Source: Streptomyces hawaiiensis (GTDB lineage Bacteria; Actinomycetota; Actinomycetes; Streptomycetales; Streptomycetaceae). From it: a stretch of DNA of 64,000 nt. The translations under genes and the position numbers were made by a program. Below, piece after piece: positions 1-64,000 of the stretch (its first letter is position 1; each line of letters begins with the position of its first letter). The stretch spans positions 7,130,001 to 7,194,000 of the forward strand of contig NZ_CP021978.1 of the NCBI RefSeq assembly GCF_004803895.1. Direction: 5' to 3'. The notes under the pieces are model-generated. The model was not told the origin of the DNA. It saw only the letters and a list, made by a program, of their open reading frames with translations, and did not search any database.

Positions 1-1671
1 GGTGTACAGGCAGCCGCCGTCGGTCATCTGCTGCATGAGGTCGTGGATGTAGTTGTCGGTGACGTGGTTGTTCGCGGCGGTGGTCGCGGTCGTGTAGATG
101 GGCTGGTAGTTGTACAGGCCCCGGTTGACGTAATCCTGGCTGCCGCCGATGTCGTTGGCGCCCCAGCCGTACCCGATGGTGAGGCCGGAGTAGGGCAGGT
201 TGTACACCTCGTTGTGCGAGATGGTCGCGCCGTTCACGTAAGTGACGAGGATGGCCGACATGTCTCGGTATTCCAGCGCCACGTCATGGATGAGGTTGTT
301 GGTCAGCGTGAAGTCCCGGTTGGTCATCCGCCGGTCACTGGGGTGGTGCGCGTCCGCCCGAACGCCGCCGACGGCGATGCCGCCGCCCGCGTCCTGGGTG
401 AAGACGTTGCCGGTCACTGTGATGCTGCGGGCGCCGAGTCCGACGCCGGTGGTGTGGGCGTTGGCGTCGTTGCCGATGCCGAGGCTGTTCTGTCCGAGCT
501 GGGTGAACCGGTTACCGGTGAACGTGATGTGGTCGGCGGCCGAGACCTGGACGGCGGAGGGCATCTGCTTCCAGTGCGGGCGTGCCGCCTCGAAGAGCCG
601 GCAGCCGCTCTGACACGAGGTCAGCGCGTCCGACGGGCGGTCCCAGGTACCGGAGAGGTACGCGCCGGTCTGCTGGCTGGCGTAGCCGTGGTCGGTGGGG
701 TCCAGCCAACTGGTGCCCGAGAACTGCAGCCCTGAGAAGGCGATGTGAGTGGCGGGGGAGGAGTACGTCCCCCCGACGCTGAGCAGCGACTCCAGCTTCG
801 GCACCTCGACGTCGGCCTCACTCATGTCCTGCCCGGTGAGCGGCTTGTAGTACAGGGTGCCGGTAGCGGTGTCGAGGTACCACTCGCCGGCCGTGTCGAG
901 GAACTCGTAGGCGTTCTCGATGTAGAGGGGGCCGGCCCGGAAGGGGCTCGTCAGGGTGTCGTAGCCGAACGTGTTGTTGTTCCACGAGGGCTGGGCCATG
1001 GTGATGGTGCCGCTGCTGATGCCGGCCACCGGGGCATAGCGGTCGGTGAAGGATCCGATGCCGTGAATCTCGGTCCGGCCGGGCTGCGCGAGGCTGTTGA
1101 GGTAGCTCAGCGAGCTGTTGGTGAACGTGTAGCCGCTGGTCGTCGCGGTCAGGTGCGAGCGGTTGACCTCGGTGCGGGCCCTGGTGGCCATGATGCCGTC
1201 GACGGACAGGTGGCGCGTGTCGAAGCCGGTGCCGACGTTGCTCTTCCAGATGTTCTTGGCCGAGTCCTGCACGGTCCAGCCGGTGGCCTTCCGCGCTCCG
1301 GTGATGACGGGGCGGGCGCCCGGCGCGGCCTTCCAGTTCACCGTGTGGCCGCCCGTGCCGGAGTCCGCCGAGGTGAAGGCGAGCGGTGCGGAGAGCCGGT
1401 AGGTGCCGTCGGCGAGCTCGACGGTGATATCGCGTGTCATGGAGTTGTTGGCCGCCCGCACCTTGGTCTTGGCCTGGGCGACGGAGCACGGCCGGCTCAT
1501 GGAGCAGGCGGTGCCGGAGCCGTTCGGCGCGGCGTAGAGCGTCGTTCCGGCCGCGAAGGCGGGGCCGGCCTGGGTGAGGACTGCCGCGGTCGAGGCAGTG
1601 AGGACGGCGGCCGTGGCCAGCCATGACCTGAGACGGCCAGGAACCGTGGGACGTATGCGGATTGTTCGCAT
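1..1671 (-). CDS. Secreted right-handed beta-helix protein, possible GH141-like alpha-L-fucosidase (3' end outside window)
   Basis: The reading frame stays open from an ATG at 1671 down to base 1, so 557 residues are seen and the C-terminus lies outside the window. A GGAAGG ribosome site lies 7-12 bases upstream. The N-terminus has a long Arg-rich signal peptide with a hydrophobic core (LATAAVLTASTAAVL) and a likely cleavage after AFA near residue 40, so the protein is exported. The mature part begins with a segment typical of beta-helix carbohydrate enzymes (ITVELADGTYRLSAPL, then PGARPVITGARKATGW) and continues with short Asn-rich turns such as ITFTGNRF and ITVTGNVF, as expected for parallel beta-helix coils. 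Known family members act on plant or microbial polysaccharides. The assignment to an alpha-L-fucosidase of the GH141 type is an inference from the fucose catabolic genes next door and from the shared promoter. A pectate-lyase-like activity is the alternative. Confidence 0.7.
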   Translation of the reverse strand, partial: MRTIRIRPTVPGRLRSWLATAAVLTASTAAVLTQAGPAFAAGTTLYAAPNGSGTACSMSRPCSVAQAKTKVRAANNSMTRDITVELADGTYRLSAPLAFTSADSGTGGHTVNWKAAPGARPVITGARKATGWTVQDSAKNIWKSNVGTGFDTRHLSVDGIMATRARTEVNRSHLTATTSGYTFTNSSLSYLNSLAQPGRTEIHGIGSFTDRYAPVAGISSGTITMAQPSWNNNTFGYDTLTSPFRAGPLYIENAYEFLDTAGEWYLDTATGTLYYKPLTGQDMSEADVEVPKLESLLSVGGTYSSPATHIAFSGLQFSGTSWLDPTDHGYASQQTGAYLSGTWDRPSDALTSCQSGCRLFEAARPHWKQMPSAVQVSAADHITFTGNRFTQLGQNSLGIGNDANAHTTGVGLGARSITVTGNVFTQDAGGGIAVGGVRADAHHPSDRRMTNRDFTLTNNLIHDVALEYRDMSAILVTYVNGATISHNEVYNLPYSGLTIGYGWGANDIGGSQDYVNRGLYNYQPIYTTATTAANNHVTDNYIHDLMQQMTDGGCLYT

Positions 1672-1765
1672 GTGACACCTTCCGGGAGGTTCAGGGGGCC
1701 CGTGGTGTGCGTGGGCGGGCAGGGGAGAGCCCAGCGGTAAGAGGGGGAAGGGGTAAGAGCGATGT

Positions 1766-1794
1766 AACATTAGACGTCATATGAATTTCGTCAA
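1766..1794 (-). promoter_or_regulatory. Promoter with GntR-type operator for the beta-helix gene
   Basis: On the minus strand TTGACG (1794-1789) and AATGTT (1771-1766) are 17 bases apart, a good sigma-70-like pair. Between them lies TTCATATGACGTC (1785-1773), which matches 11 of 13 bases of TTCGTATGACGAC in the promoter of the catabolic operon (2711-2723). Regulation by the nearby GntR protein is inferred, not shown. Confidence 0.55.
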
Positions 1795-1881
1795 TAGGTC
1801 GCGCGCTGCCGACTCGGCCGGACCTGGACATGCGAACGCCCCCGGCCTGCTTGGCTCGGGGGCGAGTCGGTGGGGGTGCTC

Positions 1882-2649
1882 TCAGGAGGCGGGCGAGCCG
1901 ACGTTCGGCACGCGGCGGCGGCTCCAAGCGGTCGTGATGTGTGCCGCCATGGCTTGCGCGGCCCCCTCGGAGTCCCGGGCCAGTAGCCGCTCGGCGACCG
2001 CGCGGTGCTCCGCGTTGGCCCGCTCGCACGCGGTCGCGTCCGGAGTGCCGTTGTACAGGAACGTCGTGCGCGCCTGGGCGTGGAGGATCCGGATGATGGA
2101 ACGCCCGAGCCTGTTGTGGGATGCCTGCATGATCCGGTCGTGGTAGGCCACATCGGTCTCGATGAAGCGTGCCGGGAAGGCGGTCTCCTCGTCGAGCCGG
2201 GCGAGCAGCCGCTCGATGTCTCGCAGGTCGTCGTCGGTGGCCAGCTCCGCGGCCTGGGCTGTCATCTGTGCTTCCAGCGTCGACCGGATGTCGACCAACT
2301 GGTCGAGGACGACGAGCGCGTCGTCGTGCTGGACGGTGGCGGCGAGCACGACGGGGTCGAGGAGGTTCCATTCCTCGGGCGGGGTGACGGTGGTGCCGTA
2401 GCCCTGCCGGGCGAGGACCAGCCCCTTGGCCTCCAGGGACTTGACCGCCTCGCGGACGGTGATGCGGCTGACGCCGAACGTCTCGCAGAGCTCGGGTTCG
2501 ACCGGCAGGGTCGATCCTGGAGGGATGGCGCCCGACACGATCGTGTCGGTGAGGCTCTCCATGACGGCCTGTGCCAGCCGGGCCGGACGCTTGGGCCAGG
2601 GCTTGAGAACGGGAGGCTCTCCTGTCCTGCCGGTGCTGTCCTTGGCCAT
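1882..2649 (-). CDS. GntR-family (FadR subfamily) transcriptional regulator
   Basis: The 255-residue protein has an N-terminal winged helix-turn-helix (residues about 25-95, with FGVSRITVREAVKSLEAKGL as the recognition region) and a C-terminal all-helical FCD ligand-binding domain (about 105-240). The FCD metal/ligand residues are visible as D and H in ETDVAYHDRIM and H in NAEHRAV. FadR-type GntR proteins usually repress a nearby catabolic operon and release it when a sugar acid or other small ligand binds. The gene sits between the beta-helix gene and the divergent sugar-acid operon, and both have a nearly identical operator-like sequence in their promoters. It is therefore the likely local repressor of L-fucose use. 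Ligand unknown; L-fuconate or a keto-deoxy derivative is plausible. Confidence 0.88.
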   Translation of the reverse strand: MAKDSTGRTGEPPVLKPWPKRPARLAQAVMESLTDTIVSGAIPPGSTLPVEPELCETFGVSRITVREAVKSLEAKGLVLARQGYGTTVTPPEEWNLLDPVVLAATVQHDDALVVLDQLVDIRSTLEAQMTAQAAELATDDDLRDIERLLARLDEETAFPARFIETDVAYHDRIMQASHNRLGRSIIRILHAQARTTFLYNGTPDATACERANAEHRAVAERLLARDSEGAAQAMAAHITTAWSRRRVPNVGSPAS

Positions 2650-2701
2650 GCGGGTCCCCTTTGCTGATGCGGATGGCGGCGAGTCTACTGCGCGCGACTT
2701 C

Positions 2702-2730
2702 TTGACAGCATTCGTATGACGACTTACGTT
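2702..2730 (+). promoter_or_regulatory. Promoter with GntR-type operator for the fucose operon
   Basis: TTGACA (2702-2707) and TACGTT (2725-2730) are separated by exactly 17 bases. The spacer holds TCGTATGACGA (2712-2722), an inverted repeat TCGT-3-ACGA like the GntR consensus. Over 32 bases from TTGACA this promoter agrees with the one before the beta-helix gene at about 25 positions. A regulator bound here would block RNA polymerase. Confidence 0.6.
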
Positions 2731-2777
2731 ACACGAAAATTGAGCAGCAGTACTTTCCCGTGCAAGGGGTGCAAGCC

Positions 2778-3893
2778 GTGCGCATTGCCGAAGTCGAGTG
2801 CCATCCGGTGCGGGTGCCGGGAGTCAGTCCGCCCTTCGTCTGGCGGGACGGGCTCCTGGGCAGCCCGTCCGAGGGCCAGGCCGCGGTGCTGCGCATCCGC
2901 ACGGACGAAGGTGTCGAGGGGGTGGCGATGTCCCCTCGGCGGGGCAGCGGTGTCATCCTGGCGGACCTGCTGGACCGCATACTGCGCAAGGAGTTGGTGG
3001 GGCAGGATCCCCTGCAGCGGGAATGGCTCTGGCATCGCATGTGGGAGCTGGACCGCACGGAGGAGCTACCGCTCTACCTGCTGGGGCTGGTCGACACCGC
3101 GCTGTGGGACCTGGCCGGACGACTCGCCGACCGGCCCACCTGGCAGATGCTCGGCGGTTACCGCACCTCGATACCCGCCTACGCCTCCACCGTCACCTAC
3201 TCCTCGGTCGAGGAGTACCTGGACATCGCCGACCAGGCCCTGGAGCTCGGCTACCCCGCCATCAAGCTCCACGCCTGGGGTGACGCCCGCCGCGACGCCC
3301 GCCTGTCGGTGGCACTGCGCGAGCACGTGGGGGATGACGTCCCGCTGATGTTCGACGGGTCGGCGGGCTTCGACCTCCCCGACGCGATCCGTCTCGGGCA
3401 CGCTCTCTCGGACGCCGGCTACCTCTGGTACGAGGAGCCGATGAGGGAGTTCAGCGTCACCGCGTACAAGCGCCTCGCCGACGCGGTGGCCGTTCCCCTC
3501 CTCGTGGCCGAGACCTCCGACGGGGCGCACATGAACTCGGCCGACTTCATCCAGGCCGGCGCCGCCACCTTCGGAGTCCGCGCCTCCACCCAACTGCGCG
3601 GCGGCTTCACCGGCGCGATGCGCACCGCCCACCTCGCCGACGCCTACCGGCTGCGCGCCGAGGTGCACGGGCCGGAGATCCCCAACCGGCACCTGTGCAT
3701 GGCCATCTCCAACACCACCTACTACGAGTCGCTGGTCATGGGCAATCCCATCAGCCGTGAGAGCGGCATCGACGCCCACGGCCTCGTTCATGCCCCCACC
3801 GGTCCGGGCGTCGCCCTTCCGGCGGGCCTGGACTACCCTCCCGCCCTTCAGGCATTCGTCGACAAGGAGACCGTCACCCCGCCTCGGGCCTGA
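2778..3893 (+). CDS. Enolase-superfamily sugar-acid dehydratase, probable L-fuconate dehydratase
   Basis: The protein has the mandelate racemase/muconate lactonizing enzyme layout: an N-terminal capping domain (about 1-115) and a TIM barrel. The barrel shows the KxH motif (IKLHAWG), and acidic metal ligands in LMFDGS, WYEEP and VAETSD. These enzymes abstract an alpha proton of an acid sugar and stabilise the enediolate on Mg2+. Within this operon (mutarotase, sugar dehydrogenase, lactonase, SDR, FAH hydrolase) the fitting reaction is dehydration of L-fuconate to 2-keto-3-deoxy-L-fuconate. I chose the GTG at 2778 because AAGGGG lies 8 bases before it; GTG codons at 2760 and 2769 are in frame but worse placed. 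Rhamnonate or galactonate dehydratase are the alternatives. Confidence 0.75.
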   Translation: MRIAEVECHPVRVPGVSPPFVWRDGLLGSPSEGQAAVLRIRTDEGVEGVAMSPRRGSGVILADLLDRILRKELVGQDPLQREWLWHRMWELDRTEELPLYLLGLVDTALWDLAGRLADRPTWQMLGGYRTSIPAYASTVTYSSVEEYLDIADQALELGYPAIKLHAWGDARRDARLSVALREHVGDDVPLMFDGSAGFDLPDAIRLGHALSDAGYLWYEEPMREFSVTAYKRLADAVAVPLLVAETSDGAHMNSADFIQAGAATFGVRASTQLRGGFTGAMRTAHLADAYRLRAEVHGPEIPNRHLCMAISNTTYYESLVMGNPISRESGIDAHGLVHAPTGPGVALPAGLDYPPALQAFVDKETVTPPRA

Positions 3894-3987
3894 TGACGGG
3901 AGCCCCAGGCCCGACGGCCTGTCTCGAACACCCCGAGCGCGGCGCCGCTCACCGCTGTGCGTCCTTTCCCAAGATCTGAGGTCAGTC

Positions 3988-5352
3988 ATGAACGACGACG
4001 TTCCGGTTTCCTCCCGCCGCCGGCTCAGGCGCACGGCCGTCGCTGTCCTGGGCGCCGTCTCCCTGCTCGTGCTCGCTGCCTGCGGCAGCGCGGATCCCAC
4101 ACCCACGGCGACGTCCTCCCCGGCGGCCTTCAAGCCCGTGGCTCAGCAGCAGGGCAGCGAGATCACGGTCTGGGCGGACGCCGCCCGGGTGCCCGGTGTG
4201 CAGGCATACCAGAAGGCGCACCCGAACGTGAAGATCAAGATCGTCACGTACAGCGGGGACGCCAACGGCGCCAACGACCTGCAGACCAAGGTCCAGCTGT
4301 TCGACCGGACCGGCAGCGGGTGGCCCGACGTCGCCTTCAGCGCCAACGTCAACGACGCCAGCTGGGCATCCCAGGGCAAGACCCCCTACGCCGCGCCCGT
4401 CAACCAGGGCGTGATCTCCCCGTCCACGCTGAAGGGCTTCGCGGACGGCGCGCTGAACCCCTGCACCTTCAACGGCAACACCTACTGCCTCCGGAACGAC
4501 CTGGCCCAGAACGTCCTCTGGTACAACAAGGCCCTCATGGACAAGTTCGGCTACTCCGTCCCGACCACCTGGGAGGAGTACCAGGCACTCGGCGAGAAGG
4601 TCGCCGAGGAGCACCCCGGCTACCTGGTCGGCACCGCCGGGGACGCCTGGAGCCCCGAGGTGTACTTCTGGGCGAGCCAGTGCCCGGCCAGCACGGCGAC
4701 CGGCGCCAAGAAAGTCAAGGTCGACCTGCGAGATGCCAAGTGCACCCGGATGGCCAAGCTGCTCGACACCCTGATAGCCAAGGGCTCGGTCTCCAAGGAC
4801 ACCGTCTTCAGCGCCGGCTTCATCAAGAACCAGGCGAGCAAGGTCCTGATGCTCCCCGGCCCCTCCTGGTTCGGCCAGGTGCTCTTCAACTCCACCTTCA
4901 AGACCCCCAAGGGGCAGATCGCCGCCGCCTCCCCGCCGAAGTTCGAGGGCGACGCCAAGAACTACACCGGCAACGTCGGCGGCGGACTGTGGTTCGTCTC
5001 CTCCCACAGCAAGAACCTCAAGGCGTCCGCCGACCTGGTCACCTGGATGACGACCTCCGACGCCTACCAGGGCACCGCGGGCACCTACCCCGCGTCCAAG
5101 AAGGCCGCGGTCACCTGGCTCGCCAACCAGAAGAAGACCGGCTACTTCGCCGAGGACGTCGGCCCCGTCTTCAAGGAATCCGCGGAACTGATCTGGCCCG
5201 GCTGGGCCGCCACCCAGTACAGCCAGGAAGCCATCTACTCCTCCACCGTGGTCCCCGCCCTGAACTCCGGCAAGACCCTCACCGACACCCTGGACACCTG
5301 GCAGACGGCCATCACCGACAAGGCCAAGTCCCTCGGCTACACCGTCGACTAG
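3988..5352 (+). CDS. Sugar ABC transporter substrate-binding lipoprotein
   Basis: The 454-residue protein starts at ATG 3988 behind GAGG. It has an Arg-rich N-terminus, a hydrophobic stretch and a lipobox LVLAACGS with the lipidated Cys at residue 32, so it is a membrane-anchored lipoprotein. The rest matches the family 1 extracellular solute-binding fold (ITVWADAARVPGVQAYQKA near the start of the mature part; VLWYNKALMDKFGYSVPTTW in the hinge region). It is followed by two permease genes after 12 bases. It probably captures L-fucose or a fucosylated oligosaccharide released outside the cell. No ATPase gene is in the operon, which is usual in Streptomyces where one shared MsiK-type ATPase serves many sugar importers (known of the genus, not seen here). 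Confidence 0.9.
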   Translation: MNDDVPVSSRRRLRRTAVAVLGAVSLLVLAACGSADPTPTATSSPAAFKPVAQQQGSEITVWADAARVPGVQAYQKAHPNVKIKIVTYSGDANGANDLQTKVQLFDRTGSGWPDVAFSANVNDASWASQGKTPYAAPVNQGVISPSTLKGFADGALNPCTFNGNTYCLRNDLAQNVLWYNKALMDKFGYSVPTTWEEYQALGEKVAEEHPGYLVGTAGDAWSPEVYFWASQCPASTATGAKKVKVDLRDAKCTRMAKLLDTLIAKGSVSKDTVFSAGFIKNQASKVLMLPGPSWFGQVLFNSTFKTPKGQIAAASPPKFEGDAKNYTGNVGGGLWFVSSHSKNLKASADLVTWMTTSDAYQGTAGTYPASKKAAVTWLANQKKTGYFAEDVGPVFKESAELIWPGWAATQYSQEAIYSSTVVPALNSGKTLTDTLDTWQTAITDKAKSLGYTVD

Positions 5353-5364
5353 CGAAGCGGACCC

Positions 5365-6279
5365 ATGACCACCCATCTGGCGACGGAGCGCAGCGGCCGC
5401 CGACGCGGCCGCTCCGCCCGCAACCCCGCCGGACGCGCCGGCTACGTCTTCGTCTCCGGCTACGTCCTCCTCCTGCTCGCCTTCGGCGTCCTGCCCACCT
5501 GTTACGCGGTGTGGCTGGCGCTGTCCAACTCCCGCAACCAGCTCGTCGGACTCGGCAACTTCACCCGGACGTTCGCCGACTACCGCTTCGGACCGGCCTT
5601 CCTCCACATCGGCCTGTACCTGGTGGTCTGGCTGGCCAGCCTGATGATCCTGGTGGTGCTGCTCTCCCTGATGCTGCACGGCCGCATGCGCAGGGCCTCC
5701 ACCACCTTGCGGTTCCTGTTCTACCTGCCGGGAGCCCTCGCCGGAGTGGCGAGCGTACTGCTCTTCCTGATCCTCCTCGATCCGGCCGCCAGCCCCGTCG
5801 GCTGGCTGCTGAAGGGCTTCGGCTGGAACACCCTCGCCCAGGTCAACGCCCCCGGACACCTGCCGGTGCTCTTCACCGTCATCGCGTTCTGGACCGGGGC
5901 CGGCGGCTGGATCGTGGTCATGTACGGCGCGCTCAACAGCATCCCCGACGAAATCCTGGAGGCCGCTCGCATCGACGGCGCCAGCACGCTCCAGGTCGCC
6001 CTGCGCATCCAGATCCCGATGATCACCAAGTGGATCGCGTACATGCTGATCCTGGCCTTCGCGGCCGGCACCCAGCTCTTCGTCGAGCCGCAACTGGTCT
6101 CCCTCGCCAGCTGGGGCATGATCCCCGACAGCTGGTCACCGAACCAGCTCTCCTACCAGTACGCCTTCCAGGCAGGCGACTTCAACGGCGCGGCGGCGCT
6201 CTCCGTCGACCTCCTCATCCTGGGCCTCGCCTGCGCGGCGCTCGTCGTCTTCCGTACCGGCATGTTCGACAGGGACTGA
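5365..6279 (+). CDS. Sugar ABC transporter permease, MalF type
   Basis: The 304-residue protein has about six transmembrane helices after a basic cytoplasmic N-terminus. The cytoplasmic EAA loop, which contacts the ATPase, is clear: EAARIDGASTLQVALRIQIP. It belongs to the binding-protein-dependent transport inner membrane family and pairs with the next gene, which starts 3 bases after its stop codon. The substrate is inferred to be the same as that of the upstream binding protein. Confidence 0.92.
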   Translation: MTTHLATERSGRRRGRSARNPAGRAGYVFVSGYVLLLLAFGVLPTCYAVWLALSNSRNQLVGLGNFTRTFADYRFGPAFLHIGLYLVVWLASLMILVVLLSLMLHGRMRRASTTLRFLFYLPGALAGVASVLLFLILLDPAASPVGWLLKGFGWNTLAQVNAPGHLPVLFTVIAFWTGAGGWIVVMYGALNSIPDEILEAARIDGASTLQVALRIQIPMITKWIAYMLILAFAAGTQLFVEPQLVSLASWGMIPDSWSPNQLSYQYAFQAGDFNGAAALSVDLLILGLACAALVVFRTGMFDRD

Positions 6280-6281
6280 AG

Positions 6282-7247
6282 ATGCGCACAGCTCCCACGA
6301 CCACAGCCCGCCGAACCCCGCCGCCCCGTACCGCCGGCGCCGGCACCAGCCCGAGGAAGCCCATGCGCCGAAAGCGCCGCCCGAGGTCACTGGCCGCCCG
6401 GCTGGCCTGGCTCATCGTCATGGGCCTGTCCGCGCTGTTCTTCTGCGTGCCGGTGGTGTGGCTCCTGCTGGCCCCGACCAAGACCGACGGCCAGATCGTG
6501 CGGGACAACCCGTTCTCCTTCGGCTCGCTCGGCGCGGTCGCCGACGCCTGGCACCACCTCTACGCGTTCCAGGACGGCGCCATCCTCACCTGGCTGCTGA
6601 ACTCGGCGCTCTACACGTTCGGCGCGCTGGCCGTGACCCTGGTGACGTCGATCCCCGCCGGGTACGCGCTGGCTCTCACCCAGTTCATCGGGCGACGGCT
6701 GCTGCTGACCATCACCATGCTCGTGATGCTCATGCCGACGGCCGCGATGGTGCTGCCCCTGTACCTGGGGATGAACGCCGTGCACCTGGACGGCACGATC
6801 TGGTCGGTGATCCTGCCCTTCTCCTTCTTCCCGTTCGGCGTCTACCTCACCTACATCTACTTCTCCTCCAACGTCCCCTCCGACCTGCTGGCCGCAGCGC
6901 GCATCGACGGCTGCTCGGAGTGGCAGGTCTTCCGTCTCATCGCGATGCCACTGGCCAAGCCCGTGATCGCCCTGGTCGGCTTCTTCAACTTCGTCGGCAA
7001 CTGGAACAACTTCTTCCTGCCGTTCGTGATGCTGCCCGACAGCTCCCAATACCCGGCGCAGGTGGGCTTGAACAACCTGCTCGCCGCCTCGCCGCTGTTC
7101 AACACCGCCGGCGGCGCGGGAAACCAGATCCTGCGGCCCGAACTGGCCCTGGCCACCCTGGTGACCATCGTCCCTGTTCTGATCGTGTTCCTCTTCTCCC
7201 AACGCGCTCTCGTGTCCGGCATGCTCGCCGGCGCGACAAAAGAGTGA
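6282..7247 (+). CDS. Sugar ABC transporter permease, MalG type
   Basis: The 321-residue protein begins at ATG 6282, two bases after the stop of the first permease. A long basic, Pro/Arg-rich N-terminus (about 45 residues) precedes six predicted membrane helices. The EAA loop reads AAARIDGCSEWQVFRLIAMP. It forms the channel heterodimer with the upstream MalF-type permease. The reading frame is open far upstream, but codon usage and the start position show only this 3' part is the gene. Confidence 0.92.
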   Translation: MRTAPTTTARRTPPPRTAGAGTSPRKPMRRKRRPRSLAARLAWLIVMGLSALFFCVPVVWLLLAPTKTDGQIVRDNPFSFGSLGAVADAWHHLYAFQDGAILTWLLNSALYTFGALAVTLVTSIPAGYALALTQFIGRRLLLTITMLVMLMPTAAMVLPLYLGMNAVHLDGTIWSVILPFSFFPFGVYLTYIYFSSNVPSDLLAAARIDGCSEWQVFRLIAMPLAKPVIALVGFFNFVGNWNNFFLPFVMLPDSSQYPAQVGLNNLLAASPLFNTAGGAGNQILRPELALATLVTIVPVLIVFLFSQRALVSGMLAGATKE

Positions 7248-7332
7248 GGCGGCAGCCGCACCATTGGCGCCGCGTCGTAGTGGCTACGCCGCCGTATGGG
7301 CGACGCCTCCCACACTCGCCGGAAGGACCCCG

Positions 7333-7650
7333 ATGAAACGGGTTGCCCAGACGATCCGCCTGCGGCCCGAGCACCGTGAGCCGTATCTGCGCCTGCACTC
7401 CGCGGTCTGGCCGGGCGTCGAGGCCGCGCTGCGGGCCGCGAACATCCGTAACTACAGCATCTTTCTGCGCGAGGACACGCTGTTCGGCTACTTCGAGTAC
7501 CACGGCGACGACTTCGAGGCCGACATGGCCGCGATCGGCGCCGACCCGACCACCCAGGCCTGGTGGAAGCTCACCGACCCCTGCCAGGAGCCCTGGGCCG
7601 ATACCGGCACCGGAGGCAACTGGTCGGACCTGACCGAGATCTGCATCTGA
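7333..7650 (+). CDS. Sugar mutarotase of the L-rhamnose mutarotase (RhaM) family
   Basis: The 105-residue protein starts at ATG 7333 behind GGAAGG (7321-7326). Length and sequence fit the RhaM-type mutarotases, small alpha/beta-barrel dimers that interconvert sugar anomers: MKRVAQTIRLRPEHREPYLRL at the start and NYSIFLREDTLFGYFEY in the middle, ending with a Trp-rich tail. In this operon it would supply the anomer used by the sugar dehydrogenase. L-fucose is inferred as substrate from the neighbours; members of this family acting on L-rhamnose and on L-fucose are both plausible. Confidence 0.82.
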   Translation: MKRVAQTIRLRPEHREPYLRLHSAVWPGVEAALRAANIRNYSIFLREDTLFGYFEYHGDDFEADMAAIGADPTTQAWWKLTDPCQEPWADTGTGGNWSDLTEICI

Positions 7651-7738
7651 GCGATCCCGGCACACCGTGACGCTCACCCGCGATCCCCCATCCCTCGCCC
7701 GAGCCACCTGACAACCACCCATGGCAAGGAAACGCCCA

Positions 7739-8309
7739 GTGAAACTTCTACGAGTCGGCGCGCCCGGCGAGGAGAGTCCCGCAGTCCGCACCGAGGAAGG
7801 CCGGCTGCTCGACCTGTCCTCCGTGACCTCCGACATCGACGGCGCCTTCCTCGCCTCGGACGGTGTCGACCGGGCTCGGGCGGCGGTCGCGACGGGCAGT
7901 CTGCCCGAACTGGACTGCGGTCAGCCATGACGTCTCCGAGCGCGAGTTCCAGCTGGAGTTCTCGTCGCAGTGGGACCTGGGCAAGTCCTGCGAGACCTTC
8001 AACCCACTCGGCCCCTGGCTGGTCACCGCCGACGAGGTCGGTGACCCACAGAACCTCGGCCTGCACCTGAGCGTCAACGGCGTGAAGCGGCAGAACGGCC
8101 ACACCGGCGACATGATCTTCCCGGTCGACCACCTCGTGTCGTACGTGAGCCAGTACATGGTCCTGGAGCCGGGCGACGTGATCAACACCGGTACTCCCGC
8201 AGGCGTGGCCCTCGGCCTCCCCGGCACCCCCTACCTCCGCTCCGGCGACACCGTCGAGCTCTCCGTCGACGGCCTCGGCGGCCAGCGCCAGACCTTCGGC
8301 CAAGCGTGA
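7739..8309 (+). pseudogene. Broken fumarylacetoacetate-hydrolase-family gene (2,4-diketo-3-deoxy-L-fuconate hydrolase remnant)
   Basis: The gene starts at GTG 7739 (KLLRVGAPGEESPAV), the usual start of this family, but the frame stops at 7930. A second frame carries the C-terminal half (SHDVSEREFQLEF, GKSCETFNPLGPWLVTADEV, INTGTPAGVALGL) to 8309. The join is near 7919-7925, where LPELD runs straight into VSHDVSERE. About 90 family residues are missing between them, including the acidic metal ligands (the usual E-x-E stretch) of the active site. The change is thus an in-gene deletion of roughly 270 bases that also shifts the frame. The intact enzyme would cleave 2,4-diketo-3-deoxy-L-fuconate to pyruvate and lactate. 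The last step of the pathway is therefore not encoded here unless another copy exists elsewhere. Confidence 0.82.
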
Positions 8310-9088
8310 AGGGCACCCCTTTGAGCAGTATGAGCGGCCTGTCAGGGCTCAAGGCCGTCGTCACCGGCGGCGGCTCCGGCATCGGGCTGGCCACGTCCCG
8401 GATGCTGGCCGAGCACGGCGCCACGGTGGCCGTTCTCGACCTCGACCCCTCCGGCGCCCCCGAGCCGCTGATCGCCCTCAAGGCCGACCTCGGCGACGAC
8501 GCCTCGGTACGAGTCGCCGTGGACGCCGCTGCCGAGCGGCTCGGTGGCCTGGACATCCTGGTCAACAACGCGGGCATCGGCGCCGTCGGTACCGTCGAGG
8601 ACAACCCGGACGAGGAGTGGCACCGCATCCTCGATGTCAACGTCCTGGGGACGGTGCGCACCACCCGGGCAGCCCTGCCGTATCTGCGGCGCTCGTCGCA
8701 CGCGGCGGTCGTCAACACATGCTCCATCGCGGCCACCGCGGGCCTCCCTCAGCGCGCCCTGTACTCCGCGAGCAAGGGTGCGGTGCTTTCACTGACCTTG
8801 GCGATGGCCGCGGACCATGTCCGTGAGGGCATCCGCGTCAACTGCGTCAACCCCGGCACCGCCGACACACCCTGGGTGACCCGGCTCCTGGACGCCGCAG
8901 TCGACCCGGAGGCGGAACGAGTCGCCCTCGACGGACGCCAGCCCCTGGGCCGCCTGGTCGCCGCGGACGAGGTGGCGGCAGCCGTGGTCTACCTGGCGAG
9001 CCCCGCTGCGGCGTCCGTCACCGGCACAGCCCTCGCCGTCGACGGTGGCATGCAGGGGCTCCGACTGCGCCCGGCGGTCGGCGCATGA
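8306..9088 (+). CDS. Short-chain dehydrogenase, probable 2-keto-3-deoxy-L-fuconate dehydrogenase
   Basis: The 260-residue classical SDR has the NAD-binding motif TGGGSGIG, the NNAG motif (LVNNAGIG) and the catalytic tetrad residues S (NTCSIAAT) and Y/K in YSASK. The GTG start at 8306 overlaps the preceding stop codon, the mark of translational coupling; TTG 8321 and ATG 8330 are alternatives. In the oxidative L-fucose route this enzyme oxidises the C4 hydroxyl of 2-keto-3-deoxy-L-fuconate with NAD+. The specificity is inferred from the operon. Confidence 0.8.
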   Translation: MKGTPLSSMSGLSGLKAVVTGGGSGIGLATSRMLAEHGATVAVLDLDPSGAPEPLIALKADLGDDASVRVAVDAAAERLGGLDILVNNAGIGAVGTVEDNPDEEWHRILDVNVLGTVRTTRAALPYLRRSSHAAVVNTCSIAATAGLPQRALYSASKGAVLSLTLAMAADHVREGIRVNCVNPGTADTPWVTRLLDAAVDPEAERVALDGRQPLGRLVAADEVAAAVVYLASPAAASVTGTALAVDGGMQGLRLRPAVGA

Positions 9089-10116
9089 GAGAGACGACGC
9101 TGGGCGGCACTGGTGTCAGGGTCACCGAGCTGTCGTTCGGGGCCGCCGGCATCGGCAACCTCTTCCGCCCGGTCACCGACGAAGCCGCGTCCGCCACGGT
9201 GGAGGCCGCCTGGGACGCGGGCGTACGCACCTTCGACACCGCCCCGCACTACGGACTCGGGCTGTCCGAGCGACGCCTGGGCGCCGCGCTGCGCGGACGC
9301 GACCGCGACACGTACACCGTCTCCACCAAGGTCGGACGACTGCTCGAACCCAACTCTGAAGGCGGTCGCGGCGATGATCTCGCCCACGGCTTCGCCGTGC
9401 GCGACACCCACCGGCGGGTCTGGGACTTCAGCTGCGACGGAGTCCTGCGCTCCCTGGAAGCGAGCCTGGACCGCCTCGGCCTCGACCGTGTGGACATCGC
9501 CTTGCTGCACGACCCGGACCGCCACGCCGAGCAGGCTCTTACCGAGGCATACCCTGCGTTGGAACGGCTGCGCGGTGAAGGTGTCGTCAAGGCGATCGGC
9601 ATCGGAGTGAACCAGTGCGCGCTCCCCGCCCGCTTCCTGCGCGAAACGGACATCGACGTCGTGCTGCTGGCCGGCCGCTACACCCTGCTGGAGCAGGAGG
9701 GACTTGCTGAGGTGCTGCCGGAGGCCGCCGCCCGCGGCAGGAGTGTCATCGTCGGCGGGGTGTTCAACTCGGGTCTGCTCACCGACCCGAAACCCGGGGC
9801 CACGTACGACTACGCGCCGGCCCCACGACACGTGCTGGACCGGGCGTTGCGCATGAAGGCGGTCACCGAACGCCACGGCGTACCGCTGCGCGCAGCCGCT
9901 CTGCGCTTCCCGTTCGGCCATCCGGCGGTCGCGAGCGTACTGTCCGGCGCGCGTTCCGCCAAGGAGGTCCGCGACACAGTGGATCAGCTGCGGCGAACCA
10001 TGCCGGCCGCGGTCTGGGACGGACTGCGCGCCGAGGGGCTGCGGCCCCCGCACGTCCCCGTCCCTGCCACACCGGTCGAAGAAGCCGATCGGCCGAAGGG
10101 GGAGTCGTGGGGGTGA
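9085..10116 (+). CDS. Aldo-keto reductase, probable L-fucose dehydrogenase
   Basis: The 343-residue protein has the AKR TIM-barrel signatures: the catalytic Asp and Tyr in TFDTAPHYGLGLSERRLG, Lys in STKVGRLL, and the cofactor-binding end near residues 270-300 (ASVLSGARSAKEV). The start ATG overlaps the stop of the SDR gene (ATGA). Family members close to this type oxidise L-fucose or D-arabinose to the lactone, using NAD(P)+. Here it should produce L-fuconolactone for the next gene. It looks intact. Confidence 0.82.
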   Translation: MRETTLGGTGVRVTELSFGAAGIGNLFRPVTDEAASATVEAAWDAGVRTFDTAPHYGLGLSERRLGAALRGRDRDTYTVSTKVGRLLEPNSEGGRGDDLAHGFAVRDTHRRVWDFSCDGVLRSLEASLDRLGLDRVDIALLHDPDRHAEQALTEAYPALERLRGEGVVKAIGIGVNQCALPARFLRETDIDVVLLAGRYTLLEQEGLAEVLPEAAARGRSVIVGGVFNSGLLTDPKPGATYDYAPAPRHVLDRALRMKAVTERHGVPLRAAALRFPFGHPAVASVLSGARSAKEVRDTVDQLRRTMPAAVWDGLRAEGLRPPHVPVPATPVEEADRPKGESWG

Positions 10117-10826
10117 CCGCCATGGAGGCGAGCACCGGTGAGGGCGTCATCGACGCACACCACCACGTGCGGGACCTCTCCGTCCGTGACCAGGACTGGA
10201 TCACCGGACGGGAACTCGCCTCGCTGCGCCGCGACTTCACGCTCGTCGACCTGCAGCCGGAGGCCCGGGCCGCCGGGGTCACCGCGACGGTCCTGGTCCA
10301 GACGATCGATGTACCGGCGGAAACGCGGGAGTTCCTGGCCTTGGCCCAGGACAGCGACCTGGTGGCCGGCGTCGTGGGCTGGACCGACCTGGCCTCCCCG
10401 GAAGTCGCCCGCGCGCTCGCGGCGCTGCGGGAGGGGCCGGGTGGCGAGCACCTGGTGGGCATCCGCCATCAGGTGCAGGGCGAATCCGATCCTCACTGGC
10501 TGGTGCGGCCGGACGTGCTGCGTGGGCTCGCCGCAGTGGCCGAGGCAGGGCTCGTGTACGACCTGGTTGTCAAGCCTCACCAGCTCGCGGCCGCGCATGC
10601 GGCCGCCCGGCTGCTTCCCGGCCTGACCTTCGTACTCGAACACGCGGGCAAGCCCCCCATCGCCTCGGGCGAGCTGCGGCCATGGGCGGACTCGGTGCGC
10701 CTGCTGGCCTCGCTGCCCAACACCGGCTCCAAGCTCTCCGGCATGGTGACCGAGGCCGACTGGGGCCAGTGGAGCGTCGAGGACCTCCGGCCGTACGCGG
10801 ATACGGTGCTGGACGCTTTCGAGGTG
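10107..10826 (+). pseudogene. Truncated amidohydrolase, L-fuconolactonase remnant
   Basis: The gene starts at GTG 10107 with a GGGGGAG ribosome site and overlaps the AKR gene by 10 bases. Family features are intact for about 238 residues: the metal motif VIDAHHHV, then VGIRHQVQGE, YDLVVKPHQL, VLEHAGKPPI and GSKLSGMVTEADW. Just after ADTVLDAF the similarity to amidohydrolases stops. The last 45-50 residues, which normally carry the catalytic Asp in a GSDWP motif, are replaced by unrelated sequence. The frame continues to 11171 but encodes only Arg/Pro-rich shadow sequence. The protein should be inactive. The break marks the end of the fucose operon and the start of foreign sequence. Confidence 0.78.
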
Positions 10827-10861
10827 GGCGGTGACCTGCTCAGGGGTGCCGTGCGGAACGC

Positions 10862-11310
10862 GTGGAAGAGTCCGCAACCGAAGGAGCCGCCCTGCCGTCG
10901 GCGCCGGGCGAGGCGGAGCATCCCGCCCTGGGCCTGGCCAACAGCGCCATGGCGCTGCCCGGCGGGCACATGGCCGACCTCCTGGGCACCCCCGCCCGGG
11001 CCGAACAGTGGCTGGCGCGGCGCGACCTCGCCCTGGCCGGCGCCGGCTTGGCGGAGGTGTGCGCGACACGGTTGCGCTCGCTGCGCGAGCAGGTCAGGTC
11101 GCTGCTGGCCTCCCGTGCCGCCGGGCAGCCCGCCCTGCCCGCCGCCGTCACGGCGGTCAACGACGCGATGACCCGCGTCCCGACCGCATCCCTGCTGCTG
11201 TGGGACGAGAAGACCGGGCCCTACCGCGTCTCCCCCACCCCACCACCGCGATCGTCGAGCACGCCCTGGCGGTCATCGCCGCCGACGCCGCCGACCTGCT
11301 CACTTCCCCG
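10862..11310 (+). pseudogene. Remnant of an ABATE/CGNR zinc-finger domain protein
   Basis: From about 10862 the frame encodes a sequence resembling the ABATE domain of CGNR-type actinobacterial regulators (SLREQVRSLLASRAAGQPAL, VNDAMTRVPTASLLLWDE). Near 11235, in a run of C, a one-base loss moves the continuing similarity (PTTAIVEHALAVIAADAADL) into the neighbouring frame. The C-terminal Cys-rich CGNR finger is absent; the similarity ends near 11310. Both ends are thus lost. It is a dead gene wedged between the broken lactonase and the UvrA-like gene. Confidence 0.5.
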
Positions 11311-11459
11311 ACCTTCTCGGAGCTCCCTCTATCTTCTACTTCCATGGAAGAAATATCTGAGGAATCATGTTCCGGGTATGCTGATTCGTCGGACGCTGCG
11401 AGCAGTCGTCTGTTCCGGAGGCCGAAGACCCTCGGGTGACGCGCTCAGGAGGAGAAGCG

Positions 11460-14043
11460 ATGGCGCACGACGAGGTAACAGGCGGCGGTCGGTGGGTCGA
11501 GGCCCAGGGCGCACAAAGTACGGACGCGACGGATTCGCCGCTGTCCATCCAGGTGCACGGGGCGAAGGTCCACAACCTGAAGAACGTCGACGTGACGGTG
11601 CCGCTGCGCCAACTGGTGGCAGTGGCAGGGGTGTCCGGCTCCGGGAAGTCGTCGCTGGCGATGGGGGTGCTGTACGCGGAGGGCTCACGGCGCTACATAG
11701 AGGCGCTGTCCACGTACACCCGCCGGCGTATGGCGCAGGCACCGCGTGCGTCGGTGGACAGCGTCGAGCACGTGCCCGCCGCCCTCGCCCTGCGGCAGCG
11801 GCCCGGGGTGCCCGGCGTGCGCAGCACTTTCGGCACGTCGACCGAGCTGCTCAACGTGCTGCGCCTGCTGTTCTCCCGGCTGGGATCACACCTGTGCCCC
11901 AACGGCCACCGGCTGGACCCCACCATCGACGTGGCGGCGGGACTGGACCTGACCTGCCCTGTATGCGAGGTGACGTTCTACCCGCCGGGCGCGGAGTCGC
12001 TGGCCTTCAACTCGGACGGCGCATGCCCGCAGTGCACCGGTACCGGCACGGTGCGGGAGGTCGACGAAGCGGCTCTCGTCCCCGATCCACAACGCACCAT
12101 CGCCGAGGGGGCAGTAGCTCCGTGGTCCATGTTCGGGTTGACGGTGATGCCGCAGGTCGTCGCCGAGTTCGGGGTGCGCACCGACGTGCCGTACACGGAA
12201 CTGACCGCACGCGAGCGGGAAATCGTCATGCACGGTCCCGCGGAGCAGCGGCACATCAGTGTCCGGTCCAAGAACGGCAAGTTCTTCGAGCTGGACTTCA
12301 CTTACCGCAACGCGCGCCGGGCCGTCGAGGAGGCCCTGCGCAAGGCCACCACCGAACGCGGGCTGAACCGTGTGAACAGGTTCATCAGCGCCCAGGTGTG
12401 TCCGGCCTGCCACGGCACCCGGCTCAGCGAGCAGGCCCGCGCCACCCTCGTCGACGGCATCAACCTCGCCGAAGCCGCCGCGAAGACGCTCGACGAACTC
12501 ATCGCCTGGACCCCCACCCTCGCGGACGCCCTGCCGCCCGAGATGCGCCCGATGGCACGGAACATCGTCGCCACCCTGTTGGAGACCGCCCGCCGCCTCG
12601 TCGAACTCGGCCTCGGCTACCTCGCCCTGGACCGGGCGAGCTCCACCCTGTCGACCGGCGAGCGCCAACGCGTCCAACTGGCCCGCGCCGTACGCAACCA
12701 GACGACCGGCGTGCTCTACGTCCTCGACGAACCCTCCATCGGCCTGCACCCTTCGAACGTGGACGGTCTGCTCGGCGTCATGCGCGACCTGCTCCGCGAC
12801 GGCAACTCCGTGGTCCTCGTCGACCACGACGTCCAGGTCCTGCGCGAAGCCGACTGGCTCATCGAGATCGGCCCCGGCTCCGGCACCGAAGGCGGCACCG
12901 TCCTGGCCACCGGCGACGTCACCACCCTCGGCAAGGACCCCGACTCCCTGATCGGTGGATTCCTCACCGGCCGCGTACCCGTCCTCGTCCGCCAACGGGC
13001 CGGCCGCGACAAGATGTTCGACCAAGGCCGCATCCACCTCTCCACCCGACCCCTGCACACCGTGCACGCCTTGGACGTCGACATCCCCCGGGGCCGCCTG
13101 ACCGCTGTGACCGGCGTGTCCGGATCGGGCAAGACCACGCTGATCCTCGAAAGCCTGATCCCCGCGCTCCAGGCGAAAGCTGCGGGCAGAGCGCTGCCTG
13201 ACCATGTGGCCGCGGTGGACGTTCAGGCGATCACCCGGGTGAACACGGTCGACGCCACCCCCATCGGCGTCAACGTCCGCTCCACCGTCGCCACCTACAG
13301 CGGCATCCTCGACGACCTGCGCCGCGCCTACGCCGCCACCGATGCGGCCAAGCAGCGGGGGCTCACCGCCGCGGACTTCTCCTACAACACCGGCTCCCTG
13401 CGCTGCCCCCGTTGCGAAGGGACCGGCCAGGTCTCCCTCGACGTTCAGTTCCTGCCGGATGTCGACATCGCCTGCCCCGCATGTGACGGCACCCGGTACG
13501 CCCCCCGCAGCCGCCGACATCCGCCGTCCGGCCTCCGGAAACCCGGACGACGGAATGTCCTTGCCCGAGCTGCTTGCCCTCACCGTCAGGCATGCGATCG
13601 AGCAGGTCGGCGACATCCGCCGCGTGAGAACCCGGCTGCAAGCCCTCATCGACCTCGGACTCGGATACCTCACCCTCGGCGAAGACACCCCGGCCCTGTC
13701 CGGCGGCGAGGCACAGCGGTTGAAGCTCGCCACCGAGCTGACCCGGAACCAGTCCGACACCCTCTTCGTCCTGGACGAACCCAGCGTCGGCCTCCATCCT
13801 CTCGACATCCGCACGCTCCTGGACGTCCTCCAGCGACTGGGCGACAACGGCGCCACCGTCATCGTCATCGAACACGACCTGGACATGATCGCCAACGCCG
13901 ACTACGTCATCGACATGGGCCCCGGAGGGGGCATCGCCGGCGGCACCATCGTCGCCACCGGAACACCCGATGACCTCTCATCTGATCCGCACAGTGTCAC
14001 GGCCCGCTATCTCAACCGCCATCTTCTGCACCCGAAGAGGTAA
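11460..14043 (+). pseudogene. UvrA-like ABC-ATPase (UvrA2/DrrC drug-resistance type), frameshifted
   Basis: The start ATG 11460 is preceded by AGGAGGA. The protein has two ABC modules: Walker [14 protein letters not shown], signature STGERQRVQLARAV and Walker B VLYVLDEPSIGLHP in the first; GVSGSGKTTLILES, LSGGEAQRLKLATEL and LFVLDEPSVGLHP in the second. Zinc Cys pairs are visible (CPVC, CPQC, CPACHG, CPRCEG, CPACDG). Near 13500, in a run of six C, the frame shifts by one extra base: the first frame degenerates to Arg/Pro-rich sequence while the second frame (ADIRRPASGNPDD onward) completes the second ATPase to 14043. Corrected, the length is about 860 residues. Short UvrA paralogs of this type protect against DNA-binding drugs or work in repair. 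It may be a true mutation or a sequencing error in the homopolymer. Confidence 0.8.
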
Positions 14044-14045
14044 CC

Positions 14046-14072
14046 CGAGCAGAGTCGCGCCCCGGCTGCTCG
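14046..14072 (+). terminator. Stem-loop after the UvrA-like gene
   Basis: CGAGCAG (14046-14052) and CTGCTCG (14066-14072) form a perfect 7-bp stem with a GC-rich 13-base loop, three bases after the stop codon. There is no T tract, which is common for terminators in high-GC actinomycetes. Confidence 0.4.
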
Positions 14073-14222
14073 GCGAGGCGCGAACGAAGCGCCTTGAGAG
14101 GGGGACTGCGGCGGTCACTCGCAAGCGGTTCGTCGTCAGGACTCCTCGGGGTCGGCGCGGCGTGCGTTCCGACTGCGGAGTCCTGTTCTCACCTCTGGTA
14201 ACCAGGCACCTCAACGCACCCA

Positions 14223-14687
14223 TCACCTCTGCATGACCCGGCACAGGGCTCGGCCTCGCTGGCGGGCGTCGCAACTCTCGCGTGCTGCGAGTACCTCGGT
14301 GAAATGCCTTTCGGCCCCATGGCCCAGCGCTTGGAGTGAGGCATGCGGAGTGTGTCCCCGCGGGGCCAGTTCGTATTCGACCCTGGGTGGGACCTCGGCG
14401 TACACGTGCCGGGCGACAAGTCCGTGGCGTTCCAGGTCCCGGAGCGTTTCGGTGAGGACTTTCGCGCTGATGCCGTTGCCGCAGGAGGCCGTCCGGCCGC
14501 AGGGAGCAGGGATCGGCGACCGACCGCCCCGCGACGATCTTCTCCGCGGACTGCCGTCCACGACCAGCGTGAGCACCGCGTCGGCCCGACCGGCTTCGTG
14601 CTCAAGCCAGGAGCGTTTGTCGCCGTCCTCCGGCGCCGTAGGAGCCAGGTTCGGCGGGCGAGCATTACGCCAGCCAGTGGCCCTCAT
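14223..14687 (-). CDS. HxlR-family winged-helix regulator, N-terminal part degraded
   Basis: The C-terminal half clearly matches HxlR regulators: GISAKVLTETLRDLERHGLV (recognition helix and wing entry), then VEYELAPRGHT and a final helix rich in E and R. The first 65 residues do not match the family; only GDK near residue 23 recalls the conserved DKW. The missing Cys-containing start and first helices suggest an N-terminal decay or frameshift. HxlR proteins often control nearby oxidoreductase or efflux genes. It is convergent with the UvrA-like gene. A functional regulator is doubtful. Confidence 0.5.
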   Translation of the reverse strand: MRATGWRNARPPNLAPTAPEDGDKRSWLEHEAGRADAVLTLVVDGSPRRRSSRGGRSPIPAPCGRTASCGNGISAKVLTETLRDLERHGLVARHVYAEVPPRVEYELAPRGHTPHASLQALGHGAERHFTEVLAARESCDARQRGRALCRVMQR

Positions 14688-14886
14688 CCTCGAAGGTGAG
14701 CCGAGCCCTGTGCGAAGAGAGCGGCTTGGAATGGTGGTGACCCCTTCAGCGGCGGAGCGTCCGGGTGACGGAACATGTCGTGGCGCTGATGGTGGTCACG
14801 GGGGATCCTCACGGCCGTTCCGTGCTCCGGGCGGTCAGAGCTACCATGAAGTAATCAATGGAAGAAGATTCTGTGGAAGATGAATT

Positions 14887-15339
14887 GTGGTTGATCTGAA
14901 GCTGGTGTTCCACGACCTGGTCCAGTTCGAGATCGAGCTCTGGAATGCCGTCGATGCGAGGCTGCGCGCCGAATACGACCTCCAGCTCACGTGGTTCGAG
15001 GTGATGCAGCTGCTCGCCGGGCGCTCGGGATGCCGGATCCAGGACGTTGCGGAGGAGTTCGGGATCACGGTCGGCGGGACGAGCAAGGTGGTCGACCGTA
15101 TCGAGGCTGCCGGTTACTGCGCGCGGCGCGCCAATCCGAACGACCGTCGCTCCTCGCTCGTCGAGCTCACACCCGCCGGCCGACGAGTGGTGGACAACGC
15201 CATGAAGGTCTTCGAGGCAGAACTCGAGGCACGCATCGGCTCCGTGCTCCCCGAGCGGGAACTGGAGAGGTTCGCCGCGACCCTGAGCGCGCTCCGGACG
15301 GCGGGTCGTGCGGTGAGCGCAGGTCAGAAGCCGGCGTAG
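14887..15339 (+). CDS. MarR-family transcriptional regulator
   Basis: The 150-residue protein starts at GTG 14887 after GGAAG. It has the MarR fold: a dimerisation helix, the helix-turn-helix QDVAEEFGITVGGTSKVVDR (about residues 52-71) and the wing with the conserved DRR (ANPNDRRSSLVELTPAGRR), followed by C-terminal dimer helices. MarR proteins sense small phenolic or drug-like ligands and usually repress a neighbouring efflux or detoxification gene. No such gene follows; the downstream sequence is an IS element, so its target may have been lost. The 60 bases before the start are AT-rich and probably hold the promoter. Confidence 0.85.
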   Translation: MVDLKLVFHDLVQFEIELWNAVDARLRAEYDLQLTWFEVMQLLAGRSGCRIQDVAEEFGITVGGTSKVVDRIEAAGYCARRANPNDRRSSLVELTPAGRRVVDNAMKVFEAELEARIGSVLPERELERFAATLSALRTAGRAVSAGQKPA

Positions 15340-15680
15340 GGGGGCGTAGGGGACGTACGGCTCGATGTGGACAGGGCTCGGCGGCCTGGTGGTTGAACCG
15401 GCGTTGCCGCCTGCCTGTCCATCGGCCTCCGATGACGCTGGCCGTCTGCGACAGCCTGGACACCGCCGGACGGGAAGGCCGCGCCCGTGGACTGCGGGAC
15501 CAGTCTGTAAACCGGTGCAGGGCAGTTCGTCTGCATGGGTCCGCTGCCCGGCCACGCGGTGCCCTACGGGCAGTCCGTCGTGGCTCCTCTTCTGGATCTT
15601 CCCGCCGACGCCCACCCCCTGGCCGGGGAGGCGCTGTGGATGTGGGCGAACGAGCAGGCCGAACGGGCTCGGGCATCGCG
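15340..15680 (+). other. Stretch without a recognisable gene
   Basis: Between the MarR gene and the IS5-type transposase I see no convincing gene. A 49-residue frame from ATG 15535 (MGPLPGHAVPYGQSVV, ending ERARASR) has gene-like composition and might be the end of a lost gene, but I do not recognise it. Confidence 0.4.
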
Positions 15681-16528
15681 GTGAGCCTGCTGTTCCGCGC
15701 CGACAGTCTTGACCCCTTCCGGCTGGTAGGTGCCGATCTCTATGATGTGTGGGATCGTGTCGCCCCGCTCCTCCCGCCTCGCCCGCCGCGGCGTCAGCGG
15801 TATCCGGGCCGGCTGCCGGCGGATGACCGTGCGGCTCTGCGCGTAATCGTGCACGTGCTGCGCACGGGTGTGGCCTGGGCGGACGTGCCGACTGAGACGA
15901 TCGGCTGCAGCGGGGTGACATGCCGGCGGCGGCTGCGGGACTGGACCGAGGCCGGTGTCTGGCCCCGGCTGCACGAGATCCTCCTCGCGGAACTTCGAAA
16001 GGCCGGACTGTTGGACATGGAGGACGCCGCAGTCGACGGCTCGCATGCCCGGGCCCTGAAAGGGGGGCTCACACCGGACCTTCGCCGGTCGACCGCGGCC
16101 GCCGGGGCAGCAAGCACCATGTGATCACCGACCGGCACGGAACACCCCTTGCGGTGTCGTTGACCAGCGGAAACCGTCACGACGTCACCCAGCTCATGCC
16201 CCTGCTGGACGCGATACCCCGCATCCGCGGACTGGTGGGCCGGCCCTGTCACCGGCCACGGCGGCTGTTCGCCGACCGCGGATACGACTACGACAAGTAC
16301 CGACGGGTCCTCCGCGCTCGTGGCATCACGCCGAAGATCGCCCGCAAGGGCACCGCCCACGGCTCCGGCCTGGGCAGGACCAGGTGGGTCGTCGAGCGAA
16401 CCTTCGCCTGGCTCCACCAGTTCAAGCGCCTGCGGACCCGCTACGAGATACGAGCCGACCTCCACCTCGGACTGCTCCAACTCGCTTGCAGCATCATCTG
16501 CTTGAGACGACTCCGAACCTCATTCTGA
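15681..16528 (+). mobile_element. IS5-family (IS427-like) transposase with -1 frameshift site
   Basis: Two overlapping frames form one DDE transposase. The first (to about 16062) has LLPPRPPRRQRYPGRLPADD, GVAWADVPTE, the W-R-RDW segment and the first catalytic Asp region DMEDAAVDGSHARALKGG. The second, one base back, continues GRRGSKHHVITDRHGTPLAV, LFADRGYDYDKYRRVL (second Asp) and RTRWVVERTFAWLHQFKRLR (catalytic Glu), ending LRRLRTSF. The switch falls on AAAGGGGGG, a classic slippery run used by IS427-group elements for programmed -1 frameshifting, so the transposase may be functional. The start could be GTG 15681 or 15747. I could not identify the terminal inverted repeats; the left end may be lost. 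Confidence 0.8.
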
Positions 16529-16540
16529 AATGATCAGTAA

Positions 16541-17207
16541 GGGCTGTCCCGTAAATGATCTACGGCATGTCGATCGAGTATCGGCGCTGTGCCTCATCCA
16601 GCGAGGGTGAGGTTGTGGAGCAACAGCACCGGGCCGTGGCCACCCGTTACGACAAGCGTCGTTACGTCTACCTCGGCACCGCAACCGCCGCAACCCTCGT
16701 CATCTGGCTCCGAACGTGATCGCCCGGACAAGTTCGAGGTCAGTTCATGCGGCGCCGCTGGCGTCCGGGGCGATGAAGCGCCGGTAGAGGGGGGCGAACG
16801 TCACCTGGGGCTCGGTCGTAATGCCCAGTTCCCCCTTGACCACGGGTGCGACCCTGTCGGCGATGAACCGTGTGAAGTGATCCTCCGTCTCCCAGACGTC
16901 GGCCGCGTGGAAGCCGTCGTCGGCGAACCAGCCCACGTGCATCACGAACCCGTCCGGAGCGTCGTCTTCCCAGCCCACCCGGCCACGCGCCGCGTCGTAC
17001 GCCTCTGGCGTGAGCTCGGGCCACACAAAGGTCATCACGACTGCCATGGGAGTTCCTCTCCATCGCCTCGGTGCGCCGCAGCCTGTGCGGCACGGCAGTA
17101 CGACGCTAAGCAGGTCAGGCCGGCCGGGCACATCGAAGCAGCCATTCGGGGCAGGTCGCCTCGCGGTCGGACCGCTCTCCACCTCAAGATCGATTACGGG
17201 ACAGCCC
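16541..17207. mobile_element. Inverted-repeat-flanked cassette built on IS5-type ends
   Basis: A 14-bp perfect inverted repeat GGGCTGTCCCGTAA bounds the unit (16541-16554 and, reversed, 17194-17207). Inside the left end a short plus-strand stretch (about 16615-16720) encodes the C-terminal tail of an IS5-type transposase (AVATRYDKRRYVYLGTATAA to LVIWLRT, stop). The rest holds a minus-strand monooxygenase-like gene. The unit looks like a non-autonomous element that carries a passenger gene between IS ends. No clear target duplication was seen. Confidence 0.6.
16745..17047 (-). CDS. Small dimeric alpha/beta-barrel protein, antibiotic-biosynthesis-monooxygenase-like
   Basis: The 100-residue protein starts at ATG 17047 behind GAGAGGA. 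Its size and pattern (VVMTFVWPELTPEAYDAARG, GFVMHVGWFADDGFHAADVW, FTRFIADRVAPVV) fit the ferredoxin-like dimeric alpha/beta barrel of ABM or EthD-type proteins. Such proteins are heme-free oxygenases, isomerases or orphan proteins; the substrate cannot be told. Its location between two IS ends suggests it travels as a passenger. Confidence 0.65.
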   Translation of the reverse strand: MAVVMTFVWPELTPEAYDAARGRVGWEDDAPDGFVMHVGWFADDGFHAADVWETEDHFTRFIADRVAPVVKGELGITTEPQVTFAPLYRRFIAPDASGAA

Positions 17208-17277
17208 TTGGCGGAGGTTCGCGCCCGTTGAGGCAAAGGCGTGGCGATGATCCAAGGCGCACTGGCAACATGCCGAC

Positions 17278-18072
17278 ATGCCATCGCTCTACAAGAACAC
17301 CAAGCGGTACTACGGCTGTCGCTTCGGACAGGCTCAACTGCGCAACCTGGCGGCCATGGTTGGCGAGGACATGGCGCCGGGATCAGTGTCCTTCCGTACG
17401 AACTTTGGCACTTACCACTTTCAGGCGGACACCCTGGCTGCCCTCGTTGCCGAGGTGGAAGCGTCCCCAGACATCGGCACCAACAAGCCCTGGGACAACC
17501 TTACGATCACCGCACAAGGGCCCGCTCCTGGCTCTGAATGCAGCATCACAATCGACCCAGATCGCACGGCCGTGGAGGTCAAAACTGACACCCACAACAC
17601 TTGGGCTCGCGGCCTCGAAGCCCGCATCGGCGAACTCCTGACAGACCAAGCCGCGGGCCGCCATGACCAGACCCGCTCGCCAGCGGCCAAGCGCTTGCGC
17701 AGTTCCCTGGCGGGGGTCGGGCTCTGGGCCTTCGTCCTTTGGTACAGCATCACCGTGTACCCGACCTCTCAAGAGGAGGTCGTTCTCGCGAACGGCAAGC
17801 ACGCGCTCACGCGGGCGGGCGGCCAGCTTCCAACTAGTTCGCTGGTGGTGTTGGGCACACTTCTCCTGTGGTGTATCGGCAACGCAGTAAGACACTTCGT
17901 CGGGGTGCGCGCCACCAGACCGACTTTGGTCGTGGCGTCCGATCTTCCTTCCGGCCCCGCCTGGCAGCGCCTCTCCTTCGCGGACAAGGTTGCAACTGTC
18001 GTTGCTGTACTGACTGGGCTAGCCATGGTGGGAACCGTCGTGTCAGCCGCAGCCGATGTCTTCAAGCCCTGA
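17278..18072 (+). CDS. Hypothetical membrane protein with three predicted helices
   Basis: The 264-residue protein is not recognised. The first 145 residues are soluble (starting PSLYKNTKRYYGCRFGQAQL), with an alternating strand pattern. Three hydrophobic segments follow: VGLWAFVLWYSITVY, SLVVLGTLLLWCIG and VVAVLTGLAMVGTVVSAA. The gene is monocistronic, starts at ATG 17278 and ends before a stem-loop. It may be an intact cargo gene of the surrounding mobile region. No function is proposed. Confidence 0.65.
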   Translation: MPSLYKNTKRYYGCRFGQAQLRNLAAMVGEDMAPGSVSFRTNFGTYHFQADTLAALVAEVEASPDIGTNKPWDNLTITAQGPAPGSECSITIDPDRTAVEVKTDTHNTWARGLEARIGELLTDQAAGRHDQTRSPAAKRLRSSLAGVGLWAFVLWYSITVYPTSQEEVVLANGKHALTRAGGQLPTSSLVVLGTLLLWCIGNAVRHFVGVRATRPTLVVASDLPSGPAWQRLSFADKVATVVAVLTGLAMVGTVVSAAADVFKP

Positions 18073-18121
18073 CGCAACGGCCACACTGCCCCTGCGATGG
18101 GGCCCAGACACCTATTACTCA

Positions 18122-18143
18122 CCCCCGCGCTGACCGGCCGGGG
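18122..18143 (+). terminator. Rho-independent terminator
   Basis: CCCCCG (18122-18127) pairs with CGGGGG at the end of the stretch, followed by TTTCTTC. It lies about 50 bases after the membrane-protein gene. Confidence 0.6.
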
Positions 18144-18202
18144 GTTTCTTCATGCCCTCGGAGGTAGCACCCACTTGCCCACCGTCCAGCACCAGGTCGT
18201 TA

Positions 18203-19379
18203 CTGACTTCAGCTCGTCGGGGTGAATCTTTGCGAAGACCCTGATGGGTGTGGGTGGGCGGCTGTATCCGTGTGGTGTGAGATATGCGGATGGGGGCGGG
18301 TTGACCCCTGCGGGACGTCGCCGCCGGGAGTCGGTACGGGTACAGGCGGCCGAGTTGTACGAGCAGGAGACCAAGCCGTCGGAGGTCGCACGGCGCCTGC
18401 GGGTGAGCGTGAAGTCGGCGTGCCACTGGCACCAGTTGTGGCGGGACGGCGGTCGTGAGGCTCTGGCTTCCCGCGGCCCGAGTGGATCCCGTTGCCGGCT
18501 GTCCCCGCGCTGTCTGGAGAAACTGGCCGCGTACCTCGATGAGGGCCCGGCCGCCCACGGCTGGGTGGAGGACCAGGTGTGGACCGCATCGAGGGTGGCC
18601 ACACTGATCGGCAGGAAGTTCCACGTCTCCTACGTCTCCTACAGCGTCTCCGGCGCCACGCGGCTGATGCACCGGCTCGGCTTCAGCCCGCAGGTCCCCG
18701 CACGCAGGGTCGCCGAGCGCGACGAGCGGGCCGTGACCGCGTGGAAGGAGGCGACCTGGGCGGAGGTAAAAGGGCCCGGGCGGCCTGCGGGGGTTACATC
18801 TGCTTCGAGGACGAAGCAGGGTTCACCCGGAAGCCGCCACGGGGACGAACCTGGGGCCGGCGAGGGCGCACCCCGGTCGTGACCGTCAGCGGGCGCCGCT
18901 CAGGGCGCCTGTCGGTGGCCGGGCTGATCGCGATACGGCCGGGCTCGCGCACCCGGCTGTGTCACCGGCTGCGCACCCCCCGAGCGGGCAGCAGCGCACG
19001 CCGCAGCATGGGCGAGCGGGACTTCATCGCGCTCATCGACGGCGTCCACCAGCTCGTCAAGGCACCGATCGTGCTGGTCTGGGACCGTCTGAACACCCAC
19101 GTCTCCCACGCTATGCGCGAGCTGACCGCCGAGCGGGAGTGGTTGACGGTGTTCCTGCTGCCCGCCTACTCGCCCGATCTCAACCCCGTCGAGTGGGTAT
19201 GGGCACACGTCAAGCGGAGCTTGGCCAACCTCGCCGTGGTCGCGCTCGACCGGCTCGAAGCCCTCGTCCGTAACCGGCTAAAAGCGCCTTCAGTACCGGC
19301 CCGACACCCTCAACGGCTTCATAGCCGGCACCGGCCTGACCTTCAACGAACCCACGTCCCCTTGACGAGCCGAAGTCAA
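18203..19379 (+). mobile_element. IS630-family element flanked by TA
   Basis: The element has imperfect 16-bp terminal repeats: CTGACTTCAGCTCGTC (18203-18218) and, reversed from 19364-19379, TTGACTTCGGCTCGTC (14 of 16 match). TA dinucleotides lie outside both ends (18201-18202; 19380-19381), the IS630 target duplication. The transposase is split: frame one (18244 onward) has the N-terminal helix-turn-helix (AAELYEQETKPSEVARRLRV); at AAAAGGG near 18768 a -1 shift leads into the DDE part (GYICFEDEAGFTRKPPRGR; IVLVWDRLNTHVSHAM; LLPAYSPDLNPVEWVWAHVK). The AAAAG shift is normal for this group. Near 19280, in CTAAAAGC, one extra A shifts the last 25 residues (QYRPDTLNGFIAGTGLTF is in another frame), so this copy is probably damaged. 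Confidence 0.88.
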
Positions 19380-19421
19380 TACTGCCGTGCAGTCGGCTGG
19401 ATGACAGGAGACCCTGGTGCA

Positions 19422-20192
19422 GTGAATCAGGTTCAGGAGATCGTGGGGCTGGTCGGCGGTGTGCTGGGCCAAGATGTCATCGGCACCTACCTCCACGGCT
19501 CCGCCGTGCTCGGTGGACTTAGGCCGGCCAGCGACGTGGACGTGTTGGTCGTCTCCCGGCGGCGAATGGATGAGCAGGATCGACGGACCCTCTGCGGTGG
19601 ACTGCTCCGGATCTCCGGCTCCCGAAACAAGGTCCGCCCGGTCGAGCTCACCGTGGTCGTCCAGTCCGAGGTCCAGCCGTGGCGGTACCCGCCGACCGGC
19701 GATTTCCTTTACGGCGAGTGGCTGCGTGCGGAGTACGAGGCCGGGAATGTCCCCCAGCCGGAGCCGATGCCCGATCTGGCCCTGCTGATCACTATGACGC
19801 TGACCGGCGACCACCCCTTCACCGGCCCGCGCCCGGCGCAGGTCCTCGACCCCGTTCCGCAGGCCGACCTGATCCGGGCGAGTGTGGCGGGTATCCCCGG
19901 CCTGCTCGACGACCTTCACAGCGACACCCGCAACGTCCTGCTGACCTTCGCCCGTATCTGGACCACGCTCGCCACTGGCCAGATCAAGTCGAAGGACGCC
20001 GCCGCCGACTGGGCCCTTGCCCAGCTCCCGCCCGAGCACCGCGCCGCCCTCGGGTACGCCAGGCAGCTCTATCTCAACTGCCCCTACTCTGAAGAGAGCT
20101 GGAGTGATGAATTGCAGGCGCAGGTGCGTCCCCATGTGGACCGCGTGCTTGCTGAGATCGACCGGCTGCGTGCCTGTGATAGGGCTCTTTGA
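19422..20192 (+). CDS. Aminoglycoside nucleotidyltransferase, ANT(3'')/AadA-like
   Basis: The 256-residue protein has the nucleotidyltransferase motif GSAVLGGLRPASDVDVLVV with the metal-binding Asp pair, and the C-terminal helical AadA domain (LPPEHRAALGYARQLYL). AadA-type enzymes adenylylate streptomycin and spectinomycin. I chose GTG 19422 because AGGAG lies 11 bases before it; ATG 19401 is an in-frame alternative. The gene begins 43 bases after the IS630 element. An extra base in the transposase puts its frame in phase with this gene without an intervening stop, so read-through fusion is formally possible. Actual resistance is not shown; many Streptomyces have chromosomal relatives. Confidence 0.85.
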   Translation: MNQVQEIVGLVGGVLGQDVIGTYLHGSAVLGGLRPASDVDVLVVSRRRMDEQDRRTLCGGLLRISGSRNKVRPVELTVVVQSEVQPWRYPPTGDFLYGEWLRAEYEAGNVPQPEPMPDLALLITMTLTGDHPFTGPRPAQVLDPVPQADLIRASVAGIPGLLDDLHSDTRNVLLTFARIWTTLATGQIKSKDAAADWALAQLPPEHRAALGYARQLYLNCPYSEESWSDELQAQVRPHVDRVLAEIDRLRACDRAL

Positions 20193-20284
20193 AATGCCCA
20201 AACCCCTCGCTATGGGTGCGGACAGACCTGCTCGCCCCCACCTGCACTCTGGCCGTACCGCCGTCCGAATGATGAGGTGGCACG

Positions 20285-20440
20285 GTGAGCATCCAAGATG
20301 AAGCGGCGGCTGTCCGACCGTTGACGCTGGCTTGGGTGAGCCGGCACCTGGAGGTCGGCGAACGAATCGTCAGAACCGAGGCGCTGCACGGCGGCATCAC
20401 TGCCGAAATGCAGAGGCTGACCATCGGCACGCGGGACGGA
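20285..20440 (+). pseudogene. 5' stub of an aminoglycoside-phosphotransferase-family gene
   Basis: The first 50 residues from GTG 20285 (LTLAWVSRHLEVGERIVRTE, then ALHGGITAEMQRLTIGTRDG) match the start of APH-type phosphotransferases, including the nucleotide-binding loop region. After about 20440 the similarity stops and the frame runs into unrelated sequence, ending at 20554. The kinase core is missing, so this is a dead fragment. Confidence 0.5.
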
Positions 20441-20695
20441 GACATCCCCATCACCCGAACCGCGCGAGTTGAGGGCCGCTGCCTGAAGTCCCAGGGTGTC
20501 AAACCTGACGCGGTGGTCCACCTGCGTCCTGCCGCGCCCTCCAGCAGGGGGTGAGCAGCTCGGCGGCGGCAAGGTTGCCCACCGCACGCGCCCAGGCTGC
20601 TCCAGCAACCATCGCAAGGCGCACCTCGGCCCGGCCGAGGCGGACTGAACGCAGCGCCAGGGGCGTCTCCCCCGGCCCACCATCGTCACCCTGAA
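20441..20695. other. Stretch without a recognisable gene
   Basis: Between the phosphotransferase stub and the integrase remnant nothing is recognised; it probably contains the deletion junction that removed the 5' end of the integrase gene. Confidence 0.35.
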
Positions 20696-21555
20696 GTGCC
20701 GAACTCAGTAACGGAGGACCATGTGGTGGAGTGGATGCGGTGGGCACTCCAAGGAGGCCATGTCCGCGGCGTGAACACCGGAATGGGTCTCGGGGTCACG
20801 TCGGTGGACATGAGCCTGGCCCGGCTGAAGGATGCCCTGAACCGCGCTGTCACGCGCGGCCTGGTGACCGTGAACGTAGCCAGCGAAGTGCACATCCCGC
20901 TGAAGGCCCGCAAGGCGGAGCGGAAGACGAAGGCGGTCGTCCAGCCGTGGAACGCCTCGGAGGTGGGTGCCTTGTCGCTGTGATGAAGGTGGACCGTCTG
21001 TACGCGCCGCTGCTGCTGTCCTTGATGGGGCTCCGTCCGGCGGAGGTCTGCGGCTTGAGGTGGTCGGACATCGACCTGCACGCGGGCACGCTCAGCATCG
21101 CTGACACGCGGACCATGATGGGGAACCGCACAGTGGTGGAGAAGGACACGAAGAGCATGGCGGGGGAGCGCGTTTTGCCGCTTCCGAGTTTGGTAAGGGA
21201 GGCGCTGAAGGCGTTCCGTGCCACGCAGGCAGTGGAACGTCTGGCGGCGGGTGACGGCTATGAGGGCGCCGGTTACGTACTCGTGGATGAACTTGGCGCC
21301 GCGTTGAACGCTCGGCAGTTGCGGGTGCGGGCCTACAAGATCATGGATGAAAACGGCCTTCGCAGGGTCCGTCTGTACGATGCTCGGGCGTCTTGCCTCA
21401 CGTACCTCGCCAATAACGGGGTGCCGGATCACCTGCTTGCCATGTGGGCCGGGCACACGAACGTGAAGACGACGAAGAAGTGGTACGTGAAGCCGGACGT
21501 GGCGGACCTGCTTCCAGCAGCGGAGGCATGGGGAGGTCTCGCAGGGGGCGTGTGA
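20696..21555 (+). pseudogene. Tyrosine site-specific recombinase (integrase), truncated and frameshifted
   Basis: A first frame (20696-20983) carries part of the core-binding domain (MSLARLKDALNRAVTRGLVT). Near 20970 one base is lost and the catalytic domain follows in the next frame: LMGLRPAEVCGLRWSDIDLH (first catalytic Arg), VRLYDARASCLTYLANNGV (second Arg, with Tyr in the usual His position as in pSAM2-type integrases), MWAGHTNVKTTKKWYV (His and the nucleophile Tyr) and the stop at 21555. The first 150 or so residues are missing. It is the relic of an integrated element. No tRNA gene or att-like repeat is visible beside it. Confidence 0.78.
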
Positions 21556-21809
21556 CAGATCGTGACAGATGAAGGTGTGAACCCGTGAGCGAAGCCAAGA
21601 TCGAAACGCTGCAATACCGCTTTGACGGGCCAGAAGCCTGTCTTGATCTTGGGACCGTCCCTCGGTACCACATGGCACATGTCGTAGAAGCCGTCTTTGG
21701 GCGTCCACACGGTCCGGAACGACACCGTTTGCGTAGGCAGATTCCCTGAGGTCCGGGAGCATCTACGGGGTTGGTGACACGGGCGTGACACGTGAGGCAC
21801 CTCTGGCGG

Positions 21810-22290
21810 CCTGATGGCCGGCCGCCACCGCGCGTTCCTGGTCGTCGACGCCCTGGGCATGGCTGTCGGCCGCGGTCGGCTCAAGCCCGGCTGCATCGCG
21901 CATTCCGATCGCGGATCGGAGTACGACCCGACGCCGACCTGGTGCCGGCCACGCTGGAGTACGCCCTCGCGTCCCGCGAGGTCGAGTCCGGCTGGCTCAT
22001 CCATCCCGCCGACCACGGCCGTCAGTACACGTCCATCAATCTGACAACTCGCCTCATGGGAGCGGGAGTTCGGGCATCAATAGGTTCCGTCGGGGACTCG
22101 TACAACAATGCTCTCGCCGAGAACCTGTGGATGCTGATCAAGACGGAGTGCGTGCGCGGTCGCGTCTTCGCGACCAGGGCTGAGGCGAACCTCGCGCTCT
22201 TCCAGTACATCGACTGCTCCCACATCAGCCGGCGGATCCAGGAACGGCTCGGCTGGCTCAGCCCGACGAGTACCGCAGCACAGTCGGCCG
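21810..22290 (+). pseudogene. IS3-family transposase remnant (orfB C-terminal part)
   Basis: The DDE integrase core end of IS3 OrfB is visible: DHGRQYTSINLTTRLMGAG, SIGSVGDSYNNALAENLWML (conserved GDSYDN region) and KTECVRGRVFATRAEANLAL with the catalytic Glu. The 5' half is degraded (frameshifts before 21980) and the sequence breaks off after [12 protein letters not shown] where the IS30 remnant begins. It is inactive. The stretch 21556-21809 before it has no recognisable gene. Confidence 0.75.
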
Positions 22291-23465
22291 ACGGTCGGGG
22301 TGGTCCTGACGGGCGAGGAACGGGGGTCGGCCGTTGAGTTGCTGGGCGACGTGTTCGAGGTCTTCGGGGCTGTGCACGGACGGGTCGGTGCTCTTGGGGA
22401 AGTACTGCCTCAGCAGGCCGTTGACGGCACGTGTTCTCCGAGTCACCCGACGATCCCGCCGAACCTCTCCCGTCGAAGAAGCCCGGCCCGCCAAGGCTGC
22501 ACCAATAGGTGTTCTCGTTCGAGCCGCGCTGCCAGGGTGAGTGCGGGTCGCAGAAGTAGACCGGTACTCCCGTGGCGACGGTGAACTGTTTGTGTGCGGC
22601 CATCTCGCAGCCCTGGTCCCAGGTCAGCGAGCCGCGCAGGTGCGCGGGCAAGGTCTGGATCAGGGGAACCAGCATGTCGCGGACCTCCTCGGCGGTGTGT
22701 CCGCCGGGCAGATGCCCGAGCATGAGTAGCGGGTGGAGCGCTCGACCAGGATCACGATCGCGCTCTCGCTGCGGGGGCCGACGATCAGATCGCCTTCCCA
22801 GTGGCCGGGCACCGCCCGGTCCTCGACCTCGGCAGGACGCTCGAGATCATCACCATCTCGTCGACGAACCGGCGGGTGCGCTGCTCGGGGCTGCGGTGGG
22901 GTTTGCGGCGGGTGCGCCCGCTGCGCAGCGCGGCCGCGACTTCGCGGCGCAGTCCGCCACGGGCCTGGACGTAGATCGCCTGGTAGATCGTTTCCGGACT
23001 CACGTGCATGCTCTCGTCGTCGGTGCAGTTCGGCCTCGACCGTTGCGACGGATGACTCCGAAGCGGTGGCGACGATGGTGGTCACACCGGTCTTGTAGTC
23101 GATGCGGCGCCCGTCGGGATGCAGGCGCGAGTGGCCGATCTGCCGGATACCGCGGTCCCAGTCCTCAGCGGTGCGTTCATGGACGCCGGCCTGCGCGGCG
23201 GCCTCGCGGCGCCGGACTCCCGCAGCACGCAGCCGCTCGTACTCCGCCCGACCGGGGTGGGCGGGCCTGCGAGGCTTGCCGCGACCGCGGATTCCGGCCT
23301 GGCGTGCCCCTCCGAACGCCGTGTTGCGGTTCACTCCGACTGCACGAGCCGCAGCAGTGATGCTGCCGTTCTCCCTGTCCAGCGCCTCGAAGAACCTCGC
23401 CTTCAGTACCTCGAAATCCACGATCCCCGCAACTCCCTGAACTCCAGGGTGTTGCGGGGATCAAT
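22290..23465 (-). pseudogene. IS30-family transposase remnant
   Basis: Read from 23421 downward, the IS30 pieces lie in several frames: an N-terminal helix-turn-helix region ([20 protein letters not shown]), the motif [20 protein letters not shown], then [20 protein letters not shown] (catalytic Asp), then in another frame [20 protein letters not shown] and [17 protein letters not shown] (second Asp and Glu), and in a third [13 protein letters not shown] with [14 protein letters not shown]. At least three frameshifts make it inactive. A terminal-repeat-like sequence GGGGATCAATAGAACCCGCC ends it at the right. Confidence 0.82.
23422..23462. repeat. Long hairpin at the right end of the IS30 remnant
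   Basis: GATCCCCGCAACTCCCTG (23422-23439) pairs with CAGGGTGTTGCGGGGATC (23445-23462) with one mismatch over 18 bp and a 5-base loop. It overlaps the start of the IS30 reading frame and probably contains its terminal repeat. Confidence 0.6.
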
Positions 23466-23619
23466 AGAACCCGCCCTCGGCGGGGCTTCTGTGCGCAGGG
23501 GTTACGACGGAGTGCAGCGGCTGGTGTGGGCACCGTTGCACTCCGGCTCTCCGCTTGAGCACGCGGAGCAAGGACGCCTTTTCAGTACGGCCACTGATCG
23601 GGTGACGCCGGTAGTGTGC

Positions 23620-23697
23620 GCAACGCACGAGACTCCCGTTCCGTTGGGGGAGGCGTTCGAAGTCTCAACCCACCGGCGCAGGAGCCTCGTGCGTTGC
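23620..23697. repeat. Short inverted-repeat unit (MITE-like)
   Basis: GCAACGCACGAGACTCC (23620-23636) and GGAGCCTCGTGCGTTGC (23681-23697) are inverted repeats with one mismatch over 17 bp, enclosing only 44 bases. No gene is inside. It looks like the two ends of an IS with its interior lost. Confidence 0.5.
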
Positions 23698-23792
23698 AGA
23701 GCCGACCCCTTCCCTTGATCAGTAGGTACGTCGGCAGCATCGCTCTTCAGCGGCCACCGGCGTGCGTTATTCGAGACAGGAACAGACGGGCA

Positions 23793-24098
23793 TTACCTCT
23801 TGACGTAGAGGTAGTAGAAGGGTGAGAAGGGGCCGACCGAGACGCAAAGGTATGCGCTCCACTTGCCCTCCGCGATGCCGTTGCTACCCGCCGACTCGCA
23901 GGAAGCAGCCATGCCATAGAACGAGGCTTCGCGAACGAAACCCTCAGGAGGCGTCCATGGCTTCGCGGAGGAAGCCGCAGGCTGGTGTGCGGCGCTGACA
24001 GGATTGCCATCCGAGGCGGCAAAAGCCTGCGGGACGCTCAGGGCGAGCATGCCGACCAGAATCGCGCAGGGCACAGCTTTCCGTATCGAACGAGTCAT
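23793..24098 (-). CDS. Small secreted protein of unknown function
   Basis: The 101-residue protein starts at ATG 24098 with GAAGGA 7-12 bases before it. Residues 1-27 are a signal peptide (RSIRKAVPCAILVGMLALS, cleavage after QAFA). The mature part of about 73 residues has two Cys (ASCESAG; AYLCVSV) that could form one disulfide, and ends with an aromatic-rich tail FSPFYYLYVKR. Small exported two-Cys proteins like this are common in Streptomyces and have no assigned role. It stands alone between IS remnants. Confidence 0.65.
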   Translation of the reverse strand: MTRSIRKAVPCAILVGMLALSVPQAFAASDGNPVSAAHQPAASSAKPWTPPEGFVREASFYGMAASCESAGSNGIAEGKWSAYLCVSVGPFSPFYYLYVKR

Positions 24099-24099
24099 A

Positions 24100-25030
24100 G
24101 CACATTCCTTCTCGTTGGGTCGCGTCGAAATGAAATAGGACACACGGCTCCGCCACGGGAACATGGCGACCGTTCATCAGTCCGCTAAAGCCTGTTGCAG
24201 AGCGAGGGCAGCGCTTGCTTCACGCCGTAATCTCGTTTGACGAGCACTGCGTGCCTGGATTTTGGCGATCCGCAGTGCCTATTGATCTCGCCGCAAGGCG
24301 CTACGCGATCTTCCAGCACTGCAACACGCTTTCTAAGCAATGTCTCGAAAGTTGGCGAGCTGGTTCAGCCTCGAGCTGGTCGCGCAGGTGCTCTGTGCTC
24401 AACGACCGTGCTCATCGGGGTTCGCCGAGCTGCATCCGGCCCAGTTCCCCCGCCAGGAACAGGTGGTACGGATCAAGGGCGGACGCACTTTGCCGCCTCG
24501 GCCCAACTTACTATAGGCCGTGGATCTCGAGGACCTGGGTCCTGCTAGTGGCGATGTAATAGGGCACTAGACTGCGCACCAACCTCTCAGCTCTCAGGAT
24601 ATGTCATCGTGAGAATGTTGCAAGCTTAGAGCATAATGCAATCCGCGCCGAGGAGACAGTACTGACCAATGAATTAAGTAGATTGCAGTCACCTCGACCG
24701 CCAGTGTATACACCCTGAAGTCTAAGATGTCTTTCCCGCTTGCGTCAAGTATCTTATAAGCCAGGCAACGGCTCATTGTGAGCGTCTCCGACATCGGAGA
24801 AGAAGACGCTACGGCGGCACGAAGGAGCGCCCCTAGAGGGGATAGGTTGTGAGCAACATGGGCGCTGTCAATCGCTTTTCCCTAAGGGGTCGCAGAAGAA
24901 CAACGTGCAGGCGATCGGTGCGTCGGCCTGCGCAGTCAAGTCTCAGAACCCACAAGTTGATTCTCTGCGAGCCCTAACGAGCTCGTGCACGGTAGGCGGT
25001 GAGACGTCGCGAGCTTCGGTGCGGCCCGGG
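24100..25030. other. Degenerate region, partly AT-rich, without a recognisable gene
   Basis: About 930 bases hold no convincing gene. The stretch 24560-24800 is clearly richer in A+T than its surroundings and has stops in all frames. Short frames (for example 24594-24794 minus) are unlike known proteins. It may be decayed foreign DNA. Confidence 0.5.
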
Positions 25031-25031
25031 T

Positions 25032-26110
25032 TCACTTCTGCCGTGTTGGCTTCAGGTCCACGGTCTGCTGGTGGGACAGCAAGCCGGCGATTGCTTGGAT
25101 GGTGTTGCTCGCGGCGGCCGGGGTGGCGGGTCAGGGCCCGCCAGTTCTGCAGATGGGCGATGCCGTGCTCGACCCGGATACGGCGTGAGGAGTGTGCCTT
25201 GCGCTGGCGCTCGTACATCTCCTCGTACCAGTCGGCGGCGTTCTTCTTGAACTTGCGGTGCGGTGGTGTCATCACCCGGCCGCCGGTCTGGGCGCCCAGG
25301 CCCTGGTAGCGGGCATCGGCGAGGATCTCGACTGCGGGCCCGTCGGCCAGGAACCTGGCCAGCCCTAACTGGCGGGCTTGGGTGATATCCGCGCAGCTTG
25401 CGGGCCGTGCTGGGCTGCACCACAGCACGCGACCTTCGCCGTCTGTGACGACCACGGACTTGACGGCGTTCTGCTGTTCTTGCCGGAGATGAAGGTGTCC
25501 CGGTCCTTGCGTCCGGCGGCCGGGCGGCGAACCCGGATCTCGGTGCCGTCGACGATGCCGGTCATTCCGCTCGACCCGAGATGGTCGACGACCTCGGCCA
25601 GAGACCGCAGCCGCACGTCGGGGCTGACGGTGCATCCTCGCTCGGCGAGCAGGGGCCGCACCTCGCCGACGGCCCGGGTGATGGTAGAGCGGTCCACTCC
25701 GAACCAGCAGGCCAGCACGTCATGGGTGGCCCCGTGACGAAGATGGACGAGCGTGGCGGGAGCCGGTCGACGAACACCAGCCGGTGCTTCGCGCCGGCCC
25801 CCACATCCCGCTTCCGCGGTCGAGCGGCAAGCCTCGCTTGGTAACGCTCCTGCCGCAACGGGCCGATCTCCTCGACGAGTACGGTAATCACGCCGGCAGT
25901 GCGGCGGGGTTGCCGGACCCGACGCCGAGGGCGCCCGATCAGCGTCGTGATCCGCGACAGGGTCTGGTCCGGCCCATGCGCCACCGGGCCCTTGGCCAGC
26001 TCCCGGGCCAGCACGGCGAACAGTTCGTCGCTGAGCAGCGGCAGTGATGCCGGGCCTTTCGAGGACAGGGCTCCCGGCCGGTCCAGCGACCAAGCCTTGG
26101 TCAACGCTGT
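25032..26110 (-). pseudogene. IS5-family (DDE_4/HARBI-like) transposase, multiply frameshifted
   Basis: Pieces of one transposase lie in three frames on the minus strand: LPLLSDELFAVLARELAKGP near the start; ATLVHLRHGATHDVLACWFG, VDRSTITRAVGEVRPLLAER and GMTGIVDGTEIRVRRPA (first Asp) in a second; then VKSVVVTDGEGRVLWCSPA, VEILADARYQGLGAQTG (second Asp) and IRVEHGIAHLQNWRAL (Glu) in a third. At least three indels separate them. The catalytic residues are recognisable but no full protein can be made. Confidence 0.8.
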
Positions 26111-26290
26111 ACCGACCGGATGCTGACCCGCGGGTCGTGAGCGATGACCGCGTCTTCGCCGCCCTGCCTGTACCGCTCGGCCGCCTGTAACCGCGACTTC
26201 TCGCGGCAGGCCCGCCGTTCGTCGGTTAGCCCGCCCCCTTGCGCACACCTCATGCAGTCGGCATACCGCAGGGATCACGAGACGTCAGCC

Positions 26291-27226
26291 CTACGGCACC
26301 ACGCTTCGGAGGTCGCAGTCGAGTTGAGCGAGGCTTTCCGTGGCAATGCGTTCGAAGACCCTCTCATCCGCAGCAAAGTAGGAGTCAGGAATTGGCCAAT
26401 GTATGACAATCTCAGTGAAGCCGAGCTGTGCGTGCCTTCCGGCGAAGTCGACAAAAGCGTCGAGAGATTGCAGGGGAATACTACGGTCGGGTGTGAATCC
26501 GGTTAGGAGAATCCTTTCTATTCCGTCGGGATTGCGGCCAAGATTCTTGCAGGATGCACTTAAGGTTTCGATTTGCTTACGCAGGGCCTGGATCGACTGC
26601 TCTGGTGTCCCATTCTCGTATAGTTTCATATCTCCTGTTGTTACCCATGCCTGACCATATCGTGCAGCAAGTTCTATTCCCCTTGGGCCAGCGGCTGCCA
26701 CTGCAAAGGGAAGGCGCGGCCGCTGCACGCAGCCGGGGATATTTCGCACCTCGCTGGCTGAATAGAATGATCCATCATAAGATGTACCGGTTGCGGTATC
26801 TTGACGCAGCAGAAGGTCTAGAAGGAGGACGAATTCAGCGTAGCGGTCGGCTCGTTCGCGGGGCGACCATGGTTCTTGACCGAGAGCGGTAGCGTCGAAT
26901 CCTGTTCCGCCAGATCCTACACCTAATGTGAATCGTCCTTGGGAGACATCATCCAGGGAGATTAGTTCCTTTGCAAGGCTTACAGGATGCCTGAAGTTTG
27001 GAGTGGTTACGAGTGTCCCGAGTCGCATTCTCTGGGTGACAGTCGAAGCCGCTGTAAGCGTAGGTAGTGCGCCGAACCATGATCGGTTTCGGAAGGAGCG
27101 CCATGACAAATGATCGTAAGTATAGCCAGCATTGAACCCAAGTTCTTCTGCCCGTTCCCAGAGGATCTTACCCCCCTCGTGCCAGCGACGATGCGGAAGA
27201 ATTACTGTGCTTAGACGCAGACTCAT
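26291..27226 (-). CDS. LLM-class (luciferase-like) flavin-dependent oxidoreductase
   Basis: The 311-residue protein has the bacterial luciferase-like TIM-barrel pattern: LRLSTVILPHRRWHEGGKI, LGFNAGYTYDHLSWRS, TQRMRLGTLVTTPNFRHP, the LDDVSQGRFTLGVGSGG signature and AAAGPRGIELAARYGQAW. These enzymes use FMN or F420 as a hydride carrier. The substrate is unknown. ATG 27226 fits the start of family members. Third codon positions contain far more A and T than in the neighbouring genes, pointing to a recent origin from a lower-GC source. In griselimycin-type 4-methylproline routes a reductase for the cyclic imine is needed; a link to this gene, 8 kb away across IS debris, would be pure speculation. 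Confidence 0.85.
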   Translation of the reverse strand: MSLRLSTVILPHRRWHEGGKILWERAEELGFNAGYTYDHLSWRSFRNRSWFGALPTLTAASTVTQRMRLGTLVTTPNFRHPVSLAKELISLDDVSQGRFTLGVGSGGTGFDATALGQEPWSPRERADRYAEFVLLLDLLLRQDTATGTSYDGSFYSASEVRNIPGCVQRPRLPFAVAAAGPRGIELAARYGQAWVTTGDMKLYENGTPEQSIQALRKQIETLSASCKNLGRNPDGIERILLTGFTPDRSIPLQSLDAFVDFAGRHAQLGFTEIVIHWPIPDSYFAADERVFERIATESLAQLDCDLRSVVP

Positions 27227-27369
27227 GCCTCTGACATTACTAGATGACTCCGTTGGGGCCCTCGGGTACAGGGTGTATCGCAGTGAACGGCCAGCAGTAT
27301 GAGAAACATTTGCTATTTCGAGCGAAATAGAGGAATATGCCCCCATGTGGCCCTACCCGCTGACAACGG

Positions 27370-27519
27370 CTAACACAATGAGCCGAGCTGCCGATGGGAG
27401 ATGAGACAGCAGGCGAGTTTGAGGAACGCTGCATGGATGTCGGCCCGACGTTCCCAGCAAGTACGCAGGCGTCGGAAGCCGTGGGGCCAGGCAAAGGTCC
27501 GCTCGATCACATACCGGAG
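27370..27519 (-). pseudogene. 3' fragment of an IS5-family transposase
   Basis: Reading the minus strand from 27519, the frame encodes VIERTFAWPHGFRRLRTCWE, RRADIHAAFLKLACCLISHR and then QLGSLC and a stop. This is the conserved Glu-containing end of IS5-type transposases. Nothing else of the element remains. Confidence 0.65.
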
Positions 27520-27743
27520 ATGCCCTGCTCCTGTTCAGCGATAACGAAGGCGCTTTCGCCGCCGGCGTCCATTCCGGTGTCCAGGATCTTGTCGTTCAGC
27601 AAGGTCGCGGCCTGGTCGGCCAGGAAGAGCCGAGTTCCCTCGATGCTCAAGACCTGATCGCCATCGGCGGGTGCTGCGGTAACCCGAAGCTGCCAGGTCT
27701 CGGCGGAACCATCGGTCGTGGATATGCGCAGCCCGGCGCCCGT
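27520..27743 (-). pseudogene. Fragment of a HesB/IscA-like Fe-S cluster protein gene
   Basis: The minus-strand frame carries GAGLRISTTDGSAETWQL, then LSIEGTRLFLADQAATLLND and KILDTGMDAGGESAFVIAEQ. This resembles the central and C-terminal parts of a small actinobacterial HesB/IscA-like family. Its 5' end is unlike the family and its 3' end runs into the IS5 fragment, so it is broken on both sides. Confidence 0.45.
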
Positions 27744-28065
27744 CGGCCGACAGGAAGAGGTCGTCGAGTTCACGGTCCCAGGTTGTGTCGGCATATCGAT
27801 CACCGGCGAGGCTGCCATCACAACGCGGACAGTTCTCGATGCCACTCGTTGGAGCGGCCGTCCGGCAAGAACGCCCCTGACAGGTCATCAGGCCACTACA
27901 CTCCCGACGATGCCTCTGAACAAGCCAGATAGCGGACCGCTGCTGCAGTATCAGCTCGGTCACGCTCCTGGAGTCCCGCGAGCTCGCGTAGCTGAAGGTT
28001 CTTCAGCATGAACCCGTCGGCGTGTTGCCTCGATGTTGAGGGACGCGCAAGCACAATGCGCCTGG

Positions 28066-28988
28066 TCAGGTTTGGTCTGCAGCACTCAGGGCCCGCGCCA
28101 ACCACTTCAGCTCCTCGGTCGCGTCGGGAGACGAAGCCTGCCCGCTCACGCGGGCGACGAGCCTGAGGTAGCGCTCCGCCCCTACCTCGATCCCGGCCTC
28201 CAGGCTGCGCAGCACGGCGGCGCGATCGGCGTCGCCGAACAGCTCGGACAGCACTTCGGCCGCTGCCGGCCCCTCATGGGCGATCCCGCGTTTTCTGACT
28301 TCCGCGACGGTCTGCACTATCTGCCTGGTGCACCAGATGGACGCCCCGGGGGAAGAGCCTGCCCCGGTGCGGGCGTGTTGAGCTCCATCCATGTGCGCAA
28401 CCGGGCGCAAAACCCGGAGTCTCGCATCAGCTCGGCCAGTTCGATCCAGGCGTCGACCTGATCGGGTGTGGGATCGTGGGGCAGTTCGATGCTGAAGGCG
28501 CGCATGTGGTCACGCAGGCGACGGTCGACTCTGAGACCGCCGAAGCCCTCCTCCTTGAACTCGTCGACAATTTGCTTGCGTTCGGCGTCGGAAAGTCGCG
28601 CCAACCGGTTCATCAGTGCTGTCTCCTCAGCAGTCGAACCCCGTTTCGCCATGGTGGACAGGACGGCCCGGCTCACTTCGAGCGAGCGGATCTGCGCGTC
28701 GAGTGCGGCCACGTGCGCGTCGGCGACCTCGGCGACCGTGATGCGACCGCACAGGACGCGGCACACGTCGTCGAGCCCGAGGCCCAACTCCCGCAGGGTG
28801 CGGACCAGCTCAACGCGGGCCACGGACTCGGCGTTGTACAGCCGGTAGCCGCTCGCGGAGCGGGCCACGGGCGGCACCGCGCCCTTGTCCGACCAGAAGC
28901 GAAGGGTACGCACCGGAAGTCCGGTGCGGTGCGCGAGCTGACCGATGGTGAGTACGTCGGAGTGTTCGTCGTCCATGGACGAGATCAT
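28066..28988 (-). pseudogene. MerR-family regulator, frameshifted in the C-terminal half
   Basis: From ATG 28988 (GGAGGG 6 bases before it) the protein begins with a clear MerR winged helix-turn-helix: LTIGQLAHRTGLPVRTLRFW and VPPVARSASGYRLYNAES, then a coiled-coil helix (VAALDAQIRSLEVSRAVL). Near residue 210 the frame reaches a stop at 28317 after a Pro/Gly-rich run, while the natural continuation (TRQIVQTVAEVRKRGIAHEG, GIEVGAERYLRLVARVSG) is in another frame down to 28066. The shift lies in a C/G homopolymer around 28345. The DNA-binding half is intact, so a truncated regulator could still be made. A sequencing error is possible. Confidence 0.7.
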
Positions 28989-29084
28989 GAACCCTCCACC
29001 CGGTGGAGACTCAAGCGTCTCAGTACGACATCCCGTGGGTTCTCCGGAGCTCGGGCTTTGCTGGGGGGTACCGCTCATGTCATG

Positions 29085-29455
29085 GAGACGTTGTGCCGGC
29101 CTGAGCAGACCTACGTCTGCATGTGGTCGCATGGCCGCTCGACGTGCGCAGGCATCTTCACATCGCGGTCCAGCCGATGACTGCGGAGGTGCGGGCCCGC
29201 TACGGCGGGCTGCGCTCCGAGCAGCTCCAGCCCCGGATGCTGGCGGACGGGGACCAGCCGGACATCACGGATGTCGAGCAATGCTGCGAGCGGTCTCGCG
29301 TGCTGTTCCGAGCAATCACCGACAGCAACATCGAAGACCGCAGCTGATCACCGGTGCCGGGCCGACGCCACAGCGCAGTCGGGCGAACATACGCGCGTAA
29401 GCACCGCGGTCTTCTCCACCGCGCACCCTCAACGCTAGGTTGAAAAGGCTCAGTG
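29085..29455 (+). pseudogene. Partial, diverged copy of the HIT-protein gene
   Basis: This stretch matches the 3' part of the intact HIT-like gene at 31198-31707 and its downstream flank (CGTTGTGCCGGCCTGA, TACGTCTGCATGTGGTCGC, CTACGGCGGGCTGCGCTCC occur in both), at roughly 90% identity by eye. A frameshift near 29135 and the missing 5' two thirds make it inactive. It ends where the IS5-type remnant begins. Confidence 0.75.
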
Positions 29456-30153
29456 AGCTTCTTCAGCGTTGCCGCTCCAGGGTGAGGACAGCTTTGGCGA
29501 TTGACGTCATGCGGTTGGGGCTGCAGCGGGATCTGCGGAGGCCAGGGCCCGGTTGACGGTCTTCTCAGTGGGGTGAGGTCCTGCAGGGGCCGTCGTTTGA
29601 TGCCCGTGGTCAGCCAAGGGCCGCCGCCCTGATAGGCGAGATCGGCCAGGATGGGGACGCCCTGGCGCTCGCAGATGCGGATGATCCGGTGGGTGCGGGC
29701 GGCGGTCAGGTCGCGGGCACGGCCCGGTAGCGCGGGTGAGAGCCATAGCAGTCGGCCGTTCGGATCGGTGACCAGCTGCACGTTCACTCCGTGCCGGCGA
29801 TGTTTGTGGGAGTAGTCCGCGCGTGAGTCGCCGACCCGGTCGCACTCGGCGAGGGTGCCGTCCAGCAGGACGAAGTCGGGATCGGCCTCGCGCAGGACCT
29901 TCAGCAGACCCGGCGCTCGTTCGGTCAGCAGGTGGATGACCGCGCTGGTGTAGGCGTGGGCGGTGGACTCGCTGATCTCGAACCCGGCAGCAATCTTCGC
30001 CAGAGTGACGTGTTCGCGCAGGTACCAGTGCCAACATCGCGCGCTGGGACAGGCGGGTTTGCAGCGCCGGTCGCCCTCACGGGTGACGATGAGCATGGTG
30101 ACCCACTCAACGAGCGCGTGCGGCAGGTCGAGTGCGGCAGGATAGATGACCAA
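29456..30153 (-). pseudogene. IS5-family (DDE_4-type) transposase remnant
   Basis: The minus-strand frame starts MVIYPAALDLPHALVEWVTM and has HVTLAKIAAGFEISESTAHA (helix-turn-helix), FVLLDGTLAECDRVGDSR (first Asp) and RQGVPILADLAYQGGGPW (second Asp). After LQDLTP a frameshift and a deletion of about 25 residues remove the catalytic Glu region; the last few residues return as AKAVLTLERQ-like sequence near 29480. CTCAGTGAGC-like terminal repeats flank the unit (near 29450 and 30265). Confidence 0.75.
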
Positions 30154-30283
30154 CGAGGCACCTGAGCTGCTTGGTTGAGACGTCAGACATCTCCATCAAC
30201 AACTCGGGGGCCTCGTCTGTTACGCGCTCTCGGCCGTCACTCGATCGGCCAGACTGAAGAAGCTCAGTGAGCCTTTCCCAACC

Positions 30284-31047
30284 TCAGTGCGAGCAGGTCA
30301 GTTGGAGGGTGAGGACGGCTTGGACGGGGCTGGTGATCCGGGTCGTGCTGCCGCGGAGTTCCCGCAGCAGGCGCCAGGTCTTCAGGGTCGCCATGGCTGG
30401 CTCGCCGAGGGCCCGGGTGCCGGCGTGCGCGGTGTTGACCGCGCGTTGACCTGTCGAGAGGCGATCCCACCGGCCGCGGAAGGGCACCCAAATGGCGCCG
30501 CCTGCCCCTTGGTAGCCCTTGTCCGCCCAGCAGGCCAGGCCCGCCTCGGTGAGGGCGTCGATGACGCCGTGGGTGCAGGCGGCCTTGATGTCGTGCACTG
30601 CACCGGGTAGGGCCGACGAGGCTCACAGCAGCTTCCCGTGCGGATCGGCGATGACCTGCACGTTCATCCCGTGCTTCTTGTGCTTGCCGGAGTAGTACGG
30701 CCGGTCGGCGGCGGTCCGGTCGATCGGCAGCAGCGTCGCGTCCAGATCAGGAACGCCTTGGCCGAGGCAGCCGTCACCGCCGTGGCGAGGTCAGGCGCTC
30801 GCGCCGCGAGCAGTCCGACGGCTTCCGTGATGTATCGCTACACCGTGCTCACGCTCACCTCGAATCCAGCCGCGACCTGCGCGTTGGTGTGCCCCAGACG
30901 CAGGTGCGCCAGCACCAGCAGCGCCTGGCGGTCGGCGGAAAACCGGCGCCACCGAGCCCTGCGCTCCGACCGATGCGCAGCCAGCTGGGCGGTCAGGAAC
31001 CGCAGATGCGGGGTGGACAGGTCGAGGGCAGACGGGTAGACAAGCAC
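30284..31047 (-). pseudogene. Second IS5-family (DDE_4-type) transposase remnant
   Basis: From 31047 downward: MLVYPSALDLSTPHLRFLTA, LLVLAHLRLGHTNAQVAAGF (helix-turn-helix), then after frameshifts the metal-binding core (ILDATLLPIDRTAADRPYYS) and, from 30598, GLACWADKGYQGAGGAIWVP (second Asp). An in-frame TGA replaces a Trp codon near 30623. It is related to, but distinct from, the neighbouring remnant. Confidence 0.75.
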
Positions 31048-31197
31048 ACGAAGCTTTTGGCAGCACGGGCGATCTTGGTCGTGAACCCGTTTACCAGGAG
31101 TTTCATCGCGTGCTCAGGCCAACCGAGAGACGCATCAACCAGGTTGGCAGTCGACTTCATCGCTGCGGCTCTGTATAGGCTGGTGCGCGTGGATGTG

Positions 31198-31707
31198 ATG
31201 GGGTGTCTTGGGTGCGACCTTCTGGCCGGTCGACGGGAGTTGCCCGGAGGCGTCCTGCACGAAACCGCTGCCTGGGTGGTGAACCACGTCGTCGGTCCGA
31301 TGAATCTCGGCACCCTGATCGTCGGTCCACGGGAGCACGTCGTGGCTTTCGCGGAGCTCGACGGTATGGCAGCAGCGGAACTCGGCCCCTTGCTGCGCGA
31401 TACCGCTCGTGTCGTAGAGACGTTGTGCCGGCCTGACCAGACCTACGTCTGCATGTGGTCGCATGGCCGCGACGCGCGCAAGCATCTGCACATCGCGGTC
31501 CAGCCGGTGACCGCAGAGGTGCGGGCCCGCTACGGCGGGCTGCGCTCCGAGCAACTCCAGGCCCGGATGCTGGCGGACGGTGACGAGCCGGACATCGCGG
31601 ATGTCGAAGAGTTTTGCGATCAGGCTCGTGAGCTGTTCCGAGAGATCGCAGACAGCAGCGTCGCAGACCGCATCTATCACCAGTGCTGGACCGACGTCAC
31701 GTCGTAG
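31198..31707 (+). CDS. HIT (histidine triad) family protein
   Basis: The 169-residue protein begins MGCLGCDLLAGRRELPGGVL and contains the nucleotide-binding histidine triad variant KHLHIAVQP near residue 100, preceded by PREHVVAFAELDGMAAAELG. HIT proteins hydrolyse or transfer nucleotide phosphoramidates and related bonds. An in-frame GTG at 31189 is an alternative start. TCGACT (31151-31156) and TATAGG (31174-31179), 17 bases apart, may be its promoter, which would give a very short leader. A broken copy of its 3' part lies 2.3 kb upstream, with two IS remnants between them. Confidence 0.72.
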   Translation: MGCLGCDLLAGRRELPGGVLHETAAWVVNHVVGPMNLGTLIVGPREHVVAFAELDGMAAAELGPLLRDTARVVETLCRPDQTYVCMWSHGRDARKHLHIAVQPVTAEVRARYGGLRSEQLQARMLADGDEPDIADVEEFCDQARELFREIADSSVADRIYHQCWTDVTS

Positions 31708-31779
31708 TCGGGGCGAGCCACGCACCCTCAACGTGAAGTTGGAAATGGCTCAGTGCGTCCGTCCAAGGCCCACACATGA

Positions 31780-31955
31780 CCCCGGAGCGATGCCACCGTT
31801 GGTGAAAGTCTCTGTACAGGACTCGGGGAGCATCTCGCTGGCGGGGCTGGTCTGCGCCAAGCTTGGTGCGCGAACCTGCTTCATCTACCGCATGATGGCC
31901 CACGACCCCGGCCGCCACGGGGATAAGAGTGGCTTTAGTGGCGCGCCCTATAGTT
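31780..31955 (+). pseudogene. Small fragment of an IS630-type transposase
   Basis: The frame reads LVKVSVQDSGSISLAGLVCA then KLGARTCFIYRMMAHDPGRH, resembling the segment between the first and second catalytic Asp of IS630 transposases. Nothing else of the element is left. From 31956 to 32065 I see nothing. Confidence 0.45.
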
Positions 31956-32065
31956 GAATCTCCATTAGCTTTCGGTAGCGCGAAGCGTCGAGTTGTCCTC
32001 ACTGGATCTGCGGCTCATGAGATACGGCTTTCCTCCCCTGGCGCTGGCGGTTTGGTTTTGTTGAG

Positions 32066-33247
32066 TCAGGGCCGGCAGGGGGAGTTGACCGGCTCGCTGG
32101 GGTCGGGAAGTGCATCGGCCATCAGCGGCCATAGCCGAGCTATATGGAGGAGTTGGGCCAGGTCGCTGCTATCAGGGTAGGGAAGCTGGCTGGGCTTGGA
32201 CGAAGGTACTGCGGCGAGCTTTGCACGCCGGGCTTGACCCATAGCGCCAGCGAGCGCGGCCGCTTTGTGGCGGTCAGCTGGAACACCAATGCGTTGGGCG
32301 TGCTGACGCGCATGATCGTAGGCGCCTGGATACACGTAGAATCGGAGACCCAACAGCGCGTCATAGATCTCGATGGTCTGGCGGTGGGCTTGCAGCACCA
32401 ACGAGGTGGACGGCCACAGCACTTCCTGAATCCGGGTTCGTCGTGGCTGTACCAGTGCAACATCAGGTACAGCTTTCAGCAGATCTCGCCACAGCGGCCA
32501 CAGTATCCAGATGGTCCGCAGGGCCGATGCCTTGCGGGTGTAGGCGGTAGCGGTGGGGACGAGAAGCGAGGCCGCTCGGAACAGACCATGGACGTTGATG
32601 GCTACGGCGACATATGGCAAGGCGACGGGCACGCGGTTGTAGAGATGGACAAGATAGGTGGCCCAGTACGCGACAGCCAGAAGGCTGCCGACTGCGAACA
32701 GCCTCAGAGACCAGACAAGGTCGTGATCATCGGTTTGGCGAACGTGTTGCCAGCAGACGATGGTGGCGACGCAGTCGGTCACCAAGTGAGCGATGATGAC
32801 AATGAGCCAGTACACAGTCGAGGGAGAAGCGGGACCTCCAGCCAGAGGGATGCTGGGGCCGGGGTAGGCCCCTTCGCTCAAGTCCATGAGCAGCAGCACC
32901 GCCACGACGATCACCAGCCCCCAAGAGAGGGTCAGCTGCAGATGGCGCTCGTATACGGGGCCGACCAGGAAGAGGAGTGTGAGCCCGGCGCTCAGAACAC
33001 CGACGAGATTCCTGGTCAGAGTGATCGCATGCGCGTCCCCGGTGGCGCCCGTGCTCCAGGCGATGATCTCCGGCTGGAAGAGTGTGATGGCGATGGCGGC
33101 AGCCAGGACCGCTAGCCAGAGCCCACGTTGGTGGGCTAGGCGCAGGGCGGAGCGAGCGCGCCAAGCAAGAGCGGTCCACATGGCGATGACGCTGCTCCAG
33201 CCGGTAAGACCGGCCATCTCATTCACTGTCATCGGCAGCCACTCCAA
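32066..33247 (-). CDS. MAB_1171c-like polytopic membrane protein
   Basis: The 393-residue protein has about seven hydrophobic helices in its first 235 residues (for example GLWLAVLAAAIAITLF, LVGVLSAGLTLLFLV, LSWGLVIVVAVLLLM, IVIIAHLVTDCVATIV) and a cytoplasmic C-terminal domain of about 150 residues (LWPLWRDLLKAVPDVALVQP, IEIYDALLGLRFYVYP). This layout is that of the actinobacterial MAB_1171c/DUF6545 family, whose function is not established. It overlaps the upstream peptidase gene by 29 bases and closes a three-gene cassette with an XRE regulator. The conserved company suggests membrane sensing or signalling, possibly coupled to proteolysis of the regulator; this is inference. Confidence 0.75.
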   Translation of the reverse strand: MEWLPMTVNEMAGLTGWSSVIAMWTALAWRARSALRLAHQRGLWLAVLAAAIAITLFQPEIIAWSTGATGDAHAITLTRNLVGVLSAGLTLLFLVGPVYERHLQLTLSWGLVIVVAVLLLMDLSEGAYPGPSIPLAGGPASPSTVYWLIVIIAHLVTDCVATIVCWQHVRQTDDHDLVWSLRLFAVGSLLAVAYWATYLVHLYNRVPVALPYVAVAINVHGLFRAASLLVPTATAYTRKASALRTIWILWPLWRDLLKAVPDVALVQPRRTRIQEVLWPSTSLVLQAHRQTIEIYDALLGLRFYVYPGAYDHARQHAQRIGVPADRHKAAALAGAMGQARRAKLAAVPSSKPSQLPYPDSSDLAQLLHIARLWPLMADALPDPSEPVNSPCRP

Positions 33248-33740
33248 GGAATGCCCCGATTCGGCCTAACGTACCGCTAGGCCGGGCTACACGTCTCGTG
33301 CTGTGTAATAAGCTAGCGATCATCTCGGCTTCTTGTTCTTCTATGGCGGTATAGCGTGTCCGGGTCATGAGGCGCTTGATCAGCTGAGGCTGAAGACCAT
33401 TGAATAGGCCACTCAGCTGATCGGCTGCCACGGAGTTTGGTGCACGATGGTGGTCGCACAAAATGTGGCCGAGTTCGTGGAGGATGATGTGCTGTTGATG
33501 AAAGGGAACGGTGTGCGCCTGGTAGAAGACTAAGTCTGCTTCATCGATTCCCAACCAAAGCCCGCACACTCCGGTTGCCGCGATCTGGTCAGGTAATTCT
33601 CTCAGGATTAGAGGGCGCCCTCGCCGCTCTTCGACCCATTGGCAAATCGCTTCAAATGAATTAGTTTGAGGTGCGTGGAGATTATCGAGAATTTTTCGAC
33701 ACCGGCGCTGCAATCGCAAATATTCGCTAGTGGGCATCAT
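33219..33740 (-). CDS. ImmA/IrrE-type zinc metallopeptidase-like protein
   Basis: The 173-residue protein has the zinc motif HELGH in HIILHELGHILCDHH, preceded by GLWLGIDEADLVFYQ and followed by an acidic helix (AIEEQEAEMIASLLH) that can supply the third ligand. This is the ImmA/IrrE core, known to cleave or inactivate XRE-family repressors in ICEBs1 and Deinococcus. I chose ATG 33740 because CAGGAG lies 9 bases before it. It sits between the XRE gene and the membrane-protein gene on the same strand, so the XRE protein encoded upstream is its most likely target. Confidence 0.82.
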   Translation of the reverse strand: MMPTSEYLRLQRRCRKILDNLHAPQTNSFEAICQWVEERRGRPLILRELPDQIAATGVCGLWLGIDEADLVFYQAHTVPFHQQHIILHELGHILCDHHRAPNSVAADQLSGLFNGLQPQLIKRLMTRTRYTAIEEQEAEMIASLLHSTRRVARPSGTLGRIGAFLGVAADDSE

Positions 33741-33979
33741 GTGGCGCTTCTCCTGGTTTCTTCGCTCGCATTTGCGGAAAAGTGACACTGCCGACCAGTC
33801 TTCATCTTTGCCCCAGGCGGGGTAACCACGTGGGATGTGGTCGTGTCACGTGGAAGGCTGTGGCGGCTCTGCGAGACCGTGCGGGCTGCGCAGGTCGGCC
33901 GGGTCCTTTTTCGGTAACCGATCACCAGCGCTGCTGCTCCGCATAAAAGACGGCGGGCTCCGCTGGTACGCGAGGAATG

Positions 33980-34486
33980 CTATGAGGCATCCGAGGTGTG
34001 CTGATCGTCGGATGCGGTCGCAGGCATGACTCGCAGAGAGTCTCGGGCCTGCGCAGCGGCATCGATGATGCCGCTGAGAAGCTCTGACATTTGGTCTGCA
34101 GAAAAAGACGCAGAGTGGGGTGAGCGCAGGGCCGCTGACCGAACCTTGTGCCGGCTCAGTTCCCGCACTGTCGCCAGCTCCGTATTGACCTGCTGGAAGA
34201 CCTGCTCGTCGAGGAAATAGGCCCACCGGGCGATGCCCAGGCTGTGGGCTACTTTCACCAGAGTTTCGATGGTGAGGTTTGTTCCATCAGCGGACTCGGC
34301 CGATGCCAAAGTGCGTTTCGATACGCCAGCGCGCTCGGCTAGTTGGGCCAGGGTGAACGGCCCTTCCGGGTGGTGCTGCCGGATGTGTCGCAACCGTGAC
34401 GCGATAGCGGTCTTCGCGCCACGGACCTGTTCGTCCAGCCCGTGCGTCGTCGAGGCGTCGTGCTCTACATGTTGGCCAGCTGGCAC
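33980..34486 (-). CDS. XRE-family helix-turn-helix regulator
   Basis: The 168-residue protein begins at GTG 34486 behind GGGAG. Residues about 28-85 form an XRE domain (FTLAQLAERAGVSKRTLASA, TIETLVKVAHSLGI). The C-terminal part is helical and could be a dimerisation or sensing region, ending with a polar tail. It heads the cassette with the peptidase-like and membrane genes; a 239-base gap separates it from the peptidase gene. A perfect 16-bp palindrome lies 18 bases upstream of its start, a likely autoregulatory site. Confidence 0.82.
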   Translation of the reverse strand: MPAGQHVEHDASTTHGLDEQVRGAKTAIASRLRHIRQHHPEGPFTLAQLAERAGVSKRTLASAESADGTNLTIETLVKVAHSLGIARWAYFLDEQVFQQVNTELATVRELSRHKVRSAALRSPHSASFSADQMSELLSGIIDAAAQARDSLRVMPATASDDQHTSDAS

Positions 34487-34503
34487 TCTCTGCTCCCGTC
34501 ATA

Positions 34504-34540
34504 GTGCAGCATGCTGCACCTTGGTCGAAGTATGTTGCAA
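34504..34540 (-). promoter_or_regulatory. Palindromic operator before the XRE gene
   Basis: GTGCAGCATGCTGCAC (34504-34519) is a perfect 16-bp palindrome. A related half site ATGTTGCAA (34532-34540) follows ATGCTGCAC (34511-34519) at a spacing of 21 bases, two helical turns. The position just before the GTG start favours repression by the XRE protein itself. Confidence 0.6.
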
Positions 34541-35161
34541 CTGATCGATCCGCGAGGCTATGGTCAACCAGCGGGAAGGAGGGCTCGAGAAGGGGCGACC
34601 AACGTGAACTCGCCCTGTGCTGAGGTGAGATGCCTTCGACGGTTCGGTCAGCGTGCAAGCGTGAGGGGTGGCCTGTAACTACAAAGGGGACCCCCTGGTG
34701 AAGGCGGAGGCGCATAGTCGGCTGATCAGATTACTAGCGTGAAGATCTACTGTGCAAGCTGCGCGCTTCCCTTGCCGAGGTTCTGCTTGACGCCTCGGGG
34801 GGCGGGTGTGGTGCCTGTCGTCCTTCGTCGTGCCGAGTCTGGCCTCGCGCTGGGTGCGGAAGTTTTCTGTGATCCGTTGCGGCGGCCCATTGGTGTCACC
34901 CCTTGAGTGCGCCCAGCAGTGGCATGCGGAAAATTTCTGGCGTTGTCTCTCCTGCCTGCCCATGCGGTCACCTCTCCTGGGTTCATTGAATTGCCGGTCG
35001 CTGTTCGGTAAAGCCTGGCGTGGGCGCCGCTAGGGCAGCATCGCTTCGGTCGGCCCTGGCGGCAGGGTGCGCTCAAGTCAAATTCGCGCCTTAGTGACAC
35101 TTGCCGAATATCGATTGACTATTCGTGCAGTTATTTCGATTTTCCCAATTAGGGGGATTGC
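34541..35161. other. Intergenic region before the lipopeptide cluster
   Basis: No clear gene is seen in these 620 bases. A 47-residue minus-strand frame (ATG 34890, MGRRNGSQKTSAPSARPDSA) is rich in Ser, Arg and Thr and is not recognised. The last 75 bases are AT-rich with TTGACT (35115-35120) and a strong AGGGGG ribosome site (35151-35156) and probably carry the promoter of the biosynthetic operon. Confidence 0.5.
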
Positions 35162-35986
35162 GTGCAGCTGGCAAAAAGCGTGCTGGATCAGTATGACCGC
35201 GATGGGTTCGTCCTCGTCCCGGGGGCCTTTTCTCCTGCCGAGATGGACTGCCTTAAGGGGGCGATGGCCGAGGACGTGGCGTCCAGTAAGGGTCCGCATC
35301 TGATCACGGAGGATGACGGTGCGACACTGCGGGCCGTTTACGCGTCACACACCCGGCATCCGCTCTTCAGTACGTTGGTTTCGTCCGCGCGACTCCTCGC
35401 CCCGGCGATGCAGTTGGTGGCTCAGGACCTCTACGTGCACCAATTCAAGATCAACACGAAGCGGCCCTTCGGGGGCGAATCATGGGCATGGCACCAGGAC
35501 TACCCCGTGTGGCGCGACGCCGACCGTATGCCGGAACCACGTGCCGTCAACGTGGCCGTATTCCTGGACGAGGTAACCGAGTTCAACGGCCCCGTGGTGT
35601 TCCTGCGGGGCTCGCACAGGCTCGGGTCGGAAGCGAGTTCTCGCCAGCAGGCCAACCAGGCGGGGGAGCACATCGATCCGCATGACTACGCGCTGTCCAC
35701 CGGTGACCTGTCCAAGCTCGCGGAAGTGCACGAGATGACGAGCCCCAAGGGGCCGGCCGGAACCGTCGTCTTCTTCCACCCGGAGATCATGCATGGATCA
35801 GCACCGAACATCTCCCCCTTCCCGCGCGACCTGCTGATTGTGACGTACAACGCCTCCACTAATGCGCCTCGCCCGGTGGGAGAACCGCGCCCCGAATATC
35901 TCGTGGGCCGGGACGTCACGCCCCTCGTGCCGAACTCGTGGACACTGGAGACTATTGGGGCATCCATAGCGCGGGCGGAATCGTGA
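35162..35986 (+). CDS. Fe(II)/2-oxoglutarate dioxygenase, GriE-like L-leucine 5-hydroxylase
   Basis: The 274-residue PhyH-family protein starts at GTG 35162 behind AGGGGG. The iron triad is visible as His111 and Asp113 (WAWHQDYPVW) and His211 (EIMHGSAPN); the Arg that binds 2-oxoglutarate follows in PFPRDLLIVTYN. The sequence closely recalls GriE of the griselimycin pathway, which hydroxylates free L-leucine at C5 and starts (2S,4R)-4-methylproline formation (comparison from memory). The next gene, coupled by a GTGA overlap, is the matching dehydrogenase, and the NRPS has two proline-type adenylation domains. The gene opens the cluster. Another amino-acid hydroxylase activity (ectoine or proline type) is less likely. 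Confidence 0.85.
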   Translation: MQLAKSVLDQYDRDGFVLVPGAFSPAEMDCLKGAMAEDVASSKGPHLITEDDGATLRAVYASHTRHPLFSTLVSSARLLAPAMQLVAQDLYVHQFKINTKRPFGGESWAWHQDYPVWRDADRMPEPRAVNVAVFLDEVTEFNGPVVFLRGSHRLGSEASSRQQANQAGEHIDPHDYALSTGDLSKLAEVHEMTSPKGPAGTVVFFHPEIMHGSAPNISPFPRDLLIVTYNASTNAPRPVGEPRPEYLVGRDVTPLVPNSWTLETIGASIARAES

Positions 35987-37098
35987 CGACCTGGGAATTC
36001 GCCGCAGCGGCGGTACTCGAGGGATTCGGGCAGACGGTGTCGATCCGGAAACTGCGCGTGCCTGAGCCGAACGAGGGCGAGATGCTCGTCGATGTGACAT
36101 ACGGCGGCATCTGCGGAACGGATCTTCACCTGCAGCAGGGCCACCTGCCGATTCCGACTCCTCTGACACTTGGACACGAGGGCCTGGGCACGGTCCGCAG
36201 CCTCGGGGCGGGAACAACCGTCGACGCGTGTGGCGCCACTCTGCACGTGGGGGACACGGTCATGTGGGCCTCGTCGATCTCCTGCGGACAGTGCATGCCG
36301 TGCCGGCAGTACCGTGAACCCACGTTGTGCGAGGCACGCCGGACGTATGGGGTCAACCGCTCGCTCGCCGAAGGCGCCGGACTCTCCGGCGCATGGGCGG
36401 AAACCATTCTGCTGCACCCGGGCGTGGTCGTCGTGAAACTGCCGCAGGGCGCTGACGAGTTGGCCGCTATGTCGCTGGCCTGCGCCGGGCCGACTCTGGT
36501 GCACGCCCTGTACGAGCGGCGTCCGGTCAGGCTCGGTGAAACCGTGATCGTCCAGGGAAGCGGACCGGTCGGGCTCGCGGCCGCGGCCCTCGCCCACATG
36601 GCCGGCGCGGAGAAGGTCATCCTGGTCGGCGGACCGCGTCAACGCCTGGACCTGGCCGCGAAGTGCGGGATCGGCCATCACCACATCGACATCGTGGACG
36701 GCGCGAACCCCCAGCAGGCCCTCGACCAGGCGCGCGCGCTGACACCGGGGGGCACCGGCGCGGACCTCGTCATCGAGTGCGCAGGAATCCCGGGCGCTGT
36801 CGCTCAGGGGCTGACGCTGGCCCGGCGCGGTGGCTCGTATCTCGTGGTCGGACAGTACACCGATAACGGGGACACTATGCTCAACCCGCACCAGATCGTC
36901 CATCGCCAACTGGACATTCACGGCTCCTGGGCATTCAGCGGCGCTCACCTCGTCGAGTACGTCCGTCTGCTTCCCGTCCTCTCCAACCGATTCGACCTGC
37001 GGAGCCTCGTCGTTCCCTTCCCGCTGGCCGATGTCCGAATCGCCATGGAAGCAGTGGCCAACGGCACCGTCATCAAGGCCGTCCTTCAGTCGGCCTGA
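35983..37098 (+). CDS. Zinc-dependent alcohol dehydrogenase, GriF-like 5-hydroxyleucine dehydrogenase
   Basis: The 371-residue medium-chain dehydrogenase has the catalytic zinc Cys and His (GGICGTDLHLQQG, LGHEGLG), the structural zinc Cys cluster (CGQCMPCRQYREPTLC) and the NAD-binding motif GSGPVGLAAAAL. The GTG start at 35983 overlaps the stop of the hydroxylase gene, so translation is coupled. In griselimycin and nostopeptolide pathways such a dehydrogenase oxidises 5-hydroxyleucine to the semialdehyde, which cyclises to a methyl-pyrroline carboxylate. A reductase then gives 4-methylproline; no gene for it is next to this pair, so a housekeeping pyrroline-5-carboxylate reductase may serve. 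Confidence 0.82.
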   Translation: MTTWEFAAAAVLEGFGQTVSIRKLRVPEPNEGEMLVDVTYGGICGTDLHLQQGHLPIPTPLTLGHEGLGTVRSLGAGTTVDACGATLHVGDTVMWASSISCGQCMPCRQYREPTLCEARRTYGVNRSLAEGAGLSGAWAETILLHPGVVVVKLPQGADELAAMSLACAGPTLVHALYERRPVRLGETVIVQGSGPVGLAAAALAHMAGAEKVILVGGPRQRLDLAAKCGIGHHHIDIVDGANPQQALDQARALTPGGTGADLVIECAGIPGAVAQGLTLARRGGSYLVVGQYTDNGDTMLNPHQIVHRQLDIHGSWAFSGAHLVEYVRLLPVLSNRFDLRSLVVPFPLADVRIAMEAVANGTVIKAVLQSA

Positions 37099-37269
37099 CA
37101 TCCATTCTGTGGTCCGATTTCCCGCCCACCCAGTGCGCGCTGCGTGCGGCTTGAGGAGCGAGACATGCATGGCACCCTGGAGGCACCGAGGGGTTCGGTG
37201 ACGCGGATATGCAGGATCGATTCGCTGCGAAAGACGGGAAGCGGCGCCCAAACCTTGACTCAGCAACGA

Positions 37270-37680
37270 CTTCGCGTTTCCGGTGCCCACCGCGGTCATC
37301 TGCGAACTGCCCGAAATCCCCCTCGCCGAGCGCGACACCTTCCGCGCATGGCCCAAGGCTGGCCGGCGCTGGCCAGCCTAGGAGGTGTGGGCAAGCATCG
37401 ATGGCCATGGGGCGGCTACCTCACGCCGATCATCGCGGACAAGCGCGCCAAGCCCTCTGACCAACCTGCTCTCTGACCTCAGTCAGGTCAGCGACGACGG
37501 TGACCGGCTGGATCTCGTCTCCATGACGATGCTGCTTCTTGTCGCTGGTCACGAGACCACGATCAATCTCATCGGCAACGGGCTGCTCGCGCTGCTGCGC
37601 CATGACGACCAGCGTGCGGGACTGGCCGCGGACGACAGCCTGGCCCGCGGTGCGGTCGATGAACTGATTGAACCCTTTTT
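37270..37680 (+). pseudogene. Cytochrome P450 remnant
   Basis: Pieces of a bacterial P450 remain in shifting frames: FPVPTAVICELPEIPLAERD (about 37275-37335), IIADKRAKPSD (about 37430-37462), then LLSDLSQVSDDGDRLDLVSM and the I-helix signature LLLVAGHETTINLIGNGLLA (about 37465-37580). The heme-binding Cys region, the ExxR region and most of the N-terminus are gone. The last frame runs on in phase into the acyl-carrier-protein gene. It suggests that an ancestor of the cluster had an oxidative tailoring step. Confidence 0.72.
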
Positions 37681-37726
37681 CCGCCCTTGGGCAGAACCTC
37701 AGACAGCGAAAGAATCGAGGAATCAG

Positions 37727-37987
37727 ATGGGAATCGAGGAAGAGCGGTATGACGCCAATCTGGACAGGGTCAAGAAGATCGTGTGCGATCGGCTGGAGCT
37801 CGACGAGGACGAAGTGACCCTGACGAGCCTCTTCCATGAGGAGCACGGTTCGGACTCCCTCCAGAGCATCGAAATCCTCGCTGCCCTGGAGGCGGATTTC
37901 GACATCGAGATCGATCAGTCCCAGCTTCCTAGAATGGTCAATGTTAAAGGCGTCTACGAGGTTGTAGCCGAGACCATCGGCTGGTAA
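37727..37987 (+). CDS. Acyl carrier protein
   Basis: The 86-residue acidic protein starts at ATG 37727 behind GAGG. The phosphopantetheine site is DSLQSIEIL with Ser44, in the usual ACP setting, followed by DFDIEIDQSQLPRM. It should carry the growing acyl chain for the ketosynthase pair encoded next, and deliver it to the starter condensation domain of the first NRPS. Confidence 0.92.
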   Translation: MGIEEERYDANLDRVKKIVCDRLELDEDEVTLTSLFHEEHGSDSLQSIEILAALEADFDIEIDQSQLPRMVNVKGVYEVVAETIGW

Positions 37988-38026
37988 TCCCCACTGCCCC
38001 GCGTTATTCAACCCCGCAGGAGACTC

Positions 38027-39289
38027 ATGTCAACGGCCGCCCTTGACGACGTATCAGGCGCTCCTCTGCGCCGAGTGGTTCTGACCGGCCTGGGCGTAGT
38101 GTCGAGCATCGGCATCGGCGTCGATGAATTCGCCGCGTCGCTTCGCGCCGGACGGAGCGGCGCGGGGCCGATCAGCCAGTTCGACACGACAGGATTCGCC
38201 CACTCGAACGGCTGTGAGGTGGTCGGATTCGAACCCGAGCAATGGATCTCGAACCTCGACCTGGAGAACGTGGGACGAGCCAGCCGGTTCTCCGTAGCCG
38301 CTGCGCGGATGGCCGTCGCGGACGCCGGTCTGGAAGCCGAAGAGCTCGCCAGCCAACGCGGACTGGTCTGTATAGGGACCACCGACGGCGAATCACACGA
38401 CCTGGATCAACTCGTGGAGATCGAGCTGCGGGACGGACACGAGAGCATGCCCACAGCGGTCGCTGGACGGGTCAGTCCCCTCCGGTTGTCCATCTCCATC
38501 GCTCAGGAACTCGGCCTCGCCGACGTCGAGGCAACGGTGATTGCGACCGCCTGCGCTGCGGGCAACTACGCAATCGGCAGCGGTTTCGACGCGGTCCGCA
38601 CCGGCGAAGTTGACTATGCCCTGTGTGGAGGCGCCGACGCCATTTGCCGCAAGACCTTCACGGGTTTCTATCGGCTCGGCACTATGGCCCCCGACGTCTG
38701 CCGCCCCTTCGACAAGGACCGCAAGGGCATCCTCACCGGAGAGGGCGCTGGCGTGCTGATGCTGGAATCGCTGGAATCTGCGCTCGCCCGCGACGCCCGT
38801 ATCTACGCCGAGGTGCTCGGATACGGCCTCAACTGCGATGCCTACCATCAGGTGGCGCCGCACCAGGAAAGCGTGACGCGCTGCATGGAGCTGGCACTGC
38901 GGGACGCGGGCGTCGACCCGAGTCAAGTCGATATGATCTCTGCCCACGGCACCGGCACCAAGGCCAATGACATCACCGAGACCAGAGCCATCCGCGACGT
39001 GTTCGGTGATCAGCCGCCACGTACGGTCTCGATGAAGTCGATGCTCGGTCACACTCTGGGCGCGGCCAGCGCACTCGCCGCCATCGGCTGCGCCCTGGCC
39101 ATCACCAACAAATTCATCCCGCCCACCATCAATCACGTCACCACCGATCCGGAATGCCAGATCGACTGCGTTCCCAACGAGGCGGTCGAAGCGGAACTCG
39201 AGATCGTCCAGAACAACGGTATGGCATTTGGCGGAAACAACGCCGTGGTAATCCTCGGTAAATACAAGAGTGAGGTGGCAGCGCGATGA
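38027..39289 (+). CDS. Beta-ketoacyl-ACP synthase (type II PKS ketosynthase)
   Basis: The 420-residue KAS II-type protein has the full catalytic triad: Cys176 (ATACAAGNYAIG), His306 (SAHGTGTKAND) and His342 (MLGHTLGAASAL). It extends the ACP-bound chain by malonyl units. It overlaps by 4 bases with the second ketosynthase-like gene, the arrangement of KS/CLF pairs. Together with a ketoreductase and ACP it resembles the highly reducing type II PKS sets that make polyene acyl starters (ishigamide, skyllamycin and related). Confidence 0.92.
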   Translation: MSTAALDDVSGAPLRRVVLTGLGVVSSIGIGVDEFAASLRAGRSGAGPISQFDTTGFAHSNGCEVVGFEPEQWISNLDLENVGRASRFSVAAARMAVADAGLEAEELASQRGLVCIGTTDGESHDLDQLVEIELRDGHESMPTAVAGRVSPLRLSISIAQELGLADVEATVIATACAAGNYAIGSGFDAVRTGEVDYALCGGADAICRKTFTGFYRLGTMAPDVCRPFDKDRKGILTGEGAGVLMLESLESALARDARIYAEVLGYGLNCDAYHQVAPHQESVTRCMELALRDAGVDPSQVDMISAHGTGTKANDITETRAIRDVFGDQPPRTVSMKSMLGHTLGAASALAAIGCALAITNKFIPPTINHVTTDPECQIDCVPNEAVEAELEIVQNNGMAFGGNNAVVILGKYKSEVAAR

Positions 39290-40407
39290 CGGTAGCGAAA
39301 TCCGGCGCCGGCCGCCGCCTTGTAATCACCCGGTGGTCGGCTATTTCCCCTTTTGGGCTCGGTCAGGAAGCTTTCCGGGAAGGGATACGCGCCGGGCGCA
39401 ACACTGTCCATTCTCTCGACGCCGAACAGTGGTCCGCCCCCGTCCAGCAAGCCTGCCTGGTACCGGACTTCTCCGTCAGGGACCTGCTGGGCAAAAAGGG
39501 CACCCGGGGCATGGACAGGGCGACCGGCCTCGCTGTCGGTGTGACGGCTGAACTGCTGCGGGACGACGACAGCGGCAGCCGCGCCGTTCCGAAAGGAGAG
39601 GGCACGGGCCTCGTTCTCGGGACGACGACCGGCAGCGCCGACAGCATGATGGGCTACACCCGCACATCGATGCAGAAGTCCAAGCCGTTTCTCGTCGACC
39701 CCGCGCTTATGCCGTATACAGTGATGAACTGTGCGGCCGGGCAGTGTGCCATCTGGCACGAACTCAAAGGCCCGAACGCCACTGTCGCGGGCGGCCAGTC
39801 TGCGGGATTGCTCGCACTCAACTACGCGCGACGACTGCTCGCTTCGGGACGGGCTGAAAGGATCCTGTGCGGTGCTGCGGAGGAATTCTCCTCTGCCCGC
39901 GCCTGGATCGAGGACCGTCGGAACGGTGGAACAACGGCCGACATGCTTCTCGGAGAAGGCAGTGCCATGTTCCTCATCGAGGCCGCCGACGAGACCGCGG
40001 CCGACCGTATGCCGCTCGCCGAGATAATCGATGTACGGATACGGACGCACGCACACGGCGACAGGCGCAGCACCGTCGCCGCATGTGTCTCGGATGTCCT
40101 GCAGCGTAACGGGGTGCACCCCGATGACGTGTGGGCCGTCGCGTCTTCCGGCGGACAGACGCCCTACGAGGATCAGGAAACGGATGCACTGCACGAGTGC
40201 TTCTCCGGGTCCGACATCGAGTGGATCTCGGTGGCCGACGTGCTGGGCGACACCGGAGCCGCCGGCGCGGCGTTCCAGATCGCCGCCACGCTCAGCCTTG
40301 CTGGCCTCCATCCCGAAGCCGAGGGGAAAGTGGCCGTGATCACTTCAGTCGACAGAGACGGCATCGTGGCCTGTTCGCTGCTCAGGACGGGCGGTGGCAA
40401 TCGATGA
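39286..40407 (+). CDS. Chain-length-factor-like ketosynthase homolog
   Basis: The 373-residue protein has the thiolase/KS fold but a changed active site. Cys149 is kept (VMNCAAGQCAI), but the region of the first His reads ASSGGQTPYEDQ instead of AHGTGT, and the second His region reads VLGDTGAAGAAF with Asp in place of His. It cannot act alone as a condensing enzyme and probably forms a heterodimer with the preceding ketosynthase, setting chain length. The retained Cys is unusual for a classical CLF, where Gln is common. The start ATG overlaps the previous stop codon. Confidence 0.85.
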   Translation: MTVAKSGAGRRLVITRWSAISPFGLGQEAFREGIRAGRNTVHSLDAEQWSAPVQQACLVPDFSVRDLLGKKGTRGMDRATGLAVGVTAELLRDDDSGSRAVPKGEGTGLVLGTTTGSADSMMGYTRTSMQKSKPFLVDPALMPYTVMNCAAGQCAIWHELKGPNATVAGGQSAGLLALNYARRLLASGRAERILCGAAEEFSSARAWIEDRRNGGTTADMLLGEGSAMFLIEAADETAADRMPLAEIIDVRIRTHAHGDRRSTVAACVSDVLQRNGVHPDDVWAVASSGGQTPYEDQETDALHECFSGSDIEWISVADVLGDTGAAGAAFQIAATLSLAGLHPEAEGKVAVITSVDRDGIVACSLLRTGGGNR

Positions 40408-41189
40408 GCAACAACGGGATGGACATCGGCCCGAAGAGGGCAGCGGAAGCGGGAACATCGCGGATCGCCCTGGTGAGCGGCGGCTCACGAGGTATCGGAC
40501 GCGCGGCGGTACTGAAGCTGGCGCGCGACGGGTTCGATGTGAGCTTTTGCTACCAGTCGAACGCCGACATGGCAGAGGCCGTTCGGAAGGAACTCAGCAG
40601 CCTCCCTGTCCGTACGCTCGCCGTCCAGGTCGACGTGGCCAACGCGGAAGCCGTGCGGGGATGGGTCACCCGCACCCAACGCGAGCTGGGTCCCATCGAC
40701 GTCCTCGTCACTTGCGCGGGCATCACCCGGGACAAGCCGCTCATGACCATGAGCGACGACGACTGGCATCAGGTCCTCGACACCAACCTCGATGGCAGCT
40801 ACCACGTCAACCGGGCCGTCATCGTCCCGATGATGAAGCGGAAGTCCGGCTCCATCATCAACGTCTCCTCGGTGTCAGGTGTCCACGGAAACCCCACGCA
40901 GACGAACTACTCGGCATCGAAAGCTGGAATCATCGGGTTCTCCAAGGCGCTGGCGAAAGAAGTCGGCCGGTTTGGTGTTCGGGTCAATGTCGTCGCGCCC
41001 GGGCTCATTGAAACCGATATGACCGAAGCGCTGAGTGAAAATGCCAGGAGAGATCTGCTGCGCGCTATTCCTCTGTGCCGCTTCGGTAGCTCCGAGGAAG
41101 TCGCAGACCTGATCTCCTACCTGGCCTCGGATGCCGCTTCCTACATCACCGGCAGCGTGTTCGAGATCCATGGTGGTATCACCATCTGA
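40404..41189 (+). CDS. 3-oxoacyl-ACP reductase (FabG-like ketoreductase)
   Basis: The 261-residue SDR begins at ATG 40404, overlapping the previous stop. It has the NADPH motif [11 protein letters not shown], the CAG variant of NNAG ([10 protein letters not shown]), catalytic Ser in NVSSVSG and the YSASK Tyr/Lys pair. It reduces the beta-keto group formed by the ketosynthase. The set KS-CLF-KR-ACP lacks a dehydratase; for a polyene or saturated acyl chain one must come from elsewhere in the cluster or from the fatty acid synthase. Confidence 0.9.
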
Positions 41190-41224
41190 ATGCGCTGTCT
41201 GCGCTTCTCAACAGCTGGTTCAAA

Positions 41225-44200
41225 ATGCGTGAAGACGGGAGCATTACGTTGTCCAGTGGCCGCCGCGGAATTGTCCTGCCATTGTCCTCGGCTCAGCGCG
41301 AAGTGTGGTTTGCGCAGCAGCTAGACGTGGCCAATCCGTTCTACAACGTCGGGGGCTATCTGGAAATACTCGGCCCGATCGACGCGACACTGTTCGAGGC
41401 AGCGCTGCGTCAGACCGTATCCGAGGCCGAGGCGCTTCACGTGCGATTTGTCGAGCAGGAGGGTGAGCCGGGACAGATCCTCGAGCCGCCGTCGCGGTGG
41501 CCACTTCACCACATCGACGTCAGCGACGCCCCGGACCCACGGGCCGCCGCCGAGGAGTGGATGCGGGCCGATCTCGCCAAGCCGTACAACCTCGCGCAAG
41601 GCCCGCTCTTCCGCCAGGCCCTCTTCACCGTCGCCCCCGACCGCTTCTTGTGGTACGAGGGCAGTCACCACATCGTGCTCGACGCGCTGAGCCATTCCCT
41701 CATAATCCGGCGGGTCGCCGAAGTGTACACATCGCTGGTTGACGATCAGCCGGTCCCGGCCACCCGCTTCGGTTCTCTGACGTCTCTCCTCGACGACGAA
41801 GCGGAGTACCGTCAGTCGGCCCGCTACGAGAAGAGCCGAACGTACTGGCTCAACCGCTTCCACGACCAGCCTGAAACCGTACGGCTGGCTGGCCCGCCCA
41901 TGGCCATGCCGTCCACCTTCCTGCGCCGCACGGCCTACCTCCCGCACGGAGTCTGGCAGTTGGTCCGCAAGGCAGCTGCGGAGACGGGCACTACCGTTCC
42001 CAACGTGATCACTGCTGCGGTGGCGGCGTTTCTCCAGCGGATGACCAACGCGCGTGAAGTCGTCCTCGGTCTCGCCGTCACGGGCCGGGACAGCAGCTGG
42101 CTGCGACGCGTCCCGGGCATGCTCGCCCACGCGGTTCCGCTCCGAATCCCGATCGGCTCCGCCACGATCATGACGGACCTCATCCGGCAAACGTCACAGG
42201 AGAGTTTCCAGGCACTGCGCCACCTTCGGTATAGCAGCGAAGAACTCCGGCGCGACCTGCCGGCCCGCGGGGGACGCCAGAACATCTTCGGCCCGCTCGT
42301 CAACTACATGTCGTTCGACTACGACCTGCGCATGGGGCCACACCGCACCTACTTCCACAACATCTCTAACGGTCCCGTGGAGGACCTTTCGATCGCCGTC
42401 TACGACACCCATGACGGCCAGGACATCCGCCTGGACTTCGACGCAAACCCGCAGCTTTACAGCCCGTCCGAGATCGTGACGCTGCAACAGCGATTCCTTC
42501 GCTTTCTCGAATCGTCCCTCTCCGTCGGCATCGACCAGCCGATCGCACGGGCCGTGCTGCTGTCGGCGGACGAGCGTGCCCAGATCATCGAGGCTCGGAA
42601 TGCCACCGACCGGGAGGTGATCGTCCCGAGCGTGCTCTCGGAGGCGTTCGAGGCGCAGGTGCGGGTGACGCCGGCCGGGGTGGCGGTGGTGTGTGACGAG
42701 GTCGAGGTTTCGTATGCGGAGTTGAATGAGCGGGCGAATCGGCTGGCGCGGTTGCTGGTTGCGCGGGGTGCGGGGCCGGAGCGGTTGGTGGGGCTGGCTG
42801 TTCCGCGGTCGGTGGAGTTGGTGGTGGCGGTCCTGGCGGTGTTGAAGGCCGGGGCGGCGTATCTGCCGTTGGATGTGGAGTATCCGCGCGAGCGGTTGGC
42901 GTTCATGGTGGGGGATGCGGCGCCGGTGTTGCTGGTGTCCACCGAGGCGGTGGTGGCCGGCGTGCCGGGGGATGTGGAGCGGGTGCTGCTGGACGATCCG
43001 GCGGTGCTGGAGGAGCTGGCCGGTCTGCCCGCGGGCGATGTCGAGTCTGGTGAGCGGCTGGGTGTGGTGGGGCCGCAGTCGCCGGCGTATGTGATCTACA
43101 CGTCCGGTTCCACCGGCACACCCAAGGGCGTCGTGGTGACCCACGCAGGTGCCGCGAGCCTAGTCTCCCAACAGGTTGACGGGCTTGGTGTAGGCGCGGA
43201 CAGCAGGGTCCTGCAGTTCGCCTCACCGAGCTTCGACGCGATGTTCTGGGAATGGTGCATGGCGCTGTTGACTGGCGCGGCCCTGGTGCTCGCCGACAAT
43301 CAGCGCCTCGCGCCAGGGCCCGCCCTCGCCGAGCTGGCAGCGGAACACCGTGTCACCCATGCCACGATTCCCCCCGCAGCTTTGGCGATCATGGCACCGG
43401 ACTCCCTCCCTATGGTGACCACCCTGGTGGTCGCCGGCGAGGCGTCATCGGCAGCCCTTGTCAGCGACTGGGCCCCCGGGCGGACAATGATCAACGCCTA
43501 CGGCCCGACCGAGAGCACGGTCTGCGCGACCATGACCGGTCCCCTCACTGGGACGGGTACCCCGCCGATTGGTCGGCCGATTTGGAATACGCGGGTGTAT
43601 GTGCTGGATGCCGGGCTGGCGCCGGTGCCGGTGGGTGTTGCGGGTGAGTTGTATCTGGCGGGCGTGGGTCTGGCGCGCGGGTATCTGAACCGTCCTGGTC
43701 TGACGGCGGAGCGGTTTGTGGCGAATCCGTTCACTCCTGGTGAGCGGATGTATCGCACTGGGGATCTGGTGCGGTGGAATGCCGAGGGTGAGCTGGAGTA
43801 TCTGGGCCGGGCCGACTCCCAGGTGAAGGTGCGGGGTTTCCGGATCGAGCTGGGTGAGGTCGAGACGGTGCTGGCTGGCCGGCCGGAGGTTGGCCAGGCG
43901 GCGGTGATGGTGCGTGAGGACCGTCCCGGTGATCAGCGCATCGTGGCCTATGTGGTGCCGGGTGCGGGGCGTGTGGTGGATGAGCGTGTGCTGCGTGGGC
44001 GTCTGTCGGAGGTGTTGCCGGAGTACATGGTGCCGTCGGCGGTGGTGGTGCTGGACGCGCTGCCGTTGACGCCGAACGGGAAGCTGGACCGGCGGGCCCT
44101 TCCCGCGCCCGATTTTGGTGGTGGTCGGGGGGTGCGGCGTGGTCCGCGGTCGCCGCAGGAGGAGGTGCTGTGTGCGGCGTTCGCTGAGGTGCTGGGTGTG

Positions 44201-47200
44201 GGGCAGGTCGGTGTCGATGACAGCTTCTTTGAGCTGGGTGGCCATTCGTTGCTGGCGACGCGGTTGATCAGCCGGGTGCGGTCGGTGCTGGGTGTGGAGT
44301 TGTCGGTGCGGGCGGTGTTCGAGGCGCCGACGGTGGCCGCCCTGGCACAGCGGTTGTCGCAGGGCCAGGGGGCTCGGCCGGCGGTGCGGGTCGTCGAGCG
44401 GCCGGACATCGTGCCGTTGTCGTTCGCTCAGCGGCGGTTGTGGTTCCTGCACAGGCTGGAGGGGCCGAGTGCGACGTACAACATGCCGATGGCGATCCGG
44501 CTGTCGGGTGAGCTGGACCGGGACGCGCTGAGGCTGGCGCTGGGTGATGTGGTCGAGCGGCACGAGAGTCTGCGGACGGTATTCGGGGAAGCCGACGGGG
44601 TGCCGTACCAGCGGGTGCTGGATGTGGTGGACGTCGCCATCCCGGTCGTCCCGTTGACGGAGACGGAGCTGGCGCGGGAGACCGCTGAGGCCGCAGCCCA
44701 CGCGTTCGACCTGACCGCGGAGATCCCCCTTCGCGCGACGCTGTTCGAGCTGTCGCCGACCGAGCATGTGCTGCTGCTGGTACTGCACCACATCGCCGCT
44801 GACGGCTGGTCCATCGTTCCGCTGTCCAGGGACCTCGCCCTGGCATACACGGCTCGTACGGCGCACAGGGCGCCCGAATGGTCTCGGCTTCCCGTGCAGT
44901 ACGCGGACTATGTGGCGTGGCAGCGTGAACTCCTCGGCAGCGAGGAAGAGCCGAACAGTCTCATCAGCCAGCAGGTCGGCTACTGGACAGACGCTCTCGC
45001 CGGGATACCTGAGCGGTTGAATCTCCCGGCGGATCGTCCCCACCCCGCGGTGGCTACCTTCACCGGTGGTGTGGTGCCCTTCGCGTTCAGCGCGGACGCC
45101 CACCAGTCGGCGGTCGCACTGGCCCGCGAAACCGGTTCGACGGTGTTCATGGTCGTCCAGGCGGCGTTGGCCGCGCTGCTGCACAAGCTCGGCGCGGGGA
45201 CGGACATTCCGATCGGCTCCCCGATCGCCGGTCGCACCGACCAGGCACTCGACGGCGTGGTGGGCATCTTCGTCAACACCCTGGTGTTGCGTACGGACGT
45301 ATCGGGTGACCCGTCGTTCCGGGAGCTGCTGGCGCGGGTGCGGGAGACGGACCTGGCCGCATACGCCCATCAGGACGTTCCCTTCGAGCACCTGGTAGAG
45401 GTTCTCAGCCCGGCGCGCTCACTGTCGCATCACCCGTTGTTCCAGGTGATGCTCGCGGCAGAGGACGTCAATACCGGCCTAATCGACCTGCCCGGACTCG
45501 CATCGAGCCTGCAGCCTCTCGGAACCGGCACGGCCAAATTCGATCTCTCGCTCTCCTACAGTGAACTGCACTCCGAGGACGGCACCCCCGCGGGTATCGA
45601 TTGCCGCATCGAATACAGCGCTGACCTCTTCGACCACGCCACCGCGGAGCGCATCGGGGCGTACCTGACGCGATTCCTGGAAGCTGCCGTCAACCACACA
45701 GACAGCTCCGTGAGGAACCTCGACATCCTCACGACCACCGAGCACCTTCGGATCGAAGAGGAGTGGAATGACACCGCGCACAACGTCGTCGAACTTACGC
45801 TCACGGAGCTCTTCGAAGAGCAGGCGGCCCGGACACCGGGCCGTACGGCTCTGGTCTTCGAGGATAGCGAACTGACGTACGGGGACCTGCATGCACGGGC
45901 CGACAGCCTGGCGTCCCTGCTGACAAGCTTCGGCGCCGGCCCCGAGCGTGTGGTGGCAGTGGCCGTTCCCCGGTCGATCGATCTGGTCGTCGCTCTCCTC
46001 GCGGTGCTGAAGTCCGGGGCGGCCTATCTGCCGCTCGACCCGGACGACCCATCCGAGCGCACGGCTTTCGTACTCGACGACGCGCAGCCGATCCTCCTGC
46101 TGGTCACCGAGGAGACATCCACCCTCCTGCCGCAGACCGGTTCGACCCCGGAACGGATCGTGCTGGACAGCCCCGAGACCCGGATACGCCTGGCTCGGTC
46201 CGCCGACGATCGGGAGCAGCCGGAGCCCGGCGAGCGCCCCACGACGCCGCTGCCGCAGCACCCGGCATACGTCATATACACCTCAGGTTCGACGGGACGT
46301 CCGAAGGGTGTGCCGATTCCCCACAGCGGGATAGTTAACCGGCTGCTGTGGATGCAGGCCCAGTACGGCCTCACCGGCGAGGACCGTGTGCTGCAGAAGA
46401 CGCCGTCGAGTTTCGACGTATCCGTCTGGGAGTTCTTCTGGCCGCTGATCGCGGGCGCCGGCCTCGTTATCGCACGGCCTGGCGGCCACAAAGATCCGGC
46501 CTACCTAGCCGACCTCATCAACGAGCAGCAGGTCACCACGGCGCACTTCGTGCCCTCCATGCTGCGGGCGTTCCTGTCCCGGCCCGCGGCGGCCACCTGT
46601 ACGAGCCTGCGGCAGGTGATCTGCAGCGGCGAGGCCCTGACCGCGGACCTCGCACAGGCGTTCCATACGACTCTGAGCATCCCGCTGCACAACCTGTACG
46701 GCCCTACCGAGGCTTCCGTCGACGTCACGTACCACGCTTGCGCCTCCGAGACGGAAGACAAGCACCCGCCGATTGGTCGGCCGATTTGGAATACGCGGGT
46801 GTATGTGCTGGATGCCGGGCTGGCGCCGGTGCCGGTGGGTGTTGCGGGTGAGTTGTATCTGGCGGGCGTGGGTCTGGCGCGCGGGTATCTGAACCGTCCT
46901 GGTCTGACGGCGGAGCGGTTTGTGGCGAATCCGTTCACTCCTGGTGAGCGGATGTATCGCACTGGGGATCTGGTGCGGTGGAATGCCGAGGGTGAGCTGG
47001 AGTATCTGGGCCGGGCCGACTCCCAGGTGAAGGTGCGGGGTTTCCGGATCGAGCTGGGTGAGGTCGAGACGGTGCTGGCTGGCCGGCCGGAGGTTGGCCA
47101 GGCGGCGGTGATGGTGCGTGAGGACCGTCCCGGTGATCAGCGCATCGTGGCCTATGTGGTGCCGGGTGCGGGGCGTGTGGTGGATGAGCGTGTGCTGCGT

Positions 47201-50200
47201 GGGCGTCTGTCGGAGGTGTTGCCGGAGTACATGGTGCCGTCGGCGGTGGTGGTGCTGGACGCGCTGCCGTTGACGCCCAGCGGCAAGGTGGACCGGCGGG
47301 CCCTTCCCGCGCCCGTTATCGACACTGAGTCCTCGGGCCGAGGCCCCCGGACACCCCAGGAGGAGATCCTCTGCGGAGTGTTCGCCGAGGTCCTGGGAGT
47401 TTCCAGGGTCGATGTCGACAGCAACTTCTTTGAGCTGGGTGGCCATTCGTTGCTGGCGACGCGGTTGATCAGCCGGGTGCGGTCGGTGCTGGGTGTGGAG
47501 TTGTCGGTGCGGGCGGTGTTCGAGGCGCCGACGGTGGCCGCCCTGGCACAGCGGTTGTCGCAGGGCCAGGGGGCTCGGCCGGCGGTGCGGGTCGTCGAGC
47601 GGCCGGACATCGTGCCGTTGTCGTTCGCTCAGCGGCGGTTGTGGTTCCTGCACAGGCTGGAGGGGCCGAGTGCGACGTACAACATGCCGATGGCGATCCG
47701 GCTGTCGGGTGAGCTGGACCGGGACGCGCTGAGGCTGGCGCTGGGTGATGTGGTCGAGCGGCACGAGAGTCTGCGGACGGTATTCGGGGAAGCCGACGGG
47801 GTGCCGTACCAGCGGGTGCTGGATGTGGTGGACGTCGCCATCCCGGTCGTCCCGTTGACGGAGACGGAGCTGGCGCGGGAGACCGCTGAGGCCGCAGCCC
47901 ACGCGTTCGACCTGACCGCGGAGATCCCCCTTCGCGCGACGCTGTTCGAGCTGTCGCCGACCGAGCATGTGCTGCTGCTGGTACTGCACCACATCGCGGG
48001 CGACGGCGGTTCCCTCCGCCCGGCACTCCGGGACGTTGGTGTGGCGTATGTGGCGCGGGCGGGTGGGCGTGTGCCGGGGTGGTCGGAGTTGCCGGTGCAG
48101 TATGTGGATTACACGCTGTGGCAGCAGGAACTGCTAGGTGATGAGGGTGATCCGGACAGTCTGGTGAGCCGTCAGGTGGCGTACTGGTCGAAGACGCTGG
48201 AGGGCCTGCCTGAGCAGCTGGAGTTGCCGGTGGACCGTCCGCGTCCGGCGGTGGCCAGTTATGCCGGTGATGTGGTTCCGCTGGCGGTGGATGCGGAGGT
48301 GCATGGTCGGATTGTGGCGCTGGCTCGGGAGTGTGGGGCGAGTGTGTTCATGGTGTTGCAGGCCGGTCTGGCGGTGTTGCTGAAGCGGCTGGGTGCGGGG
48401 TCGGACATTGCGTTGGGTTCGCCAATCGCGGGGCGGATGGACGAGGCGCTCGATGATCTGGTCGGGTTCTTCGTCAACACTCTTGTGCTGAGGACCGACG
48501 TCTCCGGTGATCCGTCGTTCCGGGAGTTGCTGGGGCGGGTGCGGGAGACGGATCTGGCCGCTTATGCCCATCAGGATGTGCCGTTTGAGCATCTGGTGGA
48601 GGTGCTGAATCCGGCGCGGTCGTTGTCACATCACCCGTTGTTCCAGGTGATGCTGGCGTTCCAGAGTGCTGAGCGTGGTGAACTGTCTCTGCCGGGTGTG
48701 CAGGTTTCGAGCATGCCGGTGGGGACGGGCACCTCCCGCTTCGATTTGCTGTTCAACGTCGATGAGCGGTTCTCGGCGTCGGGTGTGGCGTTGGGGCTTG
48801 AGGGGTTTGTGGAGTTCAGCACGGATCTGTTCGACCGGGGCACGGTGGTGTCGTTGGTGGAACGGCTGGTGCGGGTGCTGGAGCAGGTGGTGGCCGATCC
48901 GGGTGTGCGGGTCGGTGCGGTGGAGCTGCTGTCGGCGGACGAGCGTGCCCAGATCATCGAGGCTCGGAATGCCACCGACCGGGAGGTGATCGTCCCGAGC
49001 GTGCTCTCGGAGGCGTTCGAGGCGCAGGTGCGGGTGACGCCGGCCGGGGTGGCGGTGGTGTGTGACGAGGTCGAGGTTTCGTATGCGGAGTTGAATGAGC
49101 GGGCGAATCGGCTGGCGCGGTTGCTGGTTGCGCGGGGTGCGGGGCCGGAGCGGTTGGTGGGGCTGGCTGTTCCGCGGTCGGTGGAGTTGGTGGTGGCGGT
49201 CCTGGCGGTGTTGAAGGCCGGGGCGGCGTATCTGCCGTTGGATGTGGAGTATCCGCGCGAGCGGTTGGCGTTCATGGTGGGGGATGCGGCGCCGGTGTTG
49301 CTGGTGTCCACCGAGGCGGTGGTGGCCGGCGTGCCGGGGGATGTGGAGCGGGTGCTGCTGGACGATCCGGCGGTGCTGGAGGAGCTGGCCGGTCTGCCCG
49401 CGGGCGATGTCGAGTCTGGTGAGCGGCTGGGTGTGGTGGGGCCGCAGTCGCCGGCGTATGTGATCTACACGTCCGGTTCCACCGGCACACCCAAGGGCGT
49501 GGTGATGACGGTGGAGGCGCTGGCCAATCTGATTGCTTGGCATGTGGCGACGATCGGGGCGGGGCCGGAGGCGTCGGTGGCGCAGTTCACGGCGATCAGT
49601 TTCGATGTGTCGGCGCAGGAGATTCTGGAGACGCTGGGGTCGGGTAAGCGTCTGGTGGTTCCGGATGCTGATGTGCGGCGGGACGCGGCGCGGTTCGTCC
49701 GGTGGCTGGAGGAGTATCGAATCACGGAACTGTACGCGCCGAACGTCATGGTGGAAGCGGTCTGCGAAGCCGCGCTCGAACAACACCGCACCCTTCCCGC
49801 CCTCCACCACATCGGCCAGGCCGGTGAAGCACTGCGACTGAGTTCCGCGGTGCAGGACTTTTTCTCCGCATCCTCCGACCGCCGCATGCACAACCACTAC
49901 GGCCCCGCTGAGACGCACGTCGTCACGGCTCACTCCCTGTCGGACGATGTGACGGGATGGCGGGCGACGGCTCCGATTGGTCGGCCGATTTGGAATACGC
50001 GGGTGTATGTGCTGGATGCCGGGCTGGCGCCGGTGCCGGTGGGTGTTGCGGGTGAGTTGTACATCGCGGGCGCCGCCCTGGCCCGCGGCTACCACGACCG
50101 TCCTGGTCTGACGGCGGAGCGGTTTGTGGCGAATCCGTTCACTCCTGGTGAGCGGATGTATCGCACTGGGGATCTGGTGCGGTGGAATGCCGAGGGTGAG

Positions 50201-53200
50201 CTGGAGTATCTGGGCCGGGCCGACTCCCAGGTGAAGGTGCGGGGTTTCCGGATCGAGCTGGGTGAGGTCGAGACGGTGCTGGCTGGCCGGCCGGAGGTTG
50301 GCCAGGCGGCGGTGATGGTGCGTGAGGACCGTCCCGGTGATCAGCGCATCGTGGCCTATGTGGTGCCGGGTGCGGGGCGTGTGGTGGATGAGCGTGTGCT
50401 GCGTGGGCGTCTGTCGGAGGTGTTGCCGGAGTACATGGTGCCGTCGGCGGTGGTGGTGCTGGACGCGCTGCCGTTGACGCCCAGCGGCAAGGTGGACCGG
50501 CGGGCCCTTCCCGCGCCCGTTATCGACACTGAGTCCTCGGGCCGAGGCCCCCGGACACCCCAGGAGGAGATCCTCTGCGGAGTGTTCGCCGATGTCCTGG
50601 GAGTTTCCAGGGTCGATGTCGACAGCAACTTCTTTGAGCTGGGTGGCCATTCGTTGCTGGCGACGCGGTTGATCAGCCGGGTGCGGTCGGTGCTGGGTGT
50701 GGAGTTGTCGGTGCGGGCGGTGTTCGAGGCGCCGACGGTGGCCGCCCTGGCACAGCTGCTTCCCAGTGCCGGTACGGCCAGGCCGGCGGTGCGGGTCGTA
50801 TCCGAGCGGCCGGACATCGTGCCGTTGTCGTTCGCTCAGCGGCGGTTGTGGTTCCTGCACAGGCTGGAGGGGCCGAGTGCGACGTACAACATGCCGATGG
50901 CGATCCGGCTGTCGGGTGAGCTGGACCGGGACGCGCTGAGGCTGGCGCTGGGTGATGTGGTCGAGCGGCACGAGAGTCTGCGGACGGTGTTTCCCGAGGT
51001 TGATGGGGTGCCGCAGCAGAGGGTGCTGAGTGTCTCTGCGGCGGGCGTGGGGTTGTCGGTGGTGTCGACGGTGGAGGAAGAGCTGCCTGAGAGGCTGGCG
51101 GCCGCGGCTGCCGATGGTTTTGACCTGGCGAACGATCTTCCTTTGCGTGTGACGCTGTTCGAGCTGTCGCCGACCGAACATGTCCTGCTGTTCGTACTGA
51201 ACCACATTGCTGGCGACGGTTGGTCCCTGCGGCCTTTGTCGCGCGACGTCACAGAGGCGTATGTGGCGCGGGTGGGTGGGCGTGTGCCGGGGTGGTCGGA
51301 GTTGCCGGTGCAGTATGTGGATTACACGCTGTGGCAGCAGGAACTGCTCGGTGATGAGAGCGATCCGCAGAGTGTCATCAGCCGTCAGGTCGATTACTGG
51401 AAGACAGCCCTGACGGACATCCCCGACCGGCTGGACGTTCCGGTGGACCGTCCGCGTCCGGCGGTGGCCAGCTATCGAGGCGATCTCATCGACATCCAGA
51501 TGAGCGCGGAGGTGCATGGTCGGATTGTGGCGCTGGCTCGGGAGTGTGGGGCGAGTGTGTTCATGGTGTTGCAGGCCGGTCTGGCGGTGTTGCTGAAGCG
51601 GCTGGGTGCGGGGTCGGACATTGCGTTGGGTTCGCCAATCGCGGGGCGGATGGACGAGGCGCTCGATGATCTGGTCGGGTTCTTCGTCAACACTCTTGTG
51701 CTGAGGACCGACGTCTCCGGTGATCCGTCGTTCCGGGAGTTGCTGGGGCGGGTGCGGGAGACGGATCTGGCCGCTTATGCCCATCAGGATGTGCCGTTTG
51801 AGCATCTGGTGGAGGTGCTGAATCCGGCGCGGTCGTTGTCACATCACCCGTTGTTCCAGGTGATGCTGGCGTTGCAGAACACGCCTGAGGGTGCGTTTGT
51901 TCTGCCCGGTTTGGAGAGTCGTATCGAGCCGGTGGGGACGGGAACGTCGCGGTTCGATCTGTTCTTCAATCTGCGGGAGCGGTTCTCGGCGTCGGGTGTG
52001 GCGTTGGGGCTTGAGGGGTTTGTGGAGTTCAGCACGGATCTGTTCGACCGGGGCACGGTGGTGTCGTTGGTGGAACGGCTGGTGCGGGTGCTGGAGCAGG
52101 TGGTGGCCGATCCGGGTGTGCGGGTCGGTGCGGTGGAGCTGCTGTCGGCGGACGAGCGTGCCCAGATCATCGAGGCTCGGAATGCCACCGACCGGGAGGT
52201 GATCGTCCCGAGCGTGCTCTCGGAGGCGTTCGAGGCGCAGGTGCGGGTGACGCCGGCCGGGGTGGCGGTGGTGTGTGACGAGGTCGAGGTTTCGTATGCG
52301 GAGTTGAATGAGCGGGCGAATCGGCTGGCGCGGTTGCTGGTTGCGCGGGGTGCGGGGCCGGAGCGGTTGGTGGGGCTGGCTGTTCCGCGGTCGGTGGAGT
52401 TGGTGGTGGCGGTCCTGGCGGTGTTGAAGGCCGGGGCGGCGTATCTGCCGTTGGATGTGGAGTATCCGCGCGAGCGGTTGGCGTTCATGGTGGGGGATGC
52501 GGCGCCGGTGTTGCTGGTGTCCACCGAGGCGGTGGTGGCCGGCGTGCCGGGGGATGTGGAGCGGGTGCTGCTGGACGATCCGGCGGTGCTGGAGGAGCTG
52601 GCCGGTCTGCCCGCGGGCGATGTCGAGTCTGGTGAGCGGCTGGGTGTGGTGGGGCCGCAGTCGCCGGCGTATGTGATCTACACGTCCGGTTCCACCGGCA
52701 CACCCAAGGGCGTCGTGGTGGCGCAGGAGAGTGTGGCTGATCTGTTGTCCTGGGCGGTGCGGGCGTTTGACCGGGGGCGGTTGTCGCATGTGCTGGCCGC
52801 GACGTCACTGAGTTTCGATGTGTCGGTGTTCGAGCTGTTCGCTCCGTTGGTGTCGGGTGGCTCGGTGGAGGTGGTGCGCGATGTGCTGGCACTGCTGGGC
52901 CGGCCGTGGTCGGGCAGCTTGATCAGTGCGGTTCCCTCGGCTCTGGCGCAGGTGGTCGGACAACCGGATCTGGCCGTGAAGGCGCAGACGGTGGTGCTGG
53001 CCGGGGAGGCACTCTCGGCGCAGGTGGTCGCGGATATCCGGGCCGCCATGCCGGGGTGCCAGGTGGCCAACATCTACGGCCCGACCGAGGCCACGGTCTA
53101 TGCCACAGCCTGGTTCGCCGGTGTGGACCACACTGTCACCCCGCCGATTGGTCGGCCGATTTGGAATACGCGGGTGTATGTGCTGGATGCCGGGCTGGCG

Positions 53201-55234
53201 CCGGTGCCGGTGGGTGTTGCGGGTGAGTTGTATCTGGCGGGCGTGGGTCTGGCGCGCGGGTATCTGAACCGTCCTGGTCTGACGGCGGAGCGGTTTGTGG
53301 CGAATCCGTTCACTCCTGGTGAGCGGATGTATCGCACTGGGGATCTGGTGCGGTGGAATGCCGAGGGTGAGCTGGAGTATCTGGGCCGGGCCGACTCCCA
53401 GGTGAAGGTGCGGGGTTTCCGGATCGAGCTGGGTGAGGTCGAGACGGTGCTGGCTGGCCGGCCGGAGGTTGGCCAGGCGGCGGTGATGGTGCGTGAGGAC
53501 CGTCCCGGTGATCAGCGCATCGTCGCCTATGTCGTACCGAAGACCGCATCAGCGCAGTCGAGCGACCAGGTGGAGGACGAACAGGTCGACGAATGGCAGC
53601 AGGTCTACGATTCCATCTACGGGCAGACCAAGGACAGCGCCGGCTTCGGTGACGACTTCACCGGATGGGTCAGCAGCTACGACGGGGAGCCCATCCCCCT
53701 GGAACAGATGCGTGCCTGGCGAGACGCGACTGTTGAGCGCATTCTGAGCCACACACCGGAACGCGTCCTGGAGATCGGCGTCGGCAGTGGCCTGTTGCTG
53801 GCCCACCTCGCCCAGCACTGTGACGAATACTGGGCAAGCGACTTCTCGTCCGCCGTCATCGATAAGCTGAGGTCCGACGTCGCTGGACATCCGGAGATCG
53901 CGGAACGGCTGACGCTCCTGTGTCGGCCCGCAGACGTGACCAGCGACCTGCCGGAGAACCATTTCGACACGATAGTCATCAATTCCGTGGTCCAGTACTT
54001 CCCGAGTCGCTCCTATCTCCTTCAGGTGCTGGAGAACTCACTTCGGCTCCTCAGGCCGGGTGGCCGCCTGCTCATCGGCGATGTGCGGAATTTTGATTTG
54101 CTGAGCAGCTTCCATGCCGCTGTGCAACTCGCGCGTTCCGCCACGGAGGACGATGTACCGACCGTGCGCCGGGCAGTCAAACGTGCCGTGTCCGACGAGA
54201 AGGAACTCCTCGTCTCACCCGCCTTCTTTGCAGCTTCGGCCGACCTGTTCCACGACGTAAACGCGGTCGACATCCGTATCAAGCAAGGTGGGCACCTCAA
54301 TGAGCTGACCCGCTATCGATACGACGTCACCCTGCACAAGCAAGCGACGTCGACCGTCTCCCTAGCACAGGCCGACTCCCTGCGATGGGGACGCGAAGTG
54401 TCCGACATGGAGGAGCTCGCTCGGTACCTGACTCAGCAGCGGCCGTCCGCTCTCCGCGTCACGGGTGTCGCCAACGGGCGGCTGGCCCATGAGATCGCCG
54501 CGGTGCATGCGATGGAAGCGGATGAGCCGATGGCGGAAGTACGCAGACGAGCCGCCGATTCCGATAGCGCCGGATGGGACCCCGAACAGTTCCAGGCACT
54601 CGGTGAAGAACAAGGGTACGGCGTGGTGACGACGTGGTCGGGCGCCAGCCATGACGGAGCCTTCGACGTTGTGTTCCACACTGCTACGGACACGGCAGCC
54701 GCACTCACCGACGTCTACCTTTCGGCGGAGGGGAGCACGTCGACGACCTCCGGAATGACGAACGACCCCGCCGGCCACCGTCAGAAGAAAACACTCGTTA
54801 CCTCGCTGCGTAGGCAACTGTCCGAAGCATTGCCGGAGTACATGGTGCCGTCGGCGGTGGTGGTGCTGGACGAGCTGCCGTTGACGCCCAGCGGCAAGCT
54901 GGACCGTCGCGCCCTACCTACGCCGGACTTCAGCGGACGGGCGGGCGGACGAAGGCCGCGCACCCCGCAGGAAGAGGTGCTGTGCGATCTGTTCGCTGAA
55001 GTACTCGGCCTGCCACGGGTCGGTGTCGATGACAGTTTCTTTGATCTGGGCGGCCACTCGTTGCTGGCGACGCGGCTGATCAGCCGGGTCCGATCGGTGC
55101 TGGGGGTTGAGCTTTCGATCGGAAGCATCTTCGATGCGCCCACCGTCGCGAGTATGGCCAGTTCCTTGAAAATGGTTGAAAAGACACAGAGGCCGAAGCT
55201 GCGTCGCATGCAGCGGCCGGGGGAGACGCGATGA
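41225..55234 (+). CDS. Four-module nonribosomal peptide synthetase (acyl-Phe, Ser, Pro, N-methyl-Ala)
   Basis: The 4669-residue protein reads C(starter)-A-T, C-A-T, C-A-T, C-A-nMT-T. C1 (about 15-445) is a lipo-initiation domain with HHIVLDA in place of HHxxxDG. The A pockets read by eye as: A1 (470-965) DAWTVAAVCK, Phe; A2 (1528-2033) DVWHISLVDK, Ser; A3 (2589-3096) DVQYGAHVVK, Pro; A4 (from 3662) DVFAVAIVYK, not in my set of standard codes. An N-methyltransferase with VLEIGVGSG (about 4181) is inserted in A4. Carrier serines lie in GGHSLL near 1007, 2075, 3142 and 4612. C2-C4 have HHIAADG, HHIAGDG and NHIAGDG. The order Phe-Ser-Pro-(NMe)X with an acyl start equals the first four residues of A54556/ADEP, in which X is Ala. 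No epimerase is present, matching an all-L peptide. The ATG 41225 lacks a good ribosome site; TTG 41249 with GGGAG is an alternative. Confidence 0.93.
48035..49816 (+). repeat. Near-identical 1.8-kb NRPS repeat (copy 2 at about 58834-60615)
   Basis: Most of C3 and the first two thirds of A3 recur 10,799 bases downstream as C6 and A6. By eye the copies are almost base-identical until the pocket segment that starts near 49817 and 60616. Confidence 0.8.
51508..53523 (+). repeat. Near-identical 2.0-kb NRPS repeat (copy 2 at about 55923-57938)
   Basis: The C-terminal lobe of C4 plus nearly all of A4 recurs 4,415 bases downstream as C5/A5. The copies look base-identical and diverge where the N-methyltransferase insertion begins in module 4. 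Confidence 0.85.
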
Positions 55235-58200
55235 TTCCGTTGTCGTTCGCTCAGCAGCGGTTGTGGTTCCTGCATCAGTTGGAAGGCCCCAACGGGACGT
55301 ACAACATCCCCTTGGCGATGAGGCTGTCGGGTGAGCTGGACCGGGACGCGCTGAGGCTGGCGCTGGGTGATGTGGTCGAGCGGCACGAGAGTCTGCGGAC
55401 GGTGTTTCCCGAGGTTGATGGGGTGCCGCAGCAGAGGGTGCTGAGTGTCTCTGCGGCGGGCGTGGGGTTGTCGGTGGTGTCGACGGTGGAGGAAGAGCTG
55501 CCTGAGAGGCTGGCGGCCGCGGCTGCCGATGGTTTTGACCTGGCGAACGATCTTCCTTTGCGTGTGACGCTGTTCGAGCTGTCGCCGACCGAACATGTCC
55601 TGCTGCTCGTGCTGAACCACATTGCCGCTGACGGCTGGTCCTTCGCCCCTCTGTCGCGGGACGTTGGTGTGGCGTATGTGGCGCGGGCGGGTGGGCGTGT
55701 GCCGGGGTGGTCGGAGTTGCCGGTGCAGTATGTGGATTACACGCTGTGGCAGCAGGAACTGCTTGGTGATGAGGGTGATCCGGACAGTCTGGTGAGCCGT
55801 CAGGTGGCGTACTGGTCGAAGACGCTGGAGGGCCTGCCTGAGCAGCTGGAGTTGCCGGTGGACCGTCCGCGTCCGGCGGTGGCCAGTTATGCCGGTGATG
55901 TGGTTCCGCTGGCGGTGGATGCGGAGGTGCATGGTCGGATTGTGGCGCTGGCTCGGGAGTGTGGGGCGAGTGTGTTCATGGTGTTGCAGGCCGGTCTGGC
56001 GGTGTTGCTGAAGCGGCTGGGTGCGGGGTCGGACATTGCGTTGGGTTCGCCAATCGCGGGGCGGATGGACGAGGCGCTCGATGATCTGGTCGGGTTCTTC
56101 GTCAACACTCTTGTGCTGAGGACCGACGTCTCCGGTGATCCGTCGTTCCGGGAGTTGCTGGGGCGGGTGCGGGAGACGGATCTGGCCGCTTATGCCCATC
56201 AGGATGTGCCGTTTGAGCATCTGGTGGAGGTGCTGAATCCGGCGCGGTCGTTGTCACATCACCCGTTGTTCCAGGTGATGCTGGCGTTGCAGAACACGCC
56301 TGAGGGTGCGTTTGTTCTGCCCGGTTTGGAGAGTCGTATCGAGCCGGTGGGGACGGGAACGTCGCGGTTCGATCTGTTCTTCAATCTGCGGGAGCGGTTC
56401 TCGGCGTCGGGTGTGGCGTTGGGGCTTGAGGGGTTTGTGGAGTTCAGCACGGATCTGTTCGACCGGGGCACGGTGGTGTCGTTGGTGGAACGGCTGGTGC
56501 GGGTGCTGGAGCAGGTGGTGGCCGATCCGGGTGTGCGGGTCGGTGCGGTGGAGCTGCTGTCGGCGGACGAGCGTGCCCAGATCATCGAGGCTCGGAATGC
56601 CACCGACCGGGAGGTGATCGTCCCGAGCGTGCTCTCGGAGGCGTTCGAGGCGCAGGTGCGGGTGACGCCGGCCGGGGTGGCGGTGGTGTGTGACGAGGTC
56701 GAGGTTTCGTATGCGGAGTTGAATGAGCGGGCGAATCGGCTGGCGCGGTTGCTGGTTGCGCGGGGTGCGGGGCCGGAGCGGTTGGTGGGGCTGGCTGTTC
56801 CGCGGTCGGTGGAGTTGGTGGTGGCGGTCCTGGCGGTGTTGAAGGCCGGGGCGGCGTATCTGCCGTTGGATGTGGAGTATCCGCGCGAGCGGTTGGCGTT
56901 CATGGTGGGGGATGCGGCGCCGGTGTTGCTGGTGTCCACCGAGGCGGTGGTGGCCGGCGTGCCGGGGGATGTGGAGCGGGTGCTGCTGGACGATCCGGCG
57001 GTGCTGGAGGAGCTGGCCGGTCTGCCCGCGGGCGATGTCGAGTCTGGTGAGCGGCTGGGTGTGGTGGGGCCGCAGTCGCCGGCGTATGTGATCTACACGT
57101 CCGGTTCCACCGGCACACCCAAGGGCGTCGTGGTGGCGCAGGAGAGTGTGGCTGATCTGTTGTCCTGGGCGGTGCGGGCGTTTGACCGGGGGCGGTTGTC
57201 GCATGTGCTGGCCGCGACGTCACTGAGTTTCGATGTGTCGGTGTTCGAGCTGTTCGCTCCGTTGGTGTCGGGTGGCTCGGTGGAGGTGGTGCGCGATGTG
57301 CTGGCACTGCTGGGCCGGCCGTGGTCGGGCAGCTTGATCAGTGCGGTTCCCTCGGCTCTGGCGCAGGTGGTCGGACAACCGGATCTGGCCGTGAAGGCGC
57401 AGACGGTGGTGCTGGCCGGGGAGGCACTCTCGGCGCAGGTGGTCGCGGATATCCGGGCCGCCATGCCGGGGTGCCAGGTGGCCAACATCTACGGCCCGAC
57501 CGAGGCCACGGTCTATGCCACAGCCTGGTTCGCCGGTGTGGACCACACTGTCACCCCGCCGATTGGTCGGCCGATTTGGAATACGCGGGTGTATGTGCTG
57601 GATGCCGGGCTGGCGCCGGTGCCGGTGGGTGTTGCGGGTGAGTTGTATCTGGCGGGCGTGGGTCTGGCGCGCGGGTATCTGAACCGTCCTGGTCTGACGG
57701 CGGAGCGGTTTGTGGCGAATCCGTTCACTCCTGGTGAGCGGATGTATCGCACTGGGGATCTGGTGCGGTGGAATGCCGAGGGTGAGCTGGAGTATCTGGG
57801 CCGGGCCGACTCCCAGGTGAAGGTGCGGGGTTTCCGGATCGAGCTGGGTGAGGTCGAGACGGTGCTGGCTGGCCGGCCGGAGGTTGGCCAGGCGGCGGTG
57901 ATGGTGCGTGAGGACCGTCCCGGTGATCAGCGCATCGTGGCCTATGTGGTGCCGGGTGCGGGGCGTGTGGTGGATGAGCGTGTGCTGCGTGGGCGTCTGT
58001 CGGAGGTGTTGCCGGAGTACATGGTGCCGTCGGCGGTGGTGGTGCTGGACGCGCTGCCGTTGACGCCGAACGGGAAGCTGGACCGGCGGGCCCTTCCCGC
58101 GCCCGATTTTGGTGGTGGTCGGGGGGTGCGGCGTGGTCCGCGGTCGCCGCAGGAGGAGGTGCTGTGTGCGGCGTTCGCTGAGGTGCTGGGTGTGGGGCAG

Positions 58201-61200
58201 GTCGGTGTCGATGACAGCTTCTTTGAGCTGGGTGGCCATTCGTTGCTGGCGACGCGGTTGATCAGCCGGGTGCGGTCGGTGCTGGGTGTGGAGTTGTCGG
58301 TGCGGGCGGTGTTCGAGGCGCCGACGGTGGCCGCCCTGGCACAGCGGTTGTCGCAGGGCCAGGGGGCTCGGCCGGCGGTGCGGGTCGTCGAGCGGCCGGA
58401 CATCGTGCCGTTGTCGTTCGCTCAGCGGCGGTTGTGGTTCCTGCACAGGCTGGAGGGGCCGAGTGCGACGTACAACATGCCGATGGCGATCCGGCTGTCG
58501 GGTGAGCTGGACCGGGACGCGCTGAGGCTGGCGCTGGGTGATGTGGTCGAGCGGCACGAGAGTCTGCGGACGGTATTCTCCGACGGACCGGAGGGCCCCC
58601 GCCAGCACGTGATGGACGCTTCAGTAGCTGTGCCGGACCTCGTCGTCATCGAGGCGATTGAAGCAGAGCTGCCGAGCCGACTGGCCGAGGAGGCGCGATA
58701 CGCCTTCGACCTCGCCCTGGACACCCCCCTTCGCGCGACGCTGTTCGAACTGTCGCCGACCGAGCATGTGCTGCTGCTGGTACTGCACCACATCGCGGGT
58801 GACGGTTGGTCCCTGCGACCTCTGTCGCGGGACGTTGGTGTGGCGTATGTGGCGCGGGCGGGTGGGCGTGTGCCGGGGTGGTCGGAGTTGCCGGTGCAGT
58901 ATGTGGATTACACGCTGTGGCAGCAGGAACTGCTAGGTGATGAGGGTGATCCGGACAGTCTGGTGAGCCGTCAGGTGGCGTACTGGTCGAAGACGCTGGA
59001 GGGCCTGCCTGAGCAGCTGGAGTTGCCGGTGGACCGTCCGCGTCCGGCGGTGGCCAGTTATGCCGGTGATGTGGTTCCGCTGGCGGTGGATGCGGAGGTG
59101 CATGGTCGGATTGTGGCGCTGGCTCGGGAGTGTGGGGCGAGTGTGTTCATGGTGTTGCAGGCCGGTCTGGCGGTGTTGCTGAAGCGGCTGGGTGCGGGGT
59201 CGGACATTGCGTTGGGTTCGCCAATCGCGGGGCGGATGGACGAGGCGCTCGATGATCTGGTCGGGTTCTTCGTCAACACTCTTGTGCTGAGGACCGACGT
59301 CTCCGGTGATCCGTCGTTCCGGGAGTTGCTGGGGCGGGTGCGGGAGACGGATCTGGCCGCTTATGCCCATCAGGATGTGCCGTTTGAGCATCTGGTGGAG
59401 GTGCTGAATCCGGCGCGGTCGTTGTCACATCACCCGTTGTTCCAGGTGATGCTGGCGTTCCAGAGTGCTGAGCGTGGTGAACTGTCTCTGCCGGGTGTGC
59501 AGGTTTCGAGCATGCCGGTGGGGACGGGCACCTCCCGCTTCGATTTGCTGTTCAACGTCGATGAGCGGTTCTCGGCGTCGGGTGTGGCGTTGGGGCTTGA
59601 GGGGTTTGTGGAGTTCAGCACGGATCTGTTCGACCGGGGCACGGTGGTGTCGTTGGTGGAACGGCTGGTGCGGGTGCTGGAGCAGGTGGTGGCCGATCCG
59701 GGTGTGCGGGTCGGTGCGGTGGAGCTGCTGTCGGCGGACGAGCGTGCCCAGATCATCGAGGCTCGGAATGCCACCGACCGGGAGGTGATCGTCCCGAGCG
59801 TGCTCTCGGAGGCGTTCGAGGCGCAGGTGCGGGTGACGCCGGCCGGGGTGGCGGTGGTGTGTGACGAGGTCGAGGTTTCGTATGCGGAGTTGAATGAGCG
59901 GGCGAATCGGCTGGCGCGGTTGCTGGTTGCGCGGGGTGCGGGGCCGGAGCGGTTGGTGGGGCTGGCTGTTCCGCGGTCGGTGGAGTTGGTGGTGGCGGTC
60001 CTGGCGGTGTTGAAGGCCGGGGCGGCGTATCTGCCGTTGGATGTGGAGTATCCGCGCGAGCGGTTGGCGTTCATGGTGGGGGATGCGGCGCCGGTGTTGC
60101 TGGTGTCCACCGAGGCGGTGGTGGCCGGCGTGCCGGGGGATGTGGAGCGGGTGCTGCTGGACGATCCGGCGGTGCTGGAGGAGCTGGCCGGTCTGCCCGC
60201 GGGCGATGTCGAGTCTGGTGAGCGGCTGGGTGTGGTGGGGCCGCAGTCGCCGGCGTATGTGATCTACACGTCCGGTTCCACCGGCACACCCAAGGGCGTG
60301 GTGATGACGGTGGAGGCGCTGGCCAATCTGATTGCTTGGCATGTGGCGACGATCGGGGCGGGGCCGGAGGCGTCGGTGGCGCAGTTCACGGCGATCAGTT
60401 TCGATGTGTCGGCGCAGGAGATTCTGGAGACGCTGGGGTCGGGTAAGCGTCTGGTGGTTCCGGATGCTGATGTGCGGCGGGACGCGGCGCGGTTCGTCCG
60501 GTGGCTGGAGGAGTATCGAATCACGGAACTGTACGCGCCGAACGTCATGGTGGAAGCGGTCTGCGAAGCCGCGCTCGAACAACACCGCACCCTTCCCGCC
60601 CTCCACCACATCGGCCAAGGCGGGGAGGCTCTGGGGCTCACCCCTGCCGTGCGCGAGTTCATCACGGCTGAGCCCGGTCGTCGGCTCCACAACCACTACG
60701 GACCTTCCGAGACCCATCTGGTCACGGCCCATTCCCTGTCGGACGATGTGACGGGATGGCGGGCGACGGCTCCGATTGGTCGGCCGATTTGGAACACGCG
60801 GGTGTATGTGCTGGATGCCGGGCTGGCGCCGGTGCCGGTGGGTGTTGCGGGTGAGTTGTACATCGCGGGCGCCGCCCTGGCCCGCGGCTACCACGACCGT
60901 CCTGGTCTGACGGCGGAGCGGTTTGTGGCGAATCCGTTCACTCCTGGTGAGCGGATGTATCGCACTGGGGATCTGGTGCGGTGGAATGCCGAGGGTGAGC
61001 TGGAGTATCTGGGCCGGGCCGACTCCCAGGTGAAGGTGCGGGGCATACGCGTCGAACTAGGCGAGATCGAGGCGGTCCTCGCTGGCCACCCCGACGTCGC
61101 CCAGGCAGCCGTGGCATTGCGCGCTGAGGGCCCGGGCGGTGGACGCCCCGTCGGATACGTCGTCCCTGTGTCGGGCTGCGACGTGGACGTTCCGGCGCTG

Positions 61201-62373
61201 CGCACTTACCTGGCCGGCGCGTTGCCGGAGCACATGATGCCGTCCGCGATCGTGATGCTGGACGCCTTGCCGTTGACACCTAGCGGCAAGGTGGACCGGC
61301 GGGCCCTTCCTGCGCCCGTTATCGACACTGAGTCCTCGGGCCGAGGCCCCCGGACACCCCAGGAGGAGATCCTCTGCGGCGTGTTCGCCGAAATCTTGGG
61401 GATGTCCCGGGTCGATATCGACAGCAACTTCTTCGACCTTGGTGGCCACTCACTCCTGGCGACGCGCCTCATCAACCGCATCCAGGACCTGCTAGGCGTG
61501 GAACTTTCGATTCGTAGTTTGTTTGAAGCGCCGACCGTGGCGGGCCTGGCCGAACGCCTGGGCGTGGACACCAAGGAAGGCGCGCTCGACGTCCTGCTGC
61601 CGTTGAGGACTAACGGTGACAGAGCCCCGCTCTTCTGCATCCATCCCGGCGGTGGCCTCAGCTGGTGCTATGCGGGACTGCTAAAGCATCTCGGACCGGG
61701 CCGTCCGATCTACGGGCTGCAGGCTCGCGGGCTCGCCGAGCCCACGGAACTACCGAAGACCATCGTGGAGATGGCCGGCGACTACCTGGAGCAGATGAGG
61801 GCGGTGCAGCCGCACGGCCCGTACCACCTGCTGGGCTGGTCCTTCGGCGGGATGGTCGCCCATGTCATAGCCACGCAGCTGCAGGATAAGGGAGAGAGCG
61901 TCGCGCTGCTGGCGATGCTCGACGCCTATCCGATCGTTCCGGAACAGGCCGACCAGAGAACGGGCGGCTTGGAGAAGGAACTGCTCGCAGACCTCATCCA
62001 CTTCGTGGGAATCGATGCCGATGCGACCCGGGACAAATTGGACCGGTCAGCTGCGCTGGACATCCTCCGGCAGGAAGGCAGCGCGCTCGCCGCGCTCGAC
62101 GACCGCAGCACGTCAGCGCTTATGGACATCTTCATCAACAACAACAAGTTGCTGACAGGATTCAACCCCGTCCGCTTCCGTGGGGAGCTCCTGCACTTCA
62201 CGGCCACGCTGGGCCGGGACGAGAGGACACCGACGGCGCGGAGTTGGCGACCGCATGTCGAAGGCCGTATCGAGGACCACCCGATCGCCTGCGAGCACCG
62301 GGACATGGTTCAGCCAGGGCCGCTTGCCGAAATCGCAAAGATCGTGGCCGACAAGCTTGACACCAGGCCCTGA
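55231..62373 (+). CDS. Two-module NRPS with terminal thioesterase (Ala, 4-methyl-Pro)
   Basis: The 2380-residue protein reads C-A-T, C-A-T-TE and starts at ATG 55231, overlapping the stop of the first NRPS. C5 (from residue 1) has [10 protein letters not shown]5 (465-957) has the same pocket DVFAVAIVYK as A4; T5 Ser near 1003; C6 (1059-1500) has [10 protein letters not shown]6 (1522-2027) reads DVQYGGHLVK, a proline-type pocket with Gly instead of Ala at position 301; T6 Ser near 2072; TE (about 2122-2380) has the nucleophile Ser2204 in GWSFGG. The second proline-type pocket should take 4-methylproline, the last residue of ADEP. The TE would release the chain by closing the lactone onto the Ser hydroxyl of residue 2. 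No docking domain is obvious at its N-terminus. Confidence 0.93.
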
Positions 62374-62412
62374 AGAAACAAGAGCAGACAAGAAAAACGA
62401 AAGGTGACTATC

Positions 62413-62640
62413 GTGTCCAATCCCTTTGAGGACAACGACAGCGAATACCTGGCGCTTGTCAACGACGAAGGACAATACTCACTCTGGCCCGCGTACATCG
62501 GCGTCCCTGAGGGATGGCATGTAGCGCACCAGAAGGCTGGCCGTCAGGTCTGCCTGGAATACATTGAGGCGCAATGGACGGACATGCGTCCCCGGAGCCT
62601 TGCCCAAGCGGTCACGCAGGCCACGACGGCAACTCAGTAG
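62413..62640 (+). CDS. MbtH-like protein
   Basis: The 75-residue protein starts [20 protein letters not shown] and has the conserved Trp pattern of MbtH proteins ([18 protein letters not shown], then W in [12 protein letters not shown]). MbtH proteins bind the adenylation domains of NRPSs and are often required for their folding or activity. I chose GTG 62413 because AAAGG lies 8 bases before it and the protein then starts as in the family; GTG 62404 is possible. The gene is the last of the biosynthetic operon. Confidence 0.95.
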
Positions 62641-62680
62641 CCGGAAGCATCTGGTCTTTCCAGATTCGTGTCTGATCAAT

Positions 62681-62707
62681 GCCCCTGCGTGCTCCGCGCG
62701 CAGGGGC
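62681..62707 (+). terminator. Terminator of the biosynthetic operon
   Basis: GCCCCTGCG (62681-62689) and CGCAGGGGC (62699-62707) form a perfect 9-bp stem with a 9-base loop, 40 bases after the MbtH stop codon; GTTCCTCG follows. It marks the right end of the cluster. Confidence 0.75.
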
Positions 62708-62758
62708 GTTCCTCGCCCTGTGAGTGATGTGGTCAATATTGGTATTTAAGGGATTCGG

Positions 62759-63330
62759 ATGACGGTCGACGACGTCAGCCACGAGGGCTTGCGCATCCTG
62801 CTCCGCGAAAGAAGGCGTCTCCTTTCAACGGCTGAAGACCTGGGAGACCTAACGCGATCCGGACTACGCGGCCAAGAAGGACCGGATCGAACATCACGAC
62901 GCAATCGCCGACAGCAAGGTCATACCCGAGGACGACGAACCCGAAGGCGTCTTCTGCAGGGACGAGTTCGGGCCGCTTCTGATGCCCCACCCGGGCCAAC
63001 AGTGGGCTGCCGCTACCTGCGTAGCCTCCACCCGCTTGAGACCCGCATCGCGATCGTCTGCAACAACTTCTCCCCGCACCTGACCACGAAGAGCTGCCAG
63101 CGGGTCGGCACCTGGGCCGCCGCGAACAGCGTCGAGATCGCCTACACCCCGACCAACAGCTCCTGGCTCCACCGGATAGAAGCGCAGTTCACCACCCTGC
63201 GCTACTTCACCCTCGACGGCACCGACCACGCCACCCACAAGGAACAGGGCAGCATGATCAGCCGATACATCATCTGGCGAAACCGCCATGGCGACGACCA
63301 GCGCCTACGCGCCGTCGTCGAAAGGGGTCT
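62759..63330 (+). pseudogene. IS630-family transposase remnant
   Basis: The first frame keeps DDVSHEGLRILLRE; a second carries RIEHHDAIADSKVIPEDDEP and a DEFGPL Asp motif; a deletion then joins LRSLHPLETRIAIVCNNFSP, IAYTPTNSSWLHRIEAQF (catalytic region) and SMISRYIIWRNRH. About 100 residues between the first and second catalytic Asp are lost and the second Asp in IVCDN is now Asn. It lies 50 bases beyond the cluster terminator. Confidence 0.78.
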
Positions 63331-63382
63331 GTCAGACGTTCGGATCTGGCTCGTAGTCGGTGGTGACGCCGGGGTGTCTGTC

Positions 63383-64000
63383 AGGGCAGGAGCATGCGGT
63401 GGCGGAGGAGGCCGAATCGGGCGCGTCCGTGCTTCTGTCGCATGATCCTCCTAATGCAGGTGTTGCCACCTTCGGTGCGGCCGTTGTGGTAGGGCAAGGT
63501 GAGGCCGGCGTCCACGGCGGACCGGTAGTCTTCGAGGCCGTTGGTGAAGCTGCGCAGGTGGGGTAGTTCGACGGTGTGGGCGGCCGTGATCCACTCGGTG
63601 AGTTTCCCGTCGTTGCCCTCGGCCGGTTTTGGCAGGGTGGCGAAGCCGCGTACGGGATCGGCAATGTGGTCATCTCCGGGCAGGCCGCGACGATCTTCTC
63701 CAGCAGGGTCGTTTCCTTCGGGCGCAGGTTTTCGGGGTCGGTGAGCAGGAGGCGGCTGGCGTGGCGTGGGGTAGTGACGGAGCGGTCGCCTTCGGCGCGG
63801 CCCTGGTTGAGGTCGCGGACCAGGAGGTTCGCGCTGCGGGTGTAGCCCAGCTTCCTTATCTCTCCCAGCAGTTGGTTGACAGGAACTCCCGGTTCAGCCA
63901 CCCGGCGGGTGCGCAGATGGTCGCGGTAGGGGTCAACGAGCGTGGGCCGGTAGGCGGGGGCGATGCGCAGAGCCTGGGCTTGGGCATGCGGGCGTAGCGT
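63383..64000 (-). pseudogene. ISL3-family transposase, frameshifted, cut by window end
   Basis: On the minus strand the frame carries GYTRSANLLVRDLNQGRAEG, HASRLLLTDPENLRPKETTL and KIVAACPEMTTL. Near 63640 it shifts, and the C-terminal DDE part (LTEWITAAHTVELPHLRSFT, YRSAVDAGLTLPYHNGRTEG with the catalytic Glu, IRRIMRQKHGRARFGLLRHR) is in another frame, ending at 63383. The 5' end lies beyond the window. Confidence 0.78.

Follow-up and report, generated by a model that had tools for sequence, protein, structure and literature searches.

A GriE/GriF-like gene pair as the probable 4-methylproline supply module of an ADEP-type cluster in Streptomyces hawaiiensis

Described alkylproline pathways and the ADEP cluster

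The formation of 4-methylproline has been described for griselimycin, whose griE-H sub-operon includes, besides griE and griF, the oxidoreductase gene griH and the type II thioesterase gene griG (PMC5676206). In GriE, Fe is bound by H110, D112 and H210, and the carboxylate is bound by R242 (PMC5676206). GriH was termed an 'F420-dependent oxidoreductase'; it was active with NADH, F420 was undetectable, and 4-methylproline was formed in a coupled assay (PMC5676206). It was also reported that deletion of griH from griE-H in S. lividans left 4-methylproline unchanged and that E. coli ProC carried out the last step together with GriF in vitro (PMC5676206). The nostopeptolide enzymes LdoA, NosE and NosF, as described in the same paper, follow the same three-step logic, whereas LdoA and GriE share only about 13% identity and their routes lead to opposite stereochemistry at C4 (PMC5676206). 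In mycoplanecin biosynthesis, MypE and MypF form a GriEF-type pair, the last step was reconstituted in a coupled assay with the producer's own ProC (aaProC), and 4-ethyl- and 4-propylproline are made with a proposed radical-SAM methylation (PMC10817943).

The ADEP (A54556) cluster (Thomy et al. 2019, PMC6805094) is characterised by two NRPSs, methyl-proline genes, a type II PKS and a nearby clpP; its features were compared with those of the present locus through the descriptions given in citing papers. The self-resistance protein ClpP_ADEP is encoded near the ADEP cluster and is most similar to ClpP1 (PMC12607617), and the peptide content of ADEPs has been reviewed (PMC8182300). As of 2017, A-domains for 4-methylproline and for proline were not distinguished by antiSMASH 3.0 (PMC5676206).

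The hydroxylase-dehydrogenase pair and its assembly line

The DNA analysed, referred to as the window, is a stretch of 64,000 nucleotides of Streptomyces hawaiiensis (contig NZ_CP021978.1, positions 7,130,001 to 7,194,000); positions past its end continue the same numbering. The features discussed are collected in Table 1.

Table 1. Features of the window and of two related clusters
Feature	Coordinates	Strand	Family, size and remarks
F420/LLM-type oxidoreductase	26291-27346	-	Bac_luciferase family; about 8 kb upstream of the hydroxylase gene
ImmA-like putative metalloprotease	33219..33788	-	no Pfam family matched
HTH regulator beside the cluster	33980..34486	-	PF01381
Putative GriE-type Fe(II)/2OG L-leucine 5-hydroxylase	35162..35986	+	PhyH family, 274 aa
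Putative GriF-type zinc dehydrogenase (5-hydroxyleucine to semialdehyde)	35983..37098	+	Zn-ADH domains, 371 aa
Decayed cytochrome P450 gene	37099..37726	+	fragments, frame breaks, two large deletions compared with relatives
Acyl carrier protein (ACP), polyene type II PKS	37727..37987	+	PF00550 and NCBIfam ACP models; start ATG 37727
Ketosynthase (KS)	38027..39289	+	FabF family, E 3e-108, under equivalog cut-off
CLF-like partner	39286..40407	+	weak KS-family match, E 2e-29, under cut-off
3-Ketoacyl reductase (KR)	40404..41189	+	TIGR01830 over cut-off, query from 40410
NRPS 1	41225..55234	+	four C-A-T modules, methyltransferase in the fourth; Pfam domains
NRPS 2	55231..62373	+	two C-A-T modules and thioesterase; Pfam domains
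MbtH-like protein	62404..62640	+	PF03621, E 9e-25
ALAS, two acyl-AMP ligases and MFS transporter (cassette)	L115:2902-9697 (S. echinatus), L116:10153-16904 (S. hygroscopicus)		

Among the 18 distinct PDB sequences matched by the hydroxylase in a phmmer search, GriE (5NCH) ranked first (E 7.5e-105, 353 bits), and the runner-up sequences reached 209 bits. Alignment counting, with the letters checked, placed H111, D113, H211 and R243 of the hydroxylase opposite the Fe ligands and the carboxylate-binding arginine of GriE, so that all four were found to be kept. The best PDB match of the adjoining dehydrogenase was 1VJ0 (E 4.1e-54, queried from a longer, mechanically chosen start at 35938). The dehydrogenase sequence carries Cys44 and a four-cysteine lobe (C101, C104, C107 and C116), which we take to have zinc-binding roles. 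It is regarded as the counterpart of GriF by family and gene position rather than by direct alignment. These observations bore out the description of the two genes in the earlier note as a GriE/GriF-like pair, and the same chemistry as in the griselimycin route is expected of the pair.

The dehydrogenase gene is likely to start at GTG 35983. Its start overlaps the hydroxylase stop in a GTGA motif, which recurs in both close relatives described below (3/3), where the dehydrogenase counterparts are 83-85% identical to that of the window. Because of this overlap, translational coupling of the two genes is likely. Similar overlaps (ATGA) join KS to CLF, CLF to KR (KR start ATG 40404) and NRPS 1 to NRPS 2. 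The genes downstream of the pair lie on the same strand, beyond a gap of 0.63 kb that holds the decayed P450 gene. When positions 34400-38100 were scanned with consensus sequences, of the sigma-70 type only for promoters, no promoter-like site was found, hence none upstream of the pair, and the gap between dehydrogenase and ACP gave no terminator-like site. Because the scan returned neither kind of site, the operon claim is based on gene anatomy, and one promoter common to the pair and the assembly line is plausible. The HTH regulator gene has counterparts upstream of the hydroxylase gene in both related clusters. So does the neighbouring gene at 33219..33788, presumably a metalloprotease gene and named ImmA-like from a motif; its counterpart in S. 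echinatus is weak.

Transposase-type ORFs flank the cluster on both sides (14991-30153 and 63933-68877, the latter extending past the window end) and belong to DDE families, IS110 and ISL3. One of them, at 24943-25635, is the second transposase gene near the F420/LLM-type gene, which it adjoins, and the ORF at 18579-20192 fuses a DDE domain to an aminoglycoside adenylyltransferase C-terminal domain.

The A-domain pockets, with motifs read by eye, were assigned in order to Phe, Ser, Pro and N-methylated Ala in NRPS 1 and to Ala and a variant of the Pro type in NRPS 2; these assignments use specificity codes and GrsA numbering, the Ala reading being the weakest. Alignment position 278 was out of register in A1, A2, A4 and A5 and was read by eye from the motifs. 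The readings agree with the reviewed ADEP peptide content (PMC8182300), and it is proposed that the variant Pro code of NRPS 2 specifies 4-methylproline. An extra, intact ClpP gene was found at 67482-68102, 3.5 kb past the window end, and its product was closest to the genome's own ClpP1 (74%). Two NRPSs with four and two modules, a terminal thioesterase, a type II PKS and a nearby ClpP1-like clpP, all traits of the ADEP cluster, are thus present together. The ADEP system is already known, and the cluster is probably the published locus of S. hawaiiensis NRRL 15010. Circumstantial evidence for this strain comes from gene spacing: when the locus tags published for S. hawaiiensis (PMC9765437) are scaled to the position of clpP1, clpC1 and clpC2 are expected at 4.95 and 7.28 Mb, and long-frame Clp_N matches were found at 4.92 Mb (870 aa) and 7.31 Mb (902 aa) of the single 8.88 Mb contig. 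The agreement is not unique, as a further long frame with a Clp_N match lies at 4.69 Mb (882 aa) and shorter frames at 4.87 and 5.88 Mb. Counted from one GTG start, the catalytic serine of ClpP1 is residue 113, which fits the S113A mutant described in the literature.

The best reading, supported by the sequence comparisons, is that the pair supplies the neighbouring NRPS with 4-methylproline. It is highly probable that the pair represents the 4-methylproline supply module of an ADEP/A54556 cluster, with the host ProC finishing the residue and module 6 loading it. In the proposed route, the hydroxylase would convert L-leucine to (2S,4R)-5-hydroxyleucine, and the zinc dehydrogenase would oxidise this to 4-methylglutamate semialdehyde, which would cyclise spontaneously to 3-methyl-pyrroline-5-carboxylate. 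The single housekeeping ProC of the host would reduce the latter to (2S,4R)-4-methylproline, NRPS module 6 would load it as the last residue, and the thioesterase would then lactonise the peptide onto serine. The two enzyme activities and the stereochemistry of the product are predictions from homology.

A-domains 3 (about 48995-50105) and 6 (about 59776-60930) were found to be identical at 356 of 370 residues (96%). Two of the 14 differences between A3 and A6 fall on predicted pocket positions, namely Ala to Gly at 301 and Val to Leu at 330. Glycine at 301, being smaller, could leave space for the 4-methyl group. The A6 pocket of S. echinatus reads as that of the window, and the part of A6 that is present in S. 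hygroscopicus has the same Gly and Leu. Two proline-like pockets of another S. echinatus NRPS (L102 and L104) have neither residue. The same is true of the clearest proline-like A-domain near other GriE loci (L084, DIQLAAHAV), which tells against a general mark of 4-methylproline, unless this domain takes plain proline. The comparison of A3 with A6 suggests a sequence difference between 4-methylproline and proline A-domains. The ADEP cluster paper may already describe either of these features, the changes in the A6 pocket or the decayed P450 gene.

Related clusters and the decayed P450 gene

Two related clusters, one from S. hygroscopicus ATCC 21589 and one from S. echinatus CECT 3313, were found to have the gene order of the window, HTH/ImmA-hydroxylase-dehydrogenase-(P450)-ACP-KS-CLF-KR-NRPS, and 72-86% identity to it across five proteins. 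Each was pieced together from two contigs of one genome, the ends being joined by inference. In these relatives, the slot that follows the dehydrogenase gene holds a full-length P450 ORF (PF00067; 435 and 427 aa). In the window, this slot gave weak P450-family matches and a tblastn match of E 4e-47 over 145 residues with an internal stop, and the DNA blocks 36900-37178 and 37264-37666 were about 81% identical to the S. hygroscopicus sequence. Compared with the griselimycin sub-operon, in which griH and griG are included, the P450 ruin alone stands between the pair and the ACP gene; griselimycin is also a different peptide.

After the MbtH gene, both relatives carry genes for two acyl-AMP ligases, with one for an enzyme of the 5-aminolevulinate synthase (ALAS) type between them, followed by an MFS transporter gene (Table 1). 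The S. echinatus ALAS-type enzyme scored over the TIGR01821 cut-off. An ALAS-type enzyme together with a ligase constitutes the route to the C5N unit. Enopeptins are among the listed C5N compounds (PMC3917283), and a peptide core common to ADEPs and enopeptins has been given (PMC13194151). Because of the cassette and of this literature, the two clusters are apparently of the enopeptin type. In the window, an apparent acyl-AMP ligase remnant after the MbtH gene proved to be MbtH read out of frame, and DNA comparison showed no remnant.

In S. hygroscopicus ATCC 21589, a ClpP fragment of 42 aligned residues (L116:11770-11895) adjoins the MFS gene; it is possibly a relic of a ClpP resistance gene. 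The fetched end flank of S. echinatus gave no significant ClpP match. The enopeptin-type relatives thus have no intact clpP within the fetched end flanks, whereas the cluster of the window has an intact extra ClpP gene nearby.

The last enzyme, alternative readings and the kinship of ADEPs and enopeptins

When the window was searched by phmmer with the host ProC as query (E <= 1e-3), no ProC-like gene was found, in agreement with the earlier claim that the third enzyme of the route is missing nearby. In this respect the locus differs from nostopeptolide LdoA/NosE/NosF. In contrast to the complete griselimycin operon, neither an LLM nor a ProC-like match that would correspond to a griH-type imine reductase was found next to the pair. 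P5CR_dimer (ProC) was matched exactly once in the genome, at 4.959 Mb. The earlier note had left the choice between the host pyrroline-5-carboxylate reductase and a gene located elsewhere. The single ProC and the competence of ProC in the griselimycin and mycoplanecin assays favoured the former, and the last step is very probably carried out by the housekeeping ProC of the cell. Because the published work indicates that ProC suffices, a dedicated imine reductase is not needed, and since the cluster corresponds to the known ADEP cluster, the absence of a cluster-borne one is unsurprising. This removes the supposed puzzle of a 4-methylproline pathway without an imine reductase of its own.

The surroundings of other GriE genes were also studied. 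A GriE-like protein (E <= 1e-60) was found in 22 of the 392 Streptomyces genomes searched, S. hawaiiensis included, and the survey covered 22 GriE loci besides that of the window, from 21 genomes, with 9-20 kb fetched for each. A GriF-like gene was present at 18 of these loci. Within the fetched DNA, an LLM-type gene was found at none of the 22 (judged with an LLM profile rather than with GriH itself) and a ProC-like gene at one; thus, an unlinked reductase is the usual state among the sampled loci. The exception, L081:5033-5932, belongs to a different Streptomyces genome, where a GriEF pair is about 3 kb away, and scored 194.5 bits against the pyrroline-5-carboxylate reductase model, under the cut-off of 254. 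It is possibly a dedicated imine reductase gene of a second type, and some GriE clusters may have a dedicated reductase. At L076, a candidate LLM gene close to the pair gave no match once the frames were corrected. The griselimycin cluster was recognised neither among the 392 genomes of the genus nor among the five loci of a contig scan.

A FabG-like SDR gene was observed just upstream of the pair at 13 GriEF loci (L067-L076 and L080-L082; via L044-L052, L056-L058 and L061), eight of which hold an A-domain with the pocket DLFF(A/F)GLAC. Judging from this gene content, these loci would represent a recurring, uncharacterised cluster in Streptomyces.

The F420/LLM-type gene at 26291-27346 was absent from the account in the earlier note. 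As a GriH counterpart that mobile elements had moved away, it could be thought to encode the dedicated reductase of the imine, since it belongs to the Bac_luciferase family and only about 8 kb separate it from the hydroxylase gene; GriH is presumably a member of the Bac_luciferase/LLM superfamily. This candidate was nevertheless judged unrelated to the pathway because its family occurs throughout the genus: at E <= 1e-60, the family was found in 36 of 37 sampled genomes, S. hawaiiensis included, whereas GriE had a match at the same threshold in just five of the 37. A second copy, 75% identical, lies at 4.33 Mb in the genome; the gene at 26291-27346 is oriented opposite to the cluster, from which a transposase gene (29200-30153) separates it. 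No LLM match was obtained in the flanks fetched for the two related clusters, and it is very improbable that this gene provides the missing step. Slightly better placed, but still quite unlikely, is an imine reductase other than ProC located elsewhere in the genome. The Bac_luciferase family is represented at 23 places in the genome, one of them in the window, and these places, the formation of 4-methylproline by GriH in a coupled assay (PMC5676206) and the ProC-like gene at L081 would fit such an enzyme. Against it stand the demonstrated competence of ProC (PMC5676206, PMC10817943), the presence of a single ProC in the genome, and the finding that the flanks fetched for the two related clusters gave neither an LLM nor a ProC-like match. 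Completion of the residue by the housekeeping ProC therefore remains the preferred reading.

The identity of the product was weighed in the same way. Since the gene content of the window is nearest to that of the two clusters with the ALAS/ligase cassette, the cluster might direct the synthesis of an enopeptin, or of some unknown analogue, instead of an ADEP. However, no ALAS match (E <= 1e-3) was obtained within coordinates 1-79000, where the C5N cassette (ALAS and ligase) was likewise not found, and DNA homology to both relatives does not extend beyond the MbtH gene, ending at about 62629. The P450 gene is broken and the extra ClpP gene is intact, and a product other than an ADEP is accordingly considered highly unlikely.

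With an ADEP as the preferred product, the comparison permits a further proposal, whose chances we regard as even: the ADEP cluster would be a stripped-down enopeptin cluster, and module 6, for the last residue, would have been adapted from module 3, the proline module, by the pocket changes at 301 and 330 so as to accept 4-methylproline. The chains of A54556 end in a methyl group. If the proposal is true, the P450 would oxidise the polyene end and the ALAS/ligase cassette would make and attach the C5N cap, and their loss would explain the methyl end of A54556 as against the C5N unit of enopeptins. The comparison of these clusters may therefore provide a testable account of the kinship between ADEPs and enopeptins, two families of natural antibiotics.
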